Positions 1 to 64,000 of a stretch of DNA of 64,000 nucleotides are shown one piece after another (position 1 is the first letter of the stretch; every line of letters starts with the position of its first letter). A model generated the notes under the pieces. It was not told the DNA's origin. It was given only the letters and a program-made list of their open reading frames with translations, and did no database searches. Location of the stretch: positions 16,492,001 through 16,556,000 of the forward strand of contig OX485809.1 in the NCBI GenBank assembly GCA_950295325.1, written 5' to 3'. The position numbers and the translations under genes are program-made. Origin of the DNA: Polytrichum commune (Eukaryota > Streptophyta > Polytrichopsida > Polytrichales > Polytrichaceae).

Positions 1-380
1 TATGCTTGAACCAGTAGAGCATGTAGGTTAATCGAGAAATCTCAGACTGGTTGATTTGCATACAACAATATTAATTTATCTCCACTGTTGATGCATGCGA
101 GGAGGTGGTGTTCGAGTTTGAATGAAGAGCAACCTATTTTGGCACCTTTGAGCATAGAATGTTCTTCATTCAAACCTCCACACTACCTCCAAGGATGCAC
201 TGCAAACTTACCAAACATGGAAGGTGTTGTACGCAAAAACAACCAACTCCAACCAAAAGTCTACATTTTTGGACTGATTGCGTATGGCTTTGCCATAATT
301 CAAACCCTCCTTAATGTCTTCCAAAGCAAATCTGCTTGTGTTGAACATTTTTGAGAGTCTGCACTTCAGTGACCTGAAGT

Positions 381-1161
381 TCCTTGACCTTTCTGTGGCC
401 TTGTTTGGTATGGCGGCAATTGGTTAAGCAATTGCTGGATCAGGTGAGTGAAAAAACGCAGCAGATAGAGACTGCTAAACTCTCTGCTGTTGGAATACGC
501 AACTTGGTGTCTGCAGAGATTGAAACAAGGTCTGCAAAGCTACGAGATCAAAGAATCTTGATTGCTTACAAAGAAGAGCAACTGGAGGTATAAATTCCTA
601 AAGCTGCAACATATGAATTTTCTTCTCCGTGAATTGGGTTATTCTCTCTCGTGCCATCCATGTGTGCTCACTAATGTAGATGAACTTAGAAATTGTTGTG
701 TGTTATATCCTCGTCAACAATCCTCAATGCTCCTATTATGTCATGTCCTTACTAACATCAACTAGGTTGTGGCAGTCAACCAAGTTGATCAAATACCGTG
801 ATGTCTTCTGCACCATGCTGTAATTGCTTTGGATTTTTAATATTTTGTCCAGAGATTCATGCATGCCCTGGGGTGGCGACTTTCCCCTGTAAATCAGTTG
901 TTTCCCCTTTACACTCTTTTCAAAGTAATTCTCCTCAAGCAGGGGTGGTTATCCTCCTCTGATCAACTTTCAAGCATTGAGAAGTCCTTTGTTCCAAGGT
1001 CGGTGTTCTGCGACATAAGGACATGAACTGAAAAATCACTCTCTTCGTTATTTTGTGTTTCGAGGCAGAGGCTAAATGCTGAGTACGAATCACTGCTGGT
1101 GGTGAAGCAAGAGCAAGAAATCACTATTGCTCGTCTGTCAAATTCAAGCCTGCAAGTTTGA
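381..1161 (+). CDS. IFT20: IFT20-like intraflagellar transport protein, 3' exons only
   Basis: This is the C-terminal part of a small coiled-coil protein resembling IFT20, a subunit of the IFT-B complex that carries cargo to cilia and flagella. One exon ends at 587 (GAG|gtataa). It encodes a stretch running from QLVKQLLDQV through KLSAVGIRN to KEEQLE, which lines up nearly colinearly with the animal IFT20 segment around KMKAIGARN. The last exon is 1069-1161, in phase, opens RLNAEYESLL (compare RYRVEYEAL in animals) and stops at TGA 1159-1161, giving the usual short C-terminus. The reading is open back to 381 but resembles the family only from about 405, so the true acceptor is uncertain. The N-terminal exons must lie upstream, mostly or wholly outside the window. 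In plants IFT genes are kept where sperm are flagellate. The family call rests on remembered conserved positions, not on a search. Confidence 0.72.
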
Positions 1162-1531
1162 GGTTTGTATATCTGGTCTTCCAAAGATTAAAAGGAACCA
1201 GCCAGTTGAAGACACTAAAGTCGCATTACTTGATGGAACGCAAGCAAGCAGTCAAAACATTACTTTTCAACAGAGATTCTGATAAAATTTTGATAGAAAT
1301 AATATGGCTGGAAGATAGTCAACTCAGGTGGTTCTACTCTTACTTTGCCTTAAATATATTCTGCATTTTCAAGATTATGCATAAAGTGTACAGTGCATGG
1401 TTGATTTCCGAAACTTTTATGAAGCAAACTTGCTGACACAAAATCACAGATCACATCCATACAGTTGAACTTTCTATTTCAGAGCATGAGCTACAAACAA
1501 GCATAGTAAGCATTTTGGAAGAATAGTTATC

Positions 1532-1537
1532 AATAAA
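1532..1537 (+). terminator. Candidate polyadenylation signal for the IFT20-like gene
   Basis: An AATAAA hexamer lies about 370 bp after the stop codon and is followed by T-rich sequence. This is a plausible 3' end of the transcript; it is inferred from the motif alone. Confidence 0.4.
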
Positions 1538-3221
1538 ATCTTGTATATTGTATGTACATAAACACTCAGATCACTTTATCCATCATTTTTTTGTGATTCA
1601 AACATATTAATATGGATGACAGTAAGGAGTCCACATTTCGAGAAGAAGTAACCTTACCTAGAAGCTTGGTAAAACATGATCAAGAAAAGGTAGAATGGGC
1701 TCCCACTCACGGCAGTGTATACATACACCACTGTTAATTTTATTTTGTTTTATGGGTGATAGAATACTGTAATTGAAAAACAAATGTGCTAAAGTCACAA
1801 TATCTATTAATCATTAAAGTTGATTAATAAATGAAAATCTTGTTGGGCACCTGAAGCGATTGCAAGTGTAATGTGTTGTTATGTTGAGTTTATTTTTTTG
1901 TGAGAATCCTCGTGCTGTGGAAAAAGTGGAAATGTTTGGTACCGTATTATTGCATTGCTTCCTGATCCGAAGAAATTTTGTTTGTAGCAGTTGGTTGGTT
2001 GAGAGCTGACAACTACTAAGTTATACATTGCAGACTAGCTTCTCAATCAGCACAACATATCCTCTCTCTCGTGGTTCAAGTGGCAAGCTTGAGGTAAGGG
2101 AATCCTCAAACATGTACATCTCTTATGATGTCAATTGTCAGGTTGATGGATAAATAGATGCTCTGCTCTGTTTTGATTTATTTCAAATGAACCCCTATGC
2201 ATCTGATTAAAAAGTACAAAGTTTCATGTGAGTCTTTTAACCATGTCTTTGTTGTAGATTTTTGGAATCCTCACATAAGAATGATGTTGTCTGGATCCCT
2301 CTTTTGATGTCATGTTCCTTTTTCGTGTGCGTGTTTGATATGTGAAACAAATATTAAATATCATATCAAGAAAAATTCTATTAAAATCGTGTTGTCGACA
2401 AAAATGAATGTACCACCTTCTTATGTATATAATCAATTTATGGTTATCTTATGTACATAATCAGTTTCGGTAGCATTTAAACCCGTCCTGGATGGGGCTT
2501 TGTGTCTTTAGGAAATGTGATTTTCTTTGTTGGTTCCATAAGAGAAGGGGCTCTTTATGGGGAATGTTTGTGGCAACAAAGGTGAGTGGGTCCTTAATAT
2601 GATGAAGCACAGTGATACTTCTGTACACCTTTCAGTGTTCAAGCACTTGGGTTGTTGGAACCTGAAGATGACCTACTTTGACTCAATCACATTGCATCAA
2701 AGAACAATGTGACTTGAAGAATGTGTAGCAAATTAGATTAAGTAAGTCATTGCATGTCGCAGATGGTGAGGAAGTTCAAGGTGTGAATCGTTGTGGTTTA
2801 TTTCCTGAATGAAATCTCTCATGGAAGCACAAGTTTAAGCTAGCACAAGTGACAGCAGAAGTCCCTACTTTCTTTCTGTTTGCTACTTTTTTGGGATTCT
2901 AGATTGCATTACTCACTTGGGTGTTGATATGATGGCTTCAGTTCGGTGACATATCAGCCTTGCATCACTAAGGTATGTGGGCATTATATGGTCACTCTTC
3001 CTAACTGGACACCTATAATTGAGTGGTTTATAGAAAGACTTGGGTTAGAATGTTGATCTTTAAGGGTCCAGTTACATTGGTCTCCAATATGTAATGTGGT
3101 GCATCTTTTGTGGTGAGTGCCAGGAGGTAGAGTTAGAAGCAATGAAGTTCGTGTGAAGTAGACTTCAATCTGGTCCTCCATCATATGTAGTGTGCTCCAT
3201 CAAATGTAGTGTGCTTATTTT
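1538..3221. other. Intergenic DNA with unassigned exon-like pieces
   Basis: No gene could be assembled here. Short exon-like pieces with good splice borders occur near 1613-1691 (an open stretch starting MDDSKEST) and 2033-2096 (after ...gcag, ending at GAG|gtaagg), but they could not be joined in phase to each other or to the neighbouring genes. Confidence 0.4.
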
Positions 3222-6200
3222 ATGGAAGTGGAGTCCGAATACGAGCGACTAAGGCGTTCTAAGATTGAAGCGAACAGAAGGAAGTTGGAATCCTTGGGAC
3301 TTCTTGCATTGGCGGCTTCGGTGCAACCGGCAGCTATTTTGAAGAGGTAAACTTCCATCCTTGTTGGTATGCTTGAGATTGTAGTCTACTTTGAGAACTG
3401 TTTACACTTAAAATTTATAACCTTAAATTCGAACCCTCACCCTAGTTCATTTGTCGCAGCTATCCAACTGTCAGCCAAATATTATAGAGATTAAGCTGAA
3501 AAATTTACTTAGAGAAATAACAACATTGAGCGATGAAGACGTGAAGACTTTGTTTTTAGAGGTTCACAAATTTCCCGCAATCAATTCGTCTTTGCTAGCC
3601 AAAATGCAAGATCTCCTTGCTAATACTTTCGAGGATGCCAGGACTACGGTATCCAATTCCCTTCAACCACCCAGGAGGAGTGCCAGGTTGTCAACTAAAC
3701 CATTAGTATCAACGCATATAGAGGAAATGGAGAGTAGCAAGGAAGATGGTGTATTTAGTGAGCATAAAATTGATAAGGACATAGACTATAGTGTATAATC
3801 ATCATCAGAAGAAGAAGAAGAAAAAGAAAAAGACCACAGAAAACCCATTGCAACCCAAGGCAAACCGGTAAGTAATCTAATTCGCTGGCTGAATATGTCA
3901 CTTTAATTATTGCATGCTTGAAGATAGTCACTTTCGTGCATTGAACGCATTCATAATCTTCATAAGTGTTGTGGGTGTTGTTGTAGTCAGTTGGAATTGA
4001 ATATCACTGCGTCTAGTCGTACACATTACTTTGTCCAGTTGAACCTTACTACACATAGTTGAACTCTACTAAGCAAAGTTATATGCTAATTGACCCCTTA
4101 ACTATGCACAGTAGGGAATTTCTATGTGCCCTTGGATGTGACAATGTATAGTCAATAAGAATATTGTTTGGGTGTTTTTGCAGAGGAAAGAACTTCCTAG
4201 AAGCTGGACTTTTAGGAAGAAGAAAATGGCCTCACCTCGCAGAGGGAAGAGGAAAGGACATGTTGAAGATTTGGAAGGTTGGGAGGATCGTCGTGAGGCT
4301 GAAGAGGATGAGGACGACGAAGAAGAAGATTTCGATTGGAGCAAGCCAATCTTGGTAGAGGACGGGAGAGACTATGTCCGGGTGCGATGAAAACAATCTC
4401 AGAGGGATGATCCAGACCCTTCCAAGGATAGTAATGCAGCCAAGCTAGCCTTAGAGATAGAAAAAAAAGAATTGTTAATTATGAAACGGGAGTTGGCATT
4501 AACATCACGCCGCCACTCCGTGAGGGCGCACAACAGCGACGAAGAAGAAGATGGAGTTGCAATGCAAAGGACTTCCAATCACAACTCGCAGATGAAGGCC
4601 AAGAGGAGGGCAGCGAATAAAGCATGCCGGGATGAATTCGATGAGAGAGCCCGGGAGGGAAAGCCACGATTTGTTGTCGATCTTGACGATAACGGTAAAC
4701 CATAGCCAACCCAGTATTTTATGCAAAGTTCCTTAGATGTTTGTCATTGCATCCAAACATCAAGAACTATCGCTATAACCATACGACTAAGTTGAGTAAT
4801 ATGCATGTTACTCGTTACAGTAACCGAACTCATTTGCATTCTATGCACTTAGCGAATTCGATATGTACCTCACTACTTGTAGTAATACCAGACCTTGTTG
4901 TCAACATTACTTGACATAGTAAGGTGTTTATCACTCCATGAAGTAAGAGATATACCCCATTACTAGATGTATTCACTCTTAGCAGTCGCAGATGATTACT
5001 ACGTAGAGTTAGTTTTTACTACAACTTGTGACAATGTAATTTGTATGCAGCATAACATATGAATATTGTTATACTTTGAAGGAGGTTTGTTGTTGATTCG
5101 TAATGTTTTTTGTAGGCAATTCCAGTGGAGTTTATAGGCCGCAGTGGCTGAATGCGCTGCGAGGCTACTCCAGCGATTTGGACTGGAGCGTGGACAACGT
5201 GAATGATCAGTCTGAAACAGCTCTCGATAACATATTCACACGGATGAAGGAGAATTGGGAGTATCGCGGCTCTCGTGGAGAAACGAGAGTATTGAGGTAT
5301 GAAAATTTCAAATCTAACCTAGGTCAGCAGCTGAAAAGTAAGAGAGCGCAGATGAAGATGCGCATATCAAAATGTTTATGCAAGCCTGAGTCTATCCGCT
5401 TGGACCACTGGCTCAACATGGTTGAATTGACACGCGATCCTCGCAAAATTGAGCAAGCAAGTGTGATGCGGGAGGCGAGGAAGTGCGTGAAAAAAATCTC
5501 TTCCTTTGGACGTAGCGAAGGGGAGGTCCGAGCCCGGCTGGTGAGTAGTTTTGAGTTAGTTTTGCAACTCATTGTAATATTTGAATTTCATTGATTGTTC
5601 CCGGGTTTTTGACTTTGTGATTCAATTGTGCAGGCCTTGGAGCTGAACAGGGACCCCCGCCAGGACGAGGTGGAGGTGGAGCTTGTCAAGGACAATAACA
5701 CCTCGCGATCGAGAGGTGGCCGGCCGATGTCTTCGAATTTGTCAAGGGGGGGCGTTAGTGATGCCCAGTACGAAGGCGGATTTGGTATTTCCCCGCATAT
5801 AAGCCGCACAAGCAACTCTGGAATAGAGGAAGTGAGGGCAGAGGTGAGGGCATTAGATGAGCGATTAAACATAATGCAAATGAGAATGCAATCCTCGCTT
5901 GATGCCGTGATGGCCAAGCTTGGCATCACGGTGGAAGGAATGGCGAGTGGACCCTCACGTGGAGCCCCTTCCCCTCATGATGACAAAGGAAAGAAGAACT
6001 CCCGTAGGAGTGTGTCTCCTACTGCACGTTCTATGTCCAGAGACCCTGTAAGCAAGGTTCTTGACTTTGGCAATGCTGGTGAGAAGCCTATTGTGTTGAG
6101 TACATAGATCCCTTGCGGATCTCAAAAAGCATCATCAGGGCACGAGGAGCAAGACCAGGTATGAATTCAGTTTGCGAGCAATTTGAGAACTATGGCATTC

Positions 6201-7382
6201 CACAACATATGTGTTCAATTCGCAAAGTGCATTGTAATATAATTTCAGAGCCTTGTTTGATGTCCAATAATTGAGTTGTCTCTTAGGCATGTGTGTGGTT
6301 GAGTTATGCACAGGCACAAGAGGTATCTAGTGGAGCAGTTCAATCAATTGGAAGGCCAACATCTCACGATGGTGTGAAGACACACGAAGGGGATGCGAAA
6401 ACTGAGAGGGGACCTAAACCAAAGCGCATACGACTGAGCGAAGTGGAGAAGTTAACTTTGGAGGCCGGTCCAATGATTCAGAAATGTCACTTTATCAAAA
6501 CTTTACTTGATTATGTTGAGTCTTTATACACAGTGAAGTATCGCTGTAGCAAGTATGCAATAATGTCTTTAAAGTTTATTTTATTACTACCCGTAGTCAT
6601 TGAAGCTTACTACGTACAGTTATTGGCCTACCACATAGTCGTCCTACATTACTAGATGCAGTAATGTGATATCAGCTAAGCCGTGGAGTGTTTAGATAAT
6701 AGAGGTGGATTTTAAGATATCTACATCTATGTAGGAAGTTGTGCAAACCAAGATGGAGCTGTAGAAATGTCCTAAACCAGGACTCAACTACATTTGCTAA
6801 AACTAGGTCTGTGTTTGAATTTGATTCAGTTTGCCAATGCAATAATGGTTCAGTGTAAGGCTAAAATGGTTGAGTAACATTGCAGACAAGTTGAGGTGTA
6901 GCCCATTAAAAAAGGGCTCGAAGAAAATTGAGAAAGAAGAAGACAAAGAAGTGGTGGATAAGCGTCGGGGTGATAAACCCCCCCTTGCCACGAAGGCTCC
7001 AAAGAAAAGTCAGCCCACTTATGAATTGGTGAGCACATGTTATGGACATTGTAGTATTCAATAATTGGACCACTCGCAACCCAAAAAATATTATATTCTT
7101 AACACTAACTTGTGGTTGTCGCAATTGTGCAGACAATGGGAGATGTGGTATACTTGTGTGGCTATGAAGAGGAGGATTCGAAGGCCAAGCATATTTCCAA
7201 GGGTGTTATTCAGAATGTAGCGGGTGGTATGTTGCACGGAAAGGTGATTGGCAAGATGTATGTTTCGTTGACAATTACGGAGTCATATCAAGACGACTAT
7301 CCCCTACTTGAACCTCTCAATGGTGACGATCCTCCTGTCACTACAATTGGCCAAGCGAAGGGCCATTTCATTCTTTGGTCAA
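3222..7382 (+). pseudogene. Decayed En/Spm-type transposase-related gene, eight exons
   Basis: Eight exons can be traced: 3222-3346, 3460-3867, 4184-4694, 5116-5540, 5634-6158, 6314-6467, 6886-7028 and 7133-7382. All joins after the first agree in phase. The first exon reads MEVESEYERLRRSKIEANRR, and the next two are charged and acidic. The fourth and fifth (from NSSGVYRPQWLNALRG to ALELNRDPRQ) resemble the plant Ptta/En/Spm transposase family (PF03004-like). The last (MGDVVYLCGYEEEDSKAK to FILWSS) resembles a domain often found in the same plant transposon proteins (DUF8039-like). The gene is broken by in-frame stops TAA 3796-3798, TGA 4388-4390 and TAG 6105-6107, each with open, recognisable coding sequence continuing to the next donor. 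The first join is also out of phase, so a frameshift or a missed exon end is likely. It may be the cargo of a CACTA element or a decayed domesticated copy; terminal CACTA ends were not found. Confidence 0.6.
4848..5012. repeat. Copy 1 of a ~200-bp dispersed repeat, in an intron of the transposase-related gene
   Basis: This intronic stretch (intron 4695-5115) contains cactacttgtagtaatacc followed further on by agcagtcgcagatgattac and tacgtagagttagt. The same order of motifs recurs at 7674-7890 and 7997-8210. CACTA elements carry families of subterminal repeats, so these may be remnants of element ends. Confidence 0.5.
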
Positions 7383-7673
7383 GTGAGTGTGTAAGGTTGT
7401 GTGCGGCTACGTGAGCGTGAAGTGGATATGTAGACCTATGCTGATTTTTAGACATTTACTCCTATGGAGTTCAATGATTACCATTGTTAGTAGCAAGTTG
7501 TGAAACATTCATGATACACTATTATATGAACATGAGTTGGGTTTTTGAACATCATAACTCAGTTTGTGCATAACATTTGTGCATGTTCTCAACATATGAC
7601 TATGTTGAGTCATCATTGGTTAGTAGATGCAGTAAACGAAATCATTTGCATCATAAACATGACACTGTGCTAA

Positions 7674-7890
7674 GTGGACTTGAACTTCACTACTAGTAAT
7701 AAACCTTAAATACATAAGTAAACCACATGACCTCACAAAGTAGGGAAAACACCAAGGTTAGTTGTCCACAATACTTTCATAGTAAAGTATTTATGACTAC
7801 GCCAAGTAAGATATATACGCCATTTCCATATTCGTCCACTCTGGATAGTCACAGACGCTTACCACGTAGAGTAATTGCCTAGTATGACCA
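7674..7890. repeat. Copy 2 of the ~200-bp dispersed repeat
   Basis: It contains cactactagtaataaacc, then a middle part with cctcacaaagtaggg, then agtcacagacgcttaccacg and tagagtaat, in the same order as the copies at 4848 and 7997. It lies just downstream of the transposase-related gene. Confidence 0.5.
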
Positions 7891-7996
7891 TTGGCAATAT
7901 AATGTGCATTCCATAAGCGTATCACTGTGTGAAGTGAACCACTTGTTACTTGATACAGTAAAGATAGTAATTATCATTACAAAACATGTCACTTGG

Positions 7997-8210
7997 CAAA
8001 GTTATATGCACTTCATTACTAGTAATACATAATAATTACAAACGACAACTATAGGACCTCACAACGTAGGCCACAAATTACTTGGTTAATGTAAACATTA
8101 TTCAATTCAGTGAAATGGATATTACGATATGTAGTAAGAAAAATGAGCATTCATTGTATATATTTACTATTAGCAGTTACAGACGCTTACTACGCAACGT
8201 TAGTGAATCC
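7997..8210. repeat. Copy 3 of the ~200-bp dispersed repeat
   Basis: It contains cattactagtaatacat, cctcacaacgtagg, then agcagttacagacgcttact and acgcaacgttag. It follows copy 2 with a period of about 320 bp. Similar fragments without full structure occur near 3960-4090 and 6590-6660. Confidence 0.5.
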
Positions 8211-8789
8211 CCGGTTTGTTGTCCGCGATAACGGGAGACAGTAATGTGTGAGAATTAATTGACCTAATTATCGCCACGTGAAAAGATATTTGTTGCAAGC
8301 ACGTTCTTAACGCTAAGGGCCAAAATGGAATGTATGTATTGGCATTTTACATATTCTCACTTTGTGTAGTGAAGTGCAATCACCATACATGACTGGTGCT
8401 AGTACCACTAGTCCACTGGACCTAGTAATATAAACTTGTGTCTTATTGTACTATTATTGACGAGGGGGAGTAAAGGAGGACATTTACTTTAAGTAGTAAA
8501 GCCTTGGAGCACCTCAAACTTCACTGCCATTGGGAACGATTCCATTGGGAACGCCCTGTCCGACATGACTATGACGACACTTTACTGCTTGTCTGAAGCG
8601 ACTGGTCGTTTTCCACGTTAGTAAAGTCCGAGTTTTCTCACTTGTGGAAGTTGAAAAACCCAGTTGTAAAAGACGTGTTCTGTATTAGTGCAAGTTGAAG
8701 AGTCAACATTATTATTTTATATTGTGTGGAGGGAGGGATGTTGTGTGTTATATTACTGTCAATTAATGACAAAGAGAATACCCACGTGG
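8211..8789. other. Gene-free spacer
   Basis: AT-rich spacer with many short actagta-type motifs that fit decayed ends of the repeats before it. No reading frame with family resemblance was seen. Confidence 0.5.
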
Positions 8790-8925
8790 TGGTGAATAGG
8801 ATATGCAAATGATCTCCAATACTAACGAGGTAATGGGCTACAAGTAGGTTTGGATTTGCCAATCATCTCGCACTAAGTTCATGTTTTCAAACCTTATGAA
8901 AAGTGGGTGCACATCTAAAGTTTTT
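8790..8925. repeat. Dispersed repeat family member (copy A)
   Basis: This stretch (gaataggatatgcaaatgat, gatttgccaatcatctc, aagtgggtgca) shares order and wording with 20213-20405 and 41748-41946, which read gatttgctaatcatctcc and gaatttgctaatcatctt at the matching place. The three form a dispersed family of unknown type. Confidence 0.5.
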
Positions 8926-9782
8926 GTTTAAGACCAACTTCCTTTATGAGTATACAAAGGGACATTGACACTACCAAAATGTAGTCTAGAAAATCAATAC
9001 TTATTCCAAAGGCAATTTAAACAAAACCTCATCATTATTATTTTTCTTGTTTTCATCGTTTCATTTTGGCAAAAATAATAATTCACTAGATTCTTGTTTT
9101 TCACAAAGCTTTCTTTGACCATAATATGTTTCAAAATATCTCAGGGAAAAAAACTTTGAAAAGAATACAACGAATGCCAAACCCACCAAAGCACTGCAAT
9201 ATGTGTTTGCAATGTCACAAAGTGATCTTCATTTTCACTACTTGAATGGATTTTCATGGTCGATGCAATAGGGGAGAATGAAACACTATAAAACCCACCC
9301 CAACCCATAGAAGAAGATGACAACAACAACAACAACAACAACGACACTTTTATTATACTACAACTAGATCCTAATTTAGTCATGTGAGATTGGATCAAAA
9401 TTAAATAAGTGATCACAAATGTACCGCCAAAGGGGGGGGGGAAGACATGTTATGATTCCACGCTTTTCTCTATGTTAGTCATGAGCATATTGTGGTCCTG
9501 ACAAAAGTAGCCTAATAATACATTGACAAACTTGCAAGGGACAAGAGACATATGTGTAGTTTGACTAATTGAGAGGTAGTCTTGTTAGCAAAAGTTCCCA
9601 TCTACCCAATAGTCCTCTCTAAAGTGCGTCACGACAAAAATAAGCAACCTCGATGAGTCCGCCGATGCCCATGGGTCAAAGTCTTGTAGCGGGATGCTCC
9701 ATCACATAAGTTACTTATTCAGAGTGATATTCCTTTGCATTGGGCACCCTAGAAGTCCACATCATGCTCTATGTACTAAGGG
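8926..9782. other. Gene-free spacer with an (ACA)n microsatellite
   Basis: A run of acaacaacaac lies at about 9320-9342 and a G run at about 9433-9441. Otherwise AT-rich DNA with no supported gene. Confidence 0.5.
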
Positions 9783-10205
9783 CATGTGAGTTCTAGAACA
9801 AACAATTTTCGGAAAAAGTCACTGATGTACAAAGTTCTTAGATTTGGATTGAAAAATGACAGGATGTGCTAATAAGTTACATTTTAGAGGAGTCCGAGCA
9901 CTTTACAAGCAGTGGCCACTTTGGGCTCATATGAGGTCTAGAGCAAACAGTTTTATGAAACGGTTATACACTGATGTACGACTTTCTTAGATTTGCATTA
10001 CGAAGTGAAGAGATATGGTATGTTCCGTTTAGTAGGATTCAAACGCTTTACAATCAATGTTAGCTGTGGCCTCATGTGAGGTTTTAGAACAAACAATGCT
10101 CTAAAACTGTGACTGGCGTACATCATTCTTACATTTGCATTCTGAAATGTTACGTTTCAGAAGACGGCGAGCACTTTACACACTACCAGTGTCAGTTTTG
10201 GGGCT
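9783..10205. repeat. Three-copy tandem array, 145-bp unit
   Basis: Copies span 9783-9927, 9928-10072 and 10073-10205. Each begins catRtgaggt-tctagarcaaac, has a middle part near ctgatgtac and cttagatttgcatt, and ends with cactttacaa or cgctttacaat followed by tttgggct or tgtggcct. The first two units have exactly the same length. It directly precedes the G-box array at 10551. Confidence 0.7.
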
Positions 10206-10475
10206 CATGCAGTACGTCAGGTACCTTGGTAAGCGTGAGAATTTGAGCTTTTCCTGGGAGGGTTTTCCGAAACGAGGGTTTGTTCTGTTTAATGTCAACC
10301 ACTGCAACTGAAACTCAACCATACATGCCATGCACAACTGTACTTGTCCTCTTCCTACTACTCTACCACCAATATGCTGCTCACAGATATTTCGCAGCAC
10401 TGGAAGGAAATCATACATTATTATTCGCTATGATGGATCCCACATGCAACATGATCCGTACATAGAGGGAGCTGA

Positions 10476-10504
<29 letters not shown>
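10476..10504. repeat. (CT)n microsatellite
   Basis: A pure ct dinucleotide run lies between the two tandem arrays. Such runs are common in plant 5' regions but also occur at random. Confidence 0.8.
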
Positions 10505-10507
<3 letters not shown>

Positions 10508-10550
10508 AGTCCTGACAAGAATCATAAAGATTTCTCCCTCCTCCCCCCTC

Positions 10551-11309
10551 TGCCACGTGGCGCTACTACATTGGTTGGTACCAGTTGAATCCAACGTGGA
10601 AACCGCATTTCGGCAGTACAGTAGCAAAGATGAGACGGATCACCCTTTTGTACAAGTATTCCTGCCCGAGATATGCGGCAGATGCGCGGTTTGCAAACAA
10701 CTTCGAATTCTTCACAAAGGCTACCACAGAAACCCAAGTCCCAGCCAACTTTGAGAATATAGCCGGAGACTAGGGCAGAGGGTTCTCGATTCCCACAAAC
10801 TCAAGCAAAGCTTCACCCTCGAGTTCTGCTGCCACATGTCATTCCAAGATTGGTTGGCACCACGTATATCCTACGTGGGAACTACATTCAAACACTTGTA
10901 AAGATGAAACGGACAAGGCTTGCGACAGATACGCAGCGCTCACAAAACACCTTTGGATCCTGTGTAAAGGCTACAGTAGAACCCAAATCATCCTGGCCAG
11001 CTTTGAGAATATACCCGAAACCTAGGCTGAGGGCTCTCTATTCCGACTGAAATGACGCTTTACCTCAACTTTCTTTCTGCCACGTGTCATTACTTTATTG
11101 CTTGAACGCACTCAAATACTACGTGGAAATCGCGATCCGGCACTAATTAGTAAAGCTGAAATGGAGCGCTCTCTACAATACTGAAATATCAACGAGATTC
11201 GTGGCCGATATGCACACGGTTCGGAAACATCTTTGAGTTTCTGTGTAAAAGGCGACCAGATAACAAAGGTCCGACCGGCTTTGATGAGATATGTGACTGG
11301 AAACTAGGT
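10551..11309. promoter_or_regulatory. Three-copy degenerate tandem array with repeated G-box/ACGT motifs
   Basis: Three related units start with tgccacgtgg (10551), tgccacatgtc (10830) and tgccacgtgtc (11078). About 40 bp into each unit a second ACGTGG motif follows (10594, 10873, 11121). Shared blocks further on include aaagatgaRacgga, aaaggctac and gctttgaga-ata. CACGTG and ACGTGG are the cores of plant G-box/ABRE sites bound by bZIP and bHLH factors, so a repeated cis-regulatory module is a reasonable guess. No convincing gene begins within 2 kb on either side, so it may equally be a transposon-derived array that happens to carry these motifs. Confidence 0.5.
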
Positions 11310-11734
11310 TATGTTCATTGGTATGAATGTAGTATTTCTGGCTGCTTTGGGAACACTCAACCTGTGGCCGAGAGCCCACCAAGCAAGCCTCCGCTTTTGA
11401 TCCAAAGGGGCGAGAGAAGATCTCCCTCCCCTCCTCAAACGCCCACTGCAAAAACAAGTTAATGCGATGCATCGAGTGACGTCGGGTGTGCGTATTTAGT
11501 AACAATCCATTTTGAAAATTTTGACATGTGGACAGTTATTTTCCTTCCTCTCTTTGTGGATATGTAAATGCATTTCCGAATTGCGGTGCACATCATCATC
11601 CCGAGGAGGAGGAGGATACGTACATAGGCTTACTACAAGCATACGAGACATGCGTCACTTGGAAAATCTGCAAATCTATCATGATGGTAGATTTACATTT
11701 CTTTTTTTTAGTGATGCGAGATGATTGATTCACT
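11310..11734. other. Spacer, nothing recognised
   Basis: Mixed-composition spacer. Short open frames exist but show no family resemblance and no splice pattern. Confidence 0.5.
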
Positions 11735-12031
11735 CACTACACTGAAACTATATATTTTGTGTTCGATACACTAAATATGAACACATACATTGTATGAAAG
11801 TGAGTAACATTAAATGTAAACTTAAACACTAAATATCAACTATGGTAATATGTGGAAGTTACATGTTTGAATTTAGTGTTAGTAAGGATATGATATCCAT
11901 GTTTCACGGGAAGGGAGGTGGCGGCACATTTATGTCTAATACGAATCGTCCAGGAATTGAAAATCAGTGTTGAGCATGGTAGAGTGGTAACAACATTAAA
12001 AATTCTCAAACATTGAACATTCTTTTTAGTG
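11735..12031. mobile_element. CACTA-like miniature element
   Basis: The 297-bp stretch begins CACTACACTGAAACTATAT and ends ...TAGTG. Inside it are several cactaaat/atttagtg motifs typical of CACTA subterminal repeats. Its last 78 bp (from 11954, gaattgaaaatcagtgttga) match 55121-55203, whose outer end reads tttcgtgtagtg, the mirror image of a CACTA terminus. No clear 3-bp target duplication was found, so the outer limits are tentative. Confidence 0.5.
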
Positions 12032-13650
12032 TACCATAGAACCTATGTAACTTATTATATTAAAATGGCATGTGCACACCTTCTAAGGCATGTGTGACAA
12101 CTTGTATGACTCTCCAATGCCTATCAAAGTCAAACATTTAGTTGGTCTTTGAGATCGAACCATTTTACACTAACACAACCTACTACAAGGCGACGTGAAG
12201 AAGATGGTCATATGTAACAACGGGTGACAAAATCTACACAATGTATGTTTGATACCAAGTCATTTGTATGAGCACAATGTTTTTTCAATAATCACTTATG
12301 CAAGACTTGAAGAATGCATTTGATAGGGCCCATATTGGACCCTTTGGCTTCTTTTAAGAATAAATCATAATTTAATGTTTGTGCAACATGGTTGCCACGT
12401 CAATTTCTTTAAATGGTTTGAATCAATGGTGTCATGACATCTGACACTTTCACTTCAACACTGAGAGTAATAATGTTGAAGTAGCCATCACACTACAACA
12501 TTTTATGAAATTGTATGATAAGACTAATGGATGTTCATAGGCCCCATGATAAATTGTTGGAGATTTACAATGTTTGCATAAAATCATTTATTGTCGGATA
12601 AAGAGACGCTATTAAAACAAACCCCTAATAAGTTGAGGACCAATTCAATCCGACAAGACTAATTTGAAATCTTCAATGCAACTTTGAAGTCAAATCATCT
12701 TGAATGAAAATTCCAAGCTATAGAATACTTCACTATGCTTTTACCTTTCCCAACAGATGGACATGCTTGAGCTCTAGCTCACAATGACCTCCATGGAGAG
12801 AGGTAATTATTGCATACAAGTGTATCTCTCATTCATTCAATATAAAAACCTTAAAATACACTGCAACCCTCACACTACTTCTCTTAGTTTATTTCTATCC
12901 TAATTAGTGTCAACCCTGATTTAGTCTAGTCCAAGTCATTTGAAATGAAACAACCACAAACCTACAGGGGGGTCGAGTTCCTATGTTAGATGGGTGAGAA
13001 GTACGTTCACAAATGATAATTCCCTTTGGCTTGGTGTTCGTGGCATCTATGTAAACTCATTCAACGTGGATGAAAGGGTTGTAGTAGAAACAAGCCCCTT
13101 GCAAAGTTGAAGGCCAACCCATTCCGTTTCCAGTCCACTGAAATAATTCAAAATCTTTGATGCCATTATCAAAGTCGAGTAATCTAAAAAAACCTCATGT
13201 TCATACCATAAAATAGTCCCTGAATTTTCACCTTGCAAGCATATGAGTTTATGCAAACACCACAAATCCCTAGCCATTCCCTCTCTCCAACCTCAATCTA
13301 AGATACACACAATTCTAGGTACTATGGTGTGAAGTCAGGATTGCAAATCTCATAAACAAGTGGATCTACTAGCAGTGAAGTGCGTTCTAGTAGTTGAGAG
13401 TCATGCCCCGATCACACCAAACTTTTCGTCCGGTTTCACCCGTGAAATTGCTAGGGATTATGTTCATAATTAGATGTCGGCCCACCACTTTTCACACTAT
13501 TACAGTCGGCATTGCCGACAGATGGTGTCAGAATTGGCCGGTGTGATCAGCCCCTCACCCCAAACCCATGGTTGCATGGTAGCATAACGTGACGACATGG
13601 AAACGTCAATGAAAGGAATTTTCTTGTTTACATGATTTCCCATATATCAA
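12032..13650. other. AT-rich spacer
   Basis: No supported gene. Two weakly similar direct repeats (about 12601-12795 and 13069-13270) and a short element-like stretch bounded by gatcacacc (13410) and ggtgtgatc (13540) were seen, but neither is strong enough for a call. Confidence 0.5.
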
Positions 13651-14092
13651 AATTCTAGTGTTTCCAAGTCCAACCAGTTACAGGTTGTGATCTTTGAGGT
13701 TCTCTTCATTAATTTGAGGTATATTCCATAGATCCTTCTAAAATTATCAATACTTTTCCTAAAGTCTACAACTTCAACCGGTTATTTCTCAAGCTCAACC
13801 AGTTCATCTGTAAGTAGTGGTCAGTTCTCTGATAACATTGATTCCAAAAAATATTGTGTGATAACTGGGTTCCACAATTATGTGTAGACTTGAGGAACTC
13901 ACATGTAATGAAAGGGGAGAACTGATTGCTAGTTACAGATGAACTGGTTCAGTTTGAGAAATAACCAGTTGAAGTTCAAGAAAATTACCGACCATTGTAG
14001 AGGAATCTATGGAATATACTTCAAACTAACAAAGAATGTTTGAAAGATCTCAACATGTAATTGGTTGGATTTTGGGAATATTGGAATCTCGA
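13651..14092. mobile_element. Foldback MITE with ~175-bp inverted arms
   Basis: The left arm (about 13651-13832) and the right arm (about 13916-14092) are reverse complements along nearly their full length, with scattered mismatches. Matching blocks include gtatattccatagat, ccggttatttctca against the complement of tgagaaataaccagtt, and gaaccagttcatctgtaa (complement) at the inner ends. About 85 bp of unrelated sequence separates the arms. Such long-armed non-coding elements usually derive from DNA transposons; the superfamily was not determined. Confidence 0.65.
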
Positions 14093-17000
14093 CTGATTAA
14101 CTTATGCCCAATAATCTCCCTGGACACTGCTCACATGGTTTGATTTGGAAATCTTTTAACCCCTAACTTCCCACGTCCAATTTCCCTCAAATTTGTGACT
14201 TGCAATTCAACGACCATAGCTGAAGATCTAAATTTTTTTGGGGGACAAATCCAACTGCATAGATGTTTGGAGGTTAGAGGTGACTACACGCAATCCAATT
14301 TCTAAATGTTGAAGCTCTACTATGTAGGAGATTATAATAGAAATGTTAATGGTGGTCTTGATGGGGTAACATTTTAGAATTAAATTGGGGTTGGTTTCTG
14401 TATCGAACCTCCACTCAAATCATCTCCAAATGACAAAATGCTACCTTCTTTCCAAAGAGGGGCAAATACAACTACTCAAATCGTCTCACAATCTTGAAAC
14501 TATTATTTTGCGATCTTTTGGGGAGCTTTTGCAATTTGAGGCAACGGTTTCACAATTGCGCACCTTCCACATGGATTTACACCCACCAACACATGTCCAA
14601 CTGAAATTTCCAATGGCAGATGTTTAGGATATGTTGAGTGTCATGGAGGATTATAGATCAATTGGGAATCATTTGCACATAGGGATGACATGTTTAGGAT
14701 ATGTTGCCCCTAAATTGCAAAGGTGACAAATGTCAAATTGGTATTTGTGGAGTGGTTCTACTATAAACCAATTGAGAGCACACTCCATATTTGAATTAAT
14801 CCAAATATGGCTAACTTTATTGATTCAAAATTATCCACGTGGAGGGACATAGTAGACTTGAACATGAACAAGAAGTGTAGTCAAAACAATCTAGAAACCA
14901 TCTGAATTGGTGTCAAAGCAAAATGTTGATGACCAGATAATGGTCGCATAGGACATGAGGGGTTAAAGGTGATTTGACACCACCAAACAAAACATATCAT
15001 TATTTAGCAAAGAGAGTACTATGGACTCTCTTTGTGTTATTGAATACATGTATGTACGGAACAAGGTGTAGAATAACAAGAGTTGGAGTGGGAGCAATTT
15101 CCATGAATGTTGAGGTTGCTTTGTTGGTGAGGGATGACACCCAGTGATGAAGTTCACCTTTGTAGAGAAACAATAATAGCAGAACTATTGATTGGGGCCC
15201 CTATATCTAGAACTTGGACTACATCAATGATGGCCAAGATTGTATGCGGTAGACATGTGGGATGTCAAGCAAAGATTGTGTTAGATATATGCTTATCATG
15301 TAAGCGTCAAATTCTACAAGAAATTGTCACACAATAATTGGTCATAATCACAACCCAAGAGACTCAAATCCGGATTGAGCTCCCCATTGTAAACAAACCC
15401 AATAAAAAGTGTGTTTCCTTGTGCATTGGCCGGGGGTGCCAACATGCAATTACGGTGACCTGGAAAATCTGGATTGGCTTTTGGGGGGGGGGGGCTTTAG
15501 TCATGGGGAATTACATGGTCGTTTTGGGGACATGGACATGCCATGCCAACAATGGAGGCGGCAATTGTCGTTTGTGGAATAGAAGGTGGTAATTACAAGG
15601 TGGCAAGAATGGTAAGTGATGTGGGCCACCGTTAGGCTGCATGGAATGGAAGTCAGTGAACAACACATGCAAGGGCACAAACTAAAAATCATATACTAAG
15701 TAATGCGGCATAGCTGGACCTTTGGGCGGGCCAAGCTTGCCCAACCTTTGCATCCAGTTCGGGGGAGGTTGCCTTAAGGGAGGGTAGCTCAATTGGCTCA
15801 AATAGCTCCTTTTTTTTTGGACTTGTATTCAGTAATTTTATATTTTCGTTGTTGTTTGTTGTGAAACTGATGTGTCTTTTTGTATGCAAGCTTTACTTGG
15901 GTTGCCTTGTAACTAACTGCTATTCTAATAGAAATTCCAATGTACCTATACTCTTTGGTTTGATTCGGGAATTACTACACGTGATCTGGAAGGCCCACAT
16001 TATGGAGGCACAAGTCGGAATAATGCTATGTATGTATGGAACAATATGGTCTAATTGGAGTGATTGAACCACAAAGATGGTTGCAAGGTTAATCCACAAG
16101 CGCATGTGTTGCATTCTTTGAGACTCTTCATGCACAAAAGCATATATTTGAGGTACAAATGCTCATTTTCAATTTATTGCGTCAAGAACAAACCTAATAA
16201 ATAAAATGAACTCATTCATCAACCTTTGGATGTTTTTTGTATGGGTTGTATGCATTTGTGTTCTTTGTATACAAATAGGGTCTGGCACACATACATACAT
16301 TCATTGTTCTCAATGTGTTTGTTTAAGGGACTTCACTAAGCCATTCCCCATACGAACATGGCCACAATTGCACAATCTTTGCCAATTGCAACTGGGTCTC
16401 AATAATAAATTGCCATATGTTCTATTTCCATCTACTAAGAGGAAACATAGGGAAGGGATCTTAGTTAGTCACATATGGCTGACATTGACATACATGAACA
16501 TGCTTCTGCATTAGGTAAAAGCACAACAATGTGATGTCATCCAAGGACAATAATATAACTATGGAATGGGAGCGAGACTTCGGTACGTCATGTAATAGCA
16601 ATGTGACATGTCTAGCTAGCCATTATACACACAAATGAGCATATGCAAGATTCAAGCAACTGTCCATACCATACAGTATGGTTTTGCCTAGATTGATGCT
16701 CCGGACATGCAATATTGTGCTAAAGAAAGTCCCATGGTTGGATATTAAACAATTACGTTATCCTAAACAATTAAAGAGATTATGTTACACTTGTGCCCAC
16801 GTTTACCTTCTTCTAAGTTATTCCAAATACAATTGCCAATGTCCGAATTGCACGTATTGGGTTTTGCAAGCTTTTGATTGAATGCATTCTTTATTGGTAT
16901 ACCTCAATGTAGGTGAAGATTCAATTTCAAATACACGGCAATTGTCCCTTTCATGCATAACTTAAGTGCGTGACGTACCCATAGCACCATATATGTTTGG

Positions 17001-17396
17001 TTACTGCTTTGGAGATACCCATTATGGTGGGTTTATGACTTATAGATTAAGTTAGTTCTAGGCTTAGTTGAGCCTCTCCTTCAACCACTGCCACAATGAG
17101 ACCAATTGTTTATTTTTGGGTTTGTCAAAGTTAGGCACCACACTTTTTGTAGTGTAGTGAGAGTGCAAGCAATAATAAAGGACATGGACACAATTTTTTG
17201 AAACATAGTATTTTTTTCCGTTGTGACATGCTAATCTTATTTAAAGCAAAAATTGAGATCAAAATTTAAACTAAAAAAGTCCAAAATGGTGATAATTAAT
17301 GAGATATTTTCATATCAAAACCCTTTTTAGATATCCAAATAAATATCTAAATAGCACTGCAAGCACCATATACATACACACACACACACACACACA
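14093..17396. other. AT-rich spacer with a G12 run and a CA microsatellite
   Basis: No supported gene. A run of twelve G lies at 15483-15494 and a (CA)n run at about 17374-17398. Several short open frames occur but look random. Confidence 0.5.
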
Positions 17397-18040
17397 CAAT
17401 AATATCCCACTTAAGTATGCACTTTGAACTGGAGCCATTGGTGTGCACTTAGTTGGTAGGTGCGTATTTTACTCATATCGTTTTCTAGACCCTCTAATTC
17501 GATGAATTGCAATGGGAACCGGATGAAACCTGAGGCAACCCACTTGATTGAAGCCCAATGATGTGAAATCATTGCAAAGTGGAGAAGCCGAACGTGCCGA
17601 GCAAGCGGGTGCTGGGGCGGGAATAAGGAATTAGTGAAAGCGCCATCCGGAAAGTCTAGGACGATTGGGAGAACATATATATTGCAATGAAATCCAACCT
17701 GTTAAGGCATTTGCTAAATCTGAAAGTGTTACCGACTTTAAAGGCTTTGAAGCTCTACACAACATTGTCCTCGACATCAACGATCAATTGCTTTGCTCCA
17801 ATGTTCAAACGGAAGTTGGACAAGTGTATGATGAATTGTGACGATCGTTTGCGATGTTTCAGCGAAATGTTAACAAACTGACATTGAGTCAAAGGGTTAA
17901 AAATTGATGCATTCACGACAAATGACTCTGCATGACATGTTCAGACAATCAAACATGAACCCTGGTTTCTGTCAAAAAAAATTGCGCACTTAATTACGAT
18001 GCGTACTTAAACAAGTGCATACTTAAGCGGGAGATTATTG
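17397..18040. mobile_element. Non-autonomous DNA element with 28-bp terminal inverted repeats
   Basis: The left terminus 17397-17424 (caataatatcccacttaagt...) and the complement of the right terminus 18013-18040 match at 26 of 28 positions. The element is 644 bp long. A (CA)n run abuts the left end and hides any target duplication. The inside holds a 64-codon open frame at 17687-17881 with no recognised similarity. The superfamily is not assigned. Confidence 0.6.
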
Positions 18041-20212
18041 TGTATCGAACCTTTATGAATAGCTTTGTCCAAAGAAGTTTTATCTTTTATAGGGAGAAAC
18101 AATATTTTTTTAATATACTTTGAAATTATTGATAATCCTTTCATGTGTTTAAGGGTTAACTAGCCGTATAGATAGTACACATAGTTAGTCTCCACCCCAC
18201 AAATAAATGTATTGTACCCTCGTTTTGATATTCAATAAAGATGTTGAGGGTGGTAAATTATCTAATGGGTTGTATGATTGTAATTGGTGTTGCTTAACCA
18301 TGTGGACTTGGGCAATACATATTCACATGTTTGAGCTTCCCAAATAACGTTGTAGTTCATTTTCATGTGTAATTATGCCACAATTAGATATGATTGTTTT
18401 GCATGGTGGCATAAACTCTCCACAAATCTTATTTTGTAGTACTAGTGCAATAAATATATACTAGTAATGCCTCCAAAGTGCCAAATGATGAATAATACAT
18501 TGTTTTTAATGGAATTCAGTATCACTTACTATTTGGATCGAGTATTCTTTTATTTCAATTTTTTTTTACTTGAACATCTCAATCAATTTTAGACATGATA
18601 CATTCTAGAACATGAAAGACTTTACTTTGTGGAAACTCATATTATAAGGATGATTTTACAATATTGTGTTACTATGAGTAATGTATGTCACTAGATATGA
18701 AGGGTCCCAACTTGAGATCTTTGTGATTTGGAAGGGGTTTGTAGTGACATGGGAGATTTGAAACAAAGTAACTTGTATTTTGGTCATTCTAAACTTTGGA
18801 CGAGTTTGGAAATAATCAAGTAGTTTTAAACATGTAAACACTTGTGCCTTCAAGTCTTGTTGTTTGAACTTGCGATGTCGCCATTGTGTAGGTTATTGTC
18901 TATCAAAACACTATGAACATGATGTGCATACTAGACATTTGACATTATTACGAAGGTATTAAAGCATATTTGCAACAACAATTAAGTCCATAATTGGCCA
19001 AATATTGTGTAGTTATCTAAATATTAGATATGTATAATGATATGTGCAATCAAGTTACCCCACATTGATTTATCAACGCTCCACACTATTTGAATTTTAT
19101 TACTATGATAGTAAATACACAATCTGGTTATATATTGTGGTTTTTATATGGAGAATAAATATACAATTATGAGTTTTTCATGTTTTATTTTAAGCCAAGG
19201 TATTTTGCATGGGTAAAGAGGCAAACTGTCTATGAAAACAACCTACTTGCACATACTAGTGTAGTGGTATTAGGTTTTTTAAAACCTAAGTCCAAGATAA
19301 GATTTTAGCTTGAAGTATCAATGTGGGTCTGAAGTTAGCTTAGTTATTACTACTAGTGGACAAAATAAATATTTATGATCATAATTATGACAACAACCAC
19401 ATAAAACATATTTATTTCAATAACACTTCATTTTTTCTAGGAGATCAAACTATAATTTATAAAGATATAATGCTTAGAGAATGACTTACCTTTCTTATTA
19501 GTCCTTCCCTATGGTTGGCTGTAGCAAAGTTGAGTAAGTATAATTCTATGGCACCCTCCCCACCCCAACTAATCACCCAACATTGGACGCAAAATAATTT
19601 ACTTGTGCTAGTCCATTTTCTACTAGTACAAATCTAGACCCACACTCATAACATCAAAATTCCGATATAATGATATGCCTTCAATATTGATTTTTCATTT
19701 GGCTTGTATTATCAATTCATGAAAATAAATGTACCATGTTAATTAGAGTGATCATGACTTCCCATATAGCACCAAGTGTTATATGACATCCTCTCTAGTA
19801 GAGTGACCCTCTTGTTGTCAATGTTTGAAAGTCAAAGAATACAAGTTAACAATCTCCCCCCAATATCAACTACATATATGTAATCGAGTGTCAATCGGAT
19901 TACTTATCGTACATTGTGTGATTAAAGAGGTCATTGAAAAATCCCTGCCCATTTCTTCTATAATTGAAGGATTGCAATGTGGGTAAATGCTAATATTTAT
20001 TAGGTGGTCACAAACCCAAAAACAAATCTATATAAAACAACGGTGTTCACCAAACATTTGTCAACAATTGTGTGTAGTAATATGTTAAGCAATCCAAGTT
20101 TCTTTAAACATAATAATGTACATGTGCCTAATTCGGTTACTTTCCTTAATCATACATCCACATTTGAGTGGCGTGTGGTTTAGCATGATCCAAGAACGGA
20201 CACTTTGGACTA
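18041..20212. other. AT-rich gene-free spacer
   Basis: Very AT-rich with many short palindromes. No coding frame with family resemblance and no RNA gene was seen on either strand. Confidence 0.5.
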
Positions 20213-20405
20213 AATAATCAACATGATTGAGGAGAACGTATTTGACAATTTAATGACCATGAGAATGATTAAGAAATTCACATGATCTCTAAAAAGTATG
20301 AGAAAAGTGGTCAATAAGGCATCAAATTGAATTTGCTAATCATCTTGTAGTAATTGGGTGTATCATATCCTAGGAGAGGTGGCCTAAGCAAGAAAAGTAA
20401 CCATT
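20213..20405. repeat. Dispersed repeat family member (copy B)
   Basis: It begins aataatcaacatgat, as does copy C at 41748, and continues through gaatttgctaatcatctt and gtatcatatcctaggag (copy C: gtttcatatcctctgg). It is related to copy A at 8790. Confidence 0.55.
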
Positions 20406-20649
20406 TAAGACCCATCTACCTTAACCCCTATCTTCCCAAGCAACCAATGTTTATGATTGATGGATGATTTCTTCCCCGCATTAACCCCACCTAACTCACT
20501 AATGCACAGTCAAAATAACTATAAACATGAAGCCCACATGAATACACTTGGATAACTATAAACATCAAGCCCACGCATACACACATGAGCCGTGCAATTT
20601 GTAGATGATTGGAGTGTGTACAATATGTCAAAGTGGGAAAGTGGTCATC

Positions 20650-20650
<1 letters not shown>

Positions 20651-20685
<35 letters not shown>
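20651..20685. repeat. Poly-T tract of 35 bases
   Basis: An uninterrupted T35 run. It could be the tail of a reverse-strand retroposed sequence or a slippage tract; nothing next to it identifies a source. Confidence 0.8.
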
Positions 20686-20686
<1 letters not shown>

Positions 20687-21299
20687 TGTTGAGAGCTTAT
20701 GGGAGGGTATCGACTCCAATCATCAACAGTTGCCACTTCGATGCAACTTTGCATGAACGTCAAAGATGTTTTATTTTGGTAAAAGAGTCATGTTTTGTGA
20801 CGTCCATGTAGAAACGGTCTTTGTGCTCGCATTGATCATTCAATTTAACATTTGGACACTCTCGAAATCTTTAAGGGATTCTTTGCATGTACATGGCTCG
20901 AAAACATGGGACAATGTAAATACATGCAAATGCAAGGTGGCTAGCCCATCATGATTTGCATATTTTGGAATGAGAATGTGTGGAGTTGCTCATCTATTGA
21001 GTTGTTTTCATCCTTCCGCTGATTTTCCATGTAAATGTGATTGATCAAGGGTCTTTTTCAGGAGATGAAACATGACAATTTCTCGTGCACCACTTCCTTC
21101 AATTGTTGTTGTAATCTAACATCCCAACGGTTATTCGTACTTTTTTTTTTCCCTTGCTATAAGCATATCTCCCATGTTTCAAAATCCTACGAACATATCC
21201 CATTTTAACCTTAAAGCTTGTCCATGAAAATTCGACAACTGACATTGAGTGAAATGAACTCAAAACAAGCCGTTCATGGGCTTTGGAATTAAGGGTTAA

Positions 21300-22217
21300 A
21301 TCCATCTTGCTTCACAGGGGCCAAAATATGCCTTGCACGTGAATATTCGAAGATGACAGGGCACAAAGGACCCTGGGAAATCCACATAGGATGTACGATA
21401 GTTTCAGTGTTTGCTTACGTGGACAGTCGGTAGTCGCCACGTAGGCAGAATGCGGATGAGACTCTAGAGCACTTCAAACCAACGCTGTTCCCTCTGACAG
21501 GACATCACTAATAAGGGATGCTCAATTGGGACCTCGCATGAGCCTTGAGACCTCAATATTGAACTTGCTATATCGAGGACGCTTCGCGAGAGGAGACCTG
21601 GTGTACCGGAAGACCAACTGAAGACCTCGATTGCGAAACCTTGGGACCTCAATGTTGGACTCGCTCTGTCGCGGACGTTTCTTTGTGTGCATGCGATTTC
21701 AACGCGGGCGGAAGGATCTACGACACAGGCAAGGCGCCCAGGATTTCGTGCGTAGTTTTCTTCAACGAATGGCATTCGAAATTTTCCTTGTAAATTTTCG
21801 ACAACAGCTTGAGTCCTGCGCTTTTGGTAAGCCAAGAATCGCCGTGCACCATTTCAGGTCCAGATAGGGTTTTAATTTCCCCTGTCGTTTGGTTTCAAGA
21901 AGATTGAAGAATTTGTTTAGTATAGTTGAGCATCGGGAGGAATGAATGGCATTGTCATTCCTTATTGTGGTTTTTTGTATACCACGGAGCATTCCTGTGT
22001 GTCATGTGCACTATTTGAGGATTTGCATCATGTAAGGTATTATAGGGTTTCGGATTCCACCTGTGTTGTGAGTGCCACACGTATTTTGGTAGCAGGTTTG
22101 ATAACTGGAATGGATTGGGGTTTATTGCAGGAGGAATTGGAGCTATGGAGATTGGTGCAGGATTGACCAAGTGAGGTTGGACACCAATTCCAGCAAGAGG
22201 GGAGGGCAGGGGGAACA
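21300..22217 (+). promoter_or_regulatory. Upstream region of the ABCA transporter gene
   Basis: This gene-free stretch ends at the transporter start codon. It holds ACGT-core motifs (gcacgtga near 21338, ttacgtgga near 21416, gccacgtagg near 21436) and a duplicated block of about 43 bp (21543-21585 and 21639-21681, each starting ccttgRgacctcaat). A purine-rich leader (gcaagaggggagggcagggg) lies directly before the start codon. The transcription start was not determined. Confidence 0.45.
21543..21681. repeat. Duplicated 43-bp block in the ABCA upstream region
   Basis: 21543-21585 and 21639-21681 differ at only about seven positions. Shared wording includes gacctcaat, gttgRact and cggacg or aggacg. 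It may be a small promoter duplication. Confidence 0.6.
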
Positions 22218-25200
22218 ATGGGTGCGCCATGGCACGTGCAATTGCTGGCGACGGTGCGTCGCAATTTAGTTATCAAGAGGCGGGATGCTTCTCAGACACT
22301 TCAGGAGATTCTGCTTCCGGTTCGTTTATAGTGCCCTCATATGTTGCATGATCAGTATTTTATTTTTGCAATTGGAATACATCGGGGTTGCGTAATCGGA
22401 ATGAATCCGGTCGTTTGGTTTTTGGGAAGAACAAGTGACAATCATCATTATCAGTTCTGATATAGCTGTATTTCAAGTTTCTACCAACATTCAACATTTG
22501 ATTGAACGCATCTCGTATGTTCTTTTTGAATACGATTCAGTCAACTTAGTCCGTGCAGAACCCTACATGGTGGGAATTTTGAAATGACAAAGAAGCGACT
22601 GGAAGTTTCTCAGTTTGAGCTATTGGGAAATAGAGCTGGTCAGGATAGAGCATGGGTTTAACGTTTTTATTCAAGATTGCTCTGTAAATTATTGATGGTT
22701 TGGAGTATATCAACTCACTAAGTTCCACTAATCCTTGCAACTCAACTTGTCATACAATTATGCTCGAGAGAGCTTAATTTGAGACACAAAACATTTATAT
22801 TTCGTTCCGGAGAGACTAATTTAAATTTCATGAAATCCGTGTTTCATATTTTGCAGGTTTATATCATCTTCCTACTGGTGCTTGTCAAGCTTGGCCAACC
22901 GTAAGCTGACATACTTAATGTTTGATGCTATTAAGGTTATAGGTTTGAGCAATTTCTTGTGGCTGCTGGAAGGCATAGATGGAATATGTCCATGCATTTG
23001 TGATATTGGAAAGAAGTCAAGGCTCACTTGTTTTTTTGGCATGGCTGAAAGCAACAAAGTAATTCTTGAACATTTGAAGCGAGACTAGGTTATTGTCTGA
23101 TATGCAAGTGCAGGGATTGCCTCAGTTAATAAAAAAACCTCGTCACAAGGTTAGATGACTTGGGCACCCGCTGTTGCACAGGGATAGGCAAGTTGCAAGT
23201 GTCTGCTTCTGGTTTATCATGAAATCATCTAACTAGGAAACACTCTGTTCTTCTTTTGTTGATGATGACTCAGACATAGGTATCTACCAGGCACTTCTTG
23301 GATGAATAAAGTGGATGCTAATTGCAAGCCAGTGGAGCAACCATTTGATAATGTGTGTTGGGCAGCTGCACACCGAGCACCCAATGAAACTCTGGTTAGT
23401 GCATGTTTGAGTCATCAATCTCCACTCTGATCCCCCTGCCACCGTCAGCTATACATCTCGTTGTAAGAATTATGTGGATGAGAATTTGCTGGTCTATTCA
23501 TGTCAGTTTGCAGTTTCTAAACAGATGAAAGGTTCTGCCTCTTTTTCCACCTAAGCGAGAACATGAATGTTGCTAAGGGGGAGTGTTCATCTAATTTACC
23601 TTGTTGAAATCTTGCAGCTTGCTTATGTTCCCCAAGGAAATAAAGCAGTGGGCAGCTTGATGCTGCAAGTTGCTCAAGAGTTTGGAGACTGGTAAGCCGC
23701 TTTTAAAACTTAACCTGACTAAGATACATTTGCATATATGTGTCATAGGACATTGACACGTAGTTGCACATATGGAATATTGGATGTGGCTGAGGTACAT
23801 AGGTTGTACAAAATCTCTCAAATGCCAGATGGGAGATCTGCATGGGAGATCATGTAATACAGAACTCATCTGGATCTGTGTATGAAAGAACTGAAAGTCT
23901 ACTAGCTGATGAACACAGTAGAAAATTCTTAGAGGCTCTCAAAAGACCTTGTGTCTAGATCTTTACCTGTTGTTTTGATCTGCAGCATAATTCCTTAATC
24001 AGGTTGTTTCAATAATACATCTGGCAGATGCCTCTTTGATTTTTGTGGTTGTTTGAATGCTTATTTCCAAAATATCTATCTATCTATTTATTTTTTCCTT
24101 GGTCCTTTGATATGTAAATAGCTATACAGTACTTGAAGAGAGAAAAATAACATCTGTTTCTAGTGCTGGCTTCACCACTCATTGAAATATGTAAGAGGTT
24201 TTGTAAAACAGCAAATTGAGCTAGAAACGTTGGTGGGTAGGTAGAAGGAAACTAACAAGGTAATCTCCATCATAGCACAAAAGTGGATGGCCATCCTCCA
24301 ACCCTCAACTTGGTAATTCACATACTTCCTTGTAGTACGTTGATTGAAGCCAAGAACATGTCCAGTTGAGATTAGGGCACTGAAAATTAATATGGGAAAT
24401 CTACCCGACCCCTTCTGTTAAGTCCAGTTAAAGATCTGAGAAAATGAACTCTAGATACCATTTTCATGGGACCAGAGAGGGGCTGTTAACTAATTGTATG
24501 ATCAGAGCACTAGTTAGTAAAAAAGAACAATGAATTTTTGTGGTGCATGTCGAAACTCATTGCCTAAGTTTTAGGTGATATGTGTGTTAAATTACTAGCT
24601 CATTTCGAAGCTCTGCAGGTATTCTACCTCAGCACCACAACTTTCACTTAAAGGATTTGACACCGAAAAGGATCTTGTTGTTTTCTACAACACACAACCA
24701 GAGGTAAGCCCTTTTGTTTGGTGTCTCTTTTTGACTGCATTACAAATTTACAATGTAATAGTAATAATGTTCAGATGGAGAAATAGTAGTCTGTTAATGT
24801 TTTTGGTCATGAAATTACTTCTGATGGCAATATTATGTGGAGCTTATATATTATTCAGAACTTAAAATTGTCCCATGAACCTATGGTTGCTAGGAGTGGC
24901 AATTTTTTTCGTACTCTGGATAGCATGTGTTTGTGCATTTGAGGCCTCATGCTTAGTGCTGTGAAGCATCTGATTTTGGTCAAGTCTGTTGAATCAGCGA
25001 TCTCTCTAAGTTTCCCAAGCCTCTACATTATATCTGTATTCAGGTGTTGTATGCTGGTGTTATTTTTGATGGAGCTGATGGTATGGATCACCTCCCTGCA
25101 GACCTGCGGTTTCGAATTCGTATAAATGGTAAATACACTGTTATACCGCCCCTTTGAATGGACTGGGACCACAATGCTTTGGCTGTGGTTCCAGAAGAGC

Positions 25201-28200
25201 ATCTTAATTTGTATAGCTCTCCAGAGGGTTTGTACAAGGCTGAACACTTTGTTGTGATAATGAAAATCAGTGAGGGAATTGAGCTGAGTGAAATTTTAAA
25301 TAAACATCAGGCACCATCAGCTTTGAATGTTTGTTTAATTGATTTAACGAATTTTGAACATTAAGGTGGGTTGCTGTGGGACCTTTTTACAGCCTGTGCT
25401 TTTTGTCCAGGATTCCCAACTTTTCATATTCAAGTAGTTCTCAGAGCAAGACCAGGGTTAGTTGCTGTATGAAGTTCATGCTGAGGACAAGTGAAACATT
25501 AGAGAGTCCACATCACAATTATAGGAAGACAATGCAGATTGTTAATATGAATTGACCTCGTACTTTGTGTAGGCACGTACGTACCATCAACTGCCAAGTT
25601 ACAAGGAGACAAGGACACTTGCCATGATGGAACAAAGAGCTGTCTTTCAGACAACTACTTGAGCTCAGGTGTGAGCTTGACAAGCCTCACCAGGTTACTT
25701 ATGTGAGACATGTGTTGCATGTGCTCTGCATTCATTTCCAAGTTATATTAAGGACTATGGAATGCTAGGCTCTAAGAATAGGAGGGAGGTTTTGAGGTTT
25801 TTTCCAGAGCAAGCTGTTTGCTGACTTTGATAGAAATTTTGTGGTCGGTTCATGCATCCATTACGATCTTCTTGAATCTGGTTTAGGTGAACCATCAAAG
25901 TTGGTTTGGGGGAAGGTCTTTATACGTCATTTGTATTTTTGTATCCAGGATTTCTGGCACTTCAAACCACCATCTCTCAAGTTGCGACAGCCATAGCAAT
26001 GCCCTCTCAATGTGGTATATCAAAGCAAATAAAATCCACATTTGTGCAAAAACAGCCTGTGATGGAAGTGAACCAGTCCTTTGCATCCACGATCTTCCAG
26101 TTGTTTACTGCTATGTACATGGTGTGGGCCTTTGCCCCCCAGTTTCAGACAACGCTGTTTCATATTGTTGAGGAGAAAGAATCCATGATTAAGGTACTGT
26201 TCAATCTATCATGTGATATGGACACTTGTTCAGGAGCTTTGAATATTTTCAGGACAAATGTGGCAATGGGCACATCTGTATGAGAAGCGGAACCAACATT
26301 TGATGAACTTGACTTGCACTGTACATCAGATTAGGCTCTGTGGCGATGCCACATAAAGTTGTATATGGCAGAAATGGTACTTACTATTAGAGTAGTTAGG
26401 AATAGATGGACAGTATGGACGAAGGCATATATTCTCCTTGAACATGAGCCAACTTACAAATGTGGCTTGTGTTCCAGGATTGCATGATGGTGATGGGGCT
26501 CCGTGAATCAATCTATTGGTTGTGCTGGCTGATTACATATGCCCTAATGTCTCTCATCACAGTCTTTGTTGTGGTAAGAAACTATTCCTTGCTACTGTAT
26601 ATGAAAGTATCGTAAACATTTGTATGGAGGTCCATTCTGCTGCATCAGACATGAGGTCACGTTGTCTTCCTGGAAAATCTTCTCCCCACCTCCAGACTGT
26701 CACATTGTAACCGTGCTTCTGTTTTGCAGGTTTGGGCAGCCAATTACACAACTTTATTTGAATTCTCAAGCATAGGAGTTGTATTTGTGCTTTTGTATTC
26801 ATATTCGTTATCCCTCATCACTATGGCATTCTCCCTCAGTATAATGTTTACAAAGGTGAGTGGACCCAGATGTGGCATTTATCCCTACTCCTTTATGGTC
26901 GGTTTCTTGAACATGCACTTACATGGATGTACCACAATGTTTTGCAACCAGTTCAGTGTACCTTAGCTAGCCTGGTTTTAGTTTGCTTTGCATTCCTCTT
27001 TATTTATGGATGCTTTATCTGTTGTTCAAGGATATCACCCTTTATTCCATCCAACTTCCCGAATGAGACATGTCTTCCTTTGCATATCATTAGTGATACT
27101 TTGTTGTTGTTTTTGATATCTCTCGACTGTTGTTTGAGCTTGTTTGGTTGTGAGATCTATGTAACCAAGGCTATAGGGAACTGATGGTCGTTGTTTAGGA
27201 GAGGACTGTTAGCCACCAATAGATCTAAACTGGAGAATTTGTCATAATTTACATTATGGTCATGTTACATCTGTGCTGTGTAGGCTCGAACAGCAACTAT
27301 TGTCTCTGGATTGCTCATGATATTCAGTAGCCTGGCTGTCATCCCGGTTGAGCTTCTTCAGTGGTCTAGCCCAGTTTGTGGATTGCTAGCTCTATTTTCC
27401 CCCTCTGGCTTTGCCATGGCTATTAATGTTGTTGTTCGAGCTGAAGGAAGAGGCCGAGGAGTGCACTTCCGTGACTTCTGGTCCAGGGTTGTTCCATCTA
27501 CCTTTCTATAGTTTGTCTTTGTTTGGTCTTATGGTAGATAATGCTGGGTTGGTGTGCTAGTTTAGCATGTTAGTTTAGCTTATTTGTGCTCACCTCTAAC
27601 AGCATTGGAACCAGAAATGCCTGCCTACTTAAAGAACCCAGTCATGTTCTTGTCAGAGATATTTCAGTGAAACTGTAAAATTGATTTTTATAAGACTTCA
27701 AAATGACTCTTTGTTTCTGCATGTTGTGTGTGTCATGTGTTGGTCCTAGACTGGCAAGACAAATTGTTCCTACTAACATTTGGATCAAATTAATAAGTTA
27801 TCAAAGAGCTTGGGTTCAGCTCTTGTACTAGGTCAAGATTGATGCAAACCAAATAAAATTTGGGAGTAAATCAATGGCCTTTAACACTAGAGATTGGACA
27901 AAGTCTCTTCTTGATTTAGATGGATTCAAAAATGTGTAGGGATCTGGTTGCAGTACTTTATATTTTCTCCAATTTTTCATAGATATATTCAGTGCAGCTT
28001 AGTATGCTATTACTGTCCAGTGAATTTTGTTTGTTGCATGGTGTGTGTAGTCGGCAGGTTTGGACTTCAGTGACCGTGAAAATCCCTTGAGTCTTGGAGC
28101 TCTAGTCTTTATCATTCTTACTGACGCTATTTTCTATGCAGTCACTGCATGGTAATACACGTTCTCCTTGCCTGAACCCTTCAAACTTGCACATATTATT

Positions 28201-31200
28201 GGCCTCAATGGTTAGGGATATCCAAGTTTTCTGCAAGTGTAGAACCAAAGATATTTGATGTGCTTGGCGAAATACTATCTGGGAGTATACGCTGTTCTCC
28301 CATACATTATGATAGGTGATGAAGGATGTTTTTGTGTTCCAGACCCTGAGGAAAGTACTTGTAGGATGTTCTAGGAATTCAAATTTCCCTGGTTGTTTAC
28401 ACATAAGCAGTTTCAGAAACCTGTGCATGTATCAGGCAGCGCTCGCTGCACAGGAATGTATATATATATGTAACAGGCCACAAAAGTGTCGTGGATACAT
28501 TCCACTGACTGTAATGAAGCAGTGGTGTCTGGTGTTGAAAGATGAAAGATGCCAGAAAACTATTGGTTTGATTCTGTGCTGGGTTGGCCAGGTACCTAGA
28601 TAACACGTGGCCACATCCAGAGAGAGGCCCTAAGCGGCCTTGGGGATTCTGCTTTTCGTCTAAGTACTGGTTTCCATCAACAGCAAGAAATGATTACACT
28701 CTCACGAAGGATAGAGAAGTCTGATTCTACACAACCTGCGCTACTAATGACTTTTTTGCTGTTGGCTTTGCACGATGTTGATAAATATGACGCACTATCC
28801 TTGAAATTTAGAAGGCCTTGCATTTGTCAACTAGTTTTCAGAAGGAACATATTAAATACTGTTTGAGTCATTTTAGGGTCTGGATGCCCTCAATTGTTTG
28901 GTATGTTGAATGGTTTTGCAACTCTTGTGTCTTGCCCCGGCCTGGTAAGTGATGTAGGTAGTCTAGCCTTGCTGTATATTTTATGTCGTCCACTTGGATG
29001 TGTGTAGTTATTGTTATCCTCTTTAACTTGTCATAGCAAGCGTTGCAGGCATATTTTTCCTCTTTTCCCATTCAGTGGTTGGTTTTTACAGCTCGATGTT
29101 TTGGGTACAGGTCAAAGGTTATGTCTCACAGCAGCAACTGGACGATGCTAGTCTTGAGATGGATACAATGCCTGATACAGCTTTAGAAGGTACTATTCTC
29201 ATTGTTCGTCTTTGAGAATGTCAACTCAAGTACCTTGGTCTCGAGAAGACTCTTTAGGAAATCTAAAATGCTCCTGTTTTTGTCACTACATCCAAGGTCC
29301 TAATTGGCTGACAGTAACTGACCTAGTTTCTTTTGGGATTCTTCAGTTGAAACAAGTGATGTGGTGGAAGAGTGCAACAACCCTGACATAGAATCTGCAA
29401 ATAGTGATCTTCAGACCAGGCCAGGTGTTGTTTTGAAAAATCTCAGGAAAGTGAGGTCAGGGAAACAGAGTTGGTGGCAAAGTCTTTGGGGAGGAGCGAG
29501 GGGCGTTTCCAGTTTAAGGGTGGATGCTGACTCAGACATAGAGGTGGTCAAGGGACTCAGTCTCACTCTTTATGAAGGACAATGTTTTGCTATTGTTGTA
29601 AGTTACTTATCCAATTCCTCTATGTGTTTGTACTGCGATGATTTGTGTATAAAGTGTGGTGTCACCAGTACCTATCAGCAACAGTACCTATCAGCTATTA
29701 GGTAGCCTGCAGGTTCATTAAATGGGGAGAGCAGAAAATGGAAGATTTGCATAGAACACAACTTCAAGTTTGAACGAATTTGTAGAGATTTATAATTAGA
29801 TTCGCCTATCATAATAAGTACCCACTCAATCTAGCAAGATTTGAAGGCAAAAAAAGTGAATACATTCTTCTCAGCAGCCCGGCACACAAGAAGAAAAATG
29901 GAATAAAGTAACTGAGGAGAGTATGATGCATTGATACACCATGACCTCCAAAATTGTTTGACGCATGATTTCACAAATCTCACAGCAGCACCAAGTGCGT
30001 CTAATGGATTCAGTGGAGTTTGTTAATTGTACACTCAGTGACTGTGTCCAGATTGTGTAGTATGCTGCTATCAAGTATTGGGTGTATGAATTCTGCATCG
30101 TGCAGAGGAAACCTTAAATCACCTTACATATAAGCATGTAACAGAAGTTGTTGTACTTGTAGTAGTTGCATGACAGTTGAATCTTCATTGATCTGCAGGG
30201 CCACAGTGGATCAGGAAAATCTGCCGTCTTGAATATGCTTTCTGGGATCTCACGTGCAACATCGGGTGAAGCATACATATATGGTCTTCCTGTCACTGAT
30301 GCTGGTGAGCTCCACTTAAATTCTTTCTGCAGTGTGATGTTTGCGCATGCATGGGCAGATTATCACATGCTGTAGTGCACACACGTTTTTCAATAGTCCT
30401 GGTTATCTTAGAAGAGGCCTTTGCCAGGACATGGTTGTTGCCTTACTTGATAAAGGCATCGTCATAGTTTCTCTTTCTTCATGAAGGATGAGCAAGAGCC
30501 ACACCTTGTATTGTTATATCTTGTGAAGTTGGGTTATTTGTCAAGCAATGCTGCTTTTCAGATTTGTATAGTGGTATCAGTCTATCTGGAAGTATTTCTT
30601 TTGCTTTCACTTAATATTTAATATTTTTTACGTGTTTCCAATCCTTGTTGCAGGGGAGGAGTTGTGTTCGCTAATTGGTGTTTGTCCCCAACAGGATACT
30701 GGGGTCAGTTTGTTGACTGTTCGTGAACAGGTCAGTTAGACCCTTAAATTGATGACTAGTTCAATGACATGAACTGCAATTATCAAGGGCAGGTGTGAGA
30801 GGGCAGAAAGCAGCGTATCTGTAGTTGGACGTCACTTCTCACTCAAAATGGCAATAAGAAGTGAACTGCTCTACAAACACTGATTGACTCAATTTTGGGC
30901 TATCTTGCTCCAACCTTTTTACTTGGAGTACTGAAGGTACTTCTGTTTGTTTGCTGCAGCTTGAATATTTTGCTACAATCAAAGGTCAATGCGTGCACCT
31001 TGGCAAAGATGGACTTGAGAAGAGCCAGCAGCCAAGGCCATCTGTGGAACAGATGACAGAGGACTTGATTGCTGAGATGCAGCTTGTAGATGATGCTGAT
31101 AAGCAAATAGAAGCATTGACTCATTCTGCAAAACGCAAAGTCAGCCTAGCAATTGCTCTTATTGGAGATCCTCAGGTATGACTTTCTGTCAGAATTACTT

Positions 31201-34200
31201 TGGTGGATCAAGCAATATCTTCACTGGATAAACTATATGATGATATAGGATTGTGCAGCAGGCTAAACTCATGAAACCTATCTCCTTATTCTATTTCCTA
31301 GAAGATTCTTTTGGTAACTTGAGACGGATAGCAACTTTGAAAGCATAGAATTCATAGAACTTTCATAGAATTTAATAAAGGTTTTGAAAGCAATCTATGG
31401 CAGCACGGCTGCCAGAAGGAGATTTTGTAAATCCTAGAACTGTGATCTGGTGATTTTTGATGAACTATAGGAACTATCATTGAGAAATGCTGCACAATCT
31501 GGTTCAGTGTGGAAGAAGAACTAAGAATGATAATGGAGAGTATGGTCTGTGAATGGAGGTACTTTCAAGAACTAAAATGTGGGGTGAAGATTCGACCTAG
31601 GTACCTTATCTTTCAACAGTGTCTGTTCAGACTTAGCACAAGGAATGCCCTTGAAATTCCACTCTACCTGTGTACATTAGGTGTCTTGATGCTCATCAAT
31701 ATGGAAATGGCAGGTTGTGATATTGGATCAGCCCACCAACTCTCTGGATCTGGTTTCGAAGAAACAATTCTGGGATATGCTACACAGACACCAACAAGGG
31801 CGTGTGATCTTATTTTCAACTGACTCCATGGACGAGGCTGACACTGTTGCTGACCGGAAGGCTGTTATATCACATGGTGCATTGAAATGCTGTGGCAGCT
31901 CATTGTTCTTACGGAACCGCTTTGGTAACTCCTCAGTCTCTTATTTTGCTCCTGGATGATCAAGTTCTGGATTAATATAAAGTACTTGACCAAGGTAGTT
32001 TGGCATCATTGCGATATTACCCAGAGGCATGCATTTGTAATTGATTCCTATCTTGGATTTGCAGGACTAAGCTATCTGCTGCATGTGACAAAGGGAGAAA
32101 GGTTCAATGCTACAGCTGTGTGGGATTTGGTTCAAACCCATGTGCCTAGTGCTGTGCTACTTCCAGCTCCAAGGGGTCAAGGCCATGTCACCTTCAAGCT
32201 TCCTCTGGGAGTTCCGGCACAGACAAGTGCCCTCCTTATGGCTTTGACGGAGTAAGTTAAATGCATGTTTAAGGTTAATTTGAACTTACAAATCTGGTTG
32301 CAATACTTTCCAGCCTTTATTGAGAGCCTCCTTGCCTTTATTGAGAGGAAGCTATTGGGGGTGAGTGTAAGTGGCTTGTATTTGTCCTTCTGTCTGTCAA
32401 TTCTCAGAGCTCATAATCTGTTAAATCTAGAAATAAATCAGTTTCTAGTTGCCCATTTGAGTAATGATGGTTTTGTCATTTCGCATTGAGATTGATCATT
32501 AGTTATAGAGTTTGTGTCCCTACTTGCTGTCAATCTACAGTTATAGAGTAAGGTGTGCTCTTTTTGTGCAACTATATCTCATTAGGTGATTTGTGGTAAA
32601 GCTTCTGTTAACAAGAAAATGGGACACCAATGGGAATTCGTCTATAATCTTTCAATTGTAGAACTATCTAGAGGAATGGAGCATTGAAGTGGTCACTACA
32701 AATGCAGGCATGCAACTGAGCTGGGGTTGGATGAAGGAGCATTAGAAGCCACAACCCTTGAAGAAGTCTTCATGCAATTTCAAGGTCACTATCCGTGTTG
32801 CATAATGCATCATGCTCTTAAACTTGATCCCTCTAGTTTGATATTCTGCCCTGATATTCCTCTAGCTTGTTTTTTCTACTATATATAAAACTGAGGATGG
32901 GGAATCAGTTTGGCAATGTCATTATCAAGTGACAAACATATAAATGAGATTTGAAGAATAAGTTATCTTTTATCTAAAGGGTTCAATCTTTTTATGCAGA
33001 TTTTTTCTAGGAAGTCATGGATTTGGCTTTGCACTTTTCACAGGATTATTATGACTTGTGCTTCATGCAAACTGTTTAACAGCAATCTGGTGGGAAAATT
33101 CTAATAAATACTTGTGAAGATATTGTGTTTATGTGATTGACTGGTTATCTCCATCAATTGCAGATGAGGATGAAGCTGCAGCTGGTCTCATGTCTGTGCG
33201 GGATGTCTATGACTGGAATACTTACACAAATACTCCAGATGAACCTGAAGATGAAGCACTCCTCATTGGAGGTGAACGATCAGCTGATGTAGATTCCATT
33301 AAGAGGCGTCGATCTTCCTTGGCAGTCCAAATTTCAGCTATCACGCGGACACGCCTAACTTTGTATAGGTATGTTTCATTAACATCACCATACAAATCTT
33401 TTGATACATTGCATTGGAGATTGAGAATTGACACAACCATAACTGCTTCGTCAAAATATCTCAAAATCTAACAGTGCTGGCATACAGCTACTTAGAAAAA
33501 TGCTGTTCTTGCTGCCACTGTTCATTGAAATTGTCTTGTGAGGAAAGAATATTCTACACTTGGAGACATTTCAGTGTGCAATTATTGGATCGACCTAGTT
33601 TGGAGTCTCCTCAACGCAGAGAAAGGTATTAAGCGGAAGTTCAATAATAATAATGGTTGCAAATGCAATTGTGTAACCAGAAAACATTAATATGCACAAT
33701 TTTTTTTGTTTTTTTTTTGTTTTTTTCTGTATTTTCTGTACATATGAAGTGAGCACAAAGGATCACATAAATGGAGCTTCTAAAACTTGGAGGTGGCTGG
33801 TCTGGTTACAGGCGTAATCTTGGCTCAATATTGACCACCTTTATGATACCTTTGGTATGTCTACTGAACATTTACTGCTTGTTTATTTCATTGTAAATCA
33901 AAATCTCAGAGGGAAAGACCTAACTTGTGCTCTTAAATTGTCCCAAGTTTGTTGAGTGCTTCAGGAAATGCACTATCCTTACAATATATTAGGACTATTG
34001 TCCAGCATGTAGTGTTTGATATCTGGTGAAGAATTTTCGTTATTTTTATGGCCTAGCAATGTTCTAGGTTAATATGATCATATCCTTACAGGAAGATCAT
34101 TCCTACAGTAGGTTCTGAAAATACCCTCAATCTCCCAGTATTTCAGATGAGCCTCACAGTCTGAAACAATTTGGTACAAAATTAGTGCTGAACCTTTTTT

Positions 34201-37200
34201 CCTGTGCAGGTATTAGCTCTAGCAGTTCTGATAGCCCAATTATTTATTGGCAAAACCCCTCCAGGAGCCCTTCCACTTCAAGATTCAAGATTTGGGAAGA
34301 CAGTACCCATCTTTTATACTGTGTCAGACACTAATGTCGAATCTCAAGTGCTCTCTTTCCTGAAAGCGTTTGGAGATAATCATGTTCTTGTATATCCACG
34401 AGACTCGGAAAATTATACTGCAGCTGACCTCACTGACATGCCTAACAATGATGAAACCACCCACATTGTGGGGATATCTTTTGATAAGGTTGACTTTGAA
34501 AGTAAGTCCCTATTATTAAGATTTGAACTAGATTTTGTTTCTCACATAGTCCTATTCCTCTGCCATGCAAGTTACCCTTGTTATCATCAAGGCTGAGAGA
34601 GATATTTTGTTTTTATGTTAATCTAGACCTGTTGGGGGATGATGAGCTCAGTGGGTCTTGGTGAGAACTGGGCATTGTATTCATGATGAGTAAGGGCCAG
34701 TTGATGTTGTAAGGCATGATAGGATGATTGTGCAATGATATGACACATACAAGAGGTGATTTTGCAGTCTTAATATGTGGATGGTCCTTGTTGTAATTTA
34801 ATATTTGCAGACTCTGTTGAAAATGTGCACTATTGCTATCTAGTTGTCCAATGACTTACTTTACACCCATGCATGCACAGATTGTACGCTGCAATATACT
34901 GTTGCATGTCACCCCTTACAAACCCACGAGGTACCCACTGTTGCAGCTATGGTAGACAATTTATTCCTGAATTTTCTTGAAAGCGGCTACTCTGGAAACC
35001 AGTCAATACCTTCATCTCTTCATGTCAGCAGCCACCCTTTGCCATATGAGTACAACGATTTTGGCTTTGCTTATGGGGTCGTTACTGTCATAGTCATGAG
35101 CCTGATGTTGATCCCCCCGATACTGACTGCACAGGTACATTTTATCTCTAGCATGAATTCTTCTTTGAGACATTCAGTAGAAATTCTGAAGTTCAGGGTT
35201 ATTAATCATGTCTGGTCAATTGTTTTGGTGTAGCTTTTGCAAATCTGTGTAAATATGGCATTGTTCACCTTTCAACTATTTGAGTGCAACTCCAGATCTT
35301 TAACCAGGAGTTTTTTTTTTCAACCATACTCTACTAGAGAAATTCTGTTCTGTATTGTCCCAATATGCATGAGCTTGGAACATGAATACATACGGAGAAG
35401 AGATGACAAATGATGGAGCTCGAGGATCACAGCAACAGGATGAAGATCTTGACCCATCATTTACCACTGATGGCAGTCTACTGGTTTTTGCAGCATCCAA
35501 AATTTATTGTGTTGTGTGTGGGAGCAGGTGGTGCTTGATAAACAGTTTGGCATTTTGGGTTTGTTTCGTACAAGTGGGATGAGAGGTGTAGCTTATTGGC
35601 TGGCCACACTTTTCTCTGATCTGCTGCTTTATGAGACCACTGCATTCCTTATACTGGGAAGCGGCTTGGCATTTGGACACCCACCTTTCATTAAGGTTTG
35701 AACTCCTACAGGTCCTTAGTTCTGGGTTATGGCTCATTGAGCAGCGTTGTGAGGTTCTTTAGACCAACATTATTGGTGCATATGCTCTATAGAGAGGTTC
35801 AAAGTAAGTTGGTTGCATAAGGGCAAAGGGCGTTATAGAAGGCCTTCTTAGTTCACTAGTAGTTGAGGAGGAACTTGACTGTTGTACCATGTCCTAACCT
35901 GTTTTAAGCCCTGTCCTTACATCTTACGCTTAGAGAACAAGCTAGGAATTTGGGTAGACCCCAAATTTTTAAGGACTTGTCGTATCCTGATAAGACTAAT
36001 TGTAACCGACTTTTTGTTTGCCACCATCCAGGAAGCAGCCCCTGCAATATTGGTGTTATTACTTGTCACAATTCCAGCAACAGTTCTCCTCGGCTATAAT
36101 CTCAGCTTCTTCTTTAAAAATGCCCAACTGTATGACCTTGAAACCCTTGAACAAGTTTGCCTGTCTCCAGCCTGCAGAGATTCTATTAGTGCAAATTGAC
36201 ATTCCTCCTCTAGTGCTTACCAGTATCTGTATTGGCATACCTGGAACCTTTGTACATGAAAGTGGTTAATATGTGCTAATACGAATCTGGTGTGATCTCT
36301 TGTGCAGTGCGGCTTCCCTCCTTTCTTTATTCTTTCTTCTCTTAGCATTAGTACCCTACCTCATCATTGTAACTCCCCAAGGTATGTGTAGTTGCAACTG
36401 TGAAGCAATTGATCTCGCTATGGCGTGGATTTGATCTTACCTGAAGTTCACTAATGACATTCATGCTGTATGAAACTTAGATTCCACTTAACATAGACTT
36501 TCACTGGCAGTTTACATTGTGATGATGGTGTAAAGTTTGTGCATGGAACTAATCATGGCATTTTCTTAGTAACTCGTAAGTTTCAGATGACACTAATGTG
36601 GAGAAGAGTGAATTTAGCATGTGGTAAGTAAAATGTATTCTGAACATTTGCTAAATACATCCTCAATTGCACTCCTGTGATTGCAGGTAATTTGGTTTAC
36701 AGAAGCTGGCATTATCTCCTTACCCTTATCGATCCTCCATATGCCCTCATATCAGGACTCTACTTTATAGTAGCCACGATTGATAAAGTGACATCCATGA
36801 ATGGCGCAGCTCCATCAGAAATGCCAACACCATTGTACTTTTTTCACTGGGACAACCATGTGATCTTGAGTATAATATGTTCAGCAGCTGCCTCTGTTAT
36901 TTTCTTGATATGTCTGTGGCAACTTGAGACGCATGTGCTGGACCCTGAGAAAAAACCCTCTGGTAACGGCACAGCAGTTCAACCCAATCGTCAGGAAGGT
37001 GTAGATGGCAGCAGTGACGTTGAAAAAGAGAAAGATAGAGTACAGTCAAATGCAGCTAGATGGGAAGGCATGGGCCTTGTAGGTGGTGGTGATGGACCTG
37101 AAGGGGATTTGATTCTCTGCTGCAGCCTTGGAAAGGTAGTGGTTTCCATTCTCTTATTGTTCAGTTGCTAGCAGCTATTTATCACTTGCAATTTCTTAGG

Positions 37201-40008
37201 AAATCTGACTTTACACACTTTTGCAGAGCTATGGTTCATCTGAGGTGATTCGAGATCTGTGGCTTGCTGTGGGGCATGGAGAGGTATCATCCTGATCATT
37301 AGTGAAATGACACCATTCTTTGAGGATCTTAGTTGATGTGTTCAACAGGTAGTGCATTAATAGCCTATTCTAGCAGGAAACCTTCTGCAAAATGTACAAT
37401 AGAAGGGAATTATTTTATTCTAAAAAAAACATTTCTCAATGGAAATTTTTGGCTTGCAATCAGGTTGTTGTCTTGGTTGGTGGGCACAAATCTGGAAAAA
37501 GTACATTGCTACACTGTCTTGCGGGAACAGAACCTCTCAGCTTTGGAGATGCGATTATGTGTGGAGAAAGCGTGCGATATAGCCATCTTCTTAATAGACG
37601 ACGAATCGGTTTCTGCCCGCAGTATGAGGTACTTGCAACCTGGTTGATTCTCTACGCCTTTTGGCTTATGTAATCTCATCAAGTGTATTGAATGAAAAGT
37701 TACATCATAGATTCCTTCACATGGAATATGGTGACTTGTGTTTGAGCATTTACAATTCAAATGCTCTGCAGGCCCTGTATATGTCCATGACAGTGAGGGA
37801 GCATCTTCAACTATACACTGCCTTGAAAGGTGTACCTGAGCCTCGAAGCTTGGCTGTTGAGACTGCTTTGCAAGCACTTAATCTCTCTGGTATTAAGAAT
37901 CCCTTCACTTATATGGAATTACTTTATAGTAACTTGCAAACTCATTCACCAACTTGTACCTTTTCTCATCCAATGTGATACCTGGAAGTGAAGGCAAAGG
38001 GCAAGCTACCAGATCTAAATTTGAGTTTCTGAATTGCCAATGGAAATTCCAGTTGCTGGGCTATTTTGATATTATTGTGTCACTGAATTTGATATCAGCC
38101 CCTAAATGCAAGAGGCCGTACTTTCATACTCTAAGGGTGGCCTCTGATCCTGACCAGTTTCTTCTTCAGTTCAAACGGTGTGAAACCTGTTGGAGATCTT
38201 CCTGTGGTAACTCAAATAGCACAATCATGATCAAGAATATTGTTCCCAACAACAACTCCCAATCCAACCAGACTTGGAACATTCTTGCCTATTGTAATGT
38301 TCTAAGAAATGACCTGTATGGGAAAACCTTTCATGTCCTCATGCAAAAACATGCTGATTGAAATTGGTGTAGGTTTTGGTGCCCATGGACATTTATAACT
38401 CCATTGACCAGAACATGGTTGAAACATAGAATTTAGGGGTCCAGGCTTTAGGGGTCTGAAACATAGAATTTAGGAGTCCAGGCTTTAGGGGTCTGAAACA
38501 TAGAATTTTTTAGGATGGAAATGCTCATGTTTTTGTATATTGCATGACTACTGCTAATATTGACCACAACAATTGATACTGAACAACTCTGGGTTGATGC
38601 AGATGCAGCAGATATGAAAATCAAGCACTGTAAGGCTGGCACAAGGCGCATGTTAAGTCTTGCTCTTGCAATGTTAGGAGGTCCTTCTGTTTTACTTCTT
38701 GACGAACCTTCCTATGGTTAGTTTGTTCTTCCCTACGAGCTACACTTCCCTAAATTGCATAATCCTGGATTATCTCAACTTTACAGGATAGAAGGTTGAT
38801 TTGGTAGATCAAATCATTATTAGAAGAGAAGTTTATGCATTCTCATTAGATTAGCTGGGTTTAACCCATGTACAAGGTTACTGTACTTCTGTTATCAAGC
38901 AAGATTTGACAAGTGTCTCCATGAATGCTGTCTTGAATATAACTTACGCCATGGTCAAGCACTGAAAGAACATGAGGTTCTGCTTGATTTGATATGTTCA
39001 CATATGATTTGCAGGAATGGACTTTGCAAGCAGACAGAAAGCATGGAAGCACATATCGGCCCAAGCTGCTCAATGTGCAGTGTTGATCTGTACCCAATCA
39101 TTTCAAGAAGCTTCAGTCCTTGGGTAAGCTGTCTACACAAGAGTGTTGAATTGATATTTGTTTGTCAAGCTTTCAAAGCATAACCATCAAATTTCCACAT
39201 AACCTGCACAAGTGTAGATGATTAGTCTTTTCATTATAAGATGGAGTATATATACAGGTCTGGACTTGGTGTCCTTCTGGCATGTAATTATCTTTGTAAC
39301 GTAAAATTATTACCCCACCCAAAACAAGCATCCTATAATCTTGCACAATAAGTAAATATGATGAGAATTTCCACCACCTTAACATAAGGGTCCCATCTTT
39401 GGTTTGGGTCATCTATCTACCAATAGAGCTTTAAACCCTTGAAACTTTTGCATATGGAGGGCACACTTTGGTACATTGGAATCCCCTGTCAACTGCTAAT
39501 GAGGACTTTTAGAAAAAAATTAAAAATAGAAATAGTATCTGATAACTCAGCACTTAAAAGTGAATGTTTTAGCACCATCTACCTTACTGATGGTCTGTAC
39601 TGATGTGGGTCTCTGTGCAAATCTGACTGCAGAACAAGAGTGGGCATCATGGTTGATGGTCAACTCAAATGCTTAGCTCCACCGCAAGAACTGAAATTGC
39701 GCTACGGATCTAATTACAGTCTCTTGATATTAGCCGATCCAGACAGAATGCCAGAGATCTGCAGCTTCATTAATAGCCTTTTCCCCAGTGGTTCACAAAA
39801 TGAGGACATTGCCCCTGCTAGGGAGGAAGGGGTTGGACTCACTGGGCAAACAACATTTCAGGTACCTGTTAGGAGTCTTGTACAGCTTGCAAGGTTGTTG
39901 CATGAGCTGGAGGCAAAACGTGAGATTCTGGGGATAAAGGACTACATTGTCAGCCAGCCCACCCTGCAACAAGTCTTCCACCGGCTTAGTCAGTCAAATT
40001 TCTCTTGA
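22218..40008 (+). CDS. Full-size ABCA-type ABC transporter with degenerate nucleotide-binding motifs
   Basis: A 35-exon model sums to 5274 nt (1757 residues plus stop) with every join in phase; ABCA proteins are typically 1600-2300 residues. ABCA members usually move lipids across membranes. The order is N-terminal TMD1 (starts MGAPWHVQLLATVRRN; membrane segments in exons 25901-26193 to 28051-28151), NBD1, TMD2 (33812-36987), NBD2. NBD1: Walker A GHSGSGKSA (627-635), Q-loop CPQQD, signature replaced by LTHS (740-743), Walker B ILDQPT with Gln765 for the catalytic Glu, and Asp796 at the H-loop (STDSMDEAD). NBD2: Walker A GGHKSGKST (1470-1478), CPQYE, signature CKAG (1568-1571), intact LLLDEP (Glu1593), and Gln1624 at the H-loop (CTQSF). 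The family-typical TTLEEVF and PTLQQVF follow the NBDs. The acceptor of exon 8 is uncertain by 15 nt (25901 or 25916), and the donor at 28718 is weak. ATP binding may persist, but normal hydrolysis looks unlikely. Confidence 0.9.
29347..32784 (+). other. NBD1 exons of the ABCA transporter
   Basis: NBD1 is spread over exons 29347-29597, 30199-30304, 30654-30730, 30960-31175, 31714-31924, 32065-32251 and 32708-32784. Walker A opens exon 30199. Codons for the altered signature lie in exon 30960-31175, and both the Glu-to-Gln and the His-to-Asp changes lie in exon 31714-31924. The domain ends with EATTLEEVFMQFQ, the usual ABCA closing motif. Confidence 0.85.
37464..40008 (+). other. NBD2 exons of the ABCA transporter
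   Basis: Exons 37464-37628, 37772-37889, 38603-38716, 39015-39123 and 39633-40008 hold NBD2. Walker A is GGHKSGKST. The signature position reads CKAGTRR where ABCA proteins normally have YSGGNKR. Walker B with DEP is kept, and the H-loop His is Gln. The stop is TGA 40006-40008. Confidence 0.85.
38421..38509. repeat. 37-bp tandem repeat in an ABCA intron
   Basis: Two full units (38421-38457, 38458-38494), each starting gaaacatagaatttagg and ending ctttaggggtct, plus a partial third. It lies in the intron before exon 38603. Confidence 0.8.
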
Positions 40009-43000
40009 AGTTGATACAATGTAATTATCTTTTTTTCATGTCTTGAGGAAGTTTTGTCTGGATCGAAGCACAGGAAACAGTCACTTTATTATAGTCTAGG
40101 TTCAAATCTGACAATTCAAGCTTGACTTTCCTGTGGAATGAGGACGTCTTTTCTGAGATTCTGGATCACCAGGATAGTAGATGTTCCATGTTGGAACATT
40201 AAGTCTGTAAACAGAACATTGCAGCATCTCAGCAGCAGCGTCTTTTTAACTAATATTGTGTATACTCAGTAATATGGCTTCTCATTGGATTGTCCTTAGC
40301 TCTGTAAACTTGCAAAAAGGTATCAACTTATACAAAGGCAAGATGGAGCTGATCGGATATAGTGAACAACTATGTTTAGATAGCTTTTTGAAGATGTGGA
40401 ATTGTCATAGCCCAGCTCCTCTCGCTTGTTTGTGGGAACTGCTGCCACAGTTCCTTTTATCAATATCTTTTGAGAAAATAGCAACACAAAACACTTGCAG
40501 TCTGCATGTCATTGTGTCCACTTCTTTGACCATTACTATCTCCCTTTGTCTACAAACTGGTCGTAGACTTAAATGTAACTAGGTGTCTTCATTATTGAGA
40601 TTTTATATTGTATATAACTATTTATTCCTACATCATTCTCTTCTCTTTGACCCTTGTCCTTGCTTGAGTGCATGTGTTCAATCTCCTAATGACAAACTTG
40701 TGGTGAAGCTCAGTCTCTTACTTACCACTTCCTTTCGATCTTTGTAGTCTGTATACTCAAACCTACTGTCCTATCTGGTCACCCGAATTTTTTTACTGAA
40801 ATCACTAAGGATATTTCTCCAGATCTCTCATATTCTAGTAGCAAACTAATTGCACGTGATGATTGTGGAATACTTAAGTTGCAGAAAAACGCTGTTGTGA
40901 AGCTGGAATTGTAACAATCCTTCCACACCAACCAAGCCTCAGTGGCACCCGCTGATGGTAACTTGCTCTTATCGTACAAGATTCAATGCATTGCGATATG
41001 GTGCCTGCGAACTGCACTGTGTATTTCTCCTTTTGTCATCTCTTTCAGCACAAATTTACCGCAATTTAATACAATACAAGGCTAGTTCTTTCAATATGAC
41101 TACTCTTGATCTTCATTGGACTCCTTACCCTTCAGTTTCGCATGGACCTGCCTGCTCAAAAATCCCAACTCAATCTCTTTGTTGATCCTTTTTGTCTGGC
41201 ACGATTAACTGGCTTGACTTTCCAATTGAGTGACTATACGCTACCACTCTCCGTTTGAAAGTTGACTTCCAGCTGGTGGCCTTGGAAGGACATGGTGTGA
41301 AGAGTGGGTGTCAAGGCTAAGTTTCCAAGGCTACCATTAGGCATAGACTATACACATCATGCATATTTAGCACATGATGAACCAGGCTATGATGATGCAG
41401 GAGAAAGTTGGAATGAATCTACATCGCAGAAAAGTAGAGGTCTGGCCTGGTGGGTATCTCTTAATGCTCCACCGCACTTTAGCACTTGCCCACACGCCTT
41501 CTCGAGTTCCTGCGAGTGCACTTGTAAAGTTGAGAAAGCCCAAGTGAGGATGGTATACCTGACATGAGGTGATGTGGACACCATTTATAAAGTACATCTA
41601 AGGTAGATGTGTCTAAATCCAACATAGCAATAACCTGGATACCTATATTTGAATGGTATATAGGTGTGGATCTGAAACGGACATCTAAAAGACACGTAAC
41701 TAACAGAGATTGGCGAATGTGTTCAAAATACTAACCATTCTAGGCTCAATAATCAACATGATGGGGTCTACATGACCACTTAATGAGCATGGGAATATTC
41801 ACTTTGATAATGAATAAGATATTCATATGAGCTCCTAAAATTATAAGGCAAATGGTTATGGACACAATCTGGATTTGCTAATCATCTCCTAACACTAATT
41901 GTGTGTTTCATATCCTCTGGAAGTGGGTGCAGAGAGAAAAGTATCCAAATAACACACGCCTTCCTGAGTCTACTGAATGAAGTTCAAGCTCAAAGTCTAC
42001 TCTGAGTAAATTTTCCATTTACTCATCACCTTTCATTAGAGACCAAAATTCAAATGCATGCAGGACTGGCGAGGAGAATCTGTTGCAGTAAACGAAGCCA
42101 GTGACGATTTCTGAAATTTGAGTTTCTTTTTGTAAGTTACCCGCCCCGATGCAAATTTTGGTTTGCATGATATTGTATTCTCAACCTCAACGACCTCGAT
42201 CTATATGTAGACAAAGTGGTTCCATGTAACTTCACATCAAGTATGAACCCCAGATTACCATTATTTTTACCGTGACTCTATTTCAGATTTCCACTGCACG
42301 TAATATGAATTTTCCTGGATCAGCTTGACGACACAAGAAAACAAAGCACGAATAGATTTCTTATGGCAAGATTAACCTGGAATAGATTTTGAATGAAGTT
42401 CAATGCACAAAATATCTCGACTACTATCAGATTCAAGTTAAAGATTTTCTAAACGTGTTCCTTTACACAGTTCTTCCCTACGCCTTGTCAAGCAATTCCA
42501 GCTCTGGCTGAGACTCACTTGCAAAAGCCTTTGTCCTCTTTCACATTTCAACTAAAGTCAATGAAGATTCTATGTTAAAAGTGACTCAGTTTTCTGTTAC
42601 AATTAAATTCGGTTCGCAGTTTTTACCATGTGCGAATTTAGGCTCTACCAATCCTCCTACTAAATGCCGGGAGGTAGGCACATTCATTCATACGTCGCCC
42701 GATACCCACTGCCATCGTGCATTCTACACAACAGGTACATCTGGCGAGACCTGCATGTACCCCTGTTGTAGATCTGGGTCCCACCCACCGGCATGGATGT
42801 ACTTTTTGAGCTTCCGTTCCACATACGCCTTCTCCTCTTCTTCTTGGAGAGTTCTTTTGGGTTCTCTCAAAACCAGGAGGAACGGGAGCATCAGGAGCTT
42901 AGAACAATCAATTTTCTATCTTGGTCAATTTCAATTTGGCAAGAGCTACTGATTACATCCTGTGGTGTTTGTGTTTCTGCTCTTCGTCGGTGTATTGCGA

Positions 43001-43061
43001 AAATAGAGGTTTTTGTTGGTGCGAAGGAAAACGGGTGTGTGGTGGAAATTAAAGTGTCGCC
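40009..43061. other. Intergenic region between ABCA and hydrolase genes
   Basis: It contains the 3' untranslated end of the transporter transcript (T-rich from 40030), a dispersed repeat copy (41748-41946), and the upstream region of the hydrolase gene. No clear poly(A) signal or TATA box could be singled out. Confidence 0.5.
41748..41946. repeat. Dispersed repeat family member (copy C)
   Basis: It begins aataatcaacatgatgg and includes gatttgctaatcatctcc and catatcctctggaagtggg. It matches copy B (20213-20405) over its whole length and copy A (8790-8925) in its second half. Confidence 0.55.
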
Positions 43062-46000
43062 ATGGAAGTTGCGCAGCGAGCTCTCTTCACGGGAGCGATC
43101 TCTTTCTCTCTAATCAATGATTCACAGGTGCGGTGTTGAAAAAGCCCTTCAAATTCCATGTTGCCTTCTCTTTGACCTTATCCTGCCCCGTACTCACACA
43201 GCTTGCAGATGATGTACATGCGAGGTACATCATATGGCTTTGGTGTTTCGTGCCCCCAGGATTGAGAGTGTAAATTTGGATGATGGAATTTGGTGTTGGA
43301 GAAAGATATGTAATAATCGGCTAGGATATGGGGTCATCTATCTGTCGTCCCTCATACACGGATGTGTTTGCAACCACAATCCCTTGTCGATAAATTTCAG
43401 GATGCAGGATCCAGGATGCTTATGGCGTTTTTTAGCTGCTGCTAATCGTCGTTGACCTGTACTGTATCGAATTTGAACATGCACGAATATACCCGAGCGT
43501 GGATTCCTGTTTGATACTCTTGGAGTTCGTGCTGCAAATGATGTTTTCTATTCCCTTACAGGCATCCTATAGATAACAATGTTCTTCTCCCTCTGAATTG
43601 AATTGGAGTACGTCGATATGTTGATTGTCAAATCTTGCGAGAAGGAAGTAGCCATCAAGATTGGGTTATCTCAGCTTCTGAAATTCATCTTTGGAGTTGG
43701 TTAACAAGTTAATGAATAGAGGTCTGGTTTCTATGTAAATCACTTGTGAGGTAATTTTTGTCGGATACCGATGAAGTCGGTGGTGATGTCATGTATGATT
43801 TGATGCTTTCTATGTAGACATAGTTTTTAATTGCTTATTTTTTATTGCTTTGGAGTGAAGAGCATGAAACTCTATAAGCTTTGGATCAAATGTCTCTCCT
43901 GATTCTTATTTTGTGGTTTATTGGTTCCCTTTTATCTGGAAGTTTTGTCTGAACCTTGATGCTTACAATGTTCTTTGTCACTTCTGTGGCAACAGCAACT
44001 CTGCTGTTCGGGAAGGGGTTTGAGCACCAGTGCTGCTCCAAGAAGGAAACTGCAGTTTGTGAGCAGGCAATTTGCAAGACATGCTGGAGTGTCCTTGTCC
44101 CGACCAGGGCATCTCAGAGTGTCAGGTTTGAGTAAGCATCTGAAGGCATCCAACAAGTACTCAACAAATAATTACAGCGACTTTGGTCCAACTAACACCA
44201 AGCTAAGGGGACGGAGCCCAATCTCCTACTGTGGTGCGCTTCCTCTATCGCAGTCATTTTCTTTCTTTCTCTCGTTAGGATGGGGGCACCACAGAAGCTT
44301 CGTAAACAGGGAAAATGGATGTTGGCATCTGGTTTGTCAAAAACCCAAAGATCCAGCTACCCAAGAAATCAGAGCACCGTTGTTTTTTGCTTGGACAGAA
44401 TATCTATCAATACAGAATTATATATATGGAAGGGGAAAGACTATGCGCTACTCTGTCAGGAGTTTGGATTGTACTGGTTCTTCCTAGAGGTGAAGGATTG
44501 CTATGTCGGTTCAATGGACACAAATTTGGATTTTGTTGACGAAATTAATGTTGGGGAGGACAGGATTAGCTACAGGGTCGGATACCGCGGATGAGTCCAA
44601 AGAATCGGAGCTTGCCTCGGCTTTGCAGAAGATTGTTGTTTCTCCTCAGGAAATCGGTTTCTCAGATGGCACTCGAACAGTCACTGTCACGTAAAACCTT
44701 CCTCCAACTTAAAGGGTTTTTGATCGTTTTGATTGATCGTTTAGTTGTTTGGTGATGTTTTTAGTATGAGAAGAAGGGTTAGAGAAGTCCATAGATTTTG
44801 ATATGTGGTAGATTTCTGATACTTCAGCATTGGAAAAAGAATCAGAAAATGTGATCTTGTGTGGCTATCCAATGTTGTATTAAAATTTCTTTCTGTTTAT
44901 TCTGTTGTGTCCAGGGTTTGTGGAGTGACCAGTGAAAATGACCTTCGAAGGTGTGTGACACATGAAGTGGCTGCCTTTACTGGTTGTTTTTTAGCTGTAG
45001 ATGAAGACTTACCTACATTCAGTAGCAAATACTATTTACGTCATCTCATATTAGATCTATACTGGGAGTACACATGAAATACCATCAAGATATTTTAATG
45101 ATGAAGATACATGGTGTTTGGGCAAAATTGACTGAGGGAGCATTGAACATTAGTTAGGTCTTGGAGGTGGCTTCTGGCAGCTCAAAGTCTGCTCAAAGTA
45201 CCCTATTTATATTCGTTGACACATTATCTTCCTCTACTCCAATGATTATGTACTATTTTGGACAGGTTGAAATCACAAGTTGAGGATCTTGATGGAGTTG
45301 GCAGTGCATGGCTTGGCCCATTAAAGAAAGGGGGTGTAAGAGGAGGGTCTGTGACCTTGCAGATTGAAGTAGAGAGTCGGGTGCTATTGCCTGCTTTAAT
45401 TCAAAGTGTTCAAGCACTGGATGATGCTTTGTTAATTTTGCCCTTTAAGTCGAACTCCTGGACCTGGCGGTAAGAATAATTTTACCTTGGCCTGATTTTA
45501 GCTTTTTGTAGTCTAGCTGACCTGTAGTTCAGGTATTCGCACCTGGATATATTTCAAGCATTCCTACATTGGGCTTTCTTTGAAGATAGTGGTACTGCAC
45601 ACCTCACTAATCTCTGTTGATCACTATTATGTCTGGATTGGTGATGCAGAGGACACAAAATAAATTACTCTGTTTCTGGTTGTGGGAAGCCTCTCATCTT
45701 AGTCCATGGATTTGGTACGTGCCTCACCAGGTTTCTCTGAAATGTTTGTACTTGATTAAACTTCAAAAAAATTGGGTTACTGAACTATGATAATTTGCAG
45801 ATAGTTAGTAGCTCACAGGAGACTTTATTGCCAGTGTGTATTTGAACACTATCTACATTGCTTCTTGCAACTATGCTGTATTCCAACATCTTAATTGACT
45901 TTGGTTTAGAAGATTCGATCCTAATACAGGTGTTGCTTTCCAGGAGGAAATGTTGGACATTTTGCACGACTGATACCTTTTCTTGCTGAGAATCATCGAG

Positions 46001-48960
46001 TTTATGCTATCGATCTGCTGGGTTTTGGGGCATCGGATAAACCTCTGGATGCTGAATATGGACCTGAACTGTGGGCCGACCTTGTGATTGGTGTGTTTTC
46101 ATACCTATATATTGCTTTGTACTTGCAATTGTGAACACCAGCTTCAAGGAGAGGATATGTTCAGGGTCAGGTACAATCTATGTACATGTCTATGTAAGAG
46201 CACCAGGGATCCACTTAAAATCTAAATGTGGGAGTGCAATATCCTTGATTTTCAATTGTATGTGGAAGGTCTTTTGATTTTGTTCACGGAAACTGCAAGT
46301 CATGTGTTGCCAAGTGAGAGTCACTAACGAACTGTTGAATGTTCTTTTTGGTTCAGACTTTGCTGAGGAGTTTGCCAGCGAGGGCTCAGTGTTATTTGGA
46401 AATTCAATAGGGTCACTTACGGTATTGGCAGCTGCTGCAAAGTCTGGTAGTGACTTATTTAAGTACGTGACCTCCCTTTTTCCTTGTCACAGTTGAATTT
46501 GTTCAATTATTGAAGTCAAGCCAAATTGTTGTTATCTATGCTAACGTGACACTTAACTCATGGATCAGAAATTCATTCTAATGAGTTACAAAGTTGAAAC
46601 TCTAATTCAAAGCTCAGGGTTTGAAGAAAGTTATGAAAGTTATTGTCAATGTGGTACAGAGTATAATTATGTGTATGAAAGATTCTCGGTGTTTTGTTTG
46701 TGGTGGCAGGGGAGTTGTGCTTTTAAATTGTGCTGGGGCAATGAACAGAAAGGGCCTTGCACAAGATGGTTTGGCACTTCGGCTTGTGGCACCAATCTTT
46801 GTGTTAGTCGAGTACTTGCTGCAACAACGAAAAATTGCCAACTTCTTGTTCAACAAGTAACCATTCTCCAGCCTTGAAAGTGTTCAATATATACCTTCAC
46901 AACTCCACTTCAGCTTTGTTCCTGTACATTTGAAAAGTCTACCTTAATGCTTCCTGACTCAATGGTATTTTCTTCAGGTTTCGAAGCAAAGACAATGTCA
47001 AGCAGATCTTGCAGCAACAAGCATATCATGACAAAGACGCTGTGACTGATCAGCTGGTACGAGGACCTGGACAGGATGCACATGATAATTGCTTGAAGCT
47101 TCATATCATTGTATGATGATGTTTAGCATATATTTCACTCATATTTTTGGGGATTATCCACAGGTTGATATTCTCCATCATCCTTCAACAGAAGAGGGAG
47201 CCTTGGATGTCTTCGTCAAAGTCTTCACTGGAGAACCTGGTCTGTAACCCATTCCATCTTTCTCCATCTTTTAGATATGGAATTCAATATACGGTTTCAA
47301 GTATACTTCCACAGGTTCTATGCTTAAATAGTTTCATAGATCAACCATGGTTTCTGGTGAGAGTGTCAGAACTATTGCATTGCAGTTTCTGACACTCAAA
47401 ACAGTAATATCGGCATATTTTGTGCAATGTTCTTGTTGTGGTGGATTACCTGGGTGGCTTTTGCTCCTGTTTACTTGTGTGTTCCAAGGCGTGGTTTAAT
47501 CCCAAAGTCTTGATCCAAATCTCATGGGAACTCCGAGGTTAACCCTCCTAAGGAAAGAATAGTGCTTGGATTGGTGACCTTTGATTTCTAGTGCACCCTA
47601 CCACTATGGTCCACCAAATCATTGTGAGAGTACTGTATATAGGTGAATCAGATATTTTCAATCAACCATGTGAGAATGCAGCTGGCTTGCCCTTGGGAGA
47701 GATTAGGTCCTAGCCAGCTTGTCCAAGTCCATCCAAGGTGTTCAATTGTGAAAGGAGGCAGTATTGTTTGAGGTCCCTCTCATTCTCATGGTGTACACTT
47801 TGGAATAACATATAGAGGTAGACTAACTCGAAGATGAGGCATCGCCATAATTCATGCCGGTGGCAACATCGGAGCCATATCTCTCATGTGATTTTATATA
47901 GAAGTTGATCATGTATCAGATGGACAGTGACTTACCAAGTGCATTAGTGTAGTGTGAGTTGATGGTTTGTTCTAGGGGACGAAGCAAACATCATGTATTG
48001 TTTGATGAGGAAATGAAGATGACACTTGGCGAGATGTTAACCTTAAAAGAGATGTCGTAATAAACTAGTGTCATTGGCTTCCTCACAAAATTGTTTCTTG
48101 TGAGGTTCCTTACAGGTCCACGACCAGAAGTGCTTGTACCTGAAATTGATCTTCCTATGTTGCTACTTTGGGGAGAAAAGGATCCCTGGACACCTGCAAA
48201 TGGCCCAGTAAGTTTTGCTTGATGCCCTTAAAGTGTCTTCATTCTTCCCTTCCATAGTTTAGTAATTAGAAAAAGGTGGCTTAAACCCAAGGCCTTGATC
48301 TGGATCCCATGGAAACTTTGAGGTTAAGGCGCGTAAGGCCGAAACAATACTTGGATGGGTGACCTTCCTCGCACTTGATTTCCGGTGCACCCTTATCACC
48401 TATGGTCCACCCAATCATAGTGGGGGGGTATCCAAGTGAGTTGGATATTTTCAACCAACTATGTGGGAATCTAGGAACTTGCCCTTGGTGTAGATAGGTG
48501 TTGGCCAGCTTGTTCATGCATGTTCAAGGTGCTCATCTTCGAGAGGAGGCAATAGTCTTTAGGGCCCTCTTAATTCTTATAATGCCCACTTCAGGATTAC
48601 ATATAAACTTAGACCATCTTGAGAATGAATCAACCCCATAATTTAGGCCAGTGGCAACCTTGGAGTCATCTTTCTTTCTTTCTTTCTTTCTTTCTGTTAG
48701 TAATCAGAATTGGATACAGGATTGCACTTTAATACCTTGGCATCTACATAGACCATTGACATCGAGTGGGCTTGAATTTGCAGCTCATGACAAGTGTAAC
48801 TTGATTGATGCAGATAGCGAAATACTTCAGAAAGGTTGCTGAGGACCGTGACAACGTATTTGTGGAGACACTTCCAGATGTTGGCCACTGCCCACATGAT
48901 GACCGGCCTGAACTTGCAGCAGGGCAAATCCTTCCTTTCCTTGAAAAGTACAATCTTTGA
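43062..48960 (+). CDS. Alpha/beta-fold hydrolase, probably plastid-targeted
   Basis: Thirteen exons join in phase: 43062-43127, 43996-44233, 44576-44690, 44915-44950, 45266-45469, 45650-45714, 45944-46090, 46357-46462, 46710-46856, 46978-47056, 47164-47239, 48116-48207 and 48814-48960, totalling 1518 nt (505 residues). The first 100 residues are rich in Ser, Arg and Ala with few acidic residues, as in a chloroplast transit peptide. The catalytic domain has the oxyanion motif HGFGGN (239-244), nucleophile elbow GNSIG (Ser307), acid Asp449 in LLWGEKDPW and His482 in PDVGHCPHDD, so the triad is complete. The wording around the acid and His resembles pheophytinase and related plastid hydrolases that cleave ester bonds of chlorophyll derivatives or lipids; the actual substrate cannot be read from the sequence. 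The fourth exon is only 36 nt. Introns 11 and 12 each carry a 5S-derived repeat. Confidence 0.9.
47488..47885 (+). mobile_element. 5S rRNA-derived SINE-like repeat, copy 1 (older)
   Basis: Inside intron 11 of the hydrolase gene. Its head (about 47512-47585) follows plant 5S rRNA in order: tgatccaaatctcatggg, aactccgaggttaa, then cttggattggtgacc. The rest (about 300 bp) is unrelated to 5S but matches copy 2 (48275-48695) throughout, e.g. gatattttcaa-caac and ggcttgccctt/acttgccctt. It ends near ggagccatatctctc. The pol III C-box has one mismatch (ggattggtgacc). Confidence 0.75.
48275..48695 (+). mobile_element. 5S rRNA-derived SINE-like repeat, copy 2 (younger)
   Basis: Inside intron 12 of the hydrolase gene. 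Its head (about 48299-48369) matches plant 5S rRNA more closely than copy 1: ggatcccatggaaactttga, ggttaagg, and an intact C-box-like ttggatgggtgacc. The body is shared with copy 1, and it ends in a (tttc)n tail (about 48671-48695). A 5S head, a unique body and a short simple tail are the plan of SINE3-type elements. Plant Cassandra elements also carry 5S sequence, but in LTRs; no tRNA primer site or LTR partner was seen here. Confidence 0.75.
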
Positions 48961-51900
48961 TGACGTTCAAACCCTTGTGTCCATTGTTCAAATTCATCAA
49001 CGACAGCAGCTTCTGCTAGAAAACAGACATGATATGGGATCAGATAGTATCCTACTTTTTAACAGTGGTACAAGCCCTAATTCATGCATTCTTTCTTTGT
49101 GGTGGGAGGTAATCAGCAACTTCAAGTTGAGTTGTCATGGTGCTCCCAATGATAGTTTGGTATTTGATTGCATTCAGACATTATTTGGTTGTATTTTTAT
49201 TGCAAAGACTTCAGCAGCATCGAAGCATGTACAGAGAGATCAGACCGACCAGAGGATGGTCCATTTGTAACACATTATGGAGGATTTAAGAATGTATATT
49301 TCCAGCAAGTTCAGTTTGTCTCAACAAGACTACCTACATTTTCAGTTGTTGATTTGGATCGTGTACCAAGCCTAATCAAAACTCTCTTGCTGACCAGTTG
49401 CATGTTTCATGGAAAAAATTTCTTGTGATTTCCCCATCTTCGTTAATTTAGATTGTATGAAGTGATTGAGACTAACCAGCAAATTTCAGCTTCTGTAACA
49501 GAATCTGTAGAATCTTTGGTCTTTGAGCAGTGAGTTAGTATAACTGTAAGTTATTGTTCTGTTAGTGCATGTTACTATTCAGAGTTAGGCAGTGCTATGA
49601 CTATTTAATGAGAATGTAATTTGTACAAGGTAAAGTCAAGTATGATCAAGTAATGTCCAAGCAACCTATGGAACTTTTGTTAGTAAAAATTGAACTCCTT
49701 AGTCACAACTTATTACACTGCATAACTCCGAATAGTAATACACACTAATTGAGATAAACAATGTATTTCTTACATAAAGTACCTGAAATTAGTCCAAGTG
49801 ACTTTCCTAGGGGTAAGACATTGATCACCTTGAATTTCAAAACTTATATGAAGGATCCCATAACATTACTCAACATGTAGCTCTCATTCCGTGGACCCTC
49901 AAAATATAATAATGAGATTTTCAAAAAGTTGTGCATAGAGACTAGGATTCAATTGAACTCCCAACATCCCATTGTTATAGTCTGAGGGCCACGTTGCTCA
50001 GTTATATCATGCAATCTCTTTTCTACACAAGAAATTTTTTTCCAAGTTCAAAATCAAGCTCCCAACAAGTAAAATATCTTGATTTATCTAAATTGGAATC
50101 CATCTGTTTTCAAATGAAAGCTCAACTCATAACTTCACAAATTGAGCATTGAGGTAGGGCCCAGGATTTGGGACCTGGGTAGGACCAAATATCTCGGGTT
50201 ATAAATTTTAAAGATATAGGGCATGTTTATACCACACTAAATATTGTATACCACACTATTATTATACCACACTAAATATTGTATTAACAGTCATATGGTA
50301 TTTTTTCACTGTGGTTACTTTCTTAATGACACTACTTATGAATAAGTTTACAAGTATCATCATCCCAACTTACATTCATGTAAAGTATTGAGCAAGAAAA
50401 ATAGAATTGGTGACACTAAATGCAATATTTAGCATAGTGACTGCCAACCGTAAATTCTCACATCAATTGAGAAATGAGTGGTGGACCCCTTTTATTTTAC
50501 ACAAGGTCACCCAAAATAAGAGTGATCATATCATAAAATGATTGGAAAAATGACTTGGAAGTGACATGAAATTCTACATGTCAAAAATTGGATGTTGTTT
50601 CGTGGTCATTTGGATTTTGTGGCAAGAGAACCCAAATAAGTTCCCTCATGGCATGCCCACACTTATTGGTGTGGACGACCAACGAACGGCTTCTACTAGC
50701 AAGGGGGCACTTTTAGCTCCAATTTGGTTAGCGAGAGCCACTAGATGTAACTAGTGTTGGTAGAACATGTTCATTGGGTGCCCGCACCAGTAGGTGTGGG
50801 TGGGCTATCAACAAAATTTGAAGATGACCATGTCAATGTGTATTCTATTCTTACTATATTTGTTTTAGAACAAAAACTTGTTTTCTGTTTTTTTTTAATT
50901 AAAAACATTATGTCCTAGTCTAAGTGCACTTTACACTATGTACAATGACCAAGACTTTTTTTTAAATGATGTGAATTTCTCCCGGTCATGATCTTTGGAC
51001 CATGGTCATGAGAAATCCTAAATCATTTTTTTCTCACAACCCTTGGTCACATGTGTAAACGGCCTTAATTCTCTTGGCCCAAGACCAAAAAGTTCCTACC
51101 CTTTCTCTGCCACATACAAGCCACTTGTTTGAGGTGTTAGATGCTAAAAATAAATAAAAATTTGAAAGATTACATCTAAAATTGAAGTTGGGCCGAGTTT
51201 TCCTCTCTACCAATAAGAGTGCTCAACTTTTTGACTAACTTGCATTCATGCCTCCGTCTAAAGTAGGCATTACTTGTAAGTATGTGTGTTGGCTTTCTCC
51301 AATCAAACAACATCAATGCCAATGAACGTGGAGTAAATTATTTGGGACCATTTGACACATTTATGAGCCTTTAGACTCTAGTTTTCAACAAAATATAATC
51401 AATGGTTGGTATCTTTGGGTCAAATGGACTTGTGGACATGCTTGCAAAGAGACTTTTCTTTGATAAGGACGCACACACACAAGACATGAAACCCAAAACT
51501 TGCGATTGTCATTCAAAGTTGATAGGCACGCTCTCCACATGGCCACCTCCTTAGCAACAAACACTCAAGGGACTTTAACTGCGTTCCACTAGAAAACGTG
51601 GTGTAATAAAAAAGAAAGAAAGAATATATTCAATATATTTATGAATAATGTTCATTAAAAATGTGGAACATCTCATGAATATGTGGATAACATCATAGCT
51701 AAAAATACCTCATTATCACACGTGGTTCAAATCCCTCCTCCACCATGTGCAAACACTTCTTCTACAAGCTCTAGAATAAGATTTATGATTGTTTCAAGCA
51801 TTAAAAGCTCATGCTTATTTGCAATGGATGGATGCTACCTTGTTACCTCATAAATGTTACCTTGCTAGCTTGAAAATTGGCAATTGTGATGCATTGATAT

Positions 51901-52868
51901 TTAATTGGCACTTGTGATGCACTAACTTTAGTGGCACCTGAGGTATATAAAATTTGTATCGACAAAGGAGTTAGATGCCCGTGCTCATCAAGGAAATAAA
52001 GCCTACATCCGAATTCACCTAGGAATTAAAGTTGATTAATTCAAGATCTACACATGGCTTCTACACAAGCCGCGGTGAAGCAAAATAAGATCAAATAACT
52101 ACAAAAATGGACATATAAGAAATTGCACAAATCCAAGAATAAGGGACTAAGGTAAAGTCATTGCCTGAAGTGAAGGCATGCCTCGAAGAGATATTGGATG
52201 TCTTAGGTCTCATCGACAAAATATGCTCACGGAATGACATAGGAGATCTAATCGTGGAAAGTAAAAATCATCATTGGAAAGGAGATTCAAGGGTGGGAGA
52301 TGATTTATACGAGGCCGCCAAGTAGGCCAGATCAACCCTCACCTCATTCTGAAGTTTTAAGCCAAGATTTTACATCATAAGGGTCTTTAATCAATTAGAA
52401 TCAAACACTATAATAAATAAATGAATAAACTTATCAATTATGTTTGGTAACCCATGAGGAAATTTAAAGAGAAACTTTGACCAACATAGAATAGGAGGAT
52501 TTTCCACTTAGTCCGTACAAGTTGTAAAGAAGTTAAGAAATCACTCAACCTTAATATTACAACTTGGTAATAATATTGGAAGACATAATCTTAGTTCTAT
52601 CCTAAAGACACCTAATCTTGACATCAAGGTTTTATGAGACAATAATCTTGCAAGAACTTTGAGCACCTGATTATAGGCAAAATCCTATGAGTCTTGGAGA
52701 AACCTTTGCTAAAAAGAAAACATATGTTTGAAAATGCAATCATGATATCAAAAAGGTTTGAAGAATTAATTTGATTGATCAAGGTTTAGGAAATAGTGTT
52801 GGGAGATGAAAGTGTTATAATCATATGATAGTTTGAACCTTTAAGGAGTTTAAAGTATTTCTAAAAAA
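48961..52868. other. AT-rich intergenic region
   Basis: It contains the probable 3' untranslated end of the hydrolase transcript. Features seen are a triple ataccacacta motif (50231-50275), short palindromes around 50650 and 50785, and a possible decayed relative of the Harbinger-like element between about 50930 and 51068 (tttacactatg at one side, gtgtaaacggcc at the other). No gene or RNA was supported. Confidence 0.45.
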
Positions 52869-53235
52869 AGATACTTCTCTTCACCTCTAGGTTACCAAAA
52901 GAAGCCTAAGTTCAATATAAACATGGGAATTTTCACCTTCGCATTATTTGGGTTCTTAAGATCATTTTAAAGTTAAATTCCTATAGGTGTGATGTTCATG
53001 TAATTGGTTAGTAATGAGGTACACCATATAAGATTGAAGGTTGAAGGTGACCTCAACATACTACTCATTCTTTTAAATTTTTTTTCTAAACACAATATAT
53101 TGGGGGTCAACTAAGATATTTCTGAAAAGTCAACTAAGATATTGATTGATCAAGTTGATGTGGCATAATTTGGTAAAGTCTAATCAGGTTTGTTCGACAA
53201 GTCGATTGACAATCAAATAAATAAAAAATAAAAAA

Positions 53236-53284
<49 letters not shown>

Positions 53285-53862
53285 ATAAGTCAGTCGAGTG
53301 ACCGGGTTAACTGCAAAGTCAACTAGTCGGCTTACTTGGAGAATTCTAATTGTTCCATTTGTACCCTTCAAGAAACATATATCTAGAAGAAGATACTTCT
53401 CTTCACCTCTAGGTTACTATAAGAAGCCTAAGTTCAATATAAACATGGGATTTTTCACCTTCACATTATTTGGATTCTTAGGATCGTTTTGAAGTGTAAT
53501 TCCTATAGGTGTGATGTTCATGTAATTGGTCAGTAATGAGTTACACCATATAAGGTTGAAGGTGACCTCAACATACTGCTCATTTGTTTCGTTTTTTTTT
53601 CTAAGCACAATATATGGGGGGTTTTGGAAAGTCAACTAGAATATCGACTGATCAAGTTGACATGGCATAATTTGGTAAAGTCTAATAAGGTCCATTCAAC
53701 CAATCGATCAACAATCAAATCAAATATATATATATATATATATATAATCAAAGTATTTACACAACAAGTTAGTCGAGTGGCCAGGTCAACTATGAGGTCA
53801 ACTAGTCAGCTTACTTGGAGAATTCTAATTGTTCCATTTGTACCCTTCAAGAAACATAATCC
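52869..53862. repeat. Tandem duplication of a ~500-bp block with (TA)n
   Basis: Unit 1 is 52869-53390 (522 bp) and unit 2 is 53391-53862 (472 bp). Both begin agatacttctcttcacctct, contain ggtgtgatgttcatgtaatt, and run through cataatttggtaaagtctaa to a TA run, then to cttggagaattctaattgtt and cccttcaagaaacat. The TA run is about 45 bp in unit 1 (53237-53281) and about 20 bp in unit 2, which explains much of the length difference. A C11 run (53861-53871) follows directly. Confidence 0.75.
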
Positions 53863-54385
53863 CCCCCCCCCGGCCCGGTAGTGAGTCCAAACCAATGTTG
53901 GACTAGTGTTATTATTTTATGATACCAATGGGGTCCTGGTATGCAATGACTTTGGAGCTCACTATTAGGCCTTGTCAAGGTACTAGGGGGGTCATGAAAT
54001 GTAGAGCTTGGTATAATGTTAAACATGCAAGAATTATGGCTCTGCAATGGTATAAAATACCAATTCAAGCGCCTTGCTAATAACATCTAAGGCTAAACAA
54101 TGGTATGTTATGATTTTAGGTCTTACTTTTCAATGTGTGGTGAAGTTCAATCAAATTTCCAAGCTCCAATTGTTGTTGAATTAAAAAGTCAAGACAAAAT
54201 ATTTTCCCATGTCACCAAAACAAATGAAACTTTATCAAATTTTGTTTATAGATGTGAACATACAAATACAAATGGTGACAAAATGCATCTTGGTTTGTTG
54301 GCGATGAAATAAAATGTTTCATTTGTCTCAAAAAAAGAAGCAAAAATGCATCTTGGCCATCCAACATCTTGAACTAGACGTTATA
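53863..54385. other. Spacer before the hAT pseudogene stop codon
   Basis: It begins with a C run. A short open frame at 54100-54312 (+) has no recognised similarity. This lies 3' of the reverse-strand hAT pseudogene and may be its untranslated end or part of the original element. Confidence 0.4.
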
Positions 54386-54943
54386 TTAATTATACTCATC
54401 TAATTCGTCATCTGAGTAAGTAGGGTCCTCCTCAAAGCAACTTGCTACTTGTAATTCATCTTCATGAGCATCCACCAATTTAGGGGCGGTTTACACTATG
54501 GACCATGAAGTTGGACTAGGGCTCTGCAAGGCAGCTGATTGGCTGTTGAAGTTCTCCCGGGACAACTTTGGTTTACACTAAGGAAAAAATGGCAGAGGGA
54601 CCATGGAGGTCGAGGTCCCCAAAATATAAATTTTAAGGCCTAATAAATGCACTGACATGGTCCAACAGGTTTTGCGTTGAGAGAGGCAAGAGAGGTGGTC
54701 TGGTAGGAAAAGGCAAGGGCCCATGTCAAAGAAATACCATCTCAATAAATTTTTAATGAATCTACCTTTTAAGCACCTTAATTATACCATAGCCCATGAG
54801 ACATACCAACACTATCTTGCCCTACCCCTTAAACCGGCTCACACGTGTTTCACCAAACAACGCGGGACATCTAGAACTCAAGAATTCAAGTGCATATTTG
54901 TTTTTTTGGTCTACCACATGTAATGTTTGGAATTTTGGGGCTT

Positions 54944-54994
54944 GTAATATACCGTTGGAAAGGTCTTGAAAATACCTTTCCAACGGTATATTAC
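54944..54994. repeat. Perfect 21-bp hairpin with 9-nt loop
   Basis: The left arm 54944-54964 (gtaatataccgttggaaagg...) and right arm 54974-54994 are exact reverse complements, separated by cttgaaaat. Outside the stem, ggggctt and acacacccc nearly continue the pairing. It lies inside the Harbinger-like element. Confidence 0.85.
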
Positions 54995-55120
54995 ACACCC
55001 CAATGTGCTTACAAAATGCAGTCGCAAAACAAAAAAGAAAAATCTGTAGTGGTTTAGTGATTGTAGATCAGGGTAGTCAAAAGAAGTGCAATGGGAAATC
55101 TTCTAACATTAATTATCAAA

Positions 55121-55203
55121 GAATTGAAAATTAGTGTTGAGCAAGGTAGGGTGGTAACAACATTAAATATAATCAAACACTAAATATCCTATTTCGTGTA
55201 GTG
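55121..55203. repeat. CACTA-like end fragment nested in the Harbinger-like element
   Basis: From gaattgaaaattagtgttga to tttcgtgtagtg, this matches the last 78 bp of the element at 11735-12031. Read in reverse it starts CACTACACGAAAT, the usual form of a plant CACTA terminus. No partner end was found nearby. Confidence 0.55.
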
Positions 55204-56320
55204 ACAACACAAGGTACATGTCACATGTAAATTACATTGAGCATGTACAAATTAAGTTGCTCATTTTATTTTATTTAAAAAAATTTGTTGTGAGAAGATT
55301 TGCAAGCCACATCTTTGACACATTTAACAAGAAGTGAAGACAAGTGAAGCCCAAGAGAAGACAAGGAATGATCAAACTTAATTTTTTTTCAAAATTGCCC
55401 TTTTTGGGCATGTATTAAAAAAATCAGCACCTTCACTTTTTGGTGTGTGGTCATTCCTCTTGGTTCACATTCGGTTTACACCTAGTGAAGGGCCCATGAA
55501 CCATGAAAACTAATATTTTAGTAACTCGGACCATGGAAGTCGTCCCACGCAAAATAGGCCTCTTACGTGGGACGACTTCATGGTCCATAGTGTAAACCGC
55601 CCCTTAGCCTCATCAACAAAAAATTTACCGAGATCGGATTTTGCAAAAGAGTTGTACTCATCTCTAGCATCTATGGGCCAATTTTTGAATTTCATGACAA
55701 GTGCATCTAAATTTTGGATGCCCAAACTACAACGACACAAGGCACACAAAAGTCCAGCAACACTAAAAAAATTTCATGTCCCGATCTGAGAACCTAGTAT
55801 TGCTAAAAATTTGCCTCGCAAGAAATGATACGTGCGGAAATCGAGGGGCATTATGCCTCCACCAAGCAAGTGGAGCAATGTCTTTATCTGCAGGTACAAA
55901 AAGCTTCCGAAATAAAATGAGCTCCGATTACAACATGCCCTCACTAGCCTCCTCTGTAGAACTCATGTGCCCAAAAAGAGAATTAGTTGTAGCCTCCAAT
56001 GTGGGTGCCAAGTTATTCTCCAAGCTCGGATTTAGCAACCATGACACCTTCACAAGCAAAGGCACCAAAACAAGTTGATCATATTCTGCTACAATGTGCA
56101 TGGCCTTCTCGCATCCTACGTAGTCAATAATCACCTACAATCCCTTATACTTAGGGTCTAACATCAACGACAACATATTATGTGCCTTCTCACGAGTAAA
56201 ATCAACTGCAAATGCAAGACATGGTTTTATTACTTCAATTAATTCAAAAGCCATGCGGCCATAAAGTAGTTGTAGCTCCGAGTCCATCTGTCCACATCGA
56301 AGTGTTGGCACCACATGCAT

Positions 56321-59300
56321 CCTCCAATCATACTCATTTTATAGTTGGATGCTTATATGGAAGGTTGCATACAATGCATCGCTCAAAAACCAATACCCGC
56401 GAGAAATCAAACTACGAAACCCTAAAAGGGGAACCCTAGTCTTTGAGAGCTAATTTTTGCAAACAGATCACATTTTATTCATGCGACCTTCCAAGCCATT
56501 AACACAAGGATCTTGTTAACATGTGTTGGTCACAACTAGATAACGAAAATAACACCCATCAACGAAAAAAAAATAACATGGAATCTTGAACTAAACTAGG
56601 TGATACAGGTTTAGGACCAAACCTCAACAACCACCATGAAGGCAGTGATGGCTTGATTCTTCAACAACTAATGCAGCAAATCTCTTCCCATTCTGCATCA
56701 AAACCAAGGTGGGCCGCCAATATCTTCCATCCCTATATGCTTAACTACAACCTTCGAATGCAACCCTAAGAAAGTGAGGAACAATATTGTGGAGAAATGA
56801 CGTGACCATGTGCACAAGAATGGTCTTAGTATTGCATTCTAAATCCCTCCTTGGTATTGATATGTTCATAAATATCTCATGCCCATGATGCACATGTATG
56901 AGCTAGTGTACTGTCCCCTTTGATACCAATTGGGTATGGTCTGCGATACCCTACTTGATACCAATGCTTATACCAGGCCCAAACATATATACCAGTCCAA
57001 CACTGGTCCAAACCCGCCCCAATGGAAATTCAAGCCCATGTGTGCTTTGTAGACCTTGCAAGATGTATGCGCCAGTGTCAAGATTGAAGTCTTCAATGCC
57101 CTTCAAACGCGATTTGGCCCTTCAAAATATACCGCTCTCAAAACAACCCTTCGTAACGCAACCCCAAATTGAAAACAAAGACGTCACTTGAGGCCCTCAA
57201 TATAATATGCCTGTCACAAGAACCAACAAGTGAAGGGCATTGTCACTACAAAGTAAAGTTAGATGGTTGATTCTTAGTTCTTCACATTGTACTGGAAACA
57301 TGCATCATATAATTCATGCACAAGTTTAATATGAGTTTTGTGTTTCATGTCTGTATTCTTGGATTGACGTCTTGGATTTGAACCAGTGTTTCAACTGAAG
57401 GGGCTGAAATTTGAGAGCCCTTCAAAATGAAACTCATATGAGGGCTTCCATCTTGAACATTGGTATGCACCACTTCCACCAAAGCAAAAAAAATAACACA
57501 AAAAAATAACTAAATAAATAATCGTGTGGAGGTCAACCCATCAACGAGCCAAGATCCTCCTCACTACCAAGTCATCAAGGTGCCCAAGCAACATCCTCTT
57601 CTCCCACAACAATAAAAATCCTAATCCATTCCCACCTCGAGAGGTGGGCTTCACCCTCCATAATGGGTCCCCTTCCATAATAGGAAAATGAGGGCCATGG
57701 CACAAGACATGTATAAAGCACTTAGGGGGCTCATCTAGTTGTTAATTGTTGCATGTACGTGTGATATCCAACATATTTTACAGGGGGGTATTTATCTTAT
57801 TGGCATACATTTTGAGGACCCTTTAATTACATGATATTGGAATTGAAGCCTTTTGATGGGATGGTATTTTTAAATACAAAACTTTAGTGCTTTTATATCT
57901 ATAGCCATATATTTATCTTTAAAACTTTGAAAGTAAGACTAGAAGTAATAAAGGCATTTTCAAGATTTATTACACAAAAAAACACATGAATGTTGGAAGG
58001 TCAAAACATAGCATTGAAAATTGCTTTTGGTATACATTTATTGATGAGATGTAGTATAAAAATTGTGTCACAAATGGTTCAAGTATGAACCAATAAGGTC
58101 TAGAATACACACAAACAACTTAACCTCAAATGGAAACAAATTTTGCTAGGCACTCGACATATTGCTATCCAATGCCTGCAACTTAGAGGATGGTTGATAT
58201 GTCATTGTCATGGTTGATACGATTGAATAGACATCTATCCATTCAGAGACTAAAGCATCATATTTGTACCTCAAAGAACCTCTAGCTTTAGAAAACCAAT
58301 ACAATAAGACCATAATGTTGCAACTAGACCCATCCCATTGGATGATGGTTTGTTACATATAAGTTTTTTGAAAAAATCACCTTATAACTAGCAAACTAAG
58401 TTTCTTTAACCTAAGTATTAGGTATACATGCCATATTTTGTTAAATATAAATTTTGTCATAATTGTTTTTGAATATTAAATGCCACCCTATGTTATATTC
58501 CATCCCATTTCAAAAAAAAATTGAAGTGTGCCCCTAGGAAAACCCACATCCACTGGAAGCATTTGCATAATAGGTATGGTGGAATACAACAACAATGCAA
58601 TTATTTTTTTGGACACAAATGATGGCCACAAGAGGTGTGGTCTTATTGTGTCCAAGAGGGTTGATGCATTGTAGAAGGTTACACCTTCTAGGTGTCAATT
58701 TAAGATGGTGAATGGATAATGGAGCATACACCATGAACACAATTTATGGTGTGGGTTTTTGGCGGTCTTTAGGAAAAATACTTTGGACACACTGAGAATT
58801 GTGGTGAATTGTCTCTTTGCGATGCAGTTGGCAAAGGTTCGTACTTTGAAGCATGATTGTGACAGAGTCTCTTTTTTGTTCATATAGTTGTAACATACCA
58901 TGTGGTGATTTTTGGTAGTGTAGTTATAACATACAGTATGGTTGCAACACCATTTTGTTGGTATAGTTGTAACATAGGCACATTTTTCTACACTAAGCAT
59001 GTGTATTATATAGTCTAGTCGCAACATAGTTTTATTTTGGTTGTATTGTATTGCCAATGAAGTACATTGGCATTATAGGTGACAATACCTTGCATTAGTT
59101 AATAAATATGTTTTTTTGGAAGCATGTGTTGTGGTATCATGTGTATGCCATCCTTATTGAATGTTTTCCTTGTGTATGTTATCTCTCTATGTCGTTATTC
59201 TATATGCTATCCTTTAAGGTTTCCAACATACTACTTGCTATGCAAATCCTTTAAATACAATGCTATGTATGGTTTTCTTTACGTGCTTTGCAAAATACTT

Positions 59301-60208
59301 GCAAGTGTATTGTGGATTGTTTGAGCAATGACCATGAAATTGCACATTGAGGGAGCCAATAGTAATTTGTTGTGCAATACCATAGACCATAGTGAATGAG
59401 CATTGCAAAATGACACTCTAAAAAGTGCAACCCACATGACATAGACATAATTTCAACGCACAAATGTGGCAATTAGCCTCAACATAGAACAAGAACACAC
59501 AATGTACATATTATAAACAAGGCATGCATGTCACGAGTTATAGGAATGGCGTGACAAAACATATATGAGTTTATATAGTATAAAAAAACAACTTAACATG
59601 TACAAGAAGCATAAAATTTGGGAAACCCAACTTAATAATATAAATAATAAACTTAACATAACTTTTGTTAGCAACCCTGTAACAATCAATGTGGACAAAG
59701 ATCATCAAGAGCCGCTCAGACAAAAATCCATGCATGCGGTGTGTAATATCATGCATGATGGTTAGGGTAATGATGGGCAGAGGATGATGATGGCATGCAA
59801 GGGTCATGGCATGACCTAAATGTTATAGGGGAGGGTTGCATTGTTTGTTAAAGTCAATCACTAGTCGACGTGGTTTGGGTTTGCAAATGTGGCCATCGAG
59901 GGATGTTATTAGTGATGCGGCAACGTCAAAGTGGCAATCGCAAGGGTTCCTAAAAGACTGGTGGTTGGCATGTGGATGTGAACTTAGGGACGGCAACAAT
60001 ATGTATGGACTCATGGGGCCATTTGTAGCATGTTGGTGGGACTTGACTGGCCAATTGTGTGCATGAAGTTAAGAGGTTGGGATCGGTAATGCTAGGGGAT
60101 ACAAGCTACCACATGCTTCTATTTTGTGAATGTTTAAGAGATCAAGTGATTTTGTCACTATTATGCATGCAAATGATGTTACGTGCAACCCAACTTGCAG
60201 ACTGAAAG
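56321..60208. other. Gene-free AT-rich region with repeat debris
   Basis: The first part (to about 57200) may be the 5' half of the hAT element but shows no readable protein. It contains recurring gataccaat/gtccaacactggtcc motifs also seen near 53885-53945. Around 58880-59030 the phrase tagttgtaacata recurs several times. No gene or RNA was supported. Confidence 0.4.
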
Positions 60209-60478
60209 CTCGGGGGGTGCACTGTACTAAACTTGTACGGATCCACGTGAGTGCACATGAGGGGTATTGATTTGGACCTTGCCGTATTACGTATACATAC
60301 AATAGACACATTTAGAACTGAAAAACATTCACGTATACTTACATTGAACATATATTTAAAACGGAATACATCTGTATACAAAGATATCTAGACATATAAC
60401 CTCTCGTATACGGGGGTTTTTAGGAGGGGTCATGAACGCACGTGGTTCTCAAACATAATATATAGTGCACCCCCCGAG
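60209..60478. mobile_element. 270-bp MITE with 15-bp TIRs and 8-bp target duplication
   Basis: Termini CTCGGGGGGTGCACT (60209-60223) and its exact complement (60464-60478) are flanked by direct ACTGAAAG copies at 60201-60208 and 60479-60486. The arms resemble each other further in, with ccacgtg in each about 30 bp from the ends. An 8-bp duplication suggests hAT; counting one shared G would allow 9 bp, which would suggest Mutator. There is no coding capacity. The exact TIRs and duplication imply a fairly recent insertion. Confidence 0.85.
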
Positions 60479-60486
60479 ACTGAAAG

Positions 60487-61845
60487 TTCTTTGCTCTTGG
60501 ACCTTAATGCTATTTTTTCTTAGAATTTTCCTCTCACCTAAATTAGGCATGCATTTACAACTACTATTTTCAATCATCCTTGAGGCCCAACATTAGGTAA
60601 AATGGAATGAAGTTATTGACGAGTTTTGTACGAATTCAATGCACATTCAATGCCACAAGAATTGGACAAAACTCAATATGTGATAATCTTTCAAAGAGCG
60701 AAATCTGGATTGGTTGTGTAGGTGCCCACAAAGTGGTCAGTGTATAGTCCTTGAGCATTGACTTTGTATAGTTCTTGACTAGGTAGGAAGGATACCATAT
60801 TAGTCCTCATTAGAATACAAAATATCATCACAAGTGTTTTGTTGTTGAACTTGAATGAGAAACGTGCACTCATGTACCATACCATCCATAAATAGGTCGT
60901 CAATCACCTAGTAACACTAATGTTTGCCAAATCAAACCAAATTTCCTTATGATATGAAATTGATCTTAAAATCTAGGACTCAAGCCATAGGACGTGTGAT
61001 GAGACTTCTAGAAGTACATCAAGTTGGTGTCGTGAAGGGACTTATACTCCGCTTTATGATTGTTGGCAACATGCCCATTGATTAATAAACAAGTAACTCA
61101 ACCTAATCGACTATTTTTCCGTAATTGCGGGAAGTAAAGTACCCACCAAGAATACCCACTTACTACTATTGCAAGTTGAATAAAGAGGCCCACTATTGCA
61201 AACTGGATTTATTTACACCATTTTGTATTGTATTTGGTAAGAATATTCCCCTTTAATTAATATATTGTTAGTGCCGTAGAGTCACTGATGTCCTTCCAGT
61301 TCCCCTTCCAGTTCGACGGTAATCTTGGGCAGTTACAAAGGTTTAAGAATTACCACCCAATATCTACCAGGGACGTAGATATCAGCTCGCCCCAGTGACC
61401 AGTCAGAATCTAGACTACTTATAGATCTCACTCACATACGAAGAAATCACCATCATAGGCGCTTCTCTGTTCTCTATCGCCGCGAGGCAGACGCTGTCAC
61501 TCTGCTATCGCCATCTGCGCCTCAATTCACTCGCTCCCCAAATTTCCCGACGTGCACACACACTGTGGTGCATATCTGCGATCGGAAGAGCGATCTGGTG
61601 GAACAAGCCCGGACGCTTATGGTGCACCATTGCTCATTCGGCTGGAACTCTTCCTGAGGTTCTTCTGTATTGCGAGGATTTTGGGTTGCATCTGGGTGCG
61701 TGGGTACCTCGGTGCGGGTCGGAGCAGGGTGCACGTGGAAGAAAGAGAAGGGATTTGGGAAGGGAACTCGTGTGACGAATGATGGATATTGGATGACGAG
61801 GATGATCATGTCGGTGTAGGGGTTGTGTGAGGAAGGGAGGGATTG
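60487..61845. other. Intergenic region and upstream of the membrane-protein gene
   Basis: The first kilobase is AT-rich with nothing recognised. From about 61440 it becomes GC-richer (ctctatcgccgcgaggcag), as expected for a plant promoter and 5' leader. TATA-like text at 61420 (acttatagat) is a weak candidate. Confidence 0.4.
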
Positions 61846-64000
61846 ATGATGGCGCCTTCTTCTTCTTCTTCTGCGTCTGCTTCTTCTTCATCTTTCTCGT
61901 CGTCGGTTTCGGCGGAATGGAGTGGGAGGTTGTTGCGGTGCTCTTACAAGAGAGCTACGTTTGTGTTGTGCACGGGGAACATTGTGGTGGCCTTCTTCAT
62001 GTTACATGCCACTCTGGCGCCTCTTTACCTTCTCTCGTCTTCGCCACCCCCGGGCACCACCATCAGCAGTAAATCTTCTCCTCCTTTTCCTTCCTTCCCT
62101 CTTTAACCCTTGCAATGTGACATCAATTTCTTATCCCACTCAACATTGGGCAGTACATTCTCTCTTCTTCCCTACGTAACGCATGCAATGTGTGATCAAT
62201 TCTTGTCGCAAACACGAAGCCCTGTGGCCCCAAGAATCACAGCCGCGAGTTTGGGTTAGGTGGTTATCTGGGGTCAAGTTCTCGCGCAATGTAGGGGTTA
62301 CGTGCATTCGCGGAGGTCGTGTTTGGGGTTCCTTGGATCTCTGGAAATGTGCTTCGGGGGGTTGGCATAGGGCAGTACGACCTTTCTTCTTCCCTCAACC
62401 CTTGCAATTTGTCATTAATTCATCTCGCAAGCACAAAAGCGTTGCATTTTTGCCAAGAATCGTTGCCGCGAGTTTGGGTCATGTGAGGTTATGTGGGGTT
62501 AAATTTTGGCACAATCTGGGGGTCTGTGTATCAGTGGAGGTCGTGTTAGGGGTTCCTTGGATCTCTGGAAATGTGCTTCGGGGGGTTGGCATAGGGCAGT
62601 ACGACCTCTCTTCTTCCCTCCTTAACCCTGCAATGTGACGTCAATTTTTATCCCACTTGCAAAGCCCTGGGATTTTGGTGCCAAGAAGCATTACCGCGAG
62701 TTTGGGATATGCGAGGTTAAATTTGGGCACAATGTGGGGGGTCTGTGCATCAGTGGAGGTCGTGTTAGGGTTCCTTAGATTGCTGGTAATATGCTTTGGG
62801 AGGTTAACAAAGGGAAGTACGACCTCCCTTCTTCCCTCCTTAACCCTTGCCCCACTTGTCATCAATTTTTGTCGCATACACAAAACCCTGAATTTTTGGT
62901 GCCAAGAATTGTGGCCGCGAGTTTGGTTTGTGAGGTTATGCGGGGTTATATTCTGGCACTATGTGGGGTCTGTGCATCCGCGGAGGTCGTGTTTGGGGTT
63001 CCTCGGATTGCTGGAAACGTGGTTTGGGCGGTTCACATAGGGCCGTGCATCATCTCTTCGTCCCTTCTCAACTAACAGAACACCCACTCTCTTCCCTTTC
63101 TTCCCTCCTTAACCCTTGCAATGTGACATCAATCCCACTCACAAAACCCTGGAATTTCGCCGCCAAGATTTGTGGCCACGAGTTTGGGTTATGTGGGGGT
63201 CAATTTCTCGCACACTGGATGTTCTGTGCATTGATGGAGGTCGTGTTTGGGGTTCGTTGGATTGCGGGAAATGTGCTTCCGCGGGGGTTAATATAGGGCA
63301 GTTCACCTTCTCTTTTTCCCTCCTTAACCCTTGCAATGCGACATCAATTCATTATAGCAAACACAAAGCCCTGGAATTTTGGCGTTAAGTATGGCTTCGA
63401 GTTTCGGTTAGCGGAGGTTGTCTGGGGGTCAAAATTTCGATAATTGTTGGTGTTCTGTGCATTGAGAAGGTCGAGTTTAGAGATCCTCGGATTGCTAAAA
63501 ATGTTCTTCGGGGGTTAACATAGGGTTATTTTTTATTTTTACATCAGTTGTGCGGGAGCCAGAAGTGACGTACACGAAAGAAGAGCAGGAGCGAATTGAC
63601 GCTTCCAACAAGTTGCGACGGGAGTTGCTGCCGGTTGATCTGATTGCACGGGTTAGTCGAGCAATGTCGGCCTACACCTTGTATATGTGAAGGAAAAAGA
63701 AAAACAGGGTGGATTAGACTCTTGCAAGAATGATGAGTGCTTTCTTGCCATGTGAGGATGGATCATTGCATTATGGGGATTTTTCTTTCTGGGTATGGAA
63801 TAGGTTGGGGGAGTAGGGACTTGGAACCTAGTGTGGGTATAGGCTGGACCATAGTGTCTGAAAGGATCTTTGCAACAGGTGAAGGAGATTCAAGCAGAGG
63901 CGGAAGTTGAGGCCAACAGAACCGAAATATTGAACCAAGCAAGACAAAGAGTGGCGTCCGAGCTTGCTCAAAGATTGCGGGAGCTCAAGATTAGCAACAG
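61846..64000 (+). CDS. Small one-pass membrane protein, plant-type, 5' part
   Basis: Exon 1 is 61846-62068, exon 2 is 63548-63651 and exon 3 runs from 63879 to the window edge, all in phase. The protein begins with a Ser-rich stretch (MMAPSSSSSASAS), then EWSGRLLRCSYKRATF, then a hydrophobic segment from FVLCTGNIVVAFFMLH to LAPLYLL (about residues 37-63) that should span the membrane. After a short linker comes a charged helical region (EVTYTKEEQERIDASNKLRR, ELLPVDLIAR, VKEIQAEAEVEANRTE) likely to form a coiled coil. The layout recalls uncharacterised plant membrane proteins, but I do not recognise a named family and assign no function. Two in-frame ATGs are adjacent; the first is chosen. The gene continues past the window. 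Confidence 0.75.
62181..63525. repeat. Intronic tandem array, ~220-bp unit, six copies
   Basis: It fills nearly all of intron 1 (62069-63547) of the membrane-protein gene; a shorter fragment of the unit (from 62103) precedes it. Unit starts (cttaacccttgcaatgtga or similar) lie at about 62181, 62396, 62620, 62839, 63107 and 63322. Each unit then has cacaaagccctggaattt, gccaagaa, gccgcgagtttgggt, gtgcatcagtggaggtcgtg, ttggggttccttggat and ggaaatgtgcttcgg. The 62839 unit carries about 50 extra bases near 63060. Open frames through the array are by-products of its composition. Confidence 0.85.

Follow-up and report, generated by a model that had tools for sequence, protein, structure and literature searches.

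The window, i.e. the whole 64-kb stretch of DNA that was analysed, contains a genuine ABCA gene of full length, in which the ATPase motifs of both composite ATP sites are noncanonical. The gene model runs from an ATG at 22218 to a stop codon ending at 40008, and its main parts are as follows.

22218..40008, plus strand: full-length ABCA-type gene, TMD-NBD-TMD-NBD, 35 exons, 1,741 amino acids (splice/codon model, Pfam, ABCA3 alignment)
25949..28718, plus strand: exons 8-13, first transmembrane domain (residues 196-485 aligned to ABCA3 226-515)
29347..32784, plus strand: exons 15-21, NBD1 and the following segment (model and ABCA3 alignment)
33812..37135, plus strand: exons 23-29, second transmembrane domain (model, Pfam and ABCA3 alignment)
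37227..40008, plus strand: exons 30-35, NBD2 and C-terminal region (model and Pfam)

The model was obtained by a dynamic program on splice-site and codon scores, with four anchors in the first transmembrane domain placed by hand; this program forces GT/GC-AG ends and an open frame, neither of which counts as independent evidence. Anchored runs gave 35 exons and 1,741 amino acids at two of the three exon penalties, and 34 exons and 1,709 amino acids at the third, so that the open frame of 35 exons proposed for 22218-40008 in the first-pass annotation was recovered with the same count at two penalties. The exon penalty was our own choice and the exon number of unanchored runs shifts with it, from 50 in one run to 39, 34, 28 and 23 across the other penalties. 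An unanchored run with relaxed splice thresholds yielded 34 exons, 1,705 amino acids and a score of 234, against -0.1 to 95 for five control stretches of ~17.8 kb each (the minus strand of the gene region and both strands of both flanks), a comparison that favours the gene region because the codon model was trained on it. The highest control score, 95, came from the plus-strand flank at 2000-19800. Splice scores fall below zero at the donors of exons 11, 13 and 27 and the acceptors of exons 3, 12 and 25; the sites of exons 11, 12 and 13 lie in the first transmembrane domain, where exons 11-13 were recovered with the anchors, and those of exons 25 and 27 in the second.

Pfam recognizes two ABC_tran domains (E 1.5e-43) and two ABC2_membrane_3 domains (E 1.8e-38) in the modelled protein. 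TIGR01257 of NCBIfam (rim ABC transporter) matches with E 6e-112, but its 375 bits are a small fraction of the curated cut-off of 4013, and the C-terminal R-type domain PF23321 (R1_ABCA1) is matched weakly with 20.1 bits, under its cut-off of 27. The human lipid transporters ABCA3, ABCA1 and ABCA7, all full-length, have the same domain order, and ABCA3 is colinear with modelled residues 196-485 and 588-1733; thus, the ABCA layout, TMD-NBD twice on one chain and colinear with a known ABCA, is found by Pfam and by this alignment. Exons 1-7 and residues 486-587 lie outside the ABCA3 alignment, and exons 1-7, where the model places the putative region of the large extracellular loop (TM1 to TM2), are backed by splice and codon scores. 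NBD1 is 39% identical both to ABCA3 NBD1 and to ABCA1 NBD1; ABCA4 was also matched, and the comparison of motifs covers ABCA1, ABCA3 and ABCA7. At 30960-31175, the stretch of NBD1 that follows LEYFATIKG is ~14 residues longer than in four human ABCA NBDs. The modelled intron preceding the NBD2 signature exon holds 2.4 copies of a 37-bp unit (38420-38508, 98% match).

A translated self-comparison at E 1e-4 found no tandem ABCA copy in the 64-kb window; at this threshold NBD1 was not paired with NBD2 either, so that a diverged copy could escape it. No tRNA or Rfam family was found in the window, and ten ORFs in the flanks gave no Pfam match above cut-off and two weak ones below. Repeats are present in the flanks: a tandem array of ~4 copies of a ~224-bp unit at 62143-63065 (76% match), a direct duplication of ~500 bp at 52856-53858 (blocks 79-91% identical, spacings 479-522), and, at 13666-14072, imperfect inverted repeats that may be a small foldback element, with arms of 65 nt (86%) and 98 nt (76%). 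A series of plus-strand ORFs at 3427-7411 is perhaps a transposon remnant; five of them were compared with Pfam and gave no match above cut-off.

The ATPase motifs of the two NBDs are given below in order along the gene.

30199..30222, plus strand: NBD1 Walker A GHSGSGKS, residues 611-618, fitting GxxGxGK[ST]
30686..30697, plus strand: NBD1 Q-loop PQQD, residues 657-660, Gln kept
31116..31133, plus strand: NBD1 signature LTHSAK (LTHSA is 724-728; LSGGM in human ABCA1 and ABCA3 NBD1), part of composite site 2
31723..31737, plus strand: NBD1 Walker B LDQPT, residues 747-751, catalytic Glu replaced by Gln749 (codon CAG)
31738..31749, plus strand: NBD1 D-loop NSLD, residues 752-755, Asp kept
31816..31830, plus strand: NBD1 H-loop STDSM, residues 778-782, His replaced by Asp780 (codon GAC)
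37479..37502, plus strand: NBD2 Walker A GGHKSGKS, residues 1454-1461, Lys and GKS kept
37617..37628, plus strand: NBD2 Q-loop PQYE, residues 1500-1503, Gln kept
38629..38643, plus strand: NBD2 signature CKAGT, residues 1552-1556 (YSGGN in human NBD2), part of composite site 1
38698..38712, plus strand: NBD2 Walker B LDEPS, residues 1575-1579, catalytic Glu1577 kept
Residues 1580-1583: NBD2 D-loop YGMD, Asp kept
39089..39103, plus strand: NBD2 H-loop CTQSF, residues 1606-1610, His replaced by Gln1608 (codon CAA)

Both NBDs keep the Walker A Lys, the Q-loop Gln, the Walker B Asp and the D-loop Asp. In site 1, formed by the Walker motifs of NBD1 and the signature of NBD2, Gln749 stands in place of Glu, Asp780 in place of His and CKAGT in place of YSGGN; this site is degenerate, as is common in asymmetric ABC proteins. 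Site 2, formed by the Walker motifs of NBD2 and the signature of NBD1, keeps Glu1577 and departs from the canonical form in three respects; it has Gln1608 for His, it is faced by LTHSA, in which Ser-Gly-Gly has become Thr-His-Ser with loss of both glycines, and its Walker A has His-Lys in place of the Asn-Gly of four human NBDs, so that GGHKSGKS departs from GxxGxGK[ST] and matches only the general P-loop GxxxxGK[ST]. In total, eight of 24 motif residues are altered (12 per NBD, chosen by us), or nine of 26 if the fourth Walker A position is counted. Of the 56 columns that are invariant in the four human NBDs, the two NBDs of this protein retain 38 and 39. In the A-loop, a Tyr aligns in NBD2, and the PDB alignments of NBD1 begin past the adenine-stacking aromatic. 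The first-pass annotation had described a full-length ABCA with both composite sites altered, and its residues hold in the rebuilt model: the LTHS signature, Walker B Gln and H-loop Asp of NBD1, the CKAG signature, H-loop Gln and retained Glu of NBD2, and the Walker A Lys and Q-loops left in both. Its numbers 765, 796, 1593 and 1624 are the present ones plus 16 throughout, as the two models differ by 16 residues before Gln749, and the change in the NBD2 Walker A was absent from it.

Alternative splicing that would restore the motifs was considered and rejected, and for the signature it is ruled out because none of the six frames of 22001-40300 contains an LSGG-like peptide. The sole canonical Walker B in this interval is that of NBD2. 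Matches to the H-loop pattern occur on the plus strand at 34302 and 35027, both in the second transmembrane region and thousands of bases from the H-loop exons, and three more lie on the minus strand. A frame scan would miss motifs split by introns; the affected motifs lie inside exons.

Comparison with characterized proteins separates what is common from what is unusual here. Wild-type-like ABCA1, ABCA3 and ABCA7 keep the SGG signature, the Glu and the His in both NBDs, unlike the present protein. Human ABCA3 in its Gln form (PDB 7w02), which we take to be an engineered mutant, has the same NBD1 Walker B, LDQPT, as found here, in contrast to 7w01; however, it carries Gln in both NBDs with its other motifs canonical, whereas here the Glu of NBD2 is kept and the signatures and H-loops are changed. 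According to section 7 of PMC7756269, an altered NBD2 signature, as seen here, occurs in the ABCC family including CFTR, in ABCB2/B3 and ABCB11 and in some ABCA proteins, and some asymmetric ABC proteins also lack the NBD1 Glu and H-loop His, as does this one. The same section describes a degenerate site 1 as common among asymmetric ABC proteins and reports Glu and H-loop deviations for several ABCA members; the Glu replacements that it names are Asp, Met and Ser, and Gln is absent from its list. Because such deviations are reported there, the degeneracy of site 1 is common in kind, and site 2 is the unusual part. Full-length human asymmetric ABC proteins have their degeneracy at site 1 in every case, whereas site 2 is altered here too. 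Furthermore, in the available text of PMC3378599, the signature of the C-terminal NBD is almost always degenerate in the eukaryotic ABCA proteins sampled while that of the N-terminal NBD is invariably canonical, although a figure legend of the same paper, which treats Walker and signature motifs jointly, puts this as 'almost entirely'. The LTHSA and Gln749 of NBD1 depart from this pattern; a canonical NBD1 signature, which the present protein lacks, is a reported regularity and not part of the definition of ABCA.

Relatives were sampled from 55 loci on viral contigs (best segments 23-57% identical) and seven in prokaryote genomes, all bacterial or archaeal; no plant relative was recognized among these 62 from match tables and alignments. 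As many of the 62 were fetched by patterns on these very motifs, with Gln and Asp allowed, the 28 distinct alignments that they gave are a biased set of prokaryotic and viral-contig sequences. In this set, the Walker B Glu and the D-loop Asp are retained in 28 of 28 alignments and the Walker A Lys in all 16 that cover it. The H-loop His is kept in 14 of 17 (two Asp and one Ser in the others), and the signature Ser, first Gly and second Gly in 19, 13 and 20 of 21, respectively; the Q-loop column has Gln in just five of 16, pointing to poor alignment there. Within this biased set, loss of the H-loop His or of the first signature Gly is not rare, and loss of the Glu was never seen.

Plant full-size ABCA1 (the AOH type) is a full-size ABCA protein like that encoded here, and Arabidopsis ABCA1 has canonical motifs. 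In the part of the literature covered by titles and abstract openings, we found no report of a plant ABCA protein that is degenerate at both sites. Full-size ABCA is recorded in Mesostigma, Klebsormidium, Selaginella and Arabidopsis and not in rice or early land plants in the accessible text of PMC9164057, and no ABCA in Physcomitrium, Selaginella, a hornwort and Chlamydomonas in that of PMC10513242, so that the two, as far as these excerpts go, conflict over Selaginella. Ferns have fewer ABCA members, according to an excerpt of PMC4886425.

The open frame had been taken in the first-pass annotation to argue against recent pseudogenization. Neutral substitution was simulated in 60 replicates at each of six rates, starting from present-day codons, all treated alike, and without indels. 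At ~0.15 per site, at least eight of the 24 motif residues change with P 0.44, and ~26 stops are expected in the 1,741 codons (none seen, P ~4e-12, absence of stops outside homology-bound exons being partly built into the gene model) and seven in the 440 NBD codons (none seen, P 9e-4). At 0.02 per site, the NBD codons escape a stop with P ~0.36 and the whole frame with 0.02, and at least eight motif changes have P ~5e-6. The product of the probabilities of at least eight motif changes and of no NBD stop is at most ~5e-4 at all six rates, which points to fixation of the motif changes under constraint on the remainder of the gene as the most likely course. Neutral decay is a poor explanation for the motif changes combined with the open frame, and the gene is most likely maintained as a protein, by selection that we infer from these patterns. 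The earlier argument from the open frame stands against old neutral decay and fails against very recent loss.

A full-length ABCA protein kept as a protein while its ATPase is crippled is the best explanation, and we give it about an even chance. In this mechanism ATP would still bind; binding would be firm at the Walker A of NBD1 and probable, though less sure, at that of NBD2, where it is uncertain since this motif is itself unusual. At site 1, ATP would be held and not split, given Glu to Gln, His to Asp and the altered NBD2 signature; analogy gives good grounds for non-hydrolysis at this site. At site 2, hydrolysis is predicted to be absent or very slow despite Glu1577, because the NBD1 signature lacks both glycines. 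Non-hydrolysis there is likely, mainly on the ground of LTHSA, and the odd NBD2 Walker A is a further doubt. The protein would then act mainly via ATP-dependent closure of its NBDs and not as a fast pump. As a guess, it may handle lipids slowly or in one direction, or may sense nucleotides as the partner of another membrane protein. The non-hydrolysing reading of the first-pass annotation accordingly fares well at site 1, by analogy, and loses part of its force at site 2. Residual hydrolysis at site 2 is possible, since Glu1577 is kept and replacement of the NBD2 H-loop His of MRP1 by Gln or Asn left transport near wild type in the accessible portion of PMC7756269. The regulatory role also proposed in the first-pass annotation is a guess, on which the window itself sheds no light.

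The same observations on site 2 support the foremost alternative, an active asymmetric transporter in which site 1 is degenerate in the common way and site 2 hydrolyses with Glu1577, Gln1608 and LTHSA. Its Glu1577, Walker A Lys, Q-loop and D-loop in NBD2 are intact, and the retained transport of the MRP1 His-to-Gln form is in its favour; however, the NBD1 signature, of which all eukaryotic ABCA proteins sampled in PMC3378599 have the canonical form, as far as its excerpt goes, is Thr-His-Ser here, and the NBD2 Walker A is altered as well, so that we hold this reading to be doubtful. It is unlikely that catalysis was lost earlier and that pseudogene decay of the gene is now setting in or set in very recently. 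The stop-free NBD codons would fit such an onset at 0.02 per site (the whole frame much less so), but at this rate the eight motif changes would have to be earlier and made under constraint on the rest, and the homology-bound exons of the NBDs show no stop, frameshift or broken splice site. An artefact of the gene model or assembly is highly improbable: the unaligned exons 1-7, the six splice sites below zero and the penalty-dependent exon number allow for it, but the signature, Walker B and H-loop codons sit within exons with homology on either side, eight separate codons depart from the canonical residue, and no frame of 22001-40300 offers an LSGG-like peptide.

A crippled ATPase in a maintained protein can be carried one step further, as a tentative proposal: a maintained ABCA pseudo-ATPase, altered at both sites and reused as an ATP-gated regulator or a slow lipid scaffold. 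Such reuse of the ABCA chassis would parallel that of the ABCC chassis by the SUR proteins. If the protein is indeed maintained, it would offer a naturally occurring parallel to the Glu-to-Gln forms with which ABC transporters are studied, and the ABCA fold could be kept for something besides ATP-driven lipid pumping.
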